Assembly (NCBI RefSeq): GCF_014635065.1
Contig: NZ_BMCG01000005.1
Span: 1 to 64,000 of the forward strand
Length of the DNA: 64,000 nucleotides
Direction of reading: 5' to 3'
Source of the DNA: Oxalicibacterium flavum
GTDB lineage: Bacteria; Pseudomonadota; Gammaproteobacteria; Burkholderiales; Burkholderiaceae_D
Shown here: positions 1 to 64,000 of the stretch, piece by piece
Numbering within the stretch: the stretch's first letter is position 1
Layout of the letters: every line of letters begins with the position of its first letter
The notes under the pieces: model-generated
The model's input: the letters and a program-made list of their open reading frames with translations, nothing else
Database searches by the model: none
Told to the model about the DNA's origin: nothing
Made by a program: the position numbers and the translations under genes

Positions 1-110
1 ATGTTGGCGGTTGCCACCATGCAGATGACGCCAACGACCAGCTGGAGCCAGCGGGTGCTTTCCTTGATCGGTTGATCAGGACGGATTGCCGATGCGGAGA
101 GTTCAGACAT
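1..110 (-). CDS. oxalate/formate-type MFS antiporter, N-terminal fragment
   Basis: Only the first 36 codons are present; the gene runs off the left edge. The start is supported by a strong ribosome-binding site (AAAGGAGG) a few bases before the ATG. After a polar head of about 18 residues the protein enters a first membrane segment beginning RWLQLVVGVICMVATAN. That pattern is characteristic of the OFA family of the major facilitator superfamily (oxalate:formate antiporters and relatives) at the inner membrane. The substrate cannot be decided from this fragment, and another OFA-family transporter is equally possible. It is followed upstream by a long spacer without genes, so it probably has its own promoter. 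Confidence 0.6.
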   Translation of the reverse strand, partial: MSELSASAIRPDQPIKESTRWLQLVVGVICMVATAN

Positions 111-557
111 TGCGACCTCCTTTAGCTGCTTTTCTCATTTTGTTTCCTCAAGTTAGATGCGTGTGCCGTGCAAACACACGTAATCGGTTTCATCTGCAAG
201 TAAGTGCGAAGACTTCCGCAAGGTGTTGGAGGCGGCCAATGCTTCTGGACCGGTCGAGCGCCGTTCCGCCTTCTGTCGCCGATCCGGTCGGGATCGCGTA
301 CAGACATGGTTCGGTTTCTGCATTGCTTGGGTAAGCAAACTGCTGCCAGGACGGGTGGTCCGGACATCGCCGGATCTGCGTTACGCGGTCCGGCTGCCGA
401 GGAAGAAACCTGGGTTGCCGGTTGCCCGGCACTCTCAAGAACATGTGAATGTCCGGGACTTGGAGAGAGAGGCTCCGTGCCTTGGGCGCATATCACGATG
501 ACGTTAAGATTGCGTGAGAGATTAAGTACTTCCCCCTATGCGAACAATGCGTACTAT

Positions 558-575
558 CACGTATGTATATACGTG
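558..575. promoter_or_regulatory. inverted repeat, possible operator
   Basis: CACGTAT and ATACGTG flank the 4-base spacer GTAT in an A+T-rich patch of an otherwise GC-rich spacer. Two perfect 7-bp arms about ten bases apart centre to centre are typical of a site for a dimeric regulator. The nearest downstream gene is the leftward transporter, but the distance (about 450 bp) is large, so the target is uncertain. Confidence 0.35.
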
Positions 576-645
576 TTATCACTTAAAACGTTAGTTGTTT
601 CTACTTAATTCCGGAGGCGGGAAGGGGTGGTCTGCAGCAGGGAAG

Positions 646-677
646 AAAAGGCGTTTTCCCTGTGAAAAAAGGCGTTT
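646..677. repeat. direct repeat of 11 bp, 21 bp apart
   Basis: AAAAGGCGTTT occurs at 646-656 and again at 667-677. The 21-bp period places both copies on the same face of the helix. This could be a tandem protein-binding site or chance. No gene start lies close by. Confidence 0.35.
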
Positions 678-845
678 GAAAGGGTGAGTGGATTGTTAAA
701 AACGGGGTGCAGGGAAGGGGGCGCGGTTTTCCAAATGTTTTAGATTGTTTCGTAATGCCCAGCGGCAAAAACACAAGAAAATGCTCATGAGGCGGCTTCT
801 CGTTCACTCAAGTCTTGCCGATCGTCGCATGTACCGGCAGCGCTC

Positions 846-874
846 AAAAAAAACGGTCTTCACGAGGAAGACCG
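846..874 (-). terminator. rho-independent terminator after the gene at 953
   Basis: Read leftward, CGGTCTTC and GAAGACCG form a perfect 8-bp stem (854-861 with 867-874) around a 5-base loop. The stem is followed by a run of eight T residues (846-853 on the opposite strand). It lies about 80 bp beyond the stop codon of the leftward gene. Confidence 0.85.
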
Positions 875-952
875 CGCTCAACGAGTCTGAGAAAAGAAGC
901 TGATGCAGTATCGCTTCTTGTCTTTCTTCTTGCCATCCCATAAACAAGGGAA

Positions 953-1360
953 TCATTCACGCGCAGGCAGCGGCTTGACCGCATCCGGTTTCGGCGCGGC
1001 GGTCTTCTCCGTGCATGTGCCGGTCGCTTCTATATTGGCGGAGACGTCCTGATAGAAGTATTCGCCGTTGCTTCTGTCGTAGTACTGCATGATCTCGCCG
1101 TCATCGACGAACACGATGCGCGAGGCGTTGATGTCCTGCGGGAAGCCTTCCTGCTCGCCGAGGAAGCCCTTGCCGGTATCGACCGAGGTCTTGAAGTAGC
1201 GTGGCTCCAGATCGATTTCGTAGCGGCGCTTGAAGCTGGCCTGGGGTTTGCCGTCGGTGGTCTGCTGTACGTTGCAGATCACCGTGATGTCGCTTGCTTG
1301 TGCCGGCATCGTTGCCAGCAGGGCCAGCGATGCCGGTATTGCCATCAGGTACTTGAACAT
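953..1360 (-). CDS. small exported protein of unknown function
   Basis: The 135-residue protein starts with a typical signal peptide: MFKYLMAIPASLALLATMPAQA with an AQA cleavage site. The mature part has two Cys residues (one just after cleavage, one in a GTCTEK motif) that could form a disulphide. I do not recognise the family. This ATG was chosen over an upstream in-frame start at 1483 because it opens directly into a signal peptide and is preceded by AAGGAAGG; the upstream extension is basic and unstructured. It is probably periplasmic. It lies 97 bp downstream of the TerC-type gene in the same direction and is closed by the terminator at 846-874. Confidence 0.7.
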   Translation of the reverse strand: MFKYLMAIPASLALLATMPAQASDITVICNVQQTTDGKPQASFKRRYEIDLEPRYFKTSVDTGKGFLGEQEGFPQDINASRIVFVDDGEIMQYYDRSNGEYFYQDVSANIEATGTCTEKTAAPKPDAVKPLPARE

Positions 1361-1457
1361 GTTTCCTTCCTTGTTGCCGTGCGTCTGCCCTTGGATAAAC
1401 GGGCAGATATGCGGGTTAGGGAGATCAAATCGAAAAATGTTCCCCTGACTGCGGCGT

Positions 1458-3023
1458 TCAGGCCTCGGTCTCGTCTGCCGCATCGGCCGGAATGCGGCTT
1501 GCGATCACGGTCGTGATGCGACGGCCGTCGACACCCGCGACTTCATAGCGCAGGCCGTTGATTTCCAGCGCGGCGCCGGGTTCGGGAAAGTTCTCGAAGC
1601 GGTTCAGCAGCAGGCCGGCGAGCGAGGTATAGTTCGCGTCCTCGGTCACCAGCCCGTGCGTCTCGAGCACCTGCTCCAGATAATGCAGGTCGGCAGTGCC
1701 GTCGATCTTCCAGCGGTTCTCGCCATCGGCCTGCACCGTCGGCCGCTCGTCTTCGTCCGGGAATTCGCCGGCGATGGCTTCGAGGATGTCGATCGGCGTC
1801 AGCAGGCCATGGATGCTGCCGAACTCGTCGACCGCCAGCACCAGCTGGCCCGGCGAGCGCTTGAGGATCGCCATCGCATGCAGCACGCCGGCCGAATGCG
1901 GCAGGATGATCGGCTGGCGCAGGCTGCCCTGTTCGTTGATGGCGCCGGTGGCGGCGAGGTCGCCGATCAGGTCCTTGGTGCGCGCCAGGCCGATGATGTT
2001 GTCGAGATCGCCGCGGCACACCGGCATCAGGCTGTGCGGCGTTTCGCGCAACTGCAGGATGATCTTGTCCGGATCGTCGTCGAGATCGACCCATGAAATG
2101 TCCGAGCGCGGCGTCATGATCGAGCGGATCGAGCGTTCGCCGAGCGACAGCACGCCGCTGACCATGTTGCGCTCCTCGATGCCGAAGGCGTGCTCCTCCG
2201 GTTGCGGCACAGCCGGCGCTTCTTCTTCCTGGCCATTCGCGCGCTGGCGGCTGCCGAGCAGGCGCAGCACGGCGTCGGCGGTACGGTCGCGCAGCGGGAT
2301 CGCCGATTGCAGCTTCATGAAGTTGCGGCGCGCGAGCTGGTTGAAGAACTCGATCATGATCGAGAAGCCGATGGCGCCGTACAGATAGCCTTTCGGAATC
2401 TCGAAGCCCAGACCTTCCGACACCAGGCTCAGGCCGATCATCAGCAGGAAGCTCAGGCACAGCACGACCACGGTCGGATGCGCGTTGACGAAGGCGGTCA
2501 GCGGCTTGGAGGCCCACATCATGATCATGATGGAGATGATGACGGCCGCCATCATGACGCCGAGCTCGTTGACCATGCCGACTGCGGTGATGACCGCGTC
2601 GAGCGAGAACACGGCATCGAGCACCACGATCTGCGCTACCACCACGCCGAAGCTCGCATAGACCTTGGACTGGCTGTGCGTGTGGGTCTTGCCTTCGAGC
2701 CGGTCATGCAGTTCGGTGGTGGATTTGAAGAGCAGGAACAGGCCGCCGAGCAGCAGCACCAGGTCGCGTCCCGAGAACGGGAACGGGCCGATCGAGAACA
2801 GCGGCGTGGTCCAGGTCACCAGCCACGAGACGGCCGACAGCAGGCCGAGCCGCATGATGAGCGCCAGCGACAGGCCGACGATGCGCGCGCGGTCGCGCTG
2901 GCGCGGCGGCAGCTTGTCGGCCAGGATGGCGATGAAGATCAGATTGTCGATGCCGAGCACGATCTCGAGAATCACGAGCGTGAGCAAACCCAGCCAGATG
3001 GTCGGGTCGAATAGCCATTCCAT
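1458..3023 (-). CDS. TerC/YoaE-type membrane protein with CBS and CorC/HlyC domains
   Basis: This 521-residue inner-membrane protein has the architecture and length of E. coli YoaE. The N-terminal TerC domain (about residues 1-230) contains several membrane segments and the conserved acidic motifs [11 protein letters not shown] and [19 protein letters not shown]-domain pair follows (about 290-420), then a CorC/HlyC transporter-associated domain (about 435-510). TerC proteins are implicated in metal handling, notably manganese efflux and tellurite-related phenotypes; the exact ion for YoaE types is not established. AAGG precedes the start with normal spacing. It probably shares a transcript with the small exported protein downstream. 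Confidence 0.88.
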
Positions 3024-3097
3024 GTTGATACCTTGTCAGAAAAGTCGATTGCACCCGCGCGGCAGGCGGCGGGTGGGAAATGTCGGAAATGCGGCGG

Positions 3098-3478
3098 TCA
3101 TGCCCATGCGTGCGTCATGCGGGGATGCGCAGGCAATGGACGTGCCAGCACTGGCGGCGGGCGTCCGGGACGATGGAGCGCGGTAGCGATGAACGCGGGC
3201 GGTGTCGCGCGTGGCGCGCAGCCGGCAGGTGCGGACAGGGCGGCGGCAGGCGCCGGTACCAGTACGTCGGCGAAATCGAGATGGGCGGGAGGCTGTTTGC
3301 CGGGAGCGGGCTGACAGAACGCCGCGTCCTGCGCAGGCGACGCGCACGCGCCGGCATCGGCAATGTCATCGACCACGGCTTCCGTCAGGCCATAGGCAGG
3401 CGGATAGTCTTCGGAAGAATCGGCAAAAACCTGTAACGGGAACAGCAGGATCAGACAGATGACGATGAATCGTCTCAT
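3098..3478 (-). CDS. small exported protein, CzcI-like N-terminus
   Basis: The 126-residue product begins with a signal peptide (MRRFIVICLILLFPLQVFA). The mature part is rich in Ala and Pro, with three Cys residues. The leader resembles those of small exported proteins found beside cobalt-zinc-cadmium efflux systems (CzcI), but no efflux genes lie here and the mature sequence is not clearly related. The last third is dominated by Pro, Arg and Ala and looks low-complexity. I cannot assign a function. It stands alone between the TerC-type gene and the MscS-type channel. Confidence 0.5.
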   Translation of the reverse strand: MRRFIVICLILLFPLQVFADSSEDYPPAYGLTEAVVDDIADAGACASPAQDAAFCQPAPGKQPPAHLDFADVLVPAPAAALSAPAGCAPRATPPAFIATALHRPGRPPPVLARPLPAHPRMTHAWA

Positions 3479-3581
3479 ACGGACCAGAGAGAATACGGGC
3501 CGATCAGTATAACAACAAACACGCGCCGCCTTGGTGCGCCATCCCGCACGGCACGCTGTTGCCTGCAGTCAATGGCGGCGG

Positions 3582-4445
3582 CTATTCCTCGTCGGCGGCC
3601 GGCGCGGGCGCGGCGTTTCGCGTCGCCAGGTACTGGCGGATGATGGCCTGTTCCACCTTCACGCGTTCGTTCGGCCGGCAGCAGTAGCGCAGTGAGAACG
3701 TGTATTCCTTGACGGTCTTGAGTTCGATCAGCACGCGCGGTTCGGCCGACGGCAGCGTCACGAGCTCGCGCGATTCCAGCCGCTCGAAGTGGCGGTTGGC
3801 TTCCTCTATCCAGCTGCCGCAGATATCGATGGCGGCCTGCAGCAGCGCCTGTTCCTGCGCATGCATGTCCTCGTTTGGGTGCACGGCGACCGGCAGCATG
3901 TTGATCGTGAAGCGCCCGGTCGCGGTCAGGTTGCGCACCGGCTTCACCAGCAGGATCGAGTGCGGAATGCTGACCGTATGCCCGGTCAACTGGTTGCCCT
4001 CCATGGTCTCGGCCAGCGTGGTGGCGATCAGGTCGGTATCGAGCACGCGGCCCGAGATGCTCTCGACCTCGACGAAGTCGCCAATGCGATAGGGGCGCGA
4101 GATCGCCAGCATCGCGGTGCCGAGCAGATTGAGCAGGAATTCCTTGCTGACGATCAGGATCGCGCCGGCCACTGCCGCCAGCGACAGCGCGGCGCCGGCG
4201 ATCTTGGACGCCCAGGTGGCGCCGATCAGGATCACCGCCGTCAGCAGCACCAGGTTCTTGGCCAGCACCAGATTGCGCCGCTGGCGCGCGATGTCGGTCG
4301 CGCCCTGCATGCGCGCGCGCTTCTGCAGGAATTTGACGACCAGCACGGTCAGCACGATGGTCGTTAGCGTCACCAGGATGCGGCCAAGCTCGGTCTTGGC
4401 GAACAGATTGAGCATGCCGAGGATTTCTGCGGTGGTGTAAGGCAA
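3582..4445 (-). CDS. MscS-family small-conductance mechanosensitive channel
   Basis: The 287-residue protein has two or three N-terminal membrane segments (about residues 15-125), including the Gly/Ala-rich pore helix region GAALSLAAVAGAILIVSKEF. The MscS beta domain follows, with the signature RPYRIGDFVEV (about 117-127) and the late element TVSIPHSILL. Such channels open under membrane tension to release solutes after osmotic downshock. The proposed start is TTG. AAGGAA lies at suitable distance before it, and the first ATG (codon 11) would remove part of the first helix. It seems monocistronic. Confidence 0.85.
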   Translation of the reverse strand: MPYTTAEILGMLNLFAKTELGRILVTLTTIVLTVLVVKFLQKRARMQGATDIARQRRNLVLAKNLVLLTAVILIGATWASKIAGAALSLAAVAGAILIVSKEFLLNLLGTAMLAISRPYRIGDFVEVESISGRVLDTDLIATTLAETMEGNQLTGHTVSIPHSILLVKPVRNLTATGRFTINMLPVAVHPNEDMHAQEQALLQAAIDICGSWIEEANRHFERLESRELVTLPSAEPRVLIELKTVKEYTFSLRYCCRPNERVKVEQAIIRQYLATRNAAPAPAADEE

Positions 4446-4540
4446 TTGGAAGATGTTCCTTGTCGATGGGCGGGGCGCCTGAATGGTACGACACTTTGCG
4501 CCGCAAATGGTTTGTGACTGCGGATGCGTGTGGGGCGGAA

Positions 4541-5376
4541 GCGTCCGGCGTGCAGTACGGCCGCCTGGTGGACATCGGACGCCACGTGGTTGAACAGCGC
4601 GTGCCGCGCACGCCGGGTCAGCGCATCCTGCGCTACATGCTCAAGGAGACGCTGACGCGCGGCGCGCTGTTCGGTCCTGCATTGCGGCTGGGGCGCGCGG
4701 TGGGTTCGCTGCTGCCGGCCGCGCTGCGCGCCCTTACGTGAAACCGGGACGCAGGCCGGCGCGCACGCATGCGCGGCGCATGTTGCTTCTCGAAGGCTGC
4801 GTGCAGCCGGTGATGTCGCCCAACATCAACGCGGCTACCGCACGCGTGCTCGATGCGCTGGGCGTGCAGTTGATCGCCGCGCCCAAGGCCGGCTGCGGCG
4901 TCACGGTCAAGGATTACGGTCACCTGCTGGCCGGCGATCCGGCCTATGCGGACAAGGCGCGCATCGTGTCGGAGCTGGCGCGCGACCTGTCGGAAGTGAT
5001 CGAACCATTTGCAGGGGAACTGACCGCCATGACGCGCGGCCGACTCGATCGTCGTGTCACCTGGCATCCGCCGTGCACGCTGCAGCACGGGCAGAAGATA
5101 CGCGGCAAGGTCGAGGCGATTCTGCGCGAGGCCGGCGCCGACGTGAAGCTGTGCGCCGACAGCCACCTGTGCTGCGGTTCGGCCGGCACCTATTCGCTGC
5201 TGCAGCCGGTGCTGTCCAAACGATTGCGCGACGCCAAGGTGGCGCGGCTGGAAGCGGCAGGGTCGGAAGTCATTGCCTCCACCAACATCGGCTGCCTCAC
5301 GCATCCGCAGGCTGGAACGAAAGTGCCGGTCAGGCACTGGATCGAACTGATCGACCAGGCGCTGCCGGCAGCATAA
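4541..5376 (+). pseudogene. glcF: decayed remnant of glycolate oxidase iron-sulfur subunit
   Basis: Two frames carry pieces of GlcF. The first (from about 4541 to 4741) matches the middle of the protein (VQYGRLVDIGRHVVEQR and onward). It ends at a stop, and the match resumes in another frame from about 4770 (MLLLEGCVQPVMSPNINAA) to the stop at 5376 (ending near VRHWIELIDQALPAA). The N-terminal ferredoxin region with its 4Fe-4S cysteine motifs is absent. A block of roughly 50 residues around the first CCG motif is also missing: AGC runs directly into GVTVKDYG. With a 5' truncation, a frameshift and an internal deletion, an active glycolate dehydrogenase subunit is unlikely. No glcD or glcE lies next to it. 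Confidence 0.85.
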
Positions 5377-5388
5377 GGGAAGGGAAGG

Positions 5389-5418
5389 AAAAAGGGCACC
5401 CGCAGAACGCGGGTGCCC
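5389..5418 (-). terminator. rho-independent terminator of the MFS gene
   Basis: GGGCACCCGC (5394-5403) pairs with GCGGGTGCCC (5409-5418) in a perfect 10-bp stem. Read leftward it is followed by five T residues. It starts 8 bp beyond the MFS stop codon and separates that gene from the converging glcF remnant. Confidence 0.88.
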
Positions 5419-5426
5419 AATGCCGT

Positions 5427-6806
5427 TCAGGCGGAGACTTCCTCGAGCGACTTGCCCTTGGTTTCGACACCCATCACGATCACGATTAGCGCGGCCGCCG
5501 CGAACGACAGCGCACCCAGCGTGAAGACGCCGGTGTGACCGGTGACGGGCAGGATCAGGCCGACCGCGAACGGACCCAGCAGCGAGCCGAAGCGGCCGAC
5601 CGAGGAGGCGAAGCCGGCACCGGTGGCGCGCGAGCGCGTCGGGTACAGCTCGGGCGTATAGGCATACAGCACCGACCACATGCCGAACATGAAGAACTGC
5701 ATGCACAGGCCGGCGCCGATCAGCTGTTCGACCGGTGCCTGCGCGGTGGCGACCTGACCATAGACGTAGGCGGAGACCGCGCTGCCGATCAGCATCAGCA
5801 CGCAGGTACCCTTGCGGCCCCAGACCTCGAGCAGCCAGGCCGAGAAGATGAAGCCCGGGATGCCCGCCAGCGAGATGTAAATGGTGTAGGTCACCGACTT
5901 GGTAACTTCGTAGCCGGCCTGCTGCAGCAGCGCGCCCAGCCACGTGGTCAGGCCGTAGTAGCCGAGCAGCGCGAAGAACCACAGCGCCCACAGCATGGCG
6001 GTGCGCTTGGCGTAGGGGCCTTGCCAGAGTTCGGCGAACAGGGCGCGGCGATCCTTCCTGTTGATGGTGTCATGCGAGGTGGCGGGTTCCGCCAGCGGCT
6101 TGCCGCCACTGGCCTTCATCACGTGATGTTCCATCTTGCTGGTGACGCGGTCGGCTTCCTCGGTGCGGCCGATGTCTTCCAGCCAGCGCGGCGATTCGGG
6201 CACGTAGCGGCGCACGATGAAGACGAACACGGCCGGTACCGACAGCGCGATGAAGATGCCGCGCCAGCCGATCAGCGGCAGCGTCAGCCATGCCACGATG
6301 CCGGCGGCGATGAAGCCCAGCGGCCAGAAGCCTTCGAGGATGGCGACATAGCGGCCGCGGCTCTTGGTCGGCACGATCTCCGACACCATCGACAGTCCGA
6401 TCGGGAATTCCATGCCCATGCCGAAGCCGAGCAGCACGCGAAAGATCATGAGCTGTTCGACGTTCTGCGCAAAGCCGCACAGCAGGCTGCCGACGCCCCA
6501 GAACACCATGCTCCACTGGAACACCGGCTTGCGGCCGAACTTGTCGGCCAGCATGCCGGCAATGGCAGCGCCGAAGAACATGCCGAGGAAGCTGGAGGAA
6601 GCCAGCAGGCCGGCCTGCGCGCTGGAGAGGCCGAACTCGGTCTTGATCGAGCCGAGCACGAAGGTCATGATGCCGAGGTCCATCGAGTCGAAGAACCAGG
6701 CGGTGGCGATGATGGAAAAGAGCCAGCGCTGGTAGCTTGTCATCGGCAGTCGTTCCAGCCGCGCAGCAACGTTGGCATGGCCGGCGGCCATGAGGTTGGT
6801 TGTCAT
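5427..6806 (-). CDS. MFS metabolite transporter, NiaP/aromatic-acid symporter type
   Basis: The 459-residue protein shows twelve membrane segments and the MFS loop motif DKFGRKP after helix 2. PESPRWL follows helix 6, and a second copy-like motif EVWGRKG lies in the C half. It resembles the metabolite:H+ symporter group that includes nicotinate (NiaP) and aromatic-acid carriers, so the substrate is probably a small organic acid; it cannot be named from sequence. AAAGGAG precedes the ATG. The leader contains a hairpin (6823-6842) ending just before the ribosome-binding site and an AT palindrome-like site at 6870-6883. That site is shared with the hydroxylase gene at 10712, which suggests common control by the nearby GntR regulator. 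Confidence 0.82.
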   Translation of the reverse strand: MTTNLMAAGHANVAARLERLPMTSYQRWLFSIIATAWFFDSMDLGIMTFVLGSIKTEFGLSSAQAGLLASSSFLGMFFGAAIAGMLADKFGRKPVFQWSMVFWGVGSLLCGFAQNVEQLMIFRVLLGFGMGMEFPIGLSMVSEIVPTKSRGRYVAILEGFWPLGFIAAGIVAWLTLPLIGWRGIFIALSVPAVFVFIVRRYVPESPRWLEDIGRTEEADRVTSKMEHHVMKASGGKPLAEPATSHDTINRKDRRALFAELWQGPYAKRTAMLWALWFFALLGYYGLTTWLGALLQQAGYEVTKSVTYTIYISLAGIPGFIFSAWLLEVWGRKGTCVLMLIGSAVSAYVYGQVATAQAPVEQLIGAGLCMQFFMFGMWSVLYAYTPELYPTRSRATGAGFASSVGRFGSLLGPFAVGLILPVTGHTGVFTLGALSFAAAALIVIVMGVETKGKSLEEVSA

Positions 6807-6822
6807 CCTTGTCTCCTTTAGG

Positions 6823-6842
6823 AAGCCGGTCGTTGCCGGCTT
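6823..6842 (-). promoter_or_regulatory. leader hairpin before the MFS ribosome-binding site
   Basis: AAGCCGG (6823-6829) pairs with CCGGCTT (6836-6842) around a 6-base loop. In the leftward transcript the stem ends about 3 bases before AAAGGAG. It may stabilise the 5' end of the message or modulate translation; nothing in the sequence identifies a ligand. Confidence 0.4.
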
Positions 6843-6869
6843 GTTTTGTCGGACGGTTATCCGTCTCTA

Positions 6870-6883
6870 ACTAATATATTACA
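6870..6883. promoter_or_regulatory. candidate operator shared with 10749-10762
   Basis: ACTAATATATTACA matches 12 of 14 positions of the perfect palindrome ACTAATATATTAGT found upstream of the hydroxylase gene. It lies 64-77 bp before the MFS start codon, where a promoter is expected. The GntR regulator encoded at 9097 is the obvious candidate binder (inference). Confidence 0.5.
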
Positions 6884-6912
6884 TGAGTACAAAATGTATT
6901 CGTGAAGATTTT

Positions 6913-8223
6913 TCATCTTCCTGTTCGATCCTCCGAATCTGCTTCAACGTCTGCCACAACGTCTGCCTCGGTATCTGCCTCAGTATCTGCATCAAGTACG
7001 CCATCCCAAGCGCGCCGCACGATGCGCGCATACGCGGCGGGCACGTCCGCCACCGGGAAGGCGCGCGCCAGGCGCGTCACGGCCAGCGCGTCCTCGGTCA
7101 GGCGTGGCAGTTCCTCCTCGGCGATGCCGAATTCGCGCAGATTGGCCGGAATGCCGAGCTCGGCCACCAGCGCGCGGATCACGGCCGGCAACCGGCGCGC
7201 GGCGCGTGCCTCGTCGGCGTCGGCGATGCCGAACAGGCGTGCCAGCGTCACCATTTCTTCGGCGCGCGTCTCGCGCAAGGCATCGAGCACGTACGGCAGC
7301 ATCACGGCGTTAGTGCTACCGTGCGTCTTGTGCGTGAGGCCGGCCACCGCGTAGGCGGTACCGTGCACGGCGTTGAGGCCGGCGCTGCCGTAGGACAGTG
7401 CCGCGTAGTGGCTGGCGTAGGCCATGCCGACGCGCGCTTCCTGGTCGCTGCCGTCGTGATAGCAGCGCAGCAGATGGCGCGCGCAGAGGTCGATCGCCTC
7501 GCGCGCGAACAGCATGGTCAGCGCGGAACGGCCGCTGTAGCCGGGATCGGGGTGACCGTCGCGTGAGAAGTCGAAGGAGTCCAGCGTCAGGTAGGACTCG
7601 ACCGCGTGCGTCAGCGCATCGATGCCGGAATCGGCCGTCACGCGCGGCGGGCAGGTGTAGGTGTATTCGGGATCGATGAGCGCGATGACGGGACGCAGCA
7701 CGTTGTCCATCACGGCGATCTTGGTGGCGTTCTCGGGATCGATCAGGATCGCGCCCGGGGTGGCTTCGGAGCCGGTGCCGGCGGTGGTCGGCAGCGCGAT
7801 CAGCGGCAGCGCGTGCGGCGCGGCCGGCATGGCGCTCTTGAAGTCATCGACCGGGCGGCCTTCGGGCAGCGTCACGCACATTGCCTTGGCAAGGTCGATG
7901 TTGCTGCCGCCGCCGAGCGCGATCACATGGTCCGGCGTGTTGCCGCCCAGATGCGCGCGCACGATGCGCGTGGCGTCGTCGCACAGCGTGGTGGTCGGAT
8001 CGGGCAGGCCGCCGTCGAAGACGATGGTCTTGATGCCGAGCGCGGCGGCGGCGTCGATGTACTCGCGCACCCACGGCGTGCTGCCGCTGAAATAGGTATC
8101 GGTGACGAGCACGCCGCTGCGATAGCCGAGCCGCGCCAGCAGGGCCGGCAACTGGTGGCGGCTGCCGCAGCCGATGACGACGCGCGCCGGTGGACAGAAG
8201 TGGATCTGGTCGTTCATTCTCAT
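6913..8223 (-). CDS. iron-containing (type III) alcohol dehydrogenase
   Basis: The 436-residue enzyme has the nucleotide-binding motif GGGSNIDLAK (about residues 104-113) and the family motif PTTAGTGSEATPGA. Metal ligands lie in GIDALTHAVESYL and NAVHGTAYAVAGLTHKTHG. Such enzymes oxidise alcohols or reduce aldehydes, ketones or maleylacetate with NAD(P); the substrate is unknown. Its start overlaps the stop of the hydrolase gene by 3 bp (ATGA), with AGGAG before it, so the two are translationally coupled. The last 25 residues are an acidic tail of Ala-Asp-x-x repeats encoded by a 12-bp tandem repeat, which the fold does not need. The gene sits in the GntR-linked locus between a hydrolase and a transporter. 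Confidence 0.87.
   Translation of the reverse strand: MRMNDQIHFCPPARVVIGCGSRHQLPALLARLGYRSGVLVTDTYFSGSTPWVREYIDAAAALGIKTIVFDGGLPDPTTTLCDDATRIVRAHLGGNTPDHVIALGGGSNIDLAKAMCVTLPEGRPVDDFKSAMPAAPHALPLIALPTTAGTGSEATPGAILIDPENATKIAVMDNVLRPVIALIDPEYTYTCPPRVTADSGIDALTHAVESYLTLDSFDFSRDGHPDPGYSGRSALTMLFAREAIDLCARHLLRCYHDGSDQEARVGMAYASHYAALSYGSAGLNAVHGTAYAVAGLTHKTHGSTNAVMLPYVLDALRETRAEEMVTLARLFGIADADEARAARRLPAVIRALVAELGIPANLREFGIAEEELPRLTEDALAVTRLARAFPVADVPAAYARIVRRAWDGVLDADTEADTEADVVADVEADSEDRTGR
6938..6997. repeat. five 12-bp tandem units in the alcohol dehydrogenase C-terminus
   Basis: Five consecutive 12-mers of the form TCTGC-x-T/A-C-x4 run from 6938 to 6997. On the coding (leftward) strand they specify acidic repeats ADSE, ADVE, ADVV, ADTE, ADTE. 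Because the unit is a multiple of three, copy-number changes would lengthen or shorten the tail without breaking the frame. Confidence 0.8.
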
Positions 8224-8960
8224 TGTGTGACTCCTGTCAGGTGGTGTTGCGAAAGAAAGTGGCGGATCTCGCTGGCGATGCGTTCGGCGTGCTGGGTCAG
8301 GATCGCGTGGCGGCCGCCGGCTATGCGCACCGGCGTTGCGTCCGGCAGGCCGTCGGCCAGCAGCTGAGCGTGTTCATAAGGCGAGTCTTCGTCGTCGCTG
8401 CCGTGCAGCACGAGTACCGGCACGTCGATGCTTGCAAGCAGGGCGCGCTGGTCGGTGCCGGAAATGGACTGCCAGGTCCAGGCCACCGCGTCGCGGTCGG
8501 CCGCATCGCGTAGCCCCAGCCGCTGTTCGCGCGCGGCGATCTCCGCCAGCAGCGTGTCGTGGTCGCCGCGTCCGAACCACTGCACCTCGCGCAGCAACGG
8601 GCTGCCCGACATCAGGATCAGGGCGGCGGGCAGCGCGTGGCCGGCCCGTCGCAGCAGGTCGAAGGCGGCCAGCGAGACCGAGGTGCCCATGCTCCAGCCG
8701 GCGAGAACGTACGGGGCGCGATTCACATGCGTGTCGATCACGTCGCACACTTCGCCGCCGAAGGCATCCAGCGTGTAGTCCTGCGGACCGTGGCCGCGCC
8801 ATGCGTCGGCACGGCCGCGCAGGTTGGGCAGAATCCAGTGCGCGTCGCCGACCAGCGGCTGCACCTGCTGCCAGCTTGCGCGCGTGCCCTGTATGCCGTG
8901 GACGGCGACGATGGTGAGATCGCCGCTTTCGTTTCCGGCGTGGATGACGTCGTGCTTCAT
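8220..8960 (-). CDS. alpha/beta hydrolase
   Basis: The 246-residue protein has a complete alpha/beta-hydrolase catalytic set: oxyanion motif HGIQGT, nucleophile elbow GWSMGTS, an acidic residue in LHGSDDEDSP and a late His in GGRHAIL. It probably acts on an ester, thioester or lactone in the cytoplasm; the substrate cannot be told. The ATG at 8960 was chosen because AGGGGA lies 8 bases before it. An upstream in-frame ATG at 9008 would place the palindrome at 8992-9004 inside the gene. It is the first gene of a two-gene unit with the alcohol dehydrogenase, divergent from the GntR regulator. Confidence 0.83.
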   Translation of the reverse strand: MKHDVIHAGNESGDLTIVAVHGIQGTRASWQQVQPLVGDAHWILPNLRGRADAWRGHGPQDYTLDAFGGEVCDVIDTHVNRAPYVLAGWSMGTSVSLAAFDLLRRAGHALPAALILMSGSPLLREVQWFGRGDHDTLLAEIAAREQRLGLRDAADRDAVAWTWQSISGTDQRALLASIDVPVLVLHGSDDEDSPYEHAQLLADGLPDATPVRIAGGRHAILTQHAERIASEIRHFLSQHHLTGVTQ

Positions 8961-8991
8961 GTTCGTGTTCCCCTGATAAAAAAGATGCGCC

Positions 8992-9004
8992 ATATCTGAG
9001 ATAT
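8992..9004. promoter_or_regulatory. palindrome in the divergent hydrolase/GntR promoter region
   Basis: ATATCT-G-AGATAT is a perfect 13-bp palindrome in the A+T-rich spacer between the leftward hydrolase (start 8960) and the rightward GntR gene (start 9097). Its position suits autoregulation by the GntR protein plus control of the hydrolase-dehydrogenase unit. It is not the same sequence as the ACTAATATATTAGT sites. Confidence 0.5.
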
Positions 9005-9096
9005 ACATTTAAAATTCAACAATTCGCCCGCATGTATGATCCTCTGTTCATGCGGCTCGCAAGCCGTATTCCAACGACAAAAAATCCATTTCCCTC

Positions 9097-9846
9097 ATGG
9101 CCACAGCAAGAAAACCCACCGCAAGGAAAGCCGCGCAGAAAACCTCTCCAAAGCCATCCGCAAAAGAAACGAAATCCACGGGCGCAGCGCGTTCCACGCT
9201 GGCACGTCCCAAGCTGACCGACCTCGCGTACGAGCAGCTCGAGGAAGCCATCATCACGTTGCGCATTCCGCCCGGTTCCGTCATTTCCGAACTGACTCTG
9301 AGCGAGATGCTCAACATCGGCCGCACGCCGATCCGCGAGGCGATCCAGCGGCTGGCGCGCGAACATCTGCTGCTGGTGCTGCCGCAGCGCGGCCTGCTGG
9401 TGCCGGAGATCGATCTGAAGAAGCAGTTGAAGCTGCTGGAGACGCGGCGCGAGGTCGAGCGCCTGATCTGCCGCAGCGCGGCGCGCCGCGCCACGCCGGA
9501 GGAAAGGGAAGTCTTCGCGCGCCTGCACGATGAGTTCATGCTCGCTTCGAAGACCAACGACGATGTGATGTTCATGCGTTCCGATCGCGAGTTCAATGAG
9601 ATGACGCTGGTATCCGCGCGCAACGAGTTCGCGGAAGGCGCGATGCGGCTGATGCACGGCCTGTCGCGCCGCTTCTGGTACATCCACTACAAGCAGGCAG
9701 CCGATCTGCCCGAGATGGCGCGCCTGCATGCCAAGGTCGCGGGCGCAATCGCCAAGGGCGAGATCGATGCTGCCGGCGAGGCGCTCGATCGTCTGCTCGA
9801 CAACATCGAATCCTTCGCCAAGGCCACGCTCACTTCCGACATGTAA
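9097..9846 (+). CDS. GntR-family regulator with FCD-type ligand domain
   Basis: The 249-residue protein starts with a basic Lys/Ala/Thr-rich tail of about 35 residues, which is unusual for the family. The winged helix follows (about 40-105), with the GntR signature LTLSEMLNIGRTPIREAIQRLAREHLL split over the recognition helix. An all-helical FCD-type C-terminal domain (about 110-240) normally binds a small carboxylate and often a metal. No clear Shine-Dalgarno sequence precedes the ATG. It is divergent from the hydrolase/dehydrogenase unit and convergent with the hydroxylase gene, so it is likely the local regulator. The effector is unknown. Confidence 0.85.
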   Translation: MATARKPTARKAAQKTSPKPSAKETKSTGAARSTLARPKLTDLAYEQLEEAIITLRIPPGSVISELTLSEMLNIGRTPIREAIQRLAREHLLLVLPQRGLLVPEIDLKKQLKLLETRREVERLICRSAARRATPEEREVFARLHDEFMLASKTNDDVMFMRSDREFNEMTLVSARNEFAEGAMRLMHGLSRRFWYIHYKQAADLPEMARLHAKVAGAIAKGEIDAAGEALDRLLDNIESFAKATLTSDM

Positions 9847-9851
9847 AAAAA

Positions 9852-9888
9852 GCCGCCGGCGCAGATGCGCAGGCGGCCAGGGCGGTTT
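9852..9888. terminator. probable bidirectional terminator
   Basis: GCCGCC (9852-9857) pairs with GGCGGC (9872-9877). A smaller internal pairing GCGC/GCGC is possible. The stem is flanked by A-runs before it and TTTT after it (9885-9888). It lies between the convergent GntR and hydroxylase genes and could serve both. Confidence 0.65.
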
Positions 9889-9890
9889 TC

Positions 9891-10712
9891 TTATTTCAGG
9901 ACCAGGCCGCGATTGAGGGCCTCGTCCTCGTCCTGCGTCAGTTCCGGCCCATCCAGCGACACACGCGAATCATCGACGCGGAAGCGCTGGATGATCGGCT
10001 TCAATTCTTCCTTCACATGCTTTTCGCTGTAGCCGTTGAACAGGTGGCCGAGCAGGCCGCGGTTCAGATCGGTGGTGCCCATTGCCCAGTCGGCGATCGG
10101 GAAGGTCAGGTTCATGTTGTACTTCATCATGATGCCGAGGTTGTGATGCGCCGTATGGTGGCGGCGGATCGTGTTGATGAAGGGAATGTTGCGCACGAAC
10201 CAGTTGTCATGCACGTGGCAGCAGTAGTGGAAGGTCTCGTAGATCAGGTACTGCGCCACCATCGTCATGAACAGGATGTAGCCGGCGTTCGGGTTGAAGA
10301 TCACGGAGGCAAGGTAGCCGAGCGTGAGGCCGCCGACGCCGAGCGTGATCAGCACGCGCCACGGAAAGAACACGATGCGGAATTCGCGCGAGGTGTCGAT
10401 GGTCGCTTCGTTGTCGGTGAAGTACTGGTGATGCTGGCGCGTATGGCGGTCGTAGATCGCGCGCAGCGCGAAGACGTCGATGCGGCGGTGCATGACGTAA
10501 CGGTGCATGGCCCATTCGACGAAGTTGCCGGCGATGAAGACCGGCAGCGCGATCAGCCATTCCCAGCCGGCATTGTCGAGCTGGGTCGCGCAATACCAGA
10601 TGGCCGCGATGCCGACGCCGTACATGACGGTGATGTGCAGGATGCCGTTGTAAAGAGGGCTGATGTCAGCCTTGTACTGTTCGCGGAATTTCCGCTGACG
10701 TTCGCTCATCAT
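9891..10712 (-). CDS. fatty acid hydroxylase / sterol desaturase superfamily membrane enzyme
   Basis: The 273-residue protein has about four membrane segments. It carries the histidine clusters of the di-iron membrane hydroxylase superfamily: a cluster near HRYVMH (about 71-76), HTRQHHQYF (about 91-99) and HHTAHHN (about 185-191). Such enzymes use O2 and a di-iron centre to hydroxylate or desaturate lipid-like substrates at the membrane. The substrate is not predictable. A perfect 14-bp palindrome lies 37-50 bp before the start and resembles the one upstream of the MFS gene, linking this gene to the GntR-associated locus. Confidence 0.82.
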   Translation of the reverse strand: MMSERQRKFREQYKADISPLYNGILHITVMYGVGIAAIWYCATQLDNAGWEWLIALPVFIAGNFVEWAMHRYVMHRRIDVFALRAIYDRHTRQHHQYFTDNEATIDTSREFRIVFFPWRVLITLGVGGLTLGYLASVIFNPNAGYILFMTMVAQYLIYETFHYCCHVHDNWFVRNIPFINTIRRHHTAHHNLGIMMKYNMNLTFPIADWAMGTTDLNRGLLGHLFNGYSEKHVKEELKPIIQRFRVDDSRVSLDGPELTQDEDEALNRGLVLK

Positions 10713-10748
10713 GATAGTCTCCTGGTTGATGGCAAGGTGTTGTGTATG

Positions 10749-10762
10749 ACTAATATATTAGT
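10749..10762. promoter_or_regulatory. perfect 14-bp palindrome, candidate operator
   Basis: ACTAATATATTAGT reads the same on both strands. It lies 37 bp upstream of the leftward hydroxylase start and 109 bp upstream of the rightward dioxygenase start. A 12-of-14 match occurs before the MFS gene at 6870. Such an A+T-rich palindrome in GC-rich DNA is a good operator candidate for the GntR protein. Confidence 0.6.
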
Positions 10763-10870
10763 TGGATTGCGGTGTGCTGTCAAGGACGGCATGCGGCACC
10801 GCATGGCGTTGTTGCCGCGCGCTGTTGCGCAGTTTTCACAGACGTTTCCCTGCGGGAAAGGAGGCCTGGA

Positions 10871-11443
10871 ATGGCAATCGACAGACTGGACGGGATGGTG
10901 GCGGCGCTGGGCCGCATGCTGGATGAGCGTGGTGCGGACGAGCGGCGCATATTGAGCGAGGGCAGTGCGCTGCTGCGCGAACTGGTGGCGCATGACGACT
11001 GGCTGCCGCAGGAGTTTGCGCAGCCGCATCCGCAGTATTACCAGCAATACCTGCTGCATTGCGATCCGGCGCAGCGGTTCACGGTGGTGAGCTTCGTCTG
11101 GGGGCCGGGGCAGGCCACGCCCGTGCACGACCACACGGTATGGGCGCTGATCGGCATGTTGCGCGGGGCCGAGCGCAGCGAACGCTTCGCGCTGCCGGCG
11201 GCAGGACAGGCCATGCGCAGCCTCGGCACGGATATTCTGCAGCCGGGCACGGTCGATATGCTGTCGCCGTCGCAGGGCGACATCCATCGTGTTTCAAATG
11301 CGCATGACGATCGCGTCTCGATCAGCATCCATGTGTATGGCGGCAATATCGGCCGCATACGTCGCCACGTCTATGACGCGGCGACCGGGACCAAGCGCGA
11401 GTTCGTCTCGGGTTACGCCAATCCGGAGCGCGATTCGGCCTGA
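10871..11443 (+). CDS. cysteine dioxygenase-type thiol dioxygenase (cupin)
   Basis: This 190-residue single-domain cupin carries the three-His iron site of thiol dioxygenases: His86 and His88 in PVHDHTVW and His139 in GDIHRVSN. It also has the late SIHVYGGN motif, whose Tyr (about 156) is catalytic in the family. These enzymes oxidise cysteine or 3-mercaptopropionate to the sulfinate; which thiol is preferred cannot be decided here. The ATG at 10871 is preceded by AAAGGAGG with good spacing, whereas the in-frame upstream start at 10772 is not. It diverges from the hydroxylase gene. Confidence 0.82.
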   Translation: MAIDRLDGMVAALGRMLDERGADERRILSEGSALLRELVAHDDWLPQEFAQPHPQYYQQYLLHCDPAQRFTVVSFVWGPGQATPVHDHTVWALIGMLRGAERSERFALPAAGQAMRSLGTDILQPGTVDMLSPSQGDIHRVSNAHDDRVSISIHVYGGNIGRIRRHVYDAATGTKREFVSGYANPERDSA

Positions 11444-11529
11444 AACAGTGCATTTTTGCGAGAATCCGCGCGAATTTTTGTAAGTACCATATTCATGGGA
11501 TATATGTATTCTGGCGATTGATGCATGCT

Positions 11530-11552
11530 AAATTTCCTTTTGGAAATTTTTT
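11530..11552 (+). terminator. A+T-rich hairpin with T-run, possible terminator of the dioxygenase gene
   Basis: AAATTTCC (11530-11537) pairs perfectly with GGAAATTT (11542-11549) around TTTT, and more T residues follow. It lies about 90 bp after the dioxygenase stop. The stem is A+T-rich, so it would be a weak terminator; an operator role before the chemoreceptor gene is an alternative. Confidence 0.45.
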
Positions 11553-11692
11553 GACATGTTTTCACAGGTATATTTGCCATGTTTGTGAACGGGCGGCCGC
11601 TTCCGTGGCTGCCCAGGCCCGACCGCCGGGCAACGATCAGGGAAATGGACATCAGCGGTGCGCAGGACGCCCACAAGAAGGAGACTGGATAT

Positions 11693-13360
11693 ATGCGGAC
11701 GAATCTGCCTGTAACGGATACGGAATATGTACTGAAAGACGGTATTTCACTGGTTTCGAAAACCGATACCAAGGGACGCATCACCTATTTCAATCCCGCA
11801 TTCGTCGAGGCCAGCGGCTACGACGAACATGAACTGATGGGGGCGCCGCACAATCTGGTGCGTCATCCGGACATGCCGGAAGAAGCCTTTGAAGATCTGT
11901 GGGATACGCTCAAGCAGGGCATTCCATGGAACGGCATCATCAAGAACCGCCGCAAGAACGGCGACTTTTACTGGGTGGCCGCCAACGCGACACCGGTGCG
12001 CGAGGGCGATCGCATCGTCGGTTACATGTCGGTGCGCAACAAGGCGACACGCCAGCAGATCGAGGAAGCTGCGCAACTCTACCGCCGCTTCAAGTCCGGG
12101 CAGGCGCGTGGCGTGGCGATCCGGCGCGGCGCGGTGGTATCGACCGGCATCTTCGGCCGGCTGGCGGCGTTGCGCGGGCTGGGACTGGGCAAACGCATCG
12201 GGATCGTGATGAGCATCCTGTTGCTGCTGATCGTCGGACTCGGCGCGGCAGCCATCCACGGCGCCGACAGCGAGTCGATGGCGTACGGCTACGGCGTGGC
12301 GACGCTGGTTGCGGTGCTGCTGGGCCTGCTGACCTGGCGCAATCTGCATGGATCGGTGGTGCGGCCGATCCGTTCGCTGATCGGCGATGCCAATGCGGTG
12401 GCGGGCGGCGATCTGAGCGTGACGGTACGCGTCGACCGGCAGGACGACATGGGGCAACTGCAGCAGGCGTTGCAGCAGATGAACGTCAATCTGCGTTCGG
12501 TGATGGGTGACGTGCGCAGCAATGTCGATTCCATCATGGTGGCCACGCGCGAGATCGCCAGCGGCAACATGGATCTGTCGGGGCGCACCGAAGCGCAGGC
12601 GTCCAGCCTCGAGCAGACCGCGTCGAGCATGGAGGAATTCGCCTCGACCGTGAAGCAGAATGCCGACAATGCGATCCAGGCCAACCAGCTGGCGCTGTCC
12701 GCTTCCGAGGTCGCCACGCGCGGCGGCCAGGTGGTGGGGCAGGTCGGCGCCACCATGGACCAGATCAACCATTCGGCGCGCCGCATCGTCGATATCATCG
12801 GCCTCATCGACGGCATCGCCTTCCAGACCAATATCCTGGCCCTGAATGCGGCGGTGGAAGCGGCGCGCGCCGGCGAACAGGGCAAGGGCTTCGCGGTGGT
12901 GGCGGGCGAGGTGCGCAGCCTGGCGCAGCGCTCGGCGGCGGCAGCCAAGGAAATCAAGCAGCTGATCGACGAATCGGTGTCCAAGGTTGACGCAGGCAGC
13001 CGCCTGGTCGGCGAGGCGACCTCGACCATGCAGGAGATCGTCAATTCGGTCAGGCACGTCAACGACATCATGAGCGAGATCGCCGTCGCCAGCCGCGAGC
13101 AGAGCAACGGCATCCTGCAGGTCAATCAGGCGGTCACGCAGATGGACGAAGTGACGCAGCAGAATGCGGCGCTGGTCGAGCAGGCCGCTGCCGCGGCGGC
13201 CAGCCTCGAGGAGCAGACCATGCACCTGATGCGCTCGATCTCGGTGTTCAAGATGGCGCAGGGTGAATCGCTGGACATGCTGGCCGTCAGGCCACCGAAG
13301 AAGACGCATCCGGCACTGCCGGGGGCGGAAGCGCGGGTGGAAAGAATCGCGGCGGATTGA
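11693..13360 (+). CDS. Aer-like PAS-domain methyl-accepting chemotaxis protein
   Basis: The 555-residue receptor has the Aer layout. An N-terminal PAS domain (about 1-115) contains KTDTKGRITYFNPAF and later the conserved NLVRHPDMP and FYWVAANATP elements. Two closely spaced membrane segments follow (about 165-215), then HAMP (about 220-275) and a long MCP signalling domain. The CheA/CheW-binding hairpin tip is intact (GIAFQTNILALNAAVEAARAG split around residues 375-395). Aer proteins sense redox or oxygen through FAD and drive aerotaxis. The ATG at 11693 follows AAGGAGA with good spacing and gives the usual Aer N-terminus; the in-frame ATG at 11579 would add an unrelated 38 residues. No chemotaxis genes adjoin it. 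Confidence 0.9.
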   Translation: MRTNLPVTDTEYVLKDGISLVSKTDTKGRITYFNPAFVEASGYDEHELMGAPHNLVRHPDMPEEAFEDLWDTLKQGIPWNGIIKNRRKNGDFYWVAANATPVREGDRIVGYMSVRNKATRQQIEEAAQLYRRFKSGQARGVAIRRGAVVSTGIFGRLAALRGLGLGKRIGIVMSILLLLIVGLGAAAIHGADSESMAYGYGVATLVAVLLGLLTWRNLHGSVVRPIRSLIGDANAVAGGDLSVTVRVDRQDDMGQLQQALQQMNVNLRSVMGDVRSNVDSIMVATREIASGNMDLSGRTEAQASSLEQTASSMEEFASTVKQNADNAIQANQLALSASEVATRGGQVVGQVGATMDQINHSARRIVDIIGLIDGIAFQTNILALNAAVEAARAGEQGKGFAVVAGEVRSLAQRSAAAAKEIKQLIDESVSKVDAGSRLVGEATSTMQEIVNSVRHVNDIMSEIAVASREQSNGILQVNQAVTQMDEVTQQNAALVEQAAAAAASLEEQTMHLMRSISVFKMAQGESLDMLAVRPPKKTHPALPGAEARVERIAAD

Positions 13361-13379
13361 TGCGGCAGGCATGAAAAAA

Positions 13380-13412
13380 AGCGGCAGCCCCGATTCCGGC
13401 GCTGCCGCTTTT
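13380..13412. terminator. bidirectional rho-independent terminator
   Basis: AGCGGCAGC (13380-13388) pairs with GCTGCCGCT (13401-13409). The stem is flanked by a run of A on the left and TTTT on the right, so it works for both the rightward chemoreceptor gene and the leftward ROK kinase gene. Confidence 0.85.
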
Positions 13413-13434
13413 CATTTGGGTGCATGCACAGGCA

Positions 13435-14424
13435 TCACTCCATTTCGGTCTCCGCAATGCGGTCCCACAGCGACAGTTGTCGCCAGTCCGCCACCCAGTC
13501 GTCCGGCATGACGAGGTAAAGCGCGCCGGCGTCTGCCACATGGGCGTCGAGCGCCGGACGGATCAGCTGCACCCCCTGCGTCAGTGCCGGCAGATGGCTG
13601 CAAATCTCTTCGCGCACGATGGGCTCCAGCCAGTCGCCATGGTGGTGCCAGATGCTGCCGCCGATGGCGAACACGCGCAGGTCGAGCGTGGCGGTGACGT
13701 TGTACAGGGCGCGGCCGAACCACTTGGCCGCATGCACCACGGCGGCGTGCGCATGGACGTCGCCTTCCTTGACGGCGTTGAACAGTTCCTCGGGCGAACG
13801 TCCATATTGCACTTCGAGGTTGCGGCCCGAGGCCAGCGCTTCGGTATCGCCGTAATTGCCGCAGCCGCACTGCGCCTGCGACTGGTCGGTCAGCAGCATG
13901 TGGCCGGCATGGCCGGCGTTGCCGTTCTTGCCGTGCAGCAGCCTGCCGTCAACGCATAGGCCGAAGCCGATGCCGGTGCTCCACGTGACGTAGGCGCAGT
14001 TGTCCTCGTTGTGCAGCGCGCCGAAGGCACGCTCGGCAGCCAGTGCCGCCACGCAATCATTCTGGATGGCAACGTGCGTGAAATGTTCGCGCAGCACCTG
14101 TTCGAGCGGTACCGATTCCCAGTCGTTGAGCAGGTCGCCACGATTGCCGATGCCGCCGCAGATGTTGGGCGCGACCAGATGGATCAGACCGCCATGCTTG
14201 ACGAAGGGGCCGCAGGAACTGACGCCGACCGCGCCCAGTTCGCTGAGGGAGATGCCGATGCGTTCGCATGCCGAGCGCAGCATGGAAACCGCCTGTTCGG
14301 CCGGCGCGCGCGGGGTGCCGAGCTTGACCGTCGCTTCGGCGATGCGGACCAGCGGTCCGTTGCGGTCGGCGATCGATACCGCCATCTTGGTGCCGCCGAT
14401 GTCTATGCCTGCGATGTATTGCAT
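13435..14424 (-). CDS. ROK-family sugar kinase
   Basis: The 329-residue protein starts with the ATP phosphate-binding motif GIDIGGTKMAVSIAD. It has the catalytic-loop region AIQNDCVAALAAE (Asp near residue 123) and the ROK zinc motif region as CGCGNYGDTEALASG (about 182-196). ROK kinases phosphorylate glucose, fructose, mannose, N-acetylglucosamine or N-acetylmannosamine with ATP. The usual final Cys of the CxCGxxGC zinc motif is Asp here, which may change zinc binding. It lacks an N-terminal DNA-binding domain, so it is an enzyme rather than a NagC-type repressor. The neighbouring maltodextrin/trehalose cluster makes glucose a reasonable but unproven substrate. Confidence 0.82.
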   Translation of the reverse strand: MQYIAGIDIGGTKMAVSIADRNGPLVRIAEATVKLGTPRAPAEQAVSMLRSACERIGISLSELGAVGVSSCGPFVKHGGLIHLVAPNICGGIGNRGDLLNDWESVPLEQVLREHFTHVAIQNDCVAALAAERAFGALHNEDNCAYVTWSTGIGFGLCVDGRLLHGKNGNAGHAGHMLLTDQSQAQCGCGNYGDTEALASGRNLEVQYGRSPEELFNAVKEGDVHAHAAVVHAAKWFGRALYNVTATLDLRVFAIGGSIWHHHGDWLEPIVREEICSHLPALTQGVQLIRPALDAHVADAGALYLVMPDDWVADWRQLSLWDRIAETEME

Positions 14425-14574
14425 GACGCTTCCCTGAAGTGCGTTGATCTTGCCGGAATGCGGCTCTCTATCGACTGACCTTGCCGGCGCCGTAAAGTTT
14501 ATTCAGAGCATAGGGCATTTTGCCGCAGGAATGAAGCATGCGCACGCGTGCGCGGCGGCGGTGCAGGGCGGGAG

Positions 14575-15210
14575 TTATTCGGGAAACACTTCGATGCCCT
14601 GGTCCACCGCATAGCGGATCAGGCCGGGCATGCCATCGACTTCCATCTTGCGGAACACGAGCTTGCGGTAGCGGTTGACGGTTGAAAGGCTCAGCGACAG
14701 GCGATGCGCGGTTTCGGTCGGTCGTTCACCGCGGCACATGCTGTGAAACACCTGCAGTTCGCGCGCCGTCAGCGACTGATGCCGCGCTGCGGACTGGCGA
14801 TCCTCGCCGCGTGCAGCCGGCATCGCGCGCTCCGGGTAGCGCTGGCCGTTGCAGACGGTGCGGATGGCCGACACCAGTTCGTCCGCGGTGCCATCGGAAG
14901 GGAAATGTCCGCTGGCATTGCTGCCCATCATTTCGAGCGTATGGAAATGATCGGGACCGCCGTGCAGGATGATCACCGGCAGCAGCGGCTTGCGCGAGCG
15001 AAAGGCCGGCAGCTGTTCGTAGCCGTAGCGCCGCAGTGCGACCAGATCGAGCAGCAGCAGATCCGGTTGCAGCGCGGCCGTCATCTGCAGTCCTTCCTCG
15101 GCTGACGACGTCTCTCCCACGATGTCGAAATCGGGGAAAGCCGACAGCCAGCGACGTATGCCTGCGCGCACCACCGGAAAATGCTCGACGATAAGAATCG
15201 AAACTTGCAT
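14575..15210 (-). CDS. LuxR-type response regulator with an atypical receiver domain
   Basis: The 211-residue protein has a receiver-like domain (about 1-120) and a C-terminal LuxR/NarL helix-turn-helix (about 145-205; LTARELQVFHSMCRGE, then LSLSTVNRYRKLVFRKM). The presumed phospho-acceptor Asp is present in PDLLLLDLVALRRYG. However, the acidic pair near the N-terminus is reduced to Glu-His (ILIVEHFP), the Thr/Ser position reads His (VIILHGG), and the switch Lys is absent (SGHFPSD). Phosphorelay signalling may therefore be altered or lost. No histidine kinase gene is adjacent, so it is an orphan. It may regulate neighbouring genes, but nothing here proves that. Confidence 0.82.
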   Translation of the reverse strand: MQVSILIVEHFPVVRAGIRRWLSAFPDFDIVGETSSAEEGLQMTAALQPDLLLLDLVALRRYGYEQLPAFRSRKPLLPVIILHGGPDHFHTLEMMGSNASGHFPSDGTADELVSAIRTVCNGQRYPERAMPAARGEDRQSAARHQSLTARELQVFHSMCRGERPTETAHRLSLSLSTVNRYRKLVFRKMEVDGMPGLIRYAVDQGIEVFPE

Positions 15211-15438
15211 GGAAATGGAGACGGCTCTCTAGGTGATCCAGGCTATAACTTAAGGTCTGCATCTGCCGGGGTCTGTGAGCCGACGCACATAATCATGCAA
15301 TCGGAGTGGAGTCTTACATGCCGTTGCGAGGAATATTCTTTGCCGGAAATCGCGACGGCGCAAATGACTTTTTTCCTGACAACGCAAGGCGGCAATGCCT
15401 GACTGCCGGCACCGTCCTCATGCGCCGTTGCGATGCGT

Positions 15439-18255
15439 TCAGTGCGGCGCCGCGATCAGTGCGACCGGATATTCGCCAAGCAGGTTGGCGATATCGATGT
15501 GGTTGGCGTGCAGGTCAACCGGCCGGCCGCCGAGCAGGTCGATATGCTCTCCCGGCAGCGGTTGCGGCAGTTCCAGGAAGGTATGCGCGGGCACGTCGCC
15601 GGCCGCGTGGCGCAGCGAGAGATTGGCGTTCAGCAGGGACAGGCTCATGCGCAGCGCCACCACCAGGACCTGCCGTTCCTTGTGACGGCGCAGGAAGGCG
15701 ATCACGTGCTCCGCCAGCGGCCCTTCGACCGTCAGCGGCACGTATTCGCCCTCCGCGAACAGCGCCGGGTCGCGCTTGCGCAGTTGCAGCGCGGCGTGGA
15801 TCAGCGGCTGCTTCAACTGGCACTGGTGCCAGCCGCGATGCTGGCAGATGCGCTCGTGCGCATGATCTTCCTGCGCCAGCAGCAGGCTGCGTGCGGCGTA
15901 ATTGACGGGGCGCCGGTTGTCGGGATCGACGAGGCTGAAATCCCAGAATTCGGTGCCCTGGTACAGGTCGGGCACGCCGGGCGAGGTCAGGCGCAGCAGG
16001 GTTTGCGTCAGGCTGTTGGCGATGCCGGCCGGCGCGATGCGCGCGACCCAGTCGACGATCTCCTGCAGGAAGCCGGCGCTGCGTTCGGGATCGAGCAGCG
16101 CCATCAGAAATTCGCGGCACGCGTGTTCGTATTCGCCGTTGGGCATGGCCCAGCTCGAATAGCGCTTGGCTTCGCGCAGCGCCTTTTCCTGCCAGGCCGC
16201 GAGCCGTTCGGCATAGGCCTGCAGGCCGTCGCGGTCGTCGGCCTGCAGTTCGAACGGCCAGGCGCCGAGGATCATCTGGTACAGCATCAGTTCGTCGTCG
16301 AGCGAGGGCGCGACCAGTTCCGGCGCATCGTCCTCGGTCGCAAGGCGGATGCGGAAATCCGTATGCAGGCGCTTCCAGCGGCGTACCGCCTCGGCCCAGT
16401 CCTCGGCCGCTTCGCTCAGGACGGCGAGCCGTGCACGCACGTCCTCGCCGCGCTTGTGGTCGTGGGTCGCGGTCGCCAGCATGGCGTGCGGGAAGTGCTG
16501 CGCGCGGTCGAGATTGAAGGCGTGGAATTCGGCAACCGTCGCCGAAAAGCGGTCGGGATCGGCGCCGACCTCGTTGCGCGAGAGCAGCCGGCCGTAGCGG
16601 TAGAAGGCGGTGTCCTCCACCGCCTTGGCCGCCAGCGGCGGCGTGAGCTGCTCGAAGCGGCGCACCGCGAGCTGGCGCAGCGGCAGCGCGTCGGCGCTGG
16701 CATCGGGATCGATGTTGTCGGTGTCGAATAGCGTGACCAGCGTGTCGAGCAGCGGCTGGTCCGGCGGCGACAGGTTGCGGCGCGCGTCGGCCACGGTGCG
16801 TTCGAGGATCGCAAGGTCGGCTTCGCTGCGGCCATCCTTAGTCGTGTAGGTGCGATAGACGGGGAAGGTGACCAGGATCTCGGTCAGCACACGGTGGATC
16901 GCGGCCTGCGAGATGTCGCGCGTATCGAGCTCGGTGCGGGCCACCGCGTGCACGGCGCGCGTCAGCGCCGCGAATTCGCCGACGAAGTTTTCGCGCAGCA
17001 GCTGGCGGCGCGCGTTGAGCACGTGCGTCGGAAAGCTGTCGTTGCCGTCCGACAGTTCCACCCACAGCTTGTTGAGCGCGGCCAGTCCGTTCTCGCAATG
17101 CAGCAGCGCGCCGAGTTCGGCCATGAATTCGTAGCCGGTGGTGCCGTCTATGCCCCAGTCGGTGCGCAACGCCTCGCCGTGCGTCAGGATCTTCTCGACC
17201 ACGATCCACGGATGCGGGTCCTGCCGCTGCGCCGGCCGTTGCGCCGACAGCGCGGTCAGACGGCGCCGCAGTTCGTTGCAGTAGGCGGTCGGATCGGCCA
17301 GGCCGTCGACGTGATCGACGCGCACGCCGTCGATCAGGCCTTCGGCATAGAGCTGGAAGATCACCGCGTGCGTGGCATCGAACACGTCGTCGAGCTCGAC
17401 GCGCACGCCGGCCAGGTCGCTGACCTCGAAGAAGCGGCGCCAGTTGATTTCCTCGGCCGCGTTGCGCCACCAGGTCAGCTTGTAGTTCTGCCGTTCGAGC
17501 AGGCGGTGCAGGCGGCCGACGCCGCCGTTGAGATCGGGGTCCACCGAGGCCAGCGCCAGCGCGATGCCGGCGCGTCCTTCCTCGGTCTGCGCCAGTTCGC
17601 GCAGCATGTCGGCACGCGTCTGGTGCAGATCGAAGGCATCGGCCTCGTCCGGATGCACCTCGGGAAAGCTGCTGGCGACGTTCTTGAGCGCGGCGCCGCC
17701 ATGCCGCAGCACGCGCACCACGCTGGCCGGCGCGAGCGGAAAGCGATGTCCGAAGTAGCCGAAGTAGAAATGCCCGTTCTGTTCGTCGAAGCGCAGCCGC
17801 AGGTCGCCCGAGCGCAGCGTCTGCGCGTACTGGTCGCCGAGGAAGGGCAGCAGGATCTTGCCGTTGAGCGTGGGGTCGGGCGAGTTCCAGTCGATATCGA
17901 ACCAGCGCGCGTAGCGGCTGTGGCGTCCCCATTCGAGCACGTGTAGCCACCACGGATTGTCGGCGCCGCCGACACCCATGTGGTTGGGCACGATGTCGAT
18001 GACGAGACCCATGCCGGCCGCGTGCAGCTTTGCCACGAGTCGTCGCAGGGCCGGTTCGCCGCCGAGCTCGGGATTGATGTGGGTCGGATCGACGATGTCG
18101 TAGCCGTGCGTGGAGCCGGGGCGCGCGGTCAGGATGGGCGAGACGTAGAGATGGCTGATGCCGAGGCGGGCGTAATAGTCCACCACGCCGACGGCATCGT
18201 CGAGCGTGAAGTCCTTGTGCAGCTGCAGTCGCGCGGTGGCGCGGGGAATGCTCAT
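15439..18255 (-). CDS. treY: malto-oligosyltrehalose synthase
   Basis: The 938-residue GH13 enzyme converts the reducing-end linkage of maltodextrins into a trehalose (alpha-1,1) end. The N-terminus is typical (ATARLQLHKDFTLDDA...YYARLGISHLYVSPIL). The catalytic Asp is about residue 314 (GVRVDHVDGL) and the Glu about 354 (IVVEKIL); the late motif PGVPDLYQGTEFWD is intact. The ATG at 18255 overlaps the malQ stop (ATGA), so translation is coupled; the open frame continues upstream only as noise inside malQ. TreY feeds TreZ, encoded two genes upstream in the same unit. It is the last gene of the operon. Confidence 0.93.
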   Translation of the reverse strand: MSIPRATARLQLHKDFTLDDAVGVVDYYARLGISHLYVSPILTARPGSTHGYDIVDPTHINPELGGEPALRRLVAKLHAAGMGLVIDIVPNHMGVGGADNPWWLHVLEWGRHSRYARWFDIDWNSPDPTLNGKILLPFLGDQYAQTLRSGDLRLRFDEQNGHFYFGYFGHRFPLAPASVVRVLRHGGAALKNVASSFPEVHPDEADAFDLHQTRADMLRELAQTEEGRAGIALALASVDPDLNGGVGRLHRLLERQNYKLTWWRNAAEEINWRRFFEVSDLAGVRVELDDVFDATHAVIFQLYAEGLIDGVRVDHVDGLADPTAYCNELRRRLTALSAQRPAQRQDPHPWIVVEKILTHGEALRTDWGIDGTTGYEFMAELGALLHCENGLAALNKLWVELSDGNDSFPTHVLNARRQLLRENFVGEFAALTRAVHAVARTELDTRDISQAAIHRVLTEILVTFPVYRTYTTKDGRSEADLAILERTVADARRNLSPPDQPLLDTLVTLFDTDNIDPDASADALPLRQLAVRRFEQLTPPLAAKAVEDTAFYRYGRLLSRNEVGADPDRFSATVAEFHAFNLDRAQHFPHAMLATATHDHKRGEDVRARLAVLSEAAEDWAEAVRRWKRLHTDFRIRLATEDDAPELVAPSLDDELMLYQMILGAWPFELQADDRDGLQAYAERLAAWQEKALREAKRYSSWAMPNGEYEHACREFLMALLDPERSAGFLQEIVDWVARIAPAGIANSLTQTLLRLTSPGVPDLYQGTEFWDFSLVDPDNRRPVNYAARSLLLAQEDHAHERICQHRGWHQCQLKQPLIHAALQLRKRDPALFAEGEYVPLTVEGPLAEHVIAFLRRHKERQVLVVALRMSLSLLNANLSLRHAAGDVPAHTFLELPQPLPGEHIDLLGGRPVDLHANHIDIANLLGEYPVALIAAPH

Positions 18256-20426
18256 CGATGTTGTCCTTGTTGTCTGCGGGAACGGTCCAGCGCCGCCAGC
18301 CGTTCGGCGGCGTCGGATCGCTCCAGCATGCTGCCGGCGCTGCCGGGCAGGCGGTGCCGCCAGTTCGGATGGCTGTCTATGGTGTTGGGCAGGTTGGGCT
18401 GTTCGGCCAGGCCGAGCACGTCTTCGAGCGGAATGATGACCAGCGGCGCCGGCGTGGCGCCGACGAATTCGATGAGCTCCGTGATCGGCGGCGGTGCGCC
18501 GTCGTCGCTGTCTTCGTAATCGATGTGACGATCCCGATGATGGTGGCGCAGCGCGTCGCACAGGCGGCGCCGATCGTAGCGGCGCGCGCTGCGTTCGTCG
18601 GCGGCCTGCACGCCGGGCGCAAACAGGTCGAGCTGTTCGCGCCATTCGAGATCGCGGCCCTGCCACCAGCCGCGCACGGTCGGCAGGTCGTGCGTGGCGG
18701 TGGTGGCGATCGCGCTGGACGACCATTGCGATGGCGCGCGGAACATGCCGTGCTCCTGCTCGAACCACAGCACGCGGATGCCCATCAGGCCCGCCTCGGC
18801 CAGCGCGCGGTCGAAGCCGTCGGGCACGGTGCCGAGGTCCTCGCCGATCACCACCGCACGATGGCGATGGCTTTCGAGCGCGATCAGGCGCATCAGGTCC
18901 TCGAACGGATAGCGCAGGTAGGCGCCGTCGGTACCCTGTTGTCCCTGCGGCACCAGCCACAGGCGCGCCAGGCCCAAAATGTGGTCGATGCGCACGCCGC
19001 CCGCATGGCGGAAGGCGGCGCGCAGCATCTCGATGTAGGCCTGGAAGCCCGACTCGCGCAGCGCGCGCGGCGAGAACGCGCCGAGTCCCCAGTTCTGTCC
19101 CTGCGGACCGAGCAGGTCGGGCGGCGCGCCGACCGACAGGCCGTCCAGCATCTGGCTCTGACGGCTCCATGCCTGGCTGCCGCCGCTTTCGGCACCGACC
19201 GCGAGATCGGTGATCAGGCCGATCGGCATGCCGGCCGCGCGTGCCGCGCGCTGCGCCTGCTGCAGGCCGCGTGCCGCCTGCCATTGCAGGAAGGCGTGGA
19301 AGCAGATTTCGTTGTCATTGACTTCGGCGAAGCGCGCCACCGCGTCGCCGCGCGGATCGCGCAGTTCCTCGGGCCAGTCGCGCCAGCTGCCTTCGATGCC
19401 CTGCGCGCGCATGGTCGCGTGCAACGCCTCGAAGCGCGCGTGATCCTCGAGTGCGGTGCCGCCCTCGTTGCGGAAGGCTTCGAATTCCTTCCAGTCGTCG
19501 TTGCGGATGTCGTAATGGTCGAACAGATGACGCAGCACGGCGAGCCGCCAGCGCGTGGCGGCCGGCCAGTCGATCAGTTCCTCGGCCTGCAGGCGCTTGC
19601 GTTCGTCCTCGCCGTCGAGATGGCGGATCGCCTCGGCCAGAGCCTGTTCGCCGCTGACGGCGGCCGGATCGATGTGCAGCACGTTGAACAGCAGCCGGCT
19701 GGACGGACCGTAGGGACTGAAATGCCAGGGATTGGCGCTGAACATCGCGTGCACCGGACTGATCGCGATGCCCGACGCGCCGCGCTGCGCGGCCGCGCGC
19801 GCGAGGTCGGCCAATGCCGTGAAGTCGCCGATGCCGGCGTCGCCGAGACGCGCATCCTCATCGGCGCGGCGCAGCGAATAGAGCTGCGCGGCCAGCGCCC
19901 ACAGGTGCGGGTGGCGCCCGGTTGTCACATCATGTGCGGCATCGGCCACGCTGAAGCAGCGCGCCGGCGCCACCGCAACCGTCACAGGATGGCGCTCGCC
20001 GATGGTCAGCAGGTGATAGCCGACCTCGTTGATCGCTTCGAGCCGCGCCGGGCCCTCGTCGCTGCCATCGCCACCATGCAGCCAGCCGCTGCGTTCCTCG
20101 CCGCTTTCGAGCATCAGGCGATACGTATGTCCATGCACCTGCGCCAGCGGCGGGAACGTGATCTCGCGGCCGACCTGCGCCGTGATCAGCGGCGGCAGCG
20201 CGAGCCGTCGTTCGTCCTCGGCCAGCGTCGCCAGCGAGGCTTCGCAGGCGGCATCGTCATGGGCGTCGAGTTGCAGCGCGGCGAGAATCGCGCGCAGGGT
20301 GCCGGCGGCGACCTGTTGCGGCTTGCCGAAGGCATCGGTCCATTCGGACGAGAGGCCGGCGGCATGGGCCAGCCGCAGCAGGGCTTCGCTCTTGTGCTCG
20401 GTGTCCGGGTTCAGTTGCGCATTCAT
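18252..20426 (-). CDS. malQ: 4-alpha-glucanotransferase (amylomaltase)
   Basis: The 724-residue GH77 protein transfers maltodextrin segments between glucans and releases glucose. The barrel holds the family signatures GVRIDHILGLARLW (nucleophile Asp) and VIGEDLGTVPDGF (acid/base Glu), with HDLPTVRGWW late in the barrel. About 150-200 residues precede the barrel, as in longer proteobacterial MalQ forms. The ATG at 20426 overlaps the treZ stop by 4 bp, and the 3' end overlaps treY in the same way. In this operon it would recycle short maltodextrins released by debranching and by the TreY/TreZ reactions. Confidence 0.92.
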   Translation of the reverse strand: MNAQLNPDTEHKSEALLRLAHAAGLSSEWTDAFGKPQQVAAGTLRAILAALQLDAHDDAACEASLATLAEDERRLALPPLITAQVGREITFPPLAQVHGHTYRLMLESGEERSGWLHGGDGSDEGPARLEAINEVGYHLLTIGERHPVTVAVAPARCFSVADAAHDVTTGRHPHLWALAAQLYSLRRADEDARLGDAGIGDFTALADLARAAAQRGASGIAISPVHAMFSANPWHFSPYGPSSRLLFNVLHIDPAAVSGEQALAEAIRHLDGEDERKRLQAEELIDWPAATRWRLAVLRHLFDHYDIRNDDWKEFEAFRNEGGTALEDHARFEALHATMRAQGIEGSWRDWPEELRDPRGDAVARFAEVNDNEICFHAFLQWQAARGLQQAQRAARAAGMPIGLITDLAVGAESGGSQAWSRQSQMLDGLSVGAPPDLLGPQGQNWGLGAFSPRALRESGFQAYIEMLRAAFRHAGGVRIDHILGLARLWLVPQGQQGTDGAYLRYPFEDLMRLIALESHRHRAVVIGEDLGTVPDGFDRALAEAGLMGIRVLWFEQEHGMFRAPSQWSSSAIATTATHDLPTVRGWWQGRDLEWREQLDLFAPGVQAADERSARRYDRRRLCDALRHHHRDRHIDYEDSDDGAPPPITELIEFVGATPAPLVIIPLEDVLGLAEQPNLPNTIDSHPNWRHRLPGSAGSMLERSDAAERLAALDRSRRQQGQHR

Positions 20427-22234
20427 GCAGCGGGCTCCAGCAGGGCGATGAAGGAATCGGGCGGCAGGGTGTCGCGTCCGAGCGCCGCCAGCGCACCTTC
20501 GGTTTCGAATAACAGGTCGGCACCGCCGGTGCGCGCGATGGTGTCCGCGGCGACCCTGACCGGCGTATCGGCCAGATTGACGGCGACTGCCAGCACGGCG
20601 CCGTTGCCGAGGCGCCAGCGGGCGGCGACGGCGGCATCGCCGATCGCCTGCGCGCCGAGCGTGCGGCAACCCGGCAGATGCGGCACCAGCTGCGTCATGC
20701 GTATGGCAAGCAGCGCATGCAGCCAGGCGTGCCACTGACCGGCGTCGTCGGCATGGCGGGGAATCGAATCCTCGAACGTCTGCAGCGCATTGGGATCGGG
20801 AATTTTCTGCCGCTGCGCCTCGTCGGCGAAGGCCGCGAACCCGGCGAATTCCTGGCGCCGGCCATCGCGCACCGCCGTGGCCAGCCCTTCGTCGTCGTAG
20901 CTGGTGAAGTAGAGGAAGGGCGTGCGCGAGCCGAATTCCTCTCCCACGAACAGCAGCGGGATTTGCGGCGACAGCAGCAGCAATGCCATCGCCGCGCGCA
21001 GCGCCGAAGGCCGCGCGAGCGTGGTCAGGCGGTCGCCGAAGGCACGGTTGCCGATCTGGTCGTGGTTCTGCAGGAACAGCACGAAGGCCGATGGCGGCAA
21101 ATGGCCGCTGGGTTCGCCGCGCGGCGTGCCGTTGCGGAACGGCGAAGGCTCGCCCTGATAGACGAAGCCCTCGGCCAGGCAGCGCGCGAGCTTGTCGGCC
21201 GGCTGTTCGCTGTAGTCGCGGTAGTAGTGGTCCGATTCGCCGGTCAGCAGCGCGTGCAGCACGTGATGTCCGTCGTCGTTCCATTGCGCATCGAACGGTC
21301 CTTCGGCGCTGCGGCCGAGCAGTCGGGCGGCGTTGTCGTCATGTTCGAGCACCAGGTGGACATGGCGTTCATGGCCGAACTCGCTGCGCACGCGCTGTCC
21401 CATTTCCTGCAGCCAGTCCTGCTCGCCGATGGCGTGCACGGCATCGAAGCGCAGGCCGTCGAAGCGGTACTCGCGCAGCCAGTACAGCGCATTCTCGGTG
21501 AAGAAGTCGCGCACCTCGCGGCGCCGGAAATCGATGGCCTCGCCCCACGGCGTATGGACGTCGCCGCGAAAGAAGTCCTGCGCGTAGGCGCCCAGGTAAT
21601 TGCCCTCCGGTCCGAAGTGGTTGTAAACCACGTCGAGAAACACCATCATGCCGAGTCCGTGCGCGGTATCGATCAGCGCCTTCAACTGGGCCGGCGAGCC
21701 GTAGGCGGCGTCCGGCGCGTACGGCAGCACGCCGTCGTAGCCCCAGTTGCGCGGGCCCGGAAAGTCGGCGACCGGCATCAGCTCGATGGCGGTGATGCCG
21801 AGCGCGGCCAGCGCCGGCAATTGCCGCGTCACGCCTTCGAAGCCGCCACAGGCACCGACATGCAGTTCGTAGAGCACGGTTTCGTGCCATGGCCGTCCCT
21901 GCCACAGCGGATACTGCCAGTGGTAGTCGTTGAGGTCGGTCACGATGCTGGCGCCGTGCACGTCGCCATCCTGCGCGCGCGAGGCCGGATCGGCCACGCG
22001 CAGGGTATGACCATCCTTGCGCGTGATCTCGAACTGGTAGCGTGTGCCGGGCGCGCAGCCGATGCGCGTTTCGAACCAGCCGTGCTGTACCGGCCCCATG
22101 CGATGCAGGGTGTCGCCGTCGAGAATCAGCGCGACCTGCTCGGCGCCCGGCGCCCACAGGCGGAACAGCACGCGTCCCGCGCCCTGCACTTGCGCGCCGA
22201 ACGAATAGGTGAAGCGATCAAAGGACGACATCAT
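20423..22234 (-). CDS. treZ: malto-oligosyltrehalose trehalohydrolase
   Basis: The 603-residue enzyme releases free trehalose from the product of TreY. It has an N-terminal CBM48-like domain (about 1-100; VLFRLWAPGAEQVALIL). The GH13 barrel carries the nucleophile Asp near 264 (LRFDAVHAI), the acid/base Glu near 297 (HLVLEHDDN) and the late FLQNHDQIGNRAFGDRL motif. Its start lies inside the last 17 bp of glgX, and its stop overlaps malQ by 4 bp, so it sits in a translationally coupled run. TreZ and TreY are split here by malQ, a slightly unusual order. Confidence 0.93.
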   Translation of the reverse strand: MMSSFDRFTYSFGAQVQGAGRVLFRLWAPGAEQVALILDGDTLHRMGPVQHGWFETRIGCAPGTRYQFEITRKDGHTLRVADPASRAQDGDVHGASIVTDLNDYHWQYPLWQGRPWHETVLYELHVGACGGFEGVTRQLPALAALGITAIELMPVADFPGPRNWGYDGVLPYAPDAAYGSPAQLKALIDTAHGLGMMVFLDVVYNHFGPEGNYLGAYAQDFFRGDVHTPWGEAIDFRRREVRDFFTENALYWLREYRFDGLRFDAVHAIGEQDWLQEMGQRVRSEFGHERHVHLVLEHDDNAARLLGRSAEGPFDAQWNDDGHHVLHALLTGESDHYYRDYSEQPADKLARCLAEGFVYQGEPSPFRNGTPRGEPSGHLPPSAFVLFLQNHDQIGNRAFGDRLTTLARPSALRAAMALLLLSPQIPLLFVGEEFGSRTPFLYFTSYDDEGLATAVRDGRRQEFAGFAAFADEAQRQKIPDPNALQTFEDSIPRHADDAGQWHAWLHALLAIRMTQLVPHLPGCRTLGAQAIGDAAVAARWRLGNGAVLAVAVNLADTPVRVAADTIARTGGADLLFETEGALAALGRDTLPPDSFIALLEPAA

Positions 22235-24350
22235 CGGCTACCAGGAGAACGGCACTGTGCGCGCTGACGGTGATGCGATTGTGGCCGGGCACGTGGGCTG
22301 GCGGCGCATCGTCCTTTTGCGCGGCGTCGATCAGCACCTGCCAGTCGAGCACCGGCTCGGGCAAGACGAATTCGCGATCTTCCCAGTGCGCGTTGAGCAG
22401 CAGCAGCGAAGCGGTGACTTCGGATTGCGCGTTGCGCCGGCCTTCGATACGCGCCACGCGCCGCAGCATCAGCAGGCGGCCTTCGCTGTAGTGCCAGCTT
22501 TCTTCCGTCATCGGCTGGCCGTATTCGTCGAACCACGACGTGTCGTACAGGTCGGGCAGCACCTCGAGATCGCCCGTATAGAAGCGCGAGGCGTGCAGCG
22601 TCGGTCGCGCGCGGCGCGCGGCGATGCAGCGTCGCGTGAAATCGATGAGCGACTTGCCGGGATCGGTCTCGGCCAGGCCCCAGGCCATCCACGACAGTTC
22701 GTCGTCCTGGCAATAGGCGTTGTTGTTGCCGTCCTGGCTGCGGCCGAACTCGTCGCCGCCGAGCAGCATCGGCGTGCCGTTGGAAAAGAACAGCGTCATC
22801 AGCATCGAGCGGCGCAGCTTCTCGCGCGTGGCGATGATGCCGGGGTCGTCGGTCGGGCCTTCGGCGCCCCAGTTGTAGCTTTCGTTGTCGTTGGCGCCGT
22901 CACGGTTGTCTTCGCCGTTGGCCTCGTTGTGCTTGTCGTTGTAGCTGACGAGGTCGTTGAGCGTGAAGCCGTCGTGCGCGGTGACGAAGTTGACCGAGGC
23001 CCATGGGCGGCGGCGATGGTGGGCGAACAGGTCGGCCGAGCCGAGCAGGCGCGCCGCGATCGCGCCGCGCATGTCGGCATCGCCCTTCCAGAAGCGGCGC
23101 ACGTCGTCGCGGAAGCGGCCGTTCCATTCGGCAAAGCCGGCCGGATGGTTGCCGATCTGGTAGCCGCCGGGACCGATGTCCCACGGCTCGGCGATCAGCT
23201 TCACCTGCGCCAGAACCGGGTCCTGGCGCAGCGCGTCGAAGAAGCCGCAGCCCGGATCGAAGCCGCTGGCTTCACGGCCGAGCGTGACGCCGAGGTCGAA
23301 GCGGAAGCCGTCGATGTGGAATTCCTGCACCCAGTAGCGCAGCGAATCCATGACCAGCTGGATCACGCGCGGGTGCGACATGTTGACCGTGTTGCCGCAG
23401 CCGGTGTCGTTGATGCAGTGGCGCTGATTGTCCGGCAGCAGGCGGTAGTAGCTCGCATGGTCGAGGCCGCGGAACGACAGCGTGGGACCGAGCTCGCCTT
23501 CCTCGCAGGTGTGGTTGTAGACGACGTCGAGGATGACTTCGATGCCGGCCAGGTGCAGCTGGCGGATCGCACGCCGCATCTCGTTGAGCGAGCCGTCCGA
23601 CAGGTAGGACGGTTCGGGCGCGAAGTACGACAGCGTGTTGTAGCCCCAGTAGTTGCGCAGGCCCTTTTCGGCCAGGCGGCGGTCCTGCAGGATCGCGTGC
23701 ACCGGCAGCAGTTCGAGCGAGGTGATGCCGAGCTTGACCAGATGATCGATCACGTAGGGATCGGCCAGCGCGGCGAAGGTGCCGCGTTCGTGCGCGGCAA
23801 CACCGTCGGCCTTCATGGTCAGGCCGCGCAGGTGCGCCTCGTAGATCACGGTCTGGTCCCACGAAATGCCGGGCGACTGGTCGTGGCCCCAGTGGAAGGC
23901 ATCGTCGGTGATGACGCCCTTGGGCATGTACTGCGCGCTGTCGCGGCGGTCGAAGGAGAGATCGGTGCGCGCCGAGCCGACCTTGTAGCCGTACAGCGCG
24001 TCGCTCCAGCGCAGCGCGCCGTGCAGGCGGCGTGCGTACGGATCGAGCAGCAGCTTGTGCGGGTTGAAGCGGTGTCCGTGCTCGGGCTGGTAGGGGCCGT
24101 AGGCGCGATAGCCGTAGAGCTGTCCCGGCTGCACGTCGGGCAGGTAGCCGTGCCAGACTTCGTCGGTACATTCGGGCAGCGCGTGGCGCGCGATCTCGCG
24201 CCGGCCGCTGGGATCGAACAGGCAGAGCTCGACCTTTTCCGCGTGTGCCGAAAACACCGCGAAGTTGGCGCCGAAACCGTCGACGGTGACGCCGAGCGGA
24301 TAAGGCAGGCCGGCCTGCATGCGGACTTGGTTGTTGGGTCTGTGAGGCAT
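22218..24350 (-). CDS. glgX: glycogen debranching enzyme (isoamylase type)
   Basis: The 710-residue protein hydrolyses alpha-1,6 branches in limit dextrins. It has an N-terminal CBM48 domain (about 12-110; PLGVTVDGFGANFAVFSAHA). The GH13 barrel shows DVVYNHTCEEGE near 275-285, the nucleophile Asp near 352 (GFRFDLG) and the acid/base Glu near 388 (LIAEPWD). The motif FVTAHDGFTLNDLVSYN is complete. It begins one base after the glgB stop and overlaps treZ by 17 bp. Freed linear chains would feed MalQ and TreY/TreZ in the same operon. Confidence 0.93.
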   Translation of the reverse strand: MPHRPNNQVRMQAGLPYPLGVTVDGFGANFAVFSAHAEKVELCLFDPSGRREIARHALPECTDEVWHGYLPDVQPGQLYGYRAYGPYQPEHGHRFNPHKLLLDPYARRLHGALRWSDALYGYKVGSARTDLSFDRRDSAQYMPKGVITDDAFHWGHDQSPGISWDQTVIYEAHLRGLTMKADGVAAHERGTFAALADPYVIDHLVKLGITSLELLPVHAILQDRRLAEKGLRNYWGYNTLSYFAPEPSYLSDGSLNEMRRAIRQLHLAGIEVILDVVYNHTCEEGELGPTLSFRGLDHASYYRLLPDNQRHCINDTGCGNTVNMSHPRVIQLVMDSLRYWVQEFHIDGFRFDLGVTLGREASGFDPGCGFFDALRQDPVLAQVKLIAEPWDIGPGGYQIGNHPAGFAEWNGRFRDDVRRFWKGDADMRGAIAARLLGSADLFAHHRRRPWASVNFVTAHDGFTLNDLVSYNDKHNEANGEDNRDGANDNESYNWGAEGPTDDPGIIATREKLRRSMLMTLFFSNGTPMLLGGDEFGRSQDGNNNAYCQDDELSWMAWGLAETDPGKSLIDFTRRCIAARRARPTLHASRFYTGDLEVLPDLYDTSWFDEYGQPMTEESWHYSEGRLLMLRRVARIEGRRNAQSEVTASLLLLNAHWEDREFVLPEPVLDWQVLIDAAQKDDAPPAHVPGHNRITVSAHSAVLLVADDVVL

Positions 24351-24351
24351 G

Positions 24352-26586
24352 CTATCCCTGCTTCCTGATGAAAATGACGGTCGACAGCGGCGGCAGCGTC
24401 AGGGCCAGCGACTGCGCCTGGCCGTGCGCCGGCACGGGGTCGGCGCTGACCTGGCCGGCATTGCCGAGGTTGCTGCCGCCATAGGCCGCGGCGTCGGTGT
24501 TGAGGGCTTCTTCCCAGGTGCCGCCTTCGGCCACGCCGATGCGGTAGTCGTGGCGCGGCACCGGCGTCATGTTGCAGACGGCCAGCACGTCGGGCGCGTT
24601 GGGACTCATGCGCACGAAGGCGAACACGCTGTTCGCGCTGTCGTCGCCGACCACCCAGCGGAAGCCGGACGGCTGGCAGTCGCTTTCGTGCAGCGCCGGT
24701 TCGGCCACGTAGAAATGGTTGAGGTCGCGCACCAGGCGCTGGATGCCGCGATGGCGCGGATCGTCGAGCAGATGCCATTCGGGCGAGGCGTCGTGGTTCC
24801 ACTCGCCGAGCTGGCCGAACTCGCAACCCATGAACAGCAGTTTCTTGCCCGGATGCGTCCACATGAAGCCGAGGTAGGCGCGCAGGTTGGCGAGCTTCTG
24901 CCAGTCGTCGCCCGGCATTTTGCCGAGCAGCGAGCCCTTGCCGTGCACCACTTCGTCGTGTGAGATCGGCAGCACGAAGTGTTCGGAATACGCATAGACC
25001 ATGCCGAAGGTCATGTCGTTGTGGTGATGGCGGCGGTGCACCGGGTCGTGCGCCATGTAGCGCAACGTGTCGTGCATCCAGCCCATGTTCCACTTGTATG
25101 CAAAGCCGAGGCCGTTGTCCTTGACGGCGCCGGTCACGCCGGGCCAGGCCGTTGACTCTTCCGCGATCACCAGTGCGCCCGGGCAGCGCTCGGCCACCGC
25201 TTCGTTGAGTTCCTTGAGGAAGGCGACGGCTTCGAGGTTCTCGCGTCCGCCGTGGATGTTGGGCACCCACTCGCCTTCCTTGCGGCTGTAGTCGCGATAG
25301 AGCATGGAAGCCACCGCATCGACGCGCAGGCCGTCGACGTGGAAATGTTCGAGCCATTCGAGCGCGGAAGCGATCAGGAAGCCGCGCACCTCGTTGCGGC
25401 CGAAGTTGTAGATCAGCGTGTTCCAGTCCTGGTGGAAGCCTTCGCGGGGATCGGCGTGTTCGTAGAGATGCGTGCCGTCGAACTGGGCGAGGCCGTGCGC
25501 ATCCGACGGGAAGTGCGCGGGCACCCAGTCGAGGATGACGCCGAGCCCGGCGTTGTGGCAGCGGTCGACGAAGCTGGCGAAGGCGGCCGGCGTGCCGAAG
25601 CGCGCGCTCGGCGCGAACTGCGACAGCGGCTGGTAGCCCCACGAGCCGGCGAACGGATGCTCCATGATCGGCAGGAATTCCAGGTGCGTGAAACCCATGC
25701 CGAGCGCATACGGAATCAGGCGGTCGCCGAGTTCGTGCCAGTCGAGATTGCGGTTGCCGTCCTCGAGCACGCGCAGCCACGAGCCGGCATGGACTTCATA
25801 GACGGCCATCGGCGCGGCGCACGGGCGCAGTTCGTTGCGCGTCTTCATCCACGTTTCGTCGCTCCAGCGGAACGGCGTGGCAGGGGCCACCACCGAGCCG
25901 GTCGCCGGCGGCAGTTCGGTGGCGCGCGCCACCGGGTCGGCCTTCAGCGGCAGCAGGCGGCCGTCGAGGTCCAGCAGTTCGTACTTGTAGCGCTCGCCGG
26001 CGCCCAGGCGCGGGATGAACAGTTCCCACACGCCGGCCTGCTGACGCAGGCGCATCGGATGGCGGCGGCCGTCCCAGCCGTTGAAGTCGCCGACCACCGA
26101 GACGCGCCGCGCATTGGGCGCCCAGACCGCGAAGCGCGTCCCTTCGACGCCGTCGATGTTCATCGGGATCGCACCGAGGCAGCGGCCGAGTTCGCGGTGC
26201 CGGCCTTCGGCGATCAGGTGCAGGTCGAGTTCGCCCAACAGCAGGCCGAAGGCATAGGGGTCCTCGGTTTCCTGCACGGTGTCGCCGTCGGCGCCGGGCC
26301 ACGCGATGTCCAGCGTGTAGCCACTGGCCGCCTGTTTCGCCGGCAGATGGCCTATAGGCAGATGGCCAATGAACAGGCCGCTGTGTTCGTGCTGCGCCAG
26401 TTCGACCGATTCCTTGCCGCAGCGCGCGTGGACTGCGCGTGCGCCAGGCTGGAAGGTGCGCACCACGGTGTGGCGGCCGTCGGCATGCGGGCCGAGAAAG
26501 GCGAACGGATCGCCGAGCCGACCCTTCAGCAGGGCATCCTGCTGCGCCGGGAGCGAACTTGCGGATGAAACGGATACTTCGGACAT
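24352..26586 (-). CDS. glgB: 1,4-alpha-glucan branching enzyme
   Basis: The 744-residue enzyme creates alpha-1,6 branches in alpha-glucan. It has the long form: an N1 region plus CBM48 (about 20-235; [21 protein letters not shown]). A GH13 barrel follows with the nucleophile Asp near 423 (GLRVDAVAS), the Glu near 476 ([11 protein letters not shown]) and [14 protein letters not shown]-terminal all-beta domain closes the protein. The ATG at 26586 is two bases beyond the treS stop. In the GlgE pathway GlgB branches the linear chains built from maltose-1-phosphate. Confidence 0.94.
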
Positions 26587-26588
26587 CG

Positions 26589-29930
<3,342 letters not shown>

Positions 29931-29953
29931 GGGCTGCCTTCATCTCCTTTTGT

Positions 29954-32900
29954 TCAAGCGATTGCCTGGCCGGCTGGGCGCACGCGCCAGATGGCAAACG
30001 GCAATTGCTGCGGATCGAGGTGAATCCGCTGCTGCCTGCCGCGCCAGGCAAACCGGCTTTCGCTCATCAGTTCCTCCACCTGTACTTCGGCATCGTCGTG
30101 CAGGCCGAAGCGCCACAGCGGCAGGTCGATCGTCGCTTCGTGCGCGGCGAACGGATCGAGATTGATCGCCACCAGCAGCGTGTTGTCGCCGAAGCGGTCG
30201 GCCGCCGCGCCGCGCACCGACTTGGAGAAATACAGGATGTGTTCGTCGGATGCATCGTGGAAACGCACGTTCAGATGCGTGTGCAGCGCCGGATTGCCGC
30301 TGCGGATGCGGTTGAGCTGGCCGACCTCGTGCACGATGTTGCCGGGCCGCTGCCAGTCCCAGGCGCGGATCTCGTATTTCTCCGAATCCAGATATTCCTC
30401 CTTTCCTGTGACAGCCTGCGCCTCGCACAGTTCGAAACCGCTGTAGACGCCCCACAGGCCCGACAGCGTGGCGGCCAGCGCGGCGCGGATCAGGAAGCCC
30501 GGGCGGCCCGAGCGCTGCAGGAAGAAGGGATTGATGTCCGGCGTGTTGACGAAGAAGTGCGGGCGGAAGAAGTCGCGCGGCGGACCCTGCGTCAGTTCGG
30601 TCAGGTAATCGATGAATTCCTGCTTGTTATGGCGCCACGTGAAATACGTGTACGACTGCGAAAAGCCGACCTTGGCGAGCCGGTACATCGGCTTGGGCCG
30701 CGTGAAGGCTTCCGACAGGAAGATCACGTCCGGATGGCGCGCGCGCACGTCGCCGATCATCCATTCCCAGAACGGCAGCGGCTTGGTGTGCGGATTATCG
30801 ACACGGAACACGCGCACGCCTTCGCGCACCCACATCAGCACCACGTCGCGCAGCGCGAGCCACAGGTCCGGCACCGCATCCGCCGCATAGAAATCGACGT
30901 TGACGATGTCCTCGTATTTCTTCGGCGGGTTTTCCGCGTAGCGGATCGAGCCGTCGGGCCGCCACGCGAACCATTCGGGATGCTCGGCCAGCCACGGGTG
31001 GTCGGGCGAGCACTGGATCGCGAAGTCGAGCGCGATCTCGAGTCCATGCGCATGCGCGACTTCCTGCATGCGACGGAAATCGGCCAGCGTGCCGAGCTGC
31101 GGATGCACGGCATCGTGGCCGCCGTCGGCCGAACCGATCGCGTACGGACTGCCCGGATCGTCGGGTGTCGGCGTCAGCGTATTGTTCTTGCCCTTCTTGT
31201 TCTTGCTGCCGATCGGATGGATGGGCGGAAAGTAGAGCGTGTCGAAGCCCATGTCGCGCACCGCCGGAATGCGCGCGATGACGTCGTCGAAGGTGCCGTG
31301 GCGGTTGACGTCGCCGCTCTGCGAGCGCGGAAACAGTTCGTACCAGCTCGAGAATTCGGCGGCGCGGCGTTCGACGTCGATGCGGTACTCGTCGCTGCGG
31401 GCGATGAATGCGCGCAGATCGGCGTCGCGCATCAGCTGCGCGGTGTCCTCGGACAGCAGCAGCGCGATCGCGGCGACGCGATCCTCGTCGGCCATGTTCT
31501 TTTTCTTCGCCGCCTTTGGCAGCTGCTTGAGCAATTTTTTCAGCGCGGCGGTCTGCCTGCCTTCTTCTTCCTGGTTGGCAAGTGTCTTCTCGACCAGCAG
31601 CCGGCCTTCCTGCAGTTCGAGCGACACGTCGAGCCCGGCGCGCACCTTCTTGTCGAGTTCGTCGCGATAGCTGGCAAAGTCGTCGCGCCATGCCTCGACC
31701 GCGAACAGATGGCGGCCGATGCGCTGCAGCGGCAGCACCGCGTGCCAGCGGTCGTTGACGGTGTGCTGCATGGGCACGCGCCGCCATTGCTTGTCGTCGG
31801 CGGCGCGCCACAGCACGGCGGCTGCCAGCTTGTCGTGGCCGTCGCTGAAGATGTCGGCCTCGACCTCGATCAGGCTGCCGGCGATGCGCTTGGCCGGAAA
31901 GCGGCCGTCGTCGACGACCGGTGTGACCTGTTCGATGGCAATGCGCGGATTCCTGGCGGCGCGCGTGGCGGCTGCCTTGCCGCCGGCCGGCAGCAGGATC
32001 GGCCGCAGCGTATGCAGACGCAGTGTCTGCACCTCACCCGCAGCCAGCGTAGGGACGGGTTCGTCGGCGCAGGCCCAGCCGCTGGTGCACTCGCGCAGCA
32101 GCGGCGCCGTCAGCGCATGCGGATGATGCAGATCGGCATTGATGACGATCAGTTCCGCTTCGCGCGCGCCGGGTTCGGCCCGCAACAGCAGGGCGAGATC
32201 GGCATGCGGCGCGGAGGCGAGCTGCAGCATGCCATGCGGCATCTTGCGAGCGGCAAGTTCGCGATTGACTGCGCGGACTTCCTGCGAGAGGTCGCAGTAT
32301 GGCTGCTGCATCCATTGCAGATCGCGAGGCAGCTCGGTCAGCACGGTACCGCTGGCGTGTTCGAAGCCGGCGCACAGCAGGATGCCGTCGCCGGTGGCGG
32401 CCGCGCTCAACAGCGCGCGGCGATAGGCACGCCGGGCGCTTGCTGCGTCGTCCAGATGCAGGCGATGCAGCAGGCGCGGACCGGCCGGGTCTTCCGGAGC
32501 GACGAGCACCGGTGCAATCGCCGCCAGCCGCTGGTGTTCCTCGACGTACCAGCCGGCGCGGCAGTCCCACCAAGCGTCCGAGGCGAACGCGCCGTCGAAG
32601 CCGCAGTCGCGCAGGTCGTGAAGACGATCGCCGGGCACGCCGGGTGTCCATGCGAGAAACACGCTCTGCGGATGGACCGCACGCGTATCGGCAATCAGGG
32701 TTTGCCATAGCCATGGCGCGACACGTGCCAGCGAGAGGCAGCGAAAGCCGGCCACGCCTGCTTCCAGCCATTGCGCGAGCTGCTGTTTCCAGTAGCGGTG
32801 CGCAAGCTCGAGGCCGGCGGCGTCGAGCCGCAGCAGCGCATGGTCGGACCTGTCGGGTGCGTGCTGAAAGCGCGGATCGGGCAGCTCCTGCGGATCGTGC

Positions 32901-33214
32901 GCGGTGGAATAGAACTGCGCCGCCTGTTGCGCATGCAACGGATGGGTGCGCGGCAGGCGGTCGAGTTCGAGGTCGAACAGCAGGCGCAGGCCGGCATCCC
33001 GGCAGGCCTTGGCGAGGCGGCCAACGGTGTCGTCGCAGTCGGTGCCCGCGACCGGCAGCACAATGGCGGCGCAATCGGTCAGCAGCAGCGAATCGAAGCC
33101 GAGGCCGGCGACGTGCGCGAGAAGGTGCGGCCAGCCGTCGGCACGGGCGAGGGAGGCGGCGGCAATGCAATAGAGGCGCGGCGCACGGGCGCGCGCGGCG
33201 GTGTGGCTAGGCAT
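29954..33214 (-). CDS. glgE: GlgE-type maltosyltransferase with a degenerate N-terminal GH13-like region
   Basis: GlgE extends alpha-1,4-glucans with maltose-1-phosphate. The GlgE core is the last two thirds (about residues 420-1086). Its nucleophile Asp is near 806 ([19 protein letters not shown] split), its Glu near 835 ([12 protein letters not shown]), with [18 protein letters not shown] and [10 protein letters not shown]. About 400 residues precede it and look like a partial alpha-amylase barrel. The catalytic positions there are replaced: GFRCLSLA has no Asp, and FLAWTPG has Trp for Glu. The product is therefore much longer than classical GlgE (about 660-700). The ATG at 33214 was chosen because the frame above it (to 33334) is unlike any protein and crosses the leader after the glgA terminator. 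Confidence 0.9.
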
Positions 33215-33304
33215 GGTCAGGACACGTGACGATTGGAGTGACCGCAGTCGGGGCGACCGCAGCGGGATGCGGCGCCGTCGATCCGGAATGGAGCCGGCCG
33301 AACG

Positions 33305-33328
33305 AAAAGAGACGGGCTGACCCGTCTC
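33305..33328 (-). terminator. terminator-like hairpin between glgA and glgE
   Basis: GAGACGGG (33309-33316) and CCCGTCTC (33321-33328) form a perfect 8-bp stem around CTGA. Read leftward it is followed by TTTT (33305-33308). It would end, or partly attenuate, the glgA transcript before the glgE-treY run. Confidence 0.75.
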
Positions 33329-33380
33329 CAACAATCACCCGGTACGGCAAGGCATGCGGTGGAAACGCCATGCGTTCCCC

Positions 33381-34922
33381 TCATGCCGTCATCTGCAGCA
33401 GCGACGGATTCACCAGCGGGGTGGTAGTGCGGGGCTTGAGCAGGTCTCGAAACAGCACCCGCGCACTCGCCGGCGCGATCTGCGCATAGAGACGCACATA
33501 GGCCGCGGCCGGACCGTTCCACGAGTAGTCGCCGGCCATCGCGTTGCGCTGCATGGCCTGCCAGGCGGTTGGCCTGGCGTACAGCGCCAGCGCGCGTGCC
33601 ACGGCGTGTTCGAGATCGGCCGGCGCTTCGCCGGTGAACAGGATGCCGTTGGCACCGGCCGCGATGTCGGCACCTTCGCCGGCATCGATGACGGTGTCGC
33701 ACAGGCCGCCGACGCCGGATGCGACCGGGATCGTGCCGTACAGCATGGCATAGATCGGCGTCAGGCCGAACGGCTCGAAGCGGGTCGGATGCAGCAGGAT
33801 GTCGGCGCCTGCGTGCAGCGCATGCGCGCGCTGCTCGTCGTAGCCGATGTGCACGCCGACGCGATCCGGATGCGCGGCGGCGAATTGCAGGAAGCGCTCC
33901 TCGTACTGCGGTTCGCCGCAGCCGTGGATGGCAATCTGCAGATGCGGATGCTGTTCGAGCAGTTGCGGCAGCGCGTCGAGGATCACGTCGGCCATCTTCT
34001 GGTGCGTGATGCGGCTGCCCACCGCCAGCAGCGGCGTGAACTGCTGTACCGGCAGGTTGAACAGGCGCTGCAGCTCGCGCTTGCAGGCAGCCTTGCCACC
34101 CATGTTGTCGAGGTTGAAGTTGCGCTTGATGCGGCGGTCGGTGGCCGGGTTCCAGGTGTCGAGGTCGACGCCGTTGGGAATCGCGCTCAGCATGTGCTTG
34201 CGGCGATTCAGGATGTCCTGCATGCCATAGCCGAGTTCGCCGAGGATTTCCTGCGCGTAGGTCTTGCTGACGGTGGTGATCGCGTCAGACCAGGCGATGC
34301 CGGCTTTCAGGTAACTCATCTTGCCCCAGAATTCCATGCCGTCGGCCGTGATCATGTCGGCCGGGATGCCGATCTGTTCAGCCTTGTCGAGCGGGAAATT
34401 ACCCTGGAAGGCGAGGTTGTGGATGGTCAGCACGCTGCCGACGTTGGTGATGTTCTCCCGTTTCAGCAGCGCCGGGATCAGGCCCGCGTGCCAGTCGTTG
34501 GCCTGCACCACGTGCGGTACCGGATACGGCGTCTTGCCGGCGCACACGCGTACCGCCGCATGCGCGAGCGAGGCGAAGGCAATCGCGTTGTCGTCGAGTT
34601 CCTGGCCGTTGCGATCCACGTAGGGATTGGCGGTACGGCTGTCGAACAGCGGCGAACGTACCAGCAGCAGCTTCACGCCGGAATCCGGCATGCTGCCTTG
34701 CAGCAGCTCGGCGTCGCCGCCGGGCAGGCCCGGCAGGTCGGCGATTTTCGTCAGCTTGGTGGCACCGGCGATGGCGGCCGGATAGCCGGGCATCATGATG
34801 GTGGCATCCACCCGCAGCGCCGACAGGCTCGCGGCCAGCGCGCCGATGACGTCGGCCAGGCCGCCGGTCTTGACAAGGGGAACGGCTTCGGAGGTGACGA
34901 GAAGAACACGTGGTTGTGACAT
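33381..34922 (-). CDS. glgA: glycogen synthase (GT5)
   Basis: The 513-residue bacterial glycogen synthase transfers glucose from ADP-glucose to growing alpha-glucan. It begins with the family signature SEAVPLVKTGGLADVIGAL, whose Lys in KTGGL binds the nucleotide sugar. It contains VVQANDWHAGLIPALL and the C-terminal donor-site motif ADILLHPTRFEPFGLTPIYAM. The start has a strong ribosome-binding site (AGGAG). It is separated from the glgE-treY run by 166 bp and a hairpin terminator. ADP-glucose pyrophosphorylase (glgC) is not in the window. Confidence 0.94.
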   Translation of the reverse strand: MSQPRVLLVTSEAVPLVKTGGLADVIGALAASLSALRVDATIMMPGYPAAIAGATKLTKIADLPGLPGGDAELLQGSMPDSGVKLLLVRSPLFDSRTANPYVDRNGQELDDNAIAFASLAHAAVRVCAGKTPYPVPHVVQANDWHAGLIPALLKRENITNVGSVLTIHNLAFQGNFPLDKAEQIGIPADMITADGMEFWGKMSYLKAGIAWSDAITTVSKTYAQEILGELGYGMQDILNRRKHMLSAIPNGVDLDTWNPATDRRIKRNFNLDNMGGKAACKRELQRLFNLPVQQFTPLLAVGSRITHQKMADVILDALPQLLEQHPHLQIAIHGCGEPQYEERFLQFAAAHPDRVGVHIGYDEQRAHALHAGADILLHPTRFEPFGLTPIYAMLYGTIPVASGVGGLCDTVIDAGEGADIAAGANGILFTGEAPADLEHAVARALALYARPTAWQAMQRNAMAGDYSWNGPAAAYVRLYAQIAPASARVLFRDLLKPRTTTPLVNPSLLQMTA

Positions 34923-35047
34923 TTACTTCTCCTAGGTAAATGCGGCGGCTTTTGGCGTGCTGCATGCGGTCGTTTGGTTGCTGAGTACCTTACCGAATCC
35001 TGACGAAATATCGAATCAGACACCGCCTCGACTATTTGTAAGAAAAC

Positions 35048-35061
35048 GTTACCGACGTAAC
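35048..35061. promoter_or_regulatory. inverted repeat upstream of glgA
   Basis: GTTAC-CGAC-GTAAC has two perfect 5-bp arms and lies about 126 bp before the glgA start in an A+T-rich patch. It could be an operator; no matching copy was seen elsewhere in the window. Confidence 0.3.
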
Positions 35062-35259
35062 ATTTGGAGAGGCTTTACTTAGTGATAGCACATTGCCTGC
35101 GAGAAGTCGCTTGCGCAACATGATATTTCCTCATGCGGTTATTACTGGAATACATGTTGCCGGGTCATTGCGCATTGGCATCCAAGTAGGAAGATAGCAA
35201 GGCCTGTGCCCGGGATTTGCACGCAGCTAGTGCGTCGGGGTGCCAATGCGGTGCGCCGC

Positions 35260-35520
35260 TCAGAGCGGCACTTGCCATACTGCATCTTCCGCTGCCACGA
35301 AGATGCGCTCTCCTGCCTGCGGCGAGATGGAAAAGCCGCCGGTGAACGCGCCGAACGACGGCAGCGCCATGCCGTGCGGACCGATCACGAAGCGGGGCCG
35401 GAAGTCGCCGAAGAACAGGATTCCACGGGCCGTGCGTGTCGGCCAGCGCCGTCAGTCTCTGCAGGTTGTCGCCGGTGGTCCGCCGCAGTATTGCGTCGCA
35501 ATGCGCGCGCCTGCTGTCTG
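35260..35520 (-). pseudogene. decayed remnant resembling the ligase-associated phosphoesterase PdeM
   Basis: The leftward strand carries a C-terminal piece ending at a TGA at 35260-35262. It reads RFVIGPHGMALPSFGAFTGG followed by a PQAGERIF tail, which resembles the end of PdeM (DNA ligase-associated metallophosphoesterase). Just upstream, after a frame change, CDAILRRTTGDNLQRLTALAD resembles the early TT-x-x-x-L-x-R-L element that precedes the first GDF metal motif of PdeM. The two pieces meet near FFGDF, so most of the metal-binding core between them is missing. This looks like a gene reduced by an internal deletion and frameshifts. The match was made by eye and needs a search. Confidence 0.6.
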
Positions 35521-35626
35521 TACGCGCATTAACAGAGCGCGTGTTCCCCTTGTTGTCTCTTCCTGCCGAACTTAAGCGCGCGCGGCCCTGTCACATTGGC
35601 ACCCCGAACCCTGCCGGAAGCTGCCG

Positions 35627-37765
35627 ATGAAGCCCTTTCTCCGCGATGCGCGTGCCTGCCGTTCCGCCGATTTTCCCTCTGTTTTTCCTTCCGTTTCCGC
35701 GATGGCCGTGCTGTCGCGCAGCGCGCTCGGCGGCGCGGTGCTGGCTGCTTTCGCCTTCGAGGCGCACGCGCAACAGTCCGAGCAGCAGTTGCAGGAGGTG
35801 GTGGTCAGCGCCAGCCGCGCCGAGCAGGAACGCTTCGATGCGCCGGCCGCGGTCGATGTGGTGCAGGTTGACCCGTTCGCGCAGCAGTCGCCGCTGGTGA
35901 ACATGTCGGAACTGCTGTCGGGCGTGCCGGGGCTGCAGGTGCGCGAGCGCCAGAACTACGCGCAGGACCTGCAGATTTCGGTGCGCGGCTTCGGCACGCG
36001 CTCGACCTTCGGCGTGCGCGGCGTGCGCATCCTGATCGACGGCATCCCGGCCACCATGCCCGACGGGCAGGGGCAGGCGGCCACCGCCAGCCTCGCCTCG
36101 GCCAGCCGCATCGAGGTGCTGCGCGGTCCGCTGGCGCAGCTCTACGGCAATGCCGCCGGCGGCGTGGTGCAGGTGTTCAGCAAGGACCCGCCGTTGCAGC
36201 CGCAGGGCGAGCTGTCGCTGGGCGCCGGTTCCGATGGTCAGCGTCAGTACGGGTTTTCGCTGGGTGGCGGCAGCGAGACGCTGGGCGCGGTGCTCGACGT
36301 CTCGCAGTATGCGACCGACGGCTACCGCGACCACAGCGCGGCGCGCCGCACCACCGTCAACGGCAAGGTGGTGGCGCGGCCGTCCGCCGACACCACCATC
36401 ACCGGCATCTTCAGCAGCTTCGACCAGCCGCTGTCGCAGGACCCGCTGGGCCTGACGCGTGCGGCCTTCATGAACGACCCGCGCGGCGTGGCGCCGAATG
36501 CGCTGACCTTCGATACGCGCAAGACCATCAGCCAGTCGCAACTCGGCGTGGTGGTCGAGCATCGGCTCGGTGCGCAGGACACGCTGAACGCGCGCATCTA
36601 TGGCGGCGAGCGGCAGGTGTTCCAGACGCTGGGCTTCGCCGGCGGGCCGACCTCGGCCGGTGGCGTGATCGATCTCGACCGCGGCTACGGCGGCGCCGGC
36701 GCGAGCTGGACGCACCGGCAGACGGTCAACGGCTTGCCGCTGCAATGGACGCTGGGCGCCGACTTCGATACCCAGAGCGAGCGGCGCCAGGGTTTTGACA
36801 ATGCCTTCGGCACGCCGACCACGCTGCGCCGCGACGAGCGCGGCCGCGCGCGCAACCGCGATCTCTATGCGCAGGTTGACTGGACCTTCGCGCCACAGTG
36901 GCGCCTGATCGGCGGCGTGCGCAGCAGCGAGGTGCGGCTGGAAGTCGATGACGACTTCATCGCGCCCGGCAATCCCGACGACAGCGGCCGCGTCAAATAC
37001 CGCGCCACCAGCCCGGTCGCCGGCCTGCTGTGGAACGTGAGCGAGCGCGTGAACCTGTACGCCAACGTCGGCAAGGGCTTCGAGACGCCGACGCTGGCCG
37101 AGGCCGCCTACCGCGCCGGCGGCACCGGACCCAACCTCGACCTGGAAGCTTCGACCAGCGTGCAGGGCGAGATCGGCGCGCGCATCAAGGGCGAGCGGCA
37201 TGCGCTCGACCTGGCGCTGTTCCAGTCGCGCAGCAAGAACGAGATCGTGCCGCAGCAGACCGTGGGCGGCCGCTCGATCTTCCAGAACGTCGATGGCGTG
37301 CGCCGGCGCGGCGTGGAAGCGGCATGGCGCGCCGAGTGGGATGCGCGCTGGTCGTCGCAGCTTTCCTATACCTGGCTCGACGCACAGTTCCGCCGCGCCT
37401 TCGGCAATGCCGGCGGCACGGTGGCGGCCGGCAACCGCCTGCCGGGCGCGGCCGAACACAGCCTGTACGGCGAGCTGCAATACCGCTGGAACGAGAAGCT
37501 GTCGAGCGCGCTCGAGATGAGCGCCAGCAGCCGGACCTGGGTCAACGACGTCAACAGCGAGGCGGCGCCCGGCTATGCGGTCGTCAACCTGCGCGGTGGC
37601 TACCGCTTCGATGCCGGGCCGGCGAAGATGATGCTGTTCGGTCGCATCGACAACGTCTTCGACCGCGCATACGCGGGCTCGGTCATCGTCAACGACGGCA
37701 ACGGGCGCTTCTACGAACCGGCGCCGGGACGGCGGCTGTTCGTCGGCCTGCGCACGGCGTTCTGA
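35627..37765 (+). CDS. TonB-dependent outer-membrane receptor, YncD/PqqU-like
   Basis: The 712-residue protein has an export signal (cleavage near AFAFEAHAQQ, about residue 45) preceded by an unusually long head; an alternative ATG at 35702 would give a standard signal peptide. The plug domain contains VPGLQVRERQNYAQDLQISV, RGFGTRSTFGVRGVRI and DGIPATMPDGQGQ, close to E. coli YncD (PqqU). The 22-strand barrel ends at the aromatic Phe expected for outer-membrane insertion. PqqU imports pyrroloquinoline quinone, but no PQQ-related gene lies nearby, so that substrate is only a suggestion. It appears monocistronic. Confidence 0.85.
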   Translation: MKPFLRDARACRSADFPSVFPSVSAMAVLSRSALGGAVLAAFAFEAHAQQSEQQLQEVVVSASRAEQERFDAPAAVDVVQVDPFAQQSPLVNMSELLSGVPGLQVRERQNYAQDLQISVRGFGTRSTFGVRGVRILIDGIPATMPDGQGQAATASLASASRIEVLRGPLAQLYGNAAGGVVQVFSKDPPLQPQGELSLGAGSDGQRQYGFSLGGGSETLGAVLDVSQYATDGYRDHSAARRTTVNGKVVARPSADTTITGIFSSFDQPLSQDPLGLTRAAFMNDPRGVAPNALTFDTRKTISQSQLGVVVEHRLGAQDTLNARIYGGERQVFQTLGFAGGPTSAGGVIDLDRGYGGAGASWTHRQTVNGLPLQWTLGADFDTQSERRQGFDNAFGTPTTLRRDERGRARNRDLYAQVDWTFAPQWRLIGGVRSSEVRLEVDDDFIAPGNPDDSGRVKYRATSPVAGLLWNVSERVNLYANVGKGFETPTLAEAAYRAGGTGPNLDLEASTSVQGEIGARIKGERHALDLALFQSRSKNEIVPQQTVGGRSIFQNVDGVRRRGVEAAWRAEWDARWSSQLSYTWLDAQFRRAFGNAGGTVAAGNRLPGAAEHSLYGELQYRWNEKLSSALEMSASSRTWVNDVNSEAAPGYAVVNLRGGYRFDAGPAKMMLFGRIDNVFDRAYAGSVIVNDGNGRFYEPAPGRRLFVGLRTAF

Positions 37766-37937
37766 GACGCTGCCCCGGAATCGTGCCGAACCGCGCGGAT
37801 TCGCATGGAATGTGGGCTAGCGCACCGATGCATGACGCCTGCGCGGCGATAGTGGACGAGCGTAAAGGCCGCATCGCGATCATTCGAGACGCGGCCGCCG
37901 GCATCGACGATGCCCGCATTCTGAAAGGAGAAGCGAC

Positions 37938-38108
37938 ATGAACAAGGATCAAGTCAAAGGTTCCATCAAGGACGCGGCCGGCAAGGTGCAGCGCGAAGCC
38001 GGCAAGATCACCGGCAGCAAGGAGCAGCAAGTCAAGGGCGCTGCCCGCCAGGCCGAAGGCAAGGCGCAGAAGTCCTTTGGCAATGCCAAGGAACAGATGA
38101 AGAAATAA
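37938..38108 (+). CDS. CsbD-family small stress-type protein
   Basis: The 56-residue Lys/Gln/Ala-rich protein begins MNKDQVKGSIKDAAGKVQRE and continues with the GKITGS, KGAARQAEGKAQ pattern typical of CsbD. AAGGAG precedes the ATG with good spacing. CsbD proteins are very abundant hydrophilic helical proteins induced under general stress; their molecular role is not settled. A strong terminator follows directly, so it forms a compact single-gene unit. Confidence 0.9.
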   Translation: MNKDQVKGSIKDAAGKVQREAGKITGSKEQQVKGAARQAEGKAQKSFGNAKEQMKK

Positions 38109-38126
38109 GCTGTTCCATGACGGCAG

Positions 38127-38153
38127 AAGGCCCTCCATCGGAGGGCCTTTTTT
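38127..38153 (+). terminator. rho-independent terminator of the CsbD gene
   Basis: AAGGCCCTCC pairs with GGAGGGCCTT around ATC, followed by a T-run to 38153. It lies 18 bp after the stop codon. Confidence 0.93.
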
Positions 38154-38302
38154 GTGTTTGCTGCATCGTTGTTGCCGATGATAAATGTGGTTTATCAATC
38201 GATAGAAACGCCTGCCTTTCCAAGGCAGCCAGCCGGTTTTACACTGCGCCCTTCTCGTTCATCGGCCGCCCTGTGCGGCTTCACCAGCAGAGGAGTCAGG
38301 CA

Positions 38303-38587
38303 GTGTCCGCGCCCATCGAATACAACGGATTCAAGGTTGTCGTCACCGTGGTCAGGGAGACCAGAGAGCACGCGCCGGGCGTCGCCACGCGCGGCTGGCG
38401 CGGCCGCTTCGGTTTCTGGAAGGACGACGGCTCGGAACCGTTCACGGGCACCATCAGCCGCCCCGAGCCGCACCCGGACGACGCGCGCCGCAAGACGCTG
38501 CGCATCGCCAAGTCCATCATCGATGCCGAAAGCCGTCACCTGCGGTCCGCCACGCCATCCGCGCTGGAGTTTCTGGCGCGTCATTGA
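38303..38587 (+). CDS. small conserved-looking protein of unknown function
   Basis: A GTG start at 38303 is proposed because GAGGAG lies about 8 bases before it; the frame stays open upstream to 38117 but without a ribosome-binding site and through the terminator. The 94-residue product begins VSAPIEYNGFKVVVTVVRE. It has a Trp/Gly/Phe-rich central stretch (RGWRGRFGFWKDDG) and a helical C-terminus. There is no signal peptide or membrane segment. I do not recognise the family. It resembles short cytosolic proteins common in Burkholderiales genomes, but that is only an impression. Confidence 0.6.
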   Translation: MSAPIEYNGFKVVVTVVRETREHAPGVATRGWRGRFGFWKDDGSEPFTGTISRPEPHPDDARRKTLRIAKSIIDAESRHLRSATPSALEFLARH

Positions 38588-38633
38588 AATTCCGCCAAGC
38601 CATTGATATTTCACGTGATATTGGCGTCCGGCG

Positions 38634-38639
38634 TATAAT
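38634..38639 (+). promoter_or_regulatory. -10 element of a probable rhlE promoter
   Basis: A consensus TATAAT stands alone in GC-rich DNA about 210 bp upstream of rhlE. No good -35 hexamer lies 16-18 bp before it. If it is used, the message would have a leader of about 200 nucleotides, as is common for DEAD-box helicase genes with cold or autoregulatory control. Confidence 0.5.
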
Positions 38640-38851
38640 GTCGGCTGTTCTGTCGAGTGCGTAGTTTTGTGTGACAGCGCGGCCGAGAAATCTCCCCTCC
38701 CATGCGGCGGCCGTCCGCACATCCGCCTCGTCGCATCCGTCCGATTTTCCAGCTCATTCACCATTGTCGAAAGAGTCAGGTTTTGCGGGATTCGTCATGA
38801 AGCCGACACATGCGCGTGCTTCCATGGCCGTATCCCGACCTGCCAGCAAAC

Positions 38852-40339
38852 ATGTCCGATATCCAGACTGCCACTCCCTCCACCGCGTCCGAGGCTGCGC
38901 CTGCCGCCATCCGCTTCGAGGATTTCGGCCTGGCGCCGCAGATCCTGCGGGCGCTCGGCGACCAGGGTTACGTGCACCCGACGCCGATCCAGGCCGAGGC
39001 GATTCCCGTCGTCCTCAAGGGACGCGACGTGATGGGTGCGGCGCAGACCGGCACCGGCAAGACGGCCGGCTTTTCGCTGCCCATCATCCAGTTGCTGCTG
39101 GCGCACGCCAACACCAGCATGTCGCCGGCGCGCCATCCGGTGCGCGCGCTGATCCTGACGCCCACGCGCGAGCTGGCCGACCAGGTGGCCGAGAACGTGA
39201 AGGCCTATGCCCAGCATACGCCGCTGCGTTCGACGGTGGTGTTTGGCGGCATGGACATGAAGCCGCAGACTGTGATCCTGAAAGGTGGCGTTGAAATCGT
39301 CATCGCCACGCCAGGCCGCCTGCTGGACCACGTGGAACAGAAAAACATCAACCTCGGCCAAGTGCAGATGCTGGTCATGGACGAAGCCGACCGCATGCTT
39401 GACATGGGCTTCCTGCCGGACCTGCAGCGCATCATCAACCTGCTGCCCAAGCAGCGTCAGAACCTGATGTTCTCGGCCACCTTTTCGCCGGAGATCAAGA
39501 AACTCGCCGGCAGCTTCCTCAAGAACCCGGTCACCATCGAAGTCGCGCGCAGCAACGCCACCAACGAGAACGTCACGCAGATCATCTACAAGGTCGAGGA
39601 AAACGCCAAGAGCGATGCGGTCTCGCACATCATCCGCGAGCGTGGCCTGAAGCAGGTCATCGTCTTCTCCAACACCAAGATCGGCGCTTCGCGCGTGGCG
39701 CGCCAGCTGATCAGCGAAGGCGTCAAGGCATCCGCGATCCATGGCGACAAGTCGCAGGGCGAGCGCATGCAGGCGCTCGAACAGTTCAAGAACGGCGAGG
39801 TGGAAGTGCTGGTCGCGACCGACGTCGCCGCGCGCGGCCTCGACATCGCCGAACTGCCGTGCGTCATCAACTACGACCTGCCGTACAACGCCGAGGACTA
39901 CGTGCACCGCATCGGCCGCACCGGCCGCGCCGGCGCCAAGGGCGATGCGATCTCGTTCTATGCCGAGAAGGATGCGCGCCTGCTGCAGGACATCGAAAAG
40001 CTGACCAAGCAGAAGTTCGTGCCGGCCGAGCTGCAGGGCATGGTGGTGCGCGGTTCGCGCGAGCGTTTCTCGTCGGATCGCGGTCGCCGCGACGAAGGCC
40101 GCGGCCGCAGCGAGCGCAACGGCAGTGCGCGCGATGCGCATGCCGGTCACAGCTACACGCCGGGCGCGCGCAGCCCGTATGCAGCGCCGCGCAAGCAGGC
40201 GGTTGACCCTTTCTTCACCCAGCCTTACGAACCGTCGCAATCGCCTGCTGCGCAGGAAACGCCGGCCGATGGCAAGTCGTCCATCAAGCCGCAGAAGACC
40301 AAGGTCGCGGCCCTGCTGGGCGGCACGCCGAAGCGCTGA
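38852..40339 (+). CDS. rhlE: DEAD-box ATP-dependent RNA helicase
   Basis: The 495-residue helicase has all core motifs: Q motif (FEDFGL...TPIQ), Walker A AQTGTGKT, PTRELADQ, DEAD in VMDEADRMLDMGF, SAT, and HRIGRTGRAG. A basic Arg/Gly/Ser-rich tail (about 405-495) is typical of RhlE-type helicases acting in rRNA maturation and RNA decay. The ATG at 38852 gives the usual short N-terminus; an in-frame ATG at 38810 would add 14 residues. No strong ribosome-binding site is visible. A consensus -10 element lies about 210 bp upstream, and a bidirectional terminator follows. Confidence 0.9.
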   Translation: MSDIQTATPSTASEAAPAAIRFEDFGLAPQILRALGDQGYVHPTPIQAEAIPVVLKGRDVMGAAQTGTGKTAGFSLPIIQLLLAHANTSMSPARHPVRALILTPTRELADQVAENVKAYAQHTPLRSTVVFGGMDMKPQTVILKGGVEIVIATPGRLLDHVEQKNINLGQVQMLVMDEADRMLDMGFLPDLQRIINLLPKQRQNLMFSATFSPEIKKLAGSFLKNPVTIEVARSNATNENVTQIIYKVEENAKSDAVSHIIRERGLKQVIVFSNTKIGASRVARQLISEGVKASAIHGDKSQGERMQALEQFKNGEVEVLVATDVAARGLDIAELPCVINYDLPYNAEDYVHRIGRTGRAGAKGDAISFYAEKDARLLQDIEKLTKQKFVPAELQGMVVRGSRERFSSDRGRRDEGRGRSERNGSARDAHAGHSYTPGARSPYAAPRKQAVDPFFTQPYEPSQSPAAQETPADGKSSIKPQKTKVAALLGGTPKR

Positions 40340-40363
40340 TCTTCGTCTGCGCAATCCATGAAG

Positions 40364-40387
40364 AAAGGGCGCCGTCGGCGCCCTTTT
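40364..40387. terminator. bidirectional terminator between rhlE and the glycan cluster
   Basis: AAAGGGCGCC pairs with GGCGCCCTTT around GTC, with TTTT at 40384-40387 on the right and A residues on the left. It serves rhlE and the leftward thirteen-gene glycan operon, whose last stop codon is at 40396. Confidence 0.88.
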
Positions 40388-40395
40388 CATTTTCG

Positions 40396-43300
40396 TCAGT
40401 CCGGCAGCCAGGCCTTGCGCCAGGCGATCAGGTGCTCGCCTTCCAGCATCCAGTCCTGCCTGACCACGCGCCGTAAGTCGTCCCCCATACGCGCCGTCGC
40501 ATCGAGATCGGCAAGATGCATGCGGATCGCCTCCACCCAGTCGTGGAAGCGATTCTTCACGCGCGTCGCCGGCAGGCTGGCGTCGTGGTAGCAGCGCACG
40601 TCGCTGCAGACGACGGGGAAGCCGCAGGCGCCGTATTCGAGCAGGCGCAGATTGCTCTTGCACTGGTTGAAGAGATTGTCTTCCACCGGCGCCAGCGCGA
40701 GATCGAGGTCGAGGCTGGCAAGTTTCTGCGGGTACTGCGCGATCGGCACGCCCGCATGGTATTCATGGACATAGGGCCGCAGTTTGGGCGGGCACATGCC
40801 GAAGAACACCCAGTCAACCTCGTTTGCCAGTTCCCGCACCACGTCGGCGATCATCTCCAGGTCGCCGCCATGGCTGGCGCTGCCGGCCCAGCCGACGCGC
40901 GGCTTGGCGGACGTGCGGCGGCGGCTCTGCAGGTCGCCCCACCAGTTTACGGGCAGGTGGTTCTCGATCACGCGGATGTCCGGATGCAGGCCGGCGAAGG
41001 CTTCCTTCAACGCTTCGGTCGAGACCACGAAGCGGTCCACCGTTGCCAGACCCTGACGCAGCAGCTTGAGAACGTCACGCGACATGTCCTGCCGGTACCT
41101 GTTCTTCATCGGCAGGTTGGGCAGGTAATCGTCGAGCTCATAGACCTTGAACGCTTGCGAGAAGGCCTTGATCCGGCGCATGGCCTCGATGCGTTCCGGC
41201 GCGGTTTGCCGTTGCAGCACGATGGCATCGGGCGCATGACGTTCGAGCGCGGCCGGCAGCAGCAGGTTGGCGGTGATGGCGACGTCGATCAGGCCGGCTT
41301 CGCCCATTGCCAGCGCCGGCTGGATGACGCGGTAATGGCCGCAGCCATACACGTCGGCATGATGCGCGAGCACGGTCGGCAGCGGATGCCAGCTCTGCAG
41401 CGGCCGCCACGCCAGTTGCGGTTCGGCCAGCCGGAATGCCTGTTCCTCCTGCAGCGAGAAGCCCGGATGATAGGACGGATCGCGCGCCAGCACGGGCAGC
41501 CAGCGCGCGTACATCGCGTCTTCCTCTGCCGTGCCGGCGGCGGTGTCGAGCGGCATGTCCATCAGCAGCGTGGCGCGCGGCGTCCAGACGTTCAGATAAC
41601 CGGCCTGCTGCAGCTTCAGGCACAGGTCGGCGTCGGCCCAGCGCGCCAGCAGCGCGTCTTCGTCGAAACCGCCGGCCTGCAGGAACAGTTCGCGCCGCAG
41701 CATCAGGCATTCGCCGCTGAGTGCCGCGTAGTTCTGGTCCAGCTGCAGGCGATGCATGTAGCCGTGGTCGTCGTGCGCCAGGCCCTCGAAGGCGCGGCCT
41801 ATCGGGCCGTGGAGGCCGAGCAGCAGTCCGGCATGGCGGATCTTGCCGTCGGCCGATAGCAGCTTGGCGCCGACCGCGCCGACCTCGGGCCGCAGCGCAT
41901 GATTGAGAAGCTGCTGCAGCCAGTCTTTGTGCAGTACGCCGGCGCCGTCTTCCAGCCACAGCAGGAAATCGCCGCGCGCCTGCTGTGCCGCCTCGTTGCG
42001 GATGCCGGAGCGTGAGCGGTTCGCATCGAAGCGCAGCACGCGCAGCTGTTCGCTGTTGAGCGCCGCGATGCCATCGAGCCAGTTGCGGATGGAAGACTCC
42101 TGATTGCCGTGATCGAGCAGCAGCACTTCGTAGTTGGCGTGACCGGTGTTTTCCAGCAGCGTCTCCAGGCAACGCTGGATTTGCGGCAGCCGGTCGCGCA
42201 CCGCGATCAGGATGCTGACCGCGGGCTCTACGTCATGGCCGTAGTCGATCTGGTGGCAGCCGGACAGGTGACTGCCGACGACCGCATGTTCGTAGCCGCG
42301 CCGCTGCAGGTGACGCTGGATGACGGCCTGTCGGTGTTCGGAATGTTGCGGTTCGCCGGCTGCCTCTGCCGGGCTCGCCGTCAACAGCGGTTCGGCGATG
42401 TGCGCGACGCTGCCCAGCCCGAACTGTTCGATCAGGCGCAACTGCCAGTCGAGTTCGAAGGCCTGTCCGCAGTCGGCCGCGAAGCCGCCCTGTTCGTGCA
42501 GCGTCGCGCGGCGGAACAGCCAGTGCGCCGACATCCCGGCCGGGGAACTCAACAGCAGGTCGAGATTCATGTCCGGCCGCAGCAGCACGCCGAGTTCATC
42601 GTCGCGATGGCGGGCCAGTTCGTCCGCATATGCGGCGTGACAGGTATCGGGCAGGGTGGGCAGATCGAGCGCCGCCATCAGCAGGCCGCTCGGCAGGAAC
42701 TCGCTGCCGGCCTGCGCCAGCAATACCCAGTCCGCCGCCGTTTCGGCAACGATGCGGTTGACGGTCTCCGCGCACGCATGGTCCGCGTTGAGGCGAACGA
42801 TCTTCGCACGTCCTTCGAGCGCTGGCAGCGCGGACGGCGAGCATACCCATGCTTCCACGTTGCGATAGAGATTGACCTGCTCCAGGTTGTCTAGCGTACG
42901 TGTGATCGCCTCCGCTGCGCCGCTGCGGTCGAGCACCGCTACGGCAATGCGCGGTCCGCCATTCAAGGCGGCAAGCCGCTGCTCGATCAGTTGTTGCTGG
43001 GCCGGAATCGGATAGCGTGCGCCTAGCCAGCTGAACAGCGGCACGCTGCCGAGGCCGGACGCGCGATGCAGCGCGGCCAGCAGGTCCACCGGCTTGAACA
43101 GGCGCGCCTTGAGCCGCGTGATCGGCGCGACCTGGACCAACCGGTTGTCGCCGCTCGTGCGGTACCAGCCGAGATCGCGGATCGCCTGACAGAAATCAGC
43201 ATGTCCTTTTTCGCCAATGCCCGGCTTGTCGCGGCCGGCTTGGCTGAACTGTTCGCGTGATACCCGAAAACGGGTAAGACGATCGGAAAGAAAAGCCAAG

Positions 43301-43932
43301 TCCCCGAGTTGCAGTAACTTCACATATATGGCCAAGTCCCCAACCCATGAAATCGGCTTCCCGTTGAGGAACATCAATTGCTCGCCAATAGCGAGCAGGT
43401 CATCTCGCCGACACAATACACAACTGGGCTCACCAATGAAGTTGAGCGTGTAGTCGGCGAGCAGCGACACCAGCTCGGGGCCGTTGACGAGTACATCCCC
43501 GCTGAACGGGGAACAGGTCGCCAGGATATCCGGCAATGCCTGCCCATCTTCATCAATCCGCTGCCGCCGGGCAGAGGCCAGGCGCACGTTGATATTGCCT
43601 TCCATCGCAGCGACCAAGGCAGCAACGCAACTTGGTTCCAGCACGTCATCGTCATGCAGAAACTTGACGTATTTGCCTTGGGCCAGGCTGATGGCACGAA
43701 TCGTATTCCGGCGCTCGCGCAACGGACTCTCGTTTCTGGCGTAGCGGATCGGCGTGGAAGTGGCTGCCTGCTTGCTCTCCACCAGAGTGGCTATCCGATC
43801 ATCCGGGCTGTCATCGCTGATGACCAGTTCCAGGTTCGGATAGGTCTGTGCGAGCGCGCTGTCCAACGCCTGTTCCAGATAGCGGAACTTGTACGCTGGG
43901 ATGACAATGCTCACCAACGGCATGCAGGTCAT
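40396..43932 (-). CDS. large multi-domain glycosyltransferase
   Basis: The 1178-residue cytosolic protein appears to contain four modules. A GT-A/GT2 module (about 1-240) opens with LVSIVIPAYKFRYLEQALDS and has the DDD motif in KFLHDDDVLEP. A second, degenerate GT2-like module spans about 330-520. A third GT2 module (about 565-810) opens AVSILIAVRDRLPQIQRCLE. A C-terminal GT-B/GT4-like module (about 860-1178) carries RVGWAGSASHGGDLEMIADV and a late LLEYGACGFPVVCSDV motif. Such proteins build surface polysaccharide or glycosylate proteins. It is the last gene of the nonulosonate operon and overlaps the NeuB gene by 4 bp, so it may transfer the cluster's sugar. Acceptor unknown. Confidence 0.8.
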   Translation of the reverse strand: MTCMPLVSIVIPAYKFRYLEQALDSALAQTYPNLELVISDDSPDDRIATLVESKQAATSTPIRYARNESPLRERRNTIRAISLAQGKYVKFLHDDDVLEPSCVAALVAAMEGNINVRLASARRQRIDEDGQALPDILATCSPFSGDVLVNGPELVSLLADYTLNFIGEPSCVLCRRDDLLAIGEQLMFLNGKPISWVGDLAIYVKLLQLGDLAFLSDRLTRFRVSREQFSQAGRDKPGIGEKGHADFCQAIRDLGWYRTSGDNRLVQVAPITRLKARLFKPVDLLAALHRASGLGSVPLFSWLGARYPIPAQQQLIEQRLAALNGGPRIAVAVLDRSGAAEAITRTLDNLEQVNLYRNVEAWVCSPSALPALEGRAKIVRLNADHACAETVNRIVAETAADWVLLAQAGSEFLPSGLLMAALDLPTLPDTCHAAYADELARHRDDELGVLLRPDMNLDLLLSSPAGMSAHWLFRRATLHEQGGFAADCGQAFELDWQLRLIEQFGLGSVAHIAEPLLTASPAEAAGEPQHSEHRQAVIQRHLQRRGYEHAVVGSHLSGCHQIDYGHDVEPAVSILIAVRDRLPQIQRCLETLLENTGHANYEVLLLDHGNQESSIRNWLDGIAALNSEQLRVLRFDANRSRSGIRNEAAQQARGDFLLWLEDGAGVLHKDWLQQLLNHALRPEVGAVGAKLLSADGKIRHAGLLLGLHGPIGRAFEGLAHDDHGYMHRLQLDQNYAALSGECLMLRRELFLQAGGFDEDALLARWADADLCLKLQQAGYLNVWTPRATLLMDMPLDTAAGTAEEDAMYARWLPVLARDPSYHPGFSLQEEQAFRLAEPQLAWRPLQSWHPLPTVLAHHADVYGCGHYRVIQPALAMGEAGLIDVAITANLLLPAALERHAPDAIVLQRQTAPERIEAMRRIKAFSQAFKVYELDDYLPNLPMKNRYRQDMSRDVLKLLRQGLATVDRFVVSTEALKEAFAGLHPDIRVIENHLPVNWWGDLQSRRRTSAKPRVGWAGSASHGGDLEMIADVVRELANEVDWVFFGMCPPKLRPYVHEYHAGVPIAQYPQKLASLDLDLALAPVEDNLFNQCKSNLRLLEYGACGFPVVCSDVRCYHDASLPATRVKNRFHDWVEAIRMHLADLDATARMGDDLRRVVRQDWMLEGEHLIAWRKAWLPD

Positions 43933-45488
43933 GAACTCAAGCCTCTTGCTGCAACACGATATTTATGATGTTCGCTTGGCTTTATGCGTTTCTGCTCATC
44001 TCCAACGATTCGCTCGGCAAGGCGAATATCCTTGACGAAATTGGCGAAATCATCATTAACCAAATCCATAGCTACTTCGTCAAAGTGCGCCCATGATACT
44101 GTCCCATATTTGACATGCTTTTCAATCATTTGTGCGCCTGCAGCCACAGCCATTTGCGAACACAAGCTGCCTATATCATGACTGGAAAATCCTGGAATTA
44201 TGCGGGAGTCGCGCCGGCTAGCATTGTAATAGTGGCGAACCACACCGATTTGGGTGTCTTCTCTACGCGATGGATAAGTTGACGTGCACTGCAGAAGATA
44301 GATGCGCCGGGCCTTTGAAAACTGGCTCAGGATGTATGCTTCATAGGACTCGTCTGTATATCCGGTTGAAATCACAAGATCACCGGAGAATTCGCGACTA
44401 ACCGCGTCCAAAAAATGACGATGCTCGGATATGGTTGACGGCAGCTTGATCATGTCGGCTCCCAAATCCAGCATGTACCTGAATGATTGATAATCCAGAA
44501 CTGATGCGAACCAACGTATTCCTATGCGTTTGCAGAAAGAATCTACCCATTGAAATTGCTCTTTGGTGAGCTCCAGTCCCAGTCTGTAATCGCGAAAAGT
44601 CTTTCCGAAAGGTGAGGCGTATGGCTTTTCCAACTCCTCCGCAGAATAAAAAGTTTCAACATCGCGCTTTTGCAACTTGATGCAATTTGCGCCGGCATGC
44701 TTAGCCGCAAGGATCATTGACTCAAGTCGTTCCATGTCGCCGAAGTGATTAGTGGTCAATTCGGCGACGATCTGTACTTTATATTTTTGATCCTCGTCCG
44801 ACTGCAAAATCGATTGTTTGCTTCCTGTCACCTTTTCGCGCAGCAGATGGTTGAAAGCCTCAACGGAATAAAAGCTGTAAGACTTCTCGCCAACGTGGAT
44901 TACATCCACTGCTAGTCGTTCTCGTTCCTGAAGAATGTGCTCAAGAAGCTCTTCCTGGGCTCTGACAGCATGTTCTAGCAGTTCTGGCTCTTCACGCCGT
45001 GAAATATTGGTGATGTGTTGCGACCAACCGTGACGGGTAGTGAAGTCGAAACCAACCAAAAACACTTTTTTGCGTCGGCCAGCCTGCCGACCGATCTGAT
45101 CAGCAAGCTTGAGTGCACTAATGACGATTGCATGCTCTATGTGGAAATCTTCGGAAAAGAAACGATCCAACAGAAAGTCGGCAGTATGTGGCGTATATGG
45201 CACATACTCGGCATGGATGCTGGCCCGAGCCTTGGCAATGAGACGATCAGTCACGTATAGCCGGCACTGTGGTCCATACTGCTCAAGCGAATCCAGCACC
45301 CAACCATGGTGGAAAACCGCTACGTCACCCGCATGGATGATCTCCGAATCGTTGACATTAATGACAATGAAATCATCCAGCACTGACAGGTCCATCAAGT
45401 CGGCACTGGGTCCCTTGCCGAGGATAACGATGTCCTGCTCTTGCTTGTCATGCAAAGAGTCGGCCAGAGCTTTTTTCCAGTTCATCAA
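43929..45488 (-). CDS. N-acylneuraminate synthase (NeuB) domain fused to a Rossmann-like N-terminal domain
   Basis: The 519-residue protein is a fusion. Residues about 236-500 form a NeuB-type TIM barrel, with IVAELTTNHFGDMERLESMI, GFSSHD (metal His near 437) and AGAQMIEKHVK. NeuB enzymes condense phosphoenolpyruvate with a six-carbon amino sugar to make sialic or other nonulosonic acids. The C-terminal antifreeze-like (SAF) domain that normally completes the active site is absent. Residues about 15-215 form another domain starting DIVILGKGPSADLMDLS and containing RRKKVFLVGFDFT, reminiscent of DUF115/GT42-like folds. It overlaps both neighbours by 4 bp and has lower G+C than the flanks. Confidence 0.8.
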   Translation of the reverse strand: MMNWKKALADSLHDKQEQDIVILGKGPSADLMDLSVLDDFIVINVNDSEIIHAGDVAVFHHGWVLDSLEQYGPQCRLYVTDRLIAKARASIHAEYVPYTPHTADFLLDRFFSEDFHIEHAIVISALKLADQIGRQAGRRKKVFLVGFDFTTRHGWSQHITNISRREEPELLEHAVRAQEELLEHILQERERLAVDVIHVGEKSYSFYSVEAFNHLLREKVTGSKQSILQSDEDQKYKVQIVAELTTNHFGDMERLESMILAAKHAGANCIKLQKRDVETFYSAEELEKPYASPFGKTFRDYRLGLELTKEQFQWVDSFCKRIGIRWFASVLDYQSFRYMLDLGADMIKLPSTISEHRHFLDAVSREFSGDLVISTGYTDESYEAYILSQFSKARRIYLLQCTSTYPSRREDTQIGVVRHYYNASRRDSRIIPGFSSHDIGSLCSQMAVAAGAQMIEKHVKYGTVSWAHFDEVAMDLVNDDFANFVKDIRLAERIVGDEQKRIKPSEHHKYRVAARGLSS

Positions 45489-46189
45489 GAGATCTTCCCG
45501 TGACGTGAGAGACAGACATGGTATTTACGCACAGGTAAAAGCAACTGGCCACGGTAAGGCTGTCCGTCCACTTGTGCAGAGCATCCGTGTTCAAGTGCCA
45601 GATTCAGGCCCGGCAAAACATCCCAGGCGTTGGCACCCCGAATGTTTTCGAAACGAGAGAAACTACCGCGTACGGCAGCCAGCATGTTGTACATGGAGCA
45701 GCCTATTACCCGATATTCATAACCACCCGGCTGGCGTGCCAGATCATCCTTGCTCAAGGAAGACGACAACCCCATGATGCGTGAACGAAAGGTCCGCAAT
45801 GAATCACCGGTTACAAGCCGGTCATTCAATTCAGGCAGATAGATGCCGGAAGCCAAATGCTGCCCTTTTTGGAAAATGGATACTCCCACTCCCCATTCCT
45901 TCAACCCGGAAACGAAGTTCTCGGTTCCGTCTATCGGATCAAGAATTACATAACTACCCAACGGATCAAGCATATCCGCATTAAACGGGGCCAATTCTTC
46001 GGAGAGTAATAAGAATCCCGGCAAATTTTGCTGAAGATAACCAAGAACAAGCTCCTGCACCAGCAAGTCGCCTTTACTGACCGGGCTTTCGTCTTCTTTT
46101 TGTTCGAACTGGTCACGTAATGCCAGTATTGAAGCCAGCATGTTCTCGATCTTGGCAAACATGGCGAGAATGTGGGTTCTCATTTTCAA
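45485..46189 (-). CDS. inositol monophosphatase-family phosphatase
   Basis: The 234-residue protein carries the lithium-sensitive phosphatase metal motifs: SEELAP (about 63-68), [10 protein letters not shown] (about 83-92) and [18 protein letters not shown] (about 185-202). These Mg-dependent enzymes remove phosphate from inositol phosphates, sugar phosphates or nucleotides. In this operon a role in dephosphorylating a nonulosonate or sugar intermediate is plausible (inference from position only). It overlaps the upstream acetyltransferase and the downstream NeuB gene by 4 bp each, and shares their lower G+C. Confidence 0.8.
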
Positions 46190-47052
46190 TCTTTTCCAAT
46201 CAGATCATCAGGGAAAGTCAGGGTGCGAGGCTGCCATACGTCAATTTCATGGTTGGCAATGGTGGCCTCCAACTGGCCCAAAAATTCGATTGGGGCCTGC
46301 ATGTTCATCGCTTGCAAATCAGCGAATGAATATTCCCACCAATGACTCTTCAACAAGCGCTGTATCACCTTTTCACTGAAGCGCATGCGCTGTACCTTGG
46401 CAGGCACTCCTGCGACGATTGTGTATGGTGGTACATCGCGAGTAACCACTGCATTGGAAGCAAGTATTGCCCCGGTTCCCACTGAAATGCCCATACTTAA
46501 CACTACATTTTCACCAATCCACACGTCATGACCTATTGTTGGATATGTTTTTCCCAAACGGGGATCGAACACACGGCGAGATGGTGCAGCGTTGGCCGCA
46601 AGCTCCCTCTCGATGAGTGAATGAATGCTTGTGGTTGCCTTGACCCCACTTGGCTGGAAGAATGCAACTGAGGTAGACACCCAATCAGTCGGGTGAGCAA
46701 AGTCGAGGAAGCGCAGGCCTTTGCCGATAGAACAATAACGCCCAACGCTCAAGCCCTCCGGTAACGACGAATGTGAATAGGATGCAGCCCCCATCGTGCA
46801 GAAGCCCCCCTCCGCAGTCCATGGGTTGGGACCATACAGCCCCCCATGGAATGCACAGGGACCCTCAACTACGATTCGGCGACCAAAGGTATATTCACTA
46901 AGCTTGGAAAGCCAACCGCCATTTCCATCATGGTTTTCTATCGAGCTATCGGTGGAGATGCCCACCTCTCGCAGCTTTTCAAGCCAAGCCGGAGTAACCG
47001 CAACAGTCAGCGGAAATGGCAATTTCGAAGATGCGATTACTGCGGGCTTCAT
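46186..47052 (-). CDS. CatB-type left-handed beta-helix acetyltransferase
   Basis: The 288-residue protein has hexapeptide repeats characteristic of left-handed beta-helix acyltransferases. They are clearest in [16 protein letters not shown] and [20 protein letters not shown], followed by [18 protein letters not shown], the typical end of CatB/xenobiotic acetyltransferases. Residues 1-90 are an additional N-terminal part of unknown role. It probably O- or N-acetylates a sugar with acetyl-CoA. It is coupled by 4-bp overlaps to neuA upstream and to the phosphatase downstream. G+C is lower than in the flanks. Confidence 0.78.
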
Positions 47053-47735
47053 ATGCCTTTTTTCGCAACGGGGGAGTTTCGTGCGGTATACAGCAACTGT
47101 GCCAATTCGAACTCCTCCATGGTATCGATATCGGTACCTTCGATCATCGAAGTTTCCATGAAATACGGATTGTCACCTGTTTGAAACCGATTGATCAGCA
47201 TCGACTTCTTGCTGGCCAACCACAATGCACAATTCATCTGGTACAGCGGTCGCAGCTTCTGCGAAAAGCTTGCCCATACCCCAAATTGAAAATTCAATGG
47301 CAGCATGTCGGGCCCGAGAAAATAGTGCTGGAACCGGGTTACGGTCATCAGCGAATCATGTTCACTCTGATCGGAAAGTTGCTGCACTGCCTCATCATAA
47401 CGACTGAACAACGGAGATGTGGGCGGGCACCATGCCACCAGCGTCTCATCATCTTCGGGAAGTTGCTGCAAAACGCCGGTTAGAACCTCACTCCATGGCG
47501 TCTCATCCAAGCATAGGCGGGTAGGGCGATGCAGGAAGTTGGCACCGAATTTTTCCGCGATAAGGCGGCCTTTTTCAGAGTCGCTTGAAACGTAGACTGC
47601 ATCAAACACGTTTGATGCAAGACACTGTCGAACCTTGATTTCCAGCAAAGACATTCCTCCCTCAAAGAGACGAAAATTCTTTTCCGGAACACGTCTGGAG
47701 TTACCTTTTGTGGGGATGATGGCAATGGTTCTCAT
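47049..47735 (-). CDS. neuA: acylneuraminate cytidylyltransferase (CMP-nonulosonate synthetase)
   Basis: The 228-residue enzyme activates a nonulosonic acid as the CMP-sugar using CTP. The N-terminal nucleotide-binding motif is [20 protein letters not shown] split over residues 4-23. Later elements are [18 protein letters not shown] and [15 protein letters not shown], typical of the family. The ATG at 47735 is the natural start because the motif lies directly after it; the frame above it is lower-quality and crosses the gene spacer. It overlaps the downstream acetyltransferase by 4 bp. Its presence is the strongest evidence that the cluster makes a CMP-activated nine-carbon sugar. Confidence 0.87.
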
Positions 47736-47772
47736 GTGACTTTGATTTTTTTTAAAATGTAATCTAAGCGTG

Positions 47773-49044
47773 TCACCCGACCTTACGTTGCCAGAAATCA
47801 TCAATGCTCACATCCATACTGCTAATTTCGGAGGCTCGCGATAATGCATCCTCGCCATCAGAAAATAGCCTGTTCCAGTTTTGCGATGACCATCCATAGC
47901 TTGTGTCACGCTGAACATTGAATAACGGAACATCGCGCAAAGAGTACCACCCCATCTGTGGCTCCAATGCAAGCAAGCGCGACTGGGCAAATCGATAGGA
48001 ATCTTGCAGCGTATCAGCAGGGAAGCCGAGCTGATGAGCATAGTGCGACCACAGGTAACACTCACCTGCATGATGGCGGAGTTCCTGGAAATGGTTTTTA
48101 CCCGACTGGGTCAGACGTGGAGTATCCACTTCGATACGGTGCCTAGGGTCCTCAGGGACAGACCACAGATCCAGCATGTCCTTGGTTCTGGCGACCATGG
48201 CCTTTTCGCTAAAATGAAAAGGAATGTATTGCCAAGCCCCTCTCAGAGAGAGAGCTATTTTCCCCTTATTTCTTCCTTTCACAAAGAACTTGTCGACGAC
48301 GGATTGAATGGATCCCGTCAAAAAGTTGTCGCTACGACAGCGTATGGCAAATTCTATATTTTTCTCGGCAAGATGTTCCAGACTGATGCGTGCCGAGCGA
48401 AATACATAGTTGCGATGATCCTTCGGCCCTCGATGCTCGGGCTGCGGAACTAGAATCAACTCATCCAACCAGGGGCGGCAGCGATCAAGTAATTCGTCAG
48501 GCAAATGATCCCAGGTCGTCATGCATTGATAGGCATCGGGGAAACGCAACCGGTTCCAGGCCAGAACGGCAGGAGTACATGGAAATGCCAATCCTTGAAC
48601 AAAAATACCGAATTTGGGAGTGTGGCCGAGTTTCCGTTGAAATGACATTCGAGGGACCATCTCCGCCACGGATTGGTATTCACGGATAACAGTAGCGTTG
48701 TCGTAATTGAAGTCCATTGCCACTACGGCGCGAAAATCGCTGTATTGGTCAACGATTTGATGGATGACCTCAGAGTGGTGATTGGAGAATATGACTATCA
48801 GTACATTCTCTGGGGATTCCTTCAGTAAAGAATCCGGGGGTTTTACCTCTACTCCATACAGATGCTTCCCCTGGTTTTCCGGGTTGGGACAGATTGTATA
48901 TTCGAGTTTGAGGCTCTGGCCAAGCAGAGGGTAATAATCACGAAAATGCTGTCCAGCCCCCCATCCGATGACGCGTAGGTTTGATGTATCCAGGTCTGGG
49001 TACTTGAGCCGTGCGCGCTCGATGGAGCCTGTAACGATTGCCAT
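47773..49044 (-). CDS. WavE-like glycosyltransferase
   Basis: The 423-residue protein has an N-terminal Rossmann-like region (about 1-130; LRVIGWGAGQHFRDYYPLL). A second part resembles the WavE lipopolysaccharide-synthesis family (FGIFVQGLAFPCTPAVLAWN, IEFAIRCRSDNFLTG). WavE proteins are putative glycosyltransferases of outer-core or surface glycans. The ATG at 49044 is preferred over an in-frame GTG at 49056 because the only Shine-Dalgarno-like GGAG lies too close to the GTG. The gene is low in G+C and sits between neuA and an acyltransferase. Confidence 0.65.
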   Translation of the reverse strand: MAIVTGSIERARLKYPDLDTSNLRVIGWGAGQHFRDYYPLLGQSLKLEYTICPNPENQGKHLYGVEVKPPDSLLKESPENVLIVIFSNHHSEVIHQIVDQYSDFRAVVAMDFNYDNATVIREYQSVAEMVPRMSFQRKLGHTPKFGIFVQGLAFPCTPAVLAWNRLRFPDAYQCMTTWDHLPDELLDRCRPWLDELILVPQPEHRGPKDHRNYVFRSARISLEHLAEKNIEFAIRCRSDNFLTGSIQSVVDKFFVKGRNKGKIALSLRGAWQYIPFHFSEKAMVARTKDMLDLWSVPEDPRHRIEVDTPRLTQSGKNHFQELRHHAGECYLWSHYAHQLGFPADTLQDSYRFAQSRLLALEPQMGWYSLRDVPLFNVQRDTSYGWSSQNWNRLFSDGEDALSRASEISSMDVSIDDFWQRKVG

Positions 49045-49092
49045 TGGTGAATACACTCCAATTGAAATAGGTTGTTACTCGAAAAATTTGAA

Positions 49093-49710
49093 TCAGTTCA
49101 GAATCCTGGCGCCTTCGGGCATCAGTGAGTCATGGAAAGAGTAGTCAGGAAGGGCTGCTGGAAGAGTCCCAGGCAGTAGCCATTCACAGTGACGTCCGAT
49201 CCTTGCATGATTCGGGATAATGCTGGCCGGGCCGAGCGTAGTGCCTCTTCCAATTTCGACACCAACTCCTAATTGCGCACCCGCCTGTAAGGTCGCGCAG
49301 CTCCCGACTTTTGTATTTGCGCTAATGAGAACCTGCGGGTCCAGCCAAGTACCTGTTCCCAAGCGACAGCCAAGTCCCAGATTGCAGCCGGCGCCAACAT
49401 GCACATTACCCAGCAACTTGATGTCGGAAGCAACGATTGCGTATGGCGAGACAATATTCAGCAATGCATAGCCGGCAAGTCGCACATCCGCAATCAATTT
49501 ATGTCGGGTCTGATTGACTGCTCGTTCATCCAGGGCGACGAACACATCAAAATCGGTGCAAGGGTAATTCTGGAAAATTTCATCAAGGTCAAAATTGAAG
49601 CCATCGCTTGTGACCAACTCGACATGCAGGAAATCCATGCCGGCATCCTTGGCAGTCAGCATCGCTCGCTCAAAGACAAGGCCCTGCCCGACGATAAGTG
49701 GCCGTTTCAT
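49093..49710 (-). CDS. NeuD-like left-handed beta-helix sugar acyltransferase
   Basis: The 205-residue protein combines an N-terminal nucleotide-sugar-binding-like part (MKRPLIVGQGLVFERAML) with C-terminal hexapeptide repeats (for example GNVHVGAGCNLGLGCRLGTG and LGVGVEIGRGTTLGPASIIP). This is the NeuD/PglD layout of enzymes that acylate amino sugars or nonulosonates. The start overlaps the Rieske oxygenase stop by 4 bp; the longer frame above is noise inside that gene. With the ACP/KAS-III pair upstream, its acyl donor could be an acyl-ACP or acyl-CoA. That is inference. Confidence 0.75.
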   Translation of the reverse strand: MKRPLIVGQGLVFERAMLTAKDAGMDFLHVELVTSDGFNFDLDEIFQNYPCTDFDVFVALDERAVNQTRHKLIADVRLAGYALLNIVSPYAIVASDIKLLGNVHVGAGCNLGLGCRLGTGTWLDPQVLISANTKVGSCATLQAGAQLGVGVEIGRGTTLGPASIIPNHARIGRHCEWLLPGTLPAALPDYSFHDSLMPEGARILN

Positions 49711-50846
49711 GCCGCATCCCCCAGCACCTGCGAGCGGTACCACATATGCTGGTGCACCAATGGCATCTCGTATTCCCCATGAGTGAAGCGGGGCGAGTGG
49801 CTCCCCATGTTCTCTTGCAAGCGCTCGAGTATCACGGTGTCCTCGGCAATCACGCTGCGCTCTGCCCGAATCAACGCCGACAGCAAGGGCACGAAATCGG
49901 TGCGCGCATCCTTGCGCCGTGCCGTCATCATCCACAGATGGTAGTCGGTGATCCCCGGTGCTACTGGATCGTACTGCTGCAACAGAAAATGCTCGCCACG
50001 CACGCTGCAGAAGTTGACGTTCGGGTAAAGGAACCAGTTGTAATAAACGTGCTCGTCCCGGTACAGGTCACACAGCGGCCGGAACCAGCTTTGATGTGGC
50101 TTGAGGGCTGCTCGCGTCGCGTAACTGAGTGATGCCAGAGATGGCAGGGGAGTTTCCCCGCGGATCATCGGCTTGACCTGTGAAGGCGTATCGGGCTCCC
50201 CGGCAAGGGCCCGAATTGGCGTTGCCATTTCCGGGGAAAAGCTGCGCGGATGAACGAACGGGACATGATTGTAGTCCTTGACGTTCTCCATGTTGAGCTT
50301 CCAGTTGTAATGCGCACGATGACAGCTGTAGATTACCTGGCTATCAAGGTGCGCCGACACCTGTTCCAACTCGCGCAGCATTTCCGGGGAGAACTGTTCC
50401 TCCAGCGGCAGCGGCGTATCGGACAGGTTGACGAACAACAGCGTACCCAATTCATGCAGATGCAGCTTTTTCAGACAGATATGTTCGCGTTCGGCGGCGG
50501 TGAACTGATACAGGCCGGGGTTGGGCAAGCCATGCAATTCCCCCTCCGGGCCAAATGACCAGGCGTGATAGGGGCAGACCATCGGACGCTTGCCGTGGCT
50601 GTCCAATTGAATGGCCGAGAGTCGATGCGGGCATTGATTCACGAAGGCACGAATGCCGGCATCGGTACGCTGCACCAATACCGGAACCCCTGCCACGTTG
50701 CGGGTAAAGAAGCGGTTTTTCTCAGCCACCATCGAGGCGAAGCCAACGAATGTCCACAATTTGCCGAACAGGTTCTGCCGCTCCAGCTCCAGTGTGGCGG
50801 GGCTAGTGTAATGCTCGATATTCAGGGCGTGACGTGACATGGACAT
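49707..50846 (-). CDS. Rieske-type oxygenase, ring-hydroxylating alpha-subunit type
   Basis: The 379-residue protein has a complete Rieske 2Fe-2S motif: Cys72 and His74 in NQCPHRLSA, Cys91 and His94 in VCPYHAWS. The mononuclear iron motif ENVKDYNHVPFVH gives Asp191, His194 and His199, and a late AEDTVILERLQ supplies a likely third ligand. Such enzymes hydroxylate or demethylate substrates with O2 and electrons from a reductase. No ferredoxin or reductase gene is adjacent. Its place inside a sugar operon, coupled by a 4-bp overlap to an acyltransferase, is unusual and suggests it tailors the sugar or its acyl group. Catabolic aromatic genes are absent here. Confidence 0.85.
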   Translation of the reverse strand: MSMSRHALNIEHYTSPATLELERQNLFGKLWTFVGFASMVAEKNRFFTRNVAGVPVLVQRTDAGIRAFVNQCPHRLSAIQLDSHGKRPMVCPYHAWSFGPEGELHGLPNPGLYQFTAAEREHICLKKLHLHELGTLLFVNLSDTPLPLEEQFSPEMLRELEQVSAHLDSQVIYSCHRAHYNWKLNMENVKDYNHVPFVHPRSFSPEMATPIRALAGEPDTPSQVKPMIRGETPLPSLASLSYATRAALKPHQSWFRPLCDLYRDEHVYYNWFLYPNVNFCSVRGEHFLLQQYDPVAPGITDYHLWMMTARRKDARTDFVPLLSALIRAERSVIAEDTVILERLQENMGSHSPRFTHGEYEMPLVHQHMWYRSQVLGDAA

Positions 50847-50871
50847 CCATCATGTAAGAAACAGGCCGGGC

Positions 50872-51504
50872 TCACTTCTGGAACACCACGCGGGCGGGGT
50901 TCCCGGCCACGGTGGCACCGGCAGCAACATCCTTGAACACCACCGCGCCCATGCCGACCACGGCTCCGGCACCGATGCGCACTCCTCGCGCAATCAATGC
51001 ACCGCTGTGGATCTGCGCGCCGTCTTCAACATGGACATGCCCGGCCAAGGTACAGCGCGGGCCAATGTGGACGAAATCACCGATTACGACATCGTGGCCG
51101 AGCAGTGCTTCCTGGTCGATAAAGCTGTATGCGCCGATCCGGCAATCCACGCCGCAACTGACGTTATAGCCAAAAAAAGTAGGGCCGTACTGGGTGCGCG
51201 CTCCCAGGATGCAGCGGGTGCGCACAGAAATGAACTCGGCATTCTTTGCAAGCAAAGGAGCAAGCTGCTTTTGGCGACTGGCAGGATCGCCGATTGCAGC
51301 TACGAATAACTGATTGGATTCCGGGACGAACGTTTCCGGATACCCTAACCATGGGTAATACAAGGATTCGGGGACGACATCGGCGCCTCGTTCGTCGAGA
51401 AAGCCGTCTATCACCCAGTCCACGCCATGAGAAAAGTCTATCTGCAACTGAGCCAGCGCCTGACGTCCCAGTCCGCCGGCTCCCACGATCACAATTTTTT
51501 TCAT
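50872..51504 (-). CDS. NeuD/PglD-family sugar O/N-acyltransferase
   Basis: The 210-residue protein begins with the nucleotide-binding-like motif KKIVIVGAGGLGRQALAQL. It continues into left-handed beta-helix repeats (GHDVVIGDFVHIGPRCTLAG, GVRIGAGAVVGMGAVVFKDV) and ends with GATVAGNPARVV. This is the classical NeuD/PglD architecture, which acylates nonulosonic acids or amino sugars. It lies 26 bp downstream of the SDR-gene unit's stop and 26 bp before the Rieske gene in the same operon. It is the second such enzyme here, so two positions of the sugar may be acylated. Confidence 0.84.
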   Translation of the reverse strand: MKKIVIVGAGGLGRQALAQLQIDFSHGVDWVIDGFLDERGADVVPESLYYPWLGYPETFVPESNQLFVAAIGDPASRQKQLAPLLAKNAEFISVRTRCILGARTQYGPTFFGYNVSCGVDCRIGAYSFIDQEALLGHDVVIGDFVHIGPRCTLAGHVHVEDGAQIHSGALIARGVRIGAGAVVGMGAVVFKDVAAGATVAGNPARVVFQK

Positions 51505-51522
51505 TGGCTCGTGTTCCTTGCT

Positions 51523-52296
51523 TCAATTGATGGTTAAGCCGCCGTCCATCACCAGCGTGGTACCGGTGATCCATCGGCTGGCGCCGGAAAGCATGAATAT
51601 CGCTGCATTGGCTACGTCGGCAGGGGTGCCGAAGCCCAGAGGATGATTGGCGCGTTGCGCTTCCATTGAATCCGAACCGGCTGCAAGCATTGCCGCATCG
51701 AATAGCGGCGTCTGTACCAACGAGGGTGACAGACAATTGACCCGGATGCCCCGTTTTGCCACTTCCACCGCTAGGCAGCGTGCAATGGCAAGCAGCGCCG
51801 CCTTGGTGCCGGAATAGGCACCGACACCGGCTACGCCGATATGTGCGGCGATGGAGGCAATGAACAAAATCGAGCCATCGGCGGCAATCAGATTGCGCTT
51901 GAGCAATGCCTGGGTCAGCAGCATCGGGCTGTCCACGTTGATGGATTGCACTTCGCGCAGGTGCGCTTCGCTCATCATCCGTACCGGGCACAGCCGGGAA
52001 ATGCCAGCGCTGTGTACCAGCCCATGCATTTGTTGATCGAGAGATGCCACCAGCGCAGCGCGTTGTGCGCTGTCGGTCAAATCTGCCTGAAATGCGGTGT
52101 GCGGCAGATCGGAGATCGTGCGCAATGCATCCAGACTGCCTGCCAGGCGCTCTGTGTCACGGCCGGTAATGATGAGTTCAGCGCCCATCTTCGCGCAACT
52201 CTGCGCGATTTCCAGCCCCAGTCCTGACGTCGCACCGGTAACCAGAATACGTTTTCCGGACAGGCTAAAAGGGTTGAAAGACGATTGATCGTTCAT
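51523..52296 (-). CDS. short-chain dehydrogenase/reductase, FabG-like
   Basis: The 257-residue SDR has the cofactor motif GATSGLGLEIA (about 21-31), the NAG-like element HSAGIS, the catalytic Ser in ILFIASIAAH, and the YxxxK pair in YSGTKAA. The end SRWITGTTLVMDGGLTIN is typical of FabG-like enzymes. Next to an ACP and a KAS-III it could reduce a 3-oxoacyl-ACP to a 3-hydroxyacyl-ACP. Oxidation or reduction of a sugar ring is the alternative. It starts 27 bp after the KAS-III stop. Confidence 0.85.
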   Translation of the reverse strand: MNDQSSFNPFSLSGKRILVTGATSGLGLEIAQSCAKMGAELIITGRDTERLAGSLDALRTISDLPHTAFQADLTDSAQRAALVASLDQQMHGLVHSAGISRLCPVRMMSEAHLREVQSINVDSPMLLTQALLKRNLIAADGSILFIASIAAHIGVAGVGAYSGTKAALLAIARCLAVEVAKRGIRVNCLSPSLVQTPLFDAAMLAAGSDSMEAQRANHPLGFGTPADVANAAIFMLSGASRWITGTTLVMDGGLTIN

Positions 52297-52323
52297 TGAA
52301 TCTGGTGTTTTCGAAAGGCGGTG

Positions 52324-53364
52324 TCAGGATTCGATCAGGTCGGGAAAAACAGCGCCCTCAATGTCGATCAGCAGGGTACCCCACGACAGGCCGATACCAA
52401 AGCCGGACAGCAGCACGCGTTTTCTGTTCGATTCCAGTTCCTTGTTGATACGTGCCGTGATGGTGATAGGCAGGGAGGCACCACTGGTATTGCCGAAGTC
52501 ACGCAATGTCGAAGGTACCTTCTCTACCGGCAGGGCAAGTTTTTTGCGGATTGTTTCGTTGATCATGCGGTTGGCCTGATGGAAGATGAAGTAATCGACT
52601 TCATCCTTGCCGATGTTGGCATAGGCAAGCAATTTTTCAACGGCAGGTGGCACACGCTGTGTCGAAAAGCTCAACACGGCCGGGCCGTCGAGCACGAGGT
52701 CGGTGCCACGGTGCCAGTGATCGTTCTCATCTTCGCGGAACGGCACCAGATGCTGCATGCCGACAGGTTCGCGATGACCGCCGACCGGCAACATGATGGC
52801 CTTGTAGCCGCTGCCGTCACTGTTGAGATCGAAGTACATCGGTGGCGCGTTCTCGTCGAATTCCAGGGCTGTTGCCGTGCCTGCATCCGAGAAAATCGGA
52901 TTGTCCAATGAGGCGCTGCGATCACCAACGAGCAGTAGTCCTTTTTTGATGCCACCGGCCGAAATCATCGAACCCAGCAGGTGGATGCCGAACGGATAGG
53001 CCGAGCAACCGAGGTTGACGTCGAAGGCGACCGTGGCATGGGACAGACCGAGCCGGTCCTGCAGGATGATGGCGGTGGCCGGAATCGGATAGTCGGGCGA
53101 CTGCGTGACGACGATCAGCGCGTCGATCTCGTCCTTTTGCCATTGCAGGCTGTCGAGCAGTTTTTCCGTCGCCTCGAGGGCGAGATCGGAAAAGCATTGC
53201 CACTCCGGTGCCATGCGCCGCGTTTCGATGCCGATGTTGCGTACCAGCCGTTCGCGTTCGGCACGAATCTGCGGCTTGCAGTCGGTCAGGTTGGAGACGA
53301 TGCGTTTGGGAACGCAGCTCGCCATGCCGGCGAAGCGCACGTTTTTCAGCGTGGAAGTGGCCAT
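52324..53364 (-). CDS. 3-oxoacyl-ACP synthase III-type enzyme
   Basis: The 346-residue thiolase-fold enzyme carries the KAS-III catalytic triad: Cys120 in NLGCSAYPFG, His262 in FIFHQANRMI and Asn292 in GNTSGASLP. KAS-III enzymes condense acyl-CoA with malonyl-ACP. Paired with a dedicated ACP 8 bp upstream, it is probably not the housekeeping FabH; it may make a short acyl chain for decoration of a sugar. The ATG at 53364 is supported by the position of the family N-terminus; the frame above it reads through the ACP gene. Similar ACP/KAS-III/SDR sets occur in flagellin-glycosylation islands of pseudomonads. Confidence 0.87.
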   Translation of the reverse strand: MATSTLKNVRFAGMASCVPKRIVSNLTDCKPQIRAERERLVRNIGIETRRMAPEWQCFSDLALEATEKLLDSLQWQKDEIDALIVVTQSPDYPIPATAIILQDRLGLSHATVAFDVNLGCSAYPFGIHLLGSMISAGGIKKGLLLVGDRSASLDNPIFSDAGTATALEFDENAPPMYFDLNSDGSGYKAIMLPVGGHREPVGMQHLVPFREDENDHWHRGTDLVLDGPAVLSFSTQRVPPAVEKLLAYANIGKDEVDYFIFHQANRMINETIRKKLALPVEKVPSTLRDFGNTSGASLPITITARINKELESNRKRVLLSGFGIGLSWGTLLIDIEGAVFPDLIES

Positions 53365-53371
53365 GTCGGGT

Positions 53372-53596
53372 TCAGCCCAGCAGTTGATAGAGGTCCTGGA
53401 TGGTCTCGGCCTTCGCCAGGTGTTCGCCGGTGATGGTCTTGCCGTATTCCATGTCGAACATGACGATGACGCCAAGCGCTGCCAGCGAATCCCATTCCGG
53501 CAGGCTCTCGAGCCTGGTTTCGGCCGTCACGGCGACCGGCTCCTGGAAGTCTACTGCTTCGTTGAATTTCTCGATGAATGTTTCTACGTTATCCAT
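53372..53596 (-). CDS. acyl carrier protein
   Basis: The 74-residue acidic protein has the phosphopantetheine site Ser37 in PEWDSLAALG and the expected four-helix ACP pattern. It begins inside the last 8 bp of the aminotransferase gene and ends 8 bp before the KAS-III gene. It is a specialised ACP, not the fatty-acid-synthesis AcpP, judging by sequence and context. It would carry the acyl chain to be passed to one of the NeuD-like acyltransferases (inference). Confidence 0.88.
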   Translation of the reverse strand: MDNVETFIEKFNEAVDFQEPVAVTAETRLESLPEWDSLAALGVIVMFDMEYGKTITGEHLAKAETIQDLYQLLG

Positions 53597-54767
53597 GATG
53601 GCTATCCAGGGTGAGTGATGGTTGATTGCTGTGTGCGGTCGCCAGGCCGACGGCCTCTGCGACACGGTTGATGTCGTCCTGCGTCATGAAGCTCGAAAAC
53701 GGCAGGCCGATCATGCCGGACGCCACCGATTCCGCCACGGGCACGGGCATCTTGATCGTTGGCGCCACCTTGGCCGCGTGCTGATGCAGCAGGGGCTGAT
53801 ACCAGCGGCGCGTGGCGATGTTACTGGCATGGCAAAGTTGTTCCAGCTGCGCGCGCGCCTCCTGCGCCATGCGCACGCAGAAGATGGTCGGCGCGGCGAG
53901 TGTGACGCCGGCCTGCCATTGCAGGTGTTCGCCGCAGCTGGCATCCAGCGTCTGCCGGTAGGCGCGATGGATCTGTTGCCGCAGCGCGGCCTGCGCCGGC
54001 CAGTGGTCGAGGCTCGCATGCGCGACGGCGGCATGGTATTCGGAAAGCTTGGCATTGCTGCCGACCTGCGACAGGTGGCCGACCGGGAGTCCCGCATGCG
54101 TGTCGAGGTTGATGCCGAAATTACTGAGCTGGCGCACCTCGGCCACGAGATCGCGGTCGCCGCTGGCGACGAAGCCGCCTTCGCCGGCCGCCAGCGACTT
54201 GGTTGCATGCATGCTATAGACCACCGGCACATCGGCCGCTTCTGCCCACTGGCTGCCGAATGCGCCGGCGGCATCGATCACCACGGCCAGTCCGGTCTGC
54301 TGCCGGAAGGCGCTCCAGCGCTGCGTATCCTGCGGCTGCCCGAAGGCGGCGACCGTGAGCACCGCCCGGGCGCCGGTCCTGGCTGCGGCTTCGGCGGCGA
54401 TCTCCGGCGTGATGAGCCAGCTGTCGGCGTCGATGTCGGCGATCACGGGCACATGGCCCGCGCGCAGGATGGCGGTCAGCGAGGCGACGAAGGTTAGCGC
54501 CGGCACCACCACGCCGCTGCCGGGCGGCAGGCCCAGGCTGTGCAGCGTGAGTTCCAGTCCCAGGGTGGCGCTGCTGGTGGTGGCGACGTGGACCGGATGC
54601 GCGGCATGTTCTGCGAACAGGCTTGTCAGTCTTGCTTCAAGCGCGTGGTTGAGCGGGCCGAAGTTGGAATAGTGGCGGTTGCGGTCGATCTGTTCGAGAT
54701 AGGGCGCCAGCGCATGCCGGTCGGGCAAGTGGGGTACCAGCAGGGGAATCGGACGCGGATCGGTCAT
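53589..54767 (-). CDS. DegT/DnrJ/EryC1-family sugar aminotransferase
   Basis: The 392-residue PLP enzyme transfers an amino group, usually from glutamate, to a nucleotide keto-sugar. The PLP Lys is near residue 190 in VVYSMHATKSLAAGEGG. The phosphate-binding region reads VATTSSATLGLELTL, and the Asp that contacts the pyridine nitrogen lies in VVIDAAGAFGS. The ATG at 54767 fits the family N-terminus; no gene-like sequence extends above it. It is the first gene of the thirteen-gene operon. The amino group it installs would be the natural acceptor for the ACP-made acyl chain. Confidence 0.85.
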   Translation of the reverse strand: MTDPRPIPLLVPHLPDRHALAPYLEQIDRNRHYSNFGPLNHALEARLTSLFAEHAAHPVHVATTSSATLGLELTLHSLGLPPGSGVVVPALTFVASLTAILRAGHVPVIADIDADSWLITPEIAAEAAARTGARAVLTVAAFGQPQDTQRWSAFRQQTGLAVVIDAAGAFGSQWAEAADVPVVYSMHATKSLAAGEGGFVASGDRDLVAEVRQLSNFGINLDTHAGLPVGHLSQVGSNAKLSEYHAAVAHASLDHWPAQAALRQQIHRAYRQTLDASCGEHLQWQAGVTLAAPTIFCVRMAQEARAQLEQLCHASNIATRRWYQPLLHQHAAKVAPTIKMPVPVAESVASGMIGLPFSSFMTQDDINRVAEAVGLATAHSNQPSLTLDSHHG

Positions 54768-55091
54768 GGTGCGCAGGAAGTGGCGGGGATTGATGCGTGG
54801 TCGGACCCGGCCGTCTTCTCTGCCTTGCGCGAACGTGTGCGGGCCTTCAGCGCATTGGCCGGATTGCACGCTTGCCTGCCGGCAGGACAGGCGTCGAATG
54901 ATGCTCCGGAATCTGCGTATGTCTCTGCCACGTTCGCTGCCCTGTTTTGTCTCGTAATATCGCCGCTTTTTGTTCGAACAAGCCTAATATGCGGCCCCGG
55001 ACGCGTCAAGCGAGAGGAGGGGCACTTCTTGCCCCCTGTTCTTGCTATCGGACGCAAATGCGGAAAGTGAAGGGTGGTGCACCAATCCGGA
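54768..55091. other. 324-bp spacer, probable promoter region of the glycan operon
   Basis: No gene-like frame is present. The right half (about 54950-55000) is A+T-rich and contains a 12-bp palindrome at 54970-54981. The leftward aminotransferase operon probably starts here, although no convincing -35/-10 pair was found. The leftward gluQ gene ends at the right edge without a clear terminator hairpin. Confidence 0.5.
54970..54981. promoter_or_regulatory. palindrome upstream of the glycan operon
   Basis: TTGTTCGAACAA is a perfect 12-bp palindrome about 200 bp before the aminotransferase start, in an A+T-rich patch. It is a possible operator; no regulator gene adjoins the operon. Confidence 0.4.
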
Positions 55092-55982
55092 TCACCGGTC
55101 GAGGGTGAATCTTGCCTGCCACGCGGCCATCGCCTGTTCCCAGAATTGCGTCATGGAAGATGCCGATTCAATTGACAATTCGAGGAAGCGCGCGGCGCGC
55201 AGCAGTTCATCGAGCGGCCGCGCCAGGTCCAGCGCCTGCGCGCCGGTCTGTTTCGATAACTTCTCGCCCTGCGCATTGCGCACCACCGGCACATGCATGT
55301 ACGACGGCGTCGGATAGCCGAGCAGCCGCTGCAGATAGATCTGGCGCTGCGTCGATTCCAGCAGGTCGGTACCGCGCACGACGTGGGTCACGTCCTGGTC
55401 GGCGTCGTCCACCACCACCGCCAGCTGATAGGCCCAGAAACCATCAGCGCGTTTGAGCACGAAGTCGCCGACCTCGCTCGCCAGATGCTGCGTCAGCGGT
55501 CCCAGCCAGCGGTCGTTGAAGGTGATGGCCTCGTCGGGCGCGCCGGCATCCGGCACGCGCAGGCGCAGCGTACGCGCCTGCTTGCCGGGTGCCAGACCGT
55601 GGCGGCAGGTGCCCGGATAGATCGCCGCGCCATCGGCCGCGATGCCGAGGCGCGAGTCGGCGATTTCCTTGCGCGTGCAGCCGCATGGGTAGAGCAGCGC
55701 GCCGAGCCGCACGGCGGCGGCTTCGTACAAGGGTTTGCGCCGGCTTTGCACGACGATCTCGCCGTCGTGCTGCATGCCGAATGCCTGCAGCGCATGCAGG
55801 ATGGCCTCCGCGGCGCCGGGCACGGTGCGCGTTTCGTCGATGTCCTCGATGCGCACCAGCCATTGCCCGCCATGCACGCGCGCGTCGAGATAACTGGCGA
55901 GCGCGGCCACCAGCGAGCCGGCATGCAGCGGCCCGCTGGGAGAGGGTGCGAATCTTCCGATATAGGGCGGGGTCTGATGCAT
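55092..55982 (-). CDS. gluQ: glutamyl-Q tRNA(Asp) synthetase
   Basis: The 296-residue protein is a truncated glutamyl-tRNA synthetase-like enzyme without an anticodon-binding domain. It attaches glutamate to queuosine in tRNA(Asp). The class-I signature appears as [20 protein letters not shown] split near residues 9-28, and the KMSKS-like motif as EKLSKQTG (about 238-245). A zinc-binding Cys set lies in [10 protein letters not shown] and the later CRHG. The length matches the family. It starts 6 bp after the LysR gene stop, so the two may be co-transcribed. Confidence 0.92.
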
Positions 55983-55988
55983 CGTCGA

Positions 55989-56903
55989 TCAACCCAGCAG
56001 GCTGTGCTGTACGCCGGGATCGGCGAGCTTGTTGAGAAACCATTTGAGGCACTTGCCGCGTGCATCGTTGCGCCAGGCATAACGCAGCGTGCCGTCAGGC
56101 TTGGTCTCGTCGGTACGCTTCTCGATCAGCGTGCCGTCATCCAGATACGGTTGCACCCAGCTGCGCGGCAGGTGGCCGCAGCCGAGTCCCGCGAGCTGCG
56201 CCTGCAGCTTGTCGTGCATGCCGGGCACGGTCAGCGTCGGTTGTCCGGTCAGCAGGCCCGAGGTGACGGTTGGCAGCATGCGGCCGGTGTCGCCGGTGGC
56301 GATGGCGCGGTGCTGTCGTACCACGGCGGCCGGCAGCGGTTCGTCGAGCGCGGCCAGCGGATGGCCGGGCGCGACCGCGAACACCCAGTCGATCTCGCCC
56401 AGTGGCCTGACGCGGAAGCCGCCCGAGCCGCGCACCAGGTCGGGACCGTCGTAGGCCACGCCGATCGCCAGATCGGCTTCGCCGCTGACGAGCCGGTCCC
56501 AGGTGCCTGACAGCACTTCGGTCGCAAAGCGCAGCTGCGTGCCCGCCGCCTGCGCATCGTATTCCGCGATCAGCGGCAGCATGCGCTCGAACGGAATCAG
56601 CGCGTCGAGCACGATGCGCAATTCGACTTCCCAGCCGGTGGCGGTGCGCTTGACGCGTTGTTCGAGTTCGTCGGCGGCGCGCAGCAGGTGGCGGCCTTCC
56701 TCGAGCAGTTCGCGTCCGGCCGCGGTCAACTTGGCACGATGGCCGCGACGGTCAAACAGCAGCACGTCGAGATCGTCCTCCAGCTTGCGCACGCTGTAGG
56801 TCAGCGCCGAAGGCACGCGGTCGAGCGCCACCGCGGCGGCGCCGAAGCCGCCCTTGCGGTCTATGGTGTCGAGGATGCGGATGGCTTCCAGCGTCAGGTT
56901 CAT
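55989..56903 (-). CDS. LysR-family transcriptional regulator
   Basis: The 304-residue protein has the N-terminal winged helix of LysR regulators (about 1-60; RILDTIDRKGGFGAAAVALD, then PSALTYSVRKLEDDLDVLLF). A periplasmic-binding-protein-like effector domain follows (about 90-290). It is divergent from the pirin gene, with a symmetrical T-N11-A-type site between them. LysR proteins commonly control such a divergent neighbour, so the pirin gene is its probable target. Effector unknown. Confidence 0.88.
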   Translation of the reverse strand: MNLTLEAIRILDTIDRKGGFGAAAVALDRVPSALTYSVRKLEDDLDVLLFDRRGHRAKLTAAGRELLEEGRHLLRAADELEQRVKRTATGWEVELRIVLDALIPFERMLPLIAEYDAQAAGTQLRFATEVLSGTWDRLVSGEADLAIGVAYDGPDLVRGSGGFRVRPLGEIDWVFAVAPGHPLAALDEPLPAAVVRQHRAIATGDTGRMLPTVTSGLLTGQPTLTVPGMHDKLQAQLAGLGCGHLPRSWVQPYLDDGTLIEKRTDETKPDGTLRYAWRNDARGKCLKWFLNKLADPGVQHSLLG

Positions 56904-56916
56904 CGCGGTTCTGGAT

Positions 56917-56933
56917 ATTCAAAATATTTGAAT
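56917..56933. promoter_or_regulatory. candidate LysR-binding box
   Basis: ATTCAAA-ATA-TTTGAAT is a perfect 7-3-7 inverted repeat with the T-N11-A form of LysR-family boxes. It lies 14 bp from the LysR start and about 92 bp from the pirin start in the divergent spacer. Confidence 0.6.
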
Positions 56934-57025
56934 GACTTGTACGGGATTATGCCCTTATTCCGGCTGCAGCGACCGTCTATAGTGAGATCCATTGCAGCAC
57001 CCAACGCATTCGAAAGGAGCACATC

Positions 57026-57724
57026 ATGCTGGAAATCCGCAAAGCCGAAGACCGCGGCCACGCCAATCACGGCTGGCTCGATTCCCATCACTCGTTCTCG
57101 TTCGCCGACTACTACGATCCGGCCCACATGGGATTCGGCCCCTTGCGCGTGATCAACGAAGACCGCGTTGCCGCCGGTGCCGGTTTCGGCACGCACGGAC
57201 ACCGCGACATGGAGATCATCAGTTACGTGCTGGAAGGCGAACTCGCGCACCAGGACAGCATGGGCAACGGCAGCGTGATCCGCCCCGGTGACGTGCAGCG
57301 CATGAGCGCCGGCAGCGGCGTGCGGCATTCGGAGTTCAATCATTCGAAAAGCGGGCAGACGCATTTTCTGCAAATCTGGATTCAGCCGAACGTGACTGGC
57401 ATTCCACCCGGCTACGAGGAAAAGAACTTTTCCGAGGCGGAAAAACGTGGCCGTCTGCGCCTGATCGCGAGCGCGGACGGTTCCGACGGCTCGGTGCTGA
57501 TCCACCAGGATGCGCGCGTCCACGTTGGTCTGTTCGACGGCGAGGAACACGCAACCCTGCCGCTGGCAGCGGGCCGGCGCGCCTACGTGTACGTCGCGCG
57601 CGGCGCGGTCGAAGTCAACGGCGTGGCGCTCAAGGCAGGCGATGCGCTGAAGATCGCCGAGGTGGATGCCATCGATATTTCAAAAGGCAGCCAGGCCGAG
57701 GTGCTGGTGTTCGATCTGGCATAG
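57026..57724 (+). CDS. pirin-family bicupin protein
   Basis: The 232-residue protein has the pirin N-terminal cupin with metal ligands in GFGTHGHRDMEIISYVLEGE (His residues near 57 and 59) and VRHSEFNHS (His near 101). A second cupin-like domain follows at about 150-230. Related proteins such as YhhW cleave flavonols like quercetin with O2; other pirins act as regulators, so the role is open. The start has a strong AAAGGAG site. It is divergent from a LysR gene and closed by a strong terminator. Confidence 0.9.
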   Translation: MLEIRKAEDRGHANHGWLDSHHSFSFADYYDPAHMGFGPLRVINEDRVAAGAGFGTHGHRDMEIISYVLEGELAHQDSMGNGSVIRPGDVQRMSAGSGVRHSEFNHSKSGQTHFLQIWIQPNVTGIPPGYEEKNFSEAEKRGRLRLIASADGSDGSVLIHQDARVHVGLFDGEEHATLPLAAGRRAYVYVARGAVEVNGVALKAGDALKIAEVDAIDISKGSQAEVLVFDLA

Positions 57725-57754
57725 CGAGGTAGCGCCGCGTGTGTCGCCGGTATG

Positions 57755-57783
57755 AAAAAGCCCCGAATGTTCGGGGCTTTTTT
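57755..57783. terminator. bidirectional terminator between pirin and kdsA
   Basis: AGCCCCGA pairs with TCGGGGCT around ATGT, with five A residues before and six T residues after. It serves both the rightward pirin gene and the leftward kdsA gene. Confidence 0.92.
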
Positions 57784-57794
57784 GCGTAGGCAAA

Positions 57795-59515
<1,721 letters not shown>

Positions 59516-59681
59516 GGTGTTCTGTGCTGATCGTGGCATGTCAGGATGACAAGTGCCTTGTTCGCCGCGGGCGGCGGATGGAAAGTCGTCCATTATAAAA
59601 CCTCTGCGCGTTCCCACGCCCGATTCACGACCTTGCATTGCCAATGGCCCGAGGTCCCCCTGCGCGGTAGAATACCGACCC

Positions 59682-62600
59682 ATGAGTTCCCCCCAATTTA
59701 TCCATCTCCGCCTGCATTCCGAGTATTCGATCGTTGACGGCCTGGTCCGTATCGACGATGCCGTCAAGGCCGCCGTCAAGGATGGCCAGCCGGCGCTGGC
59801 CATCAGCGACCTCGCCAACCTGTTCGGCATGGTCAAGTTCTACAAGGAAGCGCGCGGCAAGGGCGTCAAGCCGATCGTCGGCTGCGACGCGTGGATCAGC
59901 AACGACAACGACCGCGACAAGCCCTCGCGCCTGTTGCTGCTGGTCAAGGACCGTACCGGTTACCTGCAGCTGTGCGACCTGCTGTCGCGCGCGTGGCTGA
60001 CCAACCTGCATCGCGGGCGCGCCGAGATCCGGCCCGAGTGGCTGGAAGAGATCGCGCAATCGACGCCGGACAAGCACCTGATCGTGCTGTCGGGCGCGCA
60101 TTTCGGCGACGTCGGCATCGCCATCGACAACGGCAACATCGCGGCTGCCGAGCGTGCCGCGCAGCGCTGGGCCGAACTGTTCCCCGGCCATTTCTACATC
60201 GAGGTGCAGCGCGCCGGTCAGCCCAACATGGAAGCGCACGTGCGGCAGGCGACGCAACTGGCGGCCAAGCTCGGCCTGCCGGTAGTGGCGACGCATCCGA
60301 TCCAGTTCCTGACCGACGAGGAATTCACGGCGCATGAGGCGCGTACCTGCATCTCCGAAGGCGAAATCCTCGCCAACCCGCGCCGCGTCAAGCGTTTCAA
60401 CGAGCGCCAGCGTTTCACCTCGCAGGCCGAGATGGCTGAGCTGTTCGCCGACATGCCGAACGCGCTGCGCAATTCGGTCGAGATCGCCAAGCGCTGCAAC
60501 CTGATGCTGGAGCTCGGCAAGCCCAAGCTGCCGAATTTCCCGACGCCCGACGGTTCGTCGATCGACGACTTCCTGGTGCTGGAAGCCAAACGCGGCCTCG
60601 AGGCGCGGCTCGCACACCTGTACCCCGATCCGGCCGAGCGCGAACGTCAGCGCCCGCGCTACGAGGAGCGCCTGAAGTTCGAGACCGACACGATCATCCA
60701 GATGGGTTTCCCCGGGTACTTCCTGATCGTGGCCGACTTCATCCAGTGGGCCAAGAACAATGGCGTGCCGGTCGGTCCGGGCCGCGGCTCGGGTGCCGGT
60801 TCGCTGGTCGCCTATTCGCTGCTGATCACCGATCTCGATCCGCTCAAGTACAACCTGCTGTTCGAACGCTTCCTGAACCCGGAGCGCGTGTCGATGCCCG
60901 ACTTCGACATCGACTTCTGCCAGGAAGGCCGCGACCGCGTGATCCAGTACGTCAAGGAGCGCTACGGCAAGGAAGCGGTCTCGCAGATCGCGACCTTCGG
61001 CACCATGGCGGCCAAGGGCGCGGTGCGCGACGTCGGCCGCGTGCTCGATTTCGGCTACAACTTCTGCGACGGCATTTCCAAGCTGATCCCGTTCAAGCCG
61101 GGCAAGCTGGTGACCATCGAGGATGCGATCAAGGAAGAGCCGTTGCTGGCCGAGCGCATCGAGAAGGAAGAAGAGGTCAAGCAGCTGCTCGAACTGGCGC
61201 AGCAGGTCGAAGGCATCGCGCGCAACATCGGCATGCATGCCGGCGGCGTGCTGATCGCGCCGGGCAAGCTGACGGATTTCTGCCCGCTCTATACGCAGGG
61301 CGGCGACTCCGGCGTGGTCTCGCAGTACGACAAGGACGACGTGGAAGCGGTCGGCCTCGTCAAGTTCGACTTTCTGGGCCTGACCACGCTGACGATCCTG
61401 GACCGCGCGGTGCGCTACATCAAGGATCTCGATCCGGCCATGGCCGACTTTGCGCTCGAGAAGCTGCCGCTCGACGACCGCCCTTCTTACGATCTGTTGA
61501 CCAAGGCCAAGACGGTCGCCGTGTTCCAGCTGGAAAGCCGCGGCATGCAAGGCATGCTCAAGGATGCACGGCCCGACCGCTTCGAGGACATCATCGCGCT
61601 GGTCGCGCTCTACCGTCCGGGCCCGATGGACCTGATCCCGGACTTCTGCCGCCGCAAGCACGGCGAGAAGTTCGAGTATCCCGATCCGCGTACCGAGAGC
61701 ATCCTGTCCGAGACCTACGGCATCATGGTCTATCAGGAACAGGTCATGCAGATGGCGCAGGTCATCGGCGGCTACTCGCTGGGCGGCGCCGATCTGCTGC
61801 GCCGTGCGATGGGCAAGAAGAAGGCCGAGGAAATGGCCGAGCATCGCGAAATCTTCCGCCAGGGCGCGGCCAGGAACGGCCTGACGCAGGACAAGGCCGA
61901 CGAGATCTTCGACCTGATGGAGAAGTTCGCCGGCTACGGCTTCAACAAGTCGCACGCGGCCGCCTATGCACTGCTGTCGTATCACACCGCCTATCTGAAA
62001 GCGCATCATCCGGCCGCCTTCATGGCAGCCAACATGTCGCTCGCGATGGACGACACCGACAAGGTCAAGATCCTGGTCGAGGATGCGATCGACATCTGCG
62101 GCCTGACCATGCTGCCGCCGGACATCAACCAGTCCGACTACCGCTTTACGCCGGTCGGCGAGCCGGGCAAGAAGGCCACGCAGATTCGCTATGGCCTGGG
62201 CGCGGTCAAGGGGTCGGGCAAGGGCGCGATCGATGCCATCATCGTTGCGCGCCAGGGCCAGCCGTTCACCGACCTGTTCGATTTCTGCAAGCGTGTCGAC
62301 AAGAAACAGATCAACCGCCGCACCATCGAATCGCTGATCCGCGCCGGTGCCTTCGACTGCTTCAGCGTTGACCGCGGCATCCTGCTGGCCTCGGTCGGCT
62401 TCGCGATCGAGTGCGCGGAGCAGGCAGAAGCGTCGGCCAATCAGGTCAGCCTGTTCGGCGGCGACGACAGCGACCTTGAATGCCCGCCCGAATACGTGAA
62501 GGCGCAGCCGTGGAGCGAGAAACAGAAGCTGACCGAGGAAAAGGCCGCGCTCGGCTTCTATCTGTCCGGCCATCTGTTCAACGCCTATGCGCCCGAGGTG

Positions 62601-63143
62601 AGACGCTTCGCGCGCGCCAAGCTGTCGAGCCTGGAGCCGTCGCGCGAGCCGCGCCTGATCGCCGGCGTCATCTCCGGCCTGCGCACGCAGATGACACAGC
62701 GCGGCCGCATGGTCATCGTCACGCTCGACGACGGCAGCGCCACGGTCGATGTCACGGTCTATAACGAAGTGTTCGATGCCAATCGCGGCATGTTCAAGGA
62801 AGACGAATTCCTCGCCGTGGTCGGCAAGGTATCGGAAGACCGCTTCTCGGGCGGCCTGCGCGTGACGGCGGAAAAGGTGATGGACATCGCCGCCGCGCGC
62901 ATCCAGTATGCCAGGTGCGTGCGCGTGTCGCTGCAGGCGTCGGCCGACGTCGGCGTGCTGATGGCGACGCTGCAGGCCGCCGCGCGCGCCGACGGCAGCC
63001 CCGTGTTCGTCGAGTACCGGAACGACAAGGGCGTCTCGGAACTGTCGCTGGCCGAACAGTGGCGCATCAACCCGGACGATGGCGTCCGGCAGAAGCTGAT
63101 CGAGCTCTATTCGGAAAACAACGTGGACATCGTCTATGACTGA
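59682..63143 (+). CDS. dnaE: DNA polymerase III alpha subunit
   Basis: The 1153-residue replicative polymerase has the N-terminal PHP domain (about 5-75 and on; [17 protein letters not shown]). The polymerase core holds the catalytic Asp pair in [14 protein letters not shown]. The fingers region follows ([15 protein letters not shown], then [11 protein letters not shown]), then a helix-hairpin-helix region, an OB fold and a C-terminal tau-binding tail. Length and order are normal for DnaE1. The ATG at 59682 fits the family start; no strong ribosome-binding site is visible. It is followed after 33 bp by msbA. Confidence 0.96.
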
Positions 63144-63176
63144 CGCGCCGCGCCGTCCCTCAACCGAGAAAACTGA

Positions 63177-64000
63177 ATGAGATTTCCTGCCCATCTGCGC
63201 CGCCTGTTCGGCATGCTCGGCCCGTACAAGGGCCGGCTCGCCGTGGCCTTCGGCGGCATGATCATGACGGCGCTGACCGAACCGATGTTCCCGGCCGTCA
63301 TGCGCGTGCTGCTCGACAAGGGATTCGGCGGCAAGCCGTCGTTCTCGCTGTGGCTGGTGCCGATTGCCATCGTCGGCATCTTCGTGCTGCGCGGCATATC
63401 GACCTTCACCACCACCTACATGATGACGTGGGTCTCGTCGCGACTGCTCAACACGCTGCGGCGCCAGATGTTCGCGCGCATCCTCGACGTGCCGCTGGGC
63501 TTCTATGCCAATCATTCGGTCGGCCGCGTCATCAACTCGATGATGTTCGAGGTGCAGCAGATCGTCGAGATGGTGACGAAGGTCTTCACCTCGCTGATCC
63601 GCGATTCGCTGACCGTGATCGTGCTGCTGTCCTTCCTGTTCTGGCTCAACTGGCGCCTGACGCTGGTGGCGCTTGTGCTGCTGCCGCTGATCGCGGTCGT
63701 GGTGCGCATGACCGGCAAGCGCGTGCGGCGCCTGACGCGCGAGTACCAGACCGTGAACGCCGAGATGACGCAGGTGATGGAAGAAACCACGCGTGCCAAC
63801 CAGGTCATCAAGATCTTCGGCGGCCATCAGTACGAGATCAACCGCTTCGAACAGCGCGCCGACAAGCTGCGCAGCTACACCATGCGCATGGCCAGCACCC
63901 TGGCGGCAACCACGCCGGTGACGCAGGTGATGGCGGCGTTTGCGGTGGCGATCGTGATCGTGATTGCATTGATCCAGTCCGGCAACAACGAAACCACGGT
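63177..64000 (+). CDS. msbA: lipid A export permease/ATP-binding protein, N-terminal part
   Basis: The reading frame starts with ATG at 63177 and continues past the right edge; about 274 codons are present. They cover most of the ABC-transporter membrane domain, with helices near GRLAVAFGGMIMTALTEPMF, LTVIVLLSFLFWLNWRLTLV and the end of the visible part. The MsbA-like element EETTRANQVIKIFGGHQYE is present. MsbA flips lipid A-core across the inner membrane. The ATP-binding domain lies outside the window. The gene follows dnaE closely in the same direction. Confidence 0.88.
   Translation, partial: MRFPAHLRRLFGMLGPYKGRLAVAFGGMIMTALTEPMFPAVMRVLLDKGFGGKPSFSLWLVPIAIVGIFVLRGISTFTTTYMMTWVSSRLLNTLRRQMFARILDVPLGFYANHSVGRVINSMMFEVQQIVEMVTKVFTSLIRDSLTVIVLLSFLFWLNWRLTLVALVLLPLIAVVVRMTGKRVRRLTREYQTVNAEMTQVMEETTRANQVIKIFGGHQYEINRFEQRADKLRSYTMRMASTLAATTPVTQVMAAFAVAIVIVIALIQSGNNETT

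Follow-up and report, generated by a model that had tools for sequence, protein, structure and literature searches.

A thirteen-gene locus of Oxalicibacterium flavum holds two undescribed sub-systems: a viosamine-island gene set with a Rieske oxygenase gene, and a putative ulosonate cassette with a NeuB fusion

The viosamine island of Pseudomonas syringae has been described as seven ORFs, with no Rieske gene, and its proposed product is dTDP-N-(3-hydroxybutyryl)-2-O-methylviosamine, for flagellin (PMC3927599). In Pta 6605 the island lies between the gs and hk genes (PMC3927599), so proximity to flagellin is not strict for viosamine islands. The Kdn pathway of Bacteroides thetaiotaomicron and Prymnesium parvum uses mannose 6-phosphate and PEP (PMC6200933). 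Group 3 capsule loci have been reported on plasmids, and the words 'sialic', 'neuraminate' and 'nonulosonic' are absent from the main text of that report (PMC13171598). Here we analyzed a 64-kb stretch of O. flavum DNA (NZ_BMCG01000005.1; "the window"). It contains a locus with two undescribed sub-systems: module A is better read as the gene set of a viosamine flagellin island plus an undescribed Rieske oxygenase, and module B as a low-GC mobile cassette that is also present in E. coli capsule loci. On balance we favor the reading that the two modules contribute to a single surface glycan, most probably carried by flagellin, with A supplying a viosamine-type sugar and B being an acquired ulosonate cassette.

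As proposed in an earlier note on this DNA, the locus consists of thirteen co-directional ORFs, all on the minus strand from 54767 down to 40396 (Table 1). The statement that many of them overlap by 4 bp was not confirmed: with the start codons used here, only three of the 12 junctions do so, one overlap measures 8 bp and one 1 bp, and the remaining seven junctions are gaps of 2-37 bp. Catalytic motifs were intact in the enzymes checked, and we judged all 13 genes to be real. Most of the proposed gene identities were recovered by Pfam; the exceptions are the 'WavE-like' label, which is weak, and the ACP, recognized by weak NCBIfam matches and its DSL serine. Base composition divides the block. 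GC content is 0.67 and 0.65 in the genes at its ends (aminotransferase and 1178-aa transferase), 0.56-0.59 from ACP to Rieske, and 0.48-0.53 from NeuD2 to NeuB. No repeats of at least 25 bp were found at the block edges within positions 38000-56500. A terminator-like hairpin lies past the end of the operon; terminator-like sites in the region were no more frequent than chance predicts (13 against 14.1), and the same holds for promoter-like sites. The genes on either side were named (helicase, gluQ, LysR, pirin, kdsA) by reading of the sequence, not from searches.

Table 1. Features of the locus, in the order of the minus strand, with positions in the window.
Feature	Position	Strand	Evidence
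DegT/DnrJ-type sugar aminotransferase	53589..54767	-	PF01041, 216 bits; VioA-like role inferred
ACP, 74 aa	53372..53596	-	weak NCBIfam ACP matches; DSL serine 36
Beta-ketoacyl-ACP synthase III (KAS-III)	52324..53364	-	PF08541, PF08545; VioS-like role
SDR, 3-oxoacyl-ACP reductase type	51523..52296	-	PF13561; YxxxK; VioR-like role
NeuD1, NeuD/PglB/VioB-type N-acyltransferase	50872..51504	-	TIGR03570 149 bits, cut-off 161; conserved His
Rieske non-haem iron oxygenase	49707..50846	-	PF00355 + PF00848
NeuD2, hexapeptide protein	49093..49710	-	lacks NeuD1's conserved His in aligned column
Possible WavE-like transferase, weak	47773..49056	-	PF07507 E 0.0083, 15.8 bits vs cut-off 27
NeuA, CMP-ulosonate synthetase	47049..47735	-	PF02348
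CatB-like O-acetyltransferase	46186..47052	-	hexapeptide matches
IMP-family phosphatase, proposed ulosonate-phosphate phosphatase	45485..46183	-	PF00459; DPIDGT motif
NeuB fusion, 518 aa	43929..45485	-	N-terminal domain ~1-230 + SAF-less NeuB ~237-505
1178-aa GT2-GT2-type glycosyltransferase, VioT/FgtA-like	40396..43932	-	Pfam; 48% to P. aeruginosa gene
Terminator-like hairpin, past operon end	40363..40387	+	11-pair stem, T-rich tail

The dedicated ACP/KAS-III/SDR set suggested earlier was borne out by Pfam and NCBIfam matches and by motifs. KAS-III carries the catalytic residues Cys120, His262 and Asn292, and the SDR is 66-67% identical to the one SDR of two relative loci (L119 and L123). The ACP, which gave no Pfam match, is 85-91% identical in three relatives from the genus. 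The best NCBIfam match of the aminotransferase was DesI, at 155 bits under a cut-off of 650. Both supposed NeuD-like acyltransferases are indeed hexapeptide proteins, but the aligned-column histidine found in seven of eight NeuD1 proteins, which we take to be catalytic, is absent from all seven NeuD2 proteins. In the Rieske protein we found the motifs CxH/CxxH and DxxHxxxxH, and the ligands are kept in the eight relatives aligned (the L041 sequence having inexact ends). Its domain matches were Rieske, Ring_hydroxyl_A and VanA_C only, without the architecture of a CMAH-type CMP-sialate hydroxylase.

Module A exists without module B: in 11 relatives, each read over 10-20 kb (the L043 contig has 9,972 bases), no NeuB or IMP gene was detected. 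The aminotransferase was present at 51% identity or more in only seven of them, while L041, L042, L043 and L119 gave matches of 25-31% or none. A Rieske gene lay no more than 5 kb from this KAS-III (61-100%) in all 12 clusters read, the O. flavum locus included; the module of L121 and the distant Rieske gene of L123 were identified by direct tblastn. The O. flavum Rieske protein forms the outgroup to the other module A Rieske proteins (31-35%). It had a match in 21 of 145 family genomes, and SDR, NeuD1 and NeuD2 adjoined the Rieske gene in seven of the 12 whose neighbors were read, again counting O. flavum. At E ≤ 1e-35 it was confined to this genome among 369 class genomes, and its best plasmid matches reached 26-28%. 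In the open-licence literature we found no description of a Rieske enzyme acting in flagellin glycosylation or with nonulosonic acid, and we know of no hydroxylation of an ACP-derived N-acyl sugar by such an enzyme in flagellin glycans.

Since the P. syringae viosamine island uses such a gene set, the acyl chain is most likely placed on an NDP-amino sugar. The aminotransferase would produce an NDP-4-amino-4,6-dideoxy sugar, and KAS-III, ACP and SDR a short 3-hydroxyacyl-ACP, from which NeuD1 would transfer the acyl group to the sugar amino group. The Rieske enzyme may then oxidize either the sugar or its acyl chain, NeuD2 could act as a non-canonical hexapeptide partner, and the 1178-aa transferase would attach the finished sugar. 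RmlB is found above cut-off in the O. flavum genome; the relative G437 possesses module A with no RmlB above cut-off, so a nucleotide other than dTDP may carry the sugar in some members.

The link to flagellin-glycosylation islands made in the earlier note is upheld by the viosamine-island gene set and by flagellin-adjacent relatives. As an alternative, the glycan served by the two modules might be part of LPS, of a capsule or of some other polymer at the cell surface, which we regard as clearly less probable than flagellin. In favor of this alternative, flagellar genes do not adjoin the locus in this genus: the O. flavum flagellin is encoded on contig C2 and the 13 genes on C5, and three genus relatives likewise carry the locus away from flagellin. 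Moreover, the cassette is found elsewhere within polysaccharide-export loci, and the E. coli K13 capsule is made by GT140 enzymes (PMC12887879). However, the 13 genes include no export or polymerase gene, flagellin genes adjoin module A (10 kb or less) in the relatives G298 and G133, and the closest match of the large transferase is the P. aeruginosa gene flanked by flgL and fliC (residues 301-1178, 48% over 884 columns). Flagellin thus remains the favored target.

For module B, the assignment to CMP-ulosonate synthesis was confirmed by Pfam, which recognized the cytidylyltransferase and NeuB domains (the latter PF03102, residues 257-499, 133 bits; no match to SAF). A fold search with the predicted structure of the NeuB part matched PseI and NeuB; structures were predicted for sequences of the window and of genome contigs only. 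In equivalog tests of NeuB and NeuA, scores were 114 bits for Neu5Ac synthase (cut-off 400), 106 bits for PseI (cut-off 340) and 93 bits for PseF (cut-off 206). Both proteins are far under these cut-offs, and therefore the sugar cannot be named from either. The order NeuA-CatB-IMP-NeuB is the same in the capsule locus of E. coli KE47 and in Hydrogenophilus, where ACP and Rieske genes are absent and NeuA is 58% and 52% identical, respectively. A CatB-like gene occupies the matching position in L058 (41%) and L064 (50%). The WavE-like protein had no relative in the loci compared.

Using patterns from four IMP-linked members, we collected 31 full-length fusion loci from Proteobacteria and Bacteroidota, and in all 31 the IMP gene lies directly upstream of the NeuB fusion. 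L056 (which duplicates the record of L058), L060 (whose cassette does not differ from that of L055), L053 and L054 were left out of this set, as were, from the 36 scan loci, L082-L084, L087, L089 and L092-L096, whose NeuBs stand alone, are partial or are distant; among the shorter stretches are L064 (7.8 kb) and L076 (8.6 kb). The phosphatase residues E62, D82, D85, W187 and D188 are invariant (29 aligned). NeuA was detected within 8 kb in 19/31 loci by similarity to the O. flavum protein, and anywhere in the stretch in 25/31 by protein clustering. None of the other 30 loci has an ACP or Rieske gene, and KAS occurs in one. The neighborhood check suggested earlier, for NeuB fusion, ACP/KAS-III and Rieske genes together, therefore returned, among the 31 loci, only that of O. 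flavum.

These observations suggest a phosphorylated ulosonate route, most simply a Kdn-like one. The SAF-less NeuB would use PEP and a phosphorylated aldose, for which mannose 6-phosphate is the simplest candidate; two GMP_PMI genes in the O. flavum genome show only that this sugar could be supplied. The IMP-family phosphatase would take the phosphate off the NeuB product, NeuA would yield the CMP-ulosonate, CatB may O-acetylate the ulosonate, and the fused N-terminal domain, the WavE-like protein or the large transferase could transfer it. Alternatively, the fusion might act on a free sugar, for instance ManNAc, and give an ordinary sialic acid, with the IMP protein serving another step, for example an inositol precursor. 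Indeed, the sugars entering NeuB pathways are unphosphorylated in many bacteria (PMC6200933), the possible precursors named in a survey of E. coli group 3 clusters include CMP-sialic acid and 'myco-inositol' as distinct entries (PMC10433991), and the IMP gene is not adjacent in two of five stand-alone NeuB relatives. We nevertheless consider a free-sugar substrate unlikely in view of the adjacency in all 31 loci of two phyla and the low Neu5Ac synthase score. Furthermore, NeuC and WecB relatives were found in 0/31 loci (the NeuC, WecB and HAD queries were named by reading of sequences), a PseB-like gene was found in one, weakly and not in that of O. flavum, and the sole Epimerase_2 gene of the O. 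flavum genome, WecB-like by eye, sits in another locus.

The single pathway of the earlier note, in which one CMP-ulosonic acid would bear an ACP-made, Rieske-hydroxylated acyl chain on its amino group, fits thirteen tightly spaced co-directional genes and the fact that NeuD proteins in other systems act on ulosonate precursors. It is very improbable, because module A occurs without NeuB and IMP in the 11 relatives and module B without ACP and Rieske in the 30 fusion loci; in addition, the cassette is found in E. coli loci without amino-sugar genes of its own, and the ACP/KAS set of P. syringae belongs to an NDP-viosamine route (PMC3927599).

The N-terminal domain of the fusion matched no PDB fold at E ≤ 0.001. 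Against viral models it gave 11 matches at E ≤ 0.001, none informatively named; a GT29 protein ranked 14 and MptE-like models ranked 21 and 24. Pfam MptE-like was seen in 3/25 fusion members (best E 0.015), and profile comparison with the sister-locus proteins gave a probability of 7%. The domain, whose invariant residues include D147, may thus at best be distantly MptE/GT29-like, and 'sialyltransferase-like', whether of GT29, GT42 or Maf type, stays a suspicion since there was no significant fold or profile match. Ribonuclease Z, the sole profile match in PDB sequences (E 0.12), was taken as chance. A phage origin of the cassette was rejected as well: viral contigs gave two NeuB-only matches (28%). 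The full-length fusion was confined to O. flavum among 349 order genomes (16 match at E ≤ 1e-20, including O. flavum) and among 369 class genomes (10 match at E ≤ 1e-25); in the other matching genomes, the NeuB half alone aligned. Neither the fusion nor the IMP-NeuB pair as a pathway was described in the open-licence literature. Tentatively, the fusion could be an ulosonate synthase joined to an ulosonosyltransferase, belonging to a widespread undescribed route (sugar phosphate and PEP, IMP-family ulosonate phosphatase, NeuA) that has travelled as a cassette among capsule and flagellin-type loci in Proteobacteria and Bacteroidota and has here joined an acyl-amino-sugar locus whose Rieske enzyme would hydroxylate an ACP-derived N-acyl sugar; we hold this full version to be rather doubtful.

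If the two-module reading is true, a group of NeuB proteins annotated in databases as sialic acid synthases, some of them encoded on capsule plasmids of E. coli and Enterobacter, would gain a class of products that can be tested for. On these plasmids, phosphatase and sialate genes may have been taken for separate precursors, judging by the survey of group 3 clusters (PMC10433991). The two-module reading would also add an oxygenase step to viosamine-type islands, tied to their KAS-III in 12/12 clusters. Finally, it would imply a swap of acidic-sugar genes within one glycan locus: at the place of the O. flavum cassette, the sister loci L038-L040 encode a KrkA-like, Kdo-transferase-like domain (three-sequence profile, E 4e-25, QxxxD aligned; a single sister-locus protein gave no PDB match at E 0.01).

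KrkA itself is a GT140 retaining Kdo transferase, and its domain is absent from the O. flavum locus. The P. aeruginosa b-type flagellin locus shares the large transferase with O. flavum, but has no ACP, KAS, Rieske or NeuB among its listed features. In contrast to the Neu5Ac pathway (NeuC-NeuB-NeuA), the fusion loci lack a NeuC-type epimerase, and unlike in the pseudaminic and legionaminic acid pathways, no PseB-type gene lies beside the O. flavum NeuB, which is under the cut-off in both comparisons. The phosphatase of the B. thetaiotaomicron Kdn pathway is a HAD protein. With this pathway, module B has in common a synthase, a phosphatase and a CMP transferase, and no NDP-sugar enzymes of its own (PMC6200933); it differs in its IMP-family phosphatase and its fused, SAF-less NeuB, for which mannose 6-phosphate is a candidate substrate. 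The E. coli group 3 (3B-like) capsule clusters L055, L057, L058 and L059, which we assigned by their rml block and plasmid location (PMC10433991), share the IMP-NeuB fusion pair and NeuA, which in these clusters lie beside ABC export and rml genes; they lack ACP, KAS and Rieske genes and their glycosyltransferases differ (27-28%). Compared with the viosamine islands, the O. flavum locus has no vioM (no methyltransferase among the 13), has an extra Rieske gene, NeuD2 and ulosonate cassette, and is not beside flagellar genes. Aminotransferase, ACP, KAS-III, SDR and a NeuD-like protein are common to it and to the islands of P. syringae pv. tabaci and P. aeruginosa PAK, and the ~1173-aa transferase of the islands corresponds to its 1178-aa protein, the likeness being one of roles and sizes (PMC3927599).

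An earlier note had read the thirteen genes of the operon as one pathway that places an ACP-made acyl chain on the amino group of a CMP-activated sugar. Most of its family assignments were backed by family searches, some details needed correction, and catalytic motifs were found in the KAS-III, ACP, SDR, Rieske and IMP (inositol-monophosphatase-family phosphatase) proteins of the window. A single hybrid pathway is unlikely, because 11 relatives of module A (the viosamine-type set of aminotransferase, ACP, KAS-III, SDR, NeuD1, Rieske, NeuD2 and big transferase) showed no NeuB or IMP match within the stretch read around each KAS cluster, and Rieske and ACP genes accompany the NeuB fusion in one of 31 loci, that of the window. 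The novelty is narrower and has two parts: the association of a Rieske gene with a module of the viosamine type, and a mobile IMP-NeuB fusion cassette (NeuA, CatB, IMP and NeuB fusion). The window genome (3.2 Mb, 9 contigs) has a single NeuB.

At E ≤ 1e-60, KAS was found in 4 of 13 genus members, the window genome included. The sister loci of the three genus relatives (L038, L039 and L040) match the window at 71–88% for the aminotransferase, 85–91% for ACP, 88–92% for KAS and 65–80% for the big transferase. They all contain SDR, NeuD1, Rieske and NeuD2, no NeuB or IMP gene was found in them, and gluQ-, LysR- and pirin-like neighbours, read by eye, lie on the same side as in the window. The series SDR-NeuD1-Rieske-NeuD2 was present in nine relatives, six of them from 145 family genomes (loci were readable for 12 of the 21 matching genomes) and three (G025, G072 and G137) from a KAS search of 349 order genomes. 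In two further KAS clusters, those of genomes G133 and G116, the Rieske gene is more divergent (27% and 24%, respectively). When the window is counted, a Rieske gene lies within 5 kb of KAS (61–100% identical) in all 12 clusters. An aminotransferase of 51% or more was not found in 4 of the 11 relatives (L041, L042, L043 and L119), which weakens the viosamine reading for these loci. Locus L122 has a protein like the metallo-beta-lactamase/GT2 fusion of L120 (see table), followed by a cytidylyltransferase gene.

The metal ligands of the window Rieske protein are common to eight aligned relatives. It is an outgroup, with 31–35% to these relatives, which are 42–81% alike among themselves; the closest solved structure was matched at E 1e-20. 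The NeuD1 histidine is absent from all seven NeuD2 proteins. As a guess, the putative role of the Rieske protein might be oxidation of the N-acyl sugar made by its own operon.

Scanning 84,980 species genomes yielded 36 loci, 26 of which carry a full-length fusion, in hosts from Gammaproteobacteria, Alphaproteobacteria, Hydrogenophilus and Bacteroidota. Adding the window and four Enterobacteriaceae loci gives the 31 full-length fusion loci. The IMP gene lies directly upstream of the fusion in all 31, in a sample that is not blind to this linkage, since the scan patterns were built from four IMP-linked members, IMP itself being outside the query. KAS was present in two of the 31 loci, a PseB-like gene in one (a weak match), and NeuC and WecB relatives in none. 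E. coli KE47 has the same gene order as the window (NeuA 58%, CatB 41%, IMP 58%, NeuB 60%), and the Hydrogenophilus proteins match at 52%, 50%, 58% and 53%, respectively. The fusion was matched in 87 plasmid records, three of which (two E. coli records and one Enterobacter plasmid) cover at least 80% at 59–60%; in these three and in E. coli ET350, the surrounding locus is one for polysaccharide export and includes rml genes. A megablast search with one E. coli version as query matched 4 of 5,426 E. coli genomes, 3 over at least 80% of the query, a lower bound, as KE47 was not among the matches.

Stand-alone NeuBs (49–58% alike; IMP gene adjoining 3 of 5) exist without the N-terminal domain of the fusion, indicating that this domain is an added function. 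Those of L082 and L093 (Actinoplanes and an Anammoxibacter MAG) are 53–58% alike to the NeuB half, and no IMP match was found in these two stretches. NeuB-like genes (28%) were also seen in L053 and L054, two contigs from a viral collection. AlphaFold gave confident models of both the N-terminal domain alone (pLDDT 90.8, pTM 0.89) and the full-length fusion (pLDDT 85.5, pTM 0.58). In fold searches, the C-terminal half matched NeuB/PseI, and the N-terminal half gave nothing significant in the PDB. Against viral models, the N-terminal half had 11 matches at E 0.001 or better, all with uninformative names; a GT29 protein ranked 14th and MptE-like proteins 21st and 24th. A separate GT29-type sialyltransferase gene lies downstream of the fusion in the Bacteroidota loci L071 and L090 (Pfam) and L072 (similarity), so the transferase may be a protein other than the fused domain.

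The recurrence, across many hosts, of a synthase, a phosphatase and a CMP transferase lacking dedicated NDP-sugar genes suggests that the substrate is phosphorylated and drawn from central metabolism, as in Kdn synthesis. To our knowledge, the cassette differs from known Kdn routes by its IMP-family phosphatase and NeuB fusion. Kdn synthesis uses Man-6-P and PEP (PMC6200933; PMC7845648). In the window genome, two GMP_PMI genes and one RmlB score above the cut-offs; in G437 (the L038 genome; module A, no NeuB), neither type did. For group 3 capsule clusters, a published survey names CMP-sialic acid, 'myco-inositol' and CMP-Neu5Ac as possible precursors (PMC10433991), and we infer that the 'myco-inositol' entry stems from a cassette-type IMP gene.

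The aminotransferase has a GC content of 0.673, the big transferase 0.647 and the flanks 0.64–0.67; values fall to 0.56–0.59 from ACP to Rieske and to 0.481–0.529 from NeuD2 to NeuB. Since the middle of L039 is likewise lower (0.47–0.57), the entire middle is a variable region, with the cassette as its latest filling in the window. At the cassette position, L038–L040 have methyltransferases and a KrkA-matching protein, and L039 adds a pyruvyltransferase. The first 370 residues of the sister protein match KrkA (three-sequence profile, E 4e-25, QxxxD aligned), described as a GT140 retaining Kdo transferase (PMC12887879); one sister protein as lone query gave no PDB match at E 0.01. A broken NeuA-like remnant between the L038 methyltransferase genes hints at the former presence of a CMP-ulosonate gene at this site as well. 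The L123 protein is encoded in a KAS cluster from a different family and has a C-terminal methyltransferase domain. A KdsA-like gene was seen near the window operon and in the same region of L040, there adjoining the locus with a Kdo-transferase-like protein; KdsA-type synthases are fold relatives of NeuB.

Coordinates of the operon and of features observed in the window and in compared loci
Feature	Location	Strand	Description
Operon	window 54767 down to 40396	-	thirteen genes
KdsA-like gene	window 57795-58754	-	Kdo-8-phosphate synthase, ~3 kb upstream of operon; read by eye
Series of large genes	window 20423-33334	-	trehalose/glycogen metabolism by appearance; read by eye
NeuA-like remnant	L038:3452-3526 (G437)	-	25 residues, 48%, tblastn E 4e-4
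Metallo-beta-lactamase/GT2 fusion	L120:18025-19692	+	555 aa, metallo-beta-lactamase-type and GT2 domains, adjoining module
GT140-like protein	L123:14415-17195 (G116)	+	926 aa, 47% to sister GT140-like protein of L040

The module A cluster of G298 lies 7–10 kb from fliC, and in G133 fliC-like genes are 4–5 kb from KAS. This G133 locus (L119) combines two fliC-like genes with ACP, KAS-III, SDR, FkbM methyltransferase, Rieske oxygenase and genes for nucleotide sugars. It represents, in a different family of the same order, a flagellin-side island that includes an oxygenase. Among 72,556 plasmid records, the sole match of the big transferase at E ≤ 1e-60 was a P. aeruginosa megaplasmid gene between flgL and B-type fliC (48% over 884 columns). 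As the flagellin of the window genome is on a different contig from the operon, flagellin would be an inferred target in the window strain. The viosamine island of P. syringae includes VioA (372 aa), ACP (69), VioS (338), VioR (253), VioB (213) and VioT (1173), to which module A is equal in roles and similar in protein sizes (PMC3927599).
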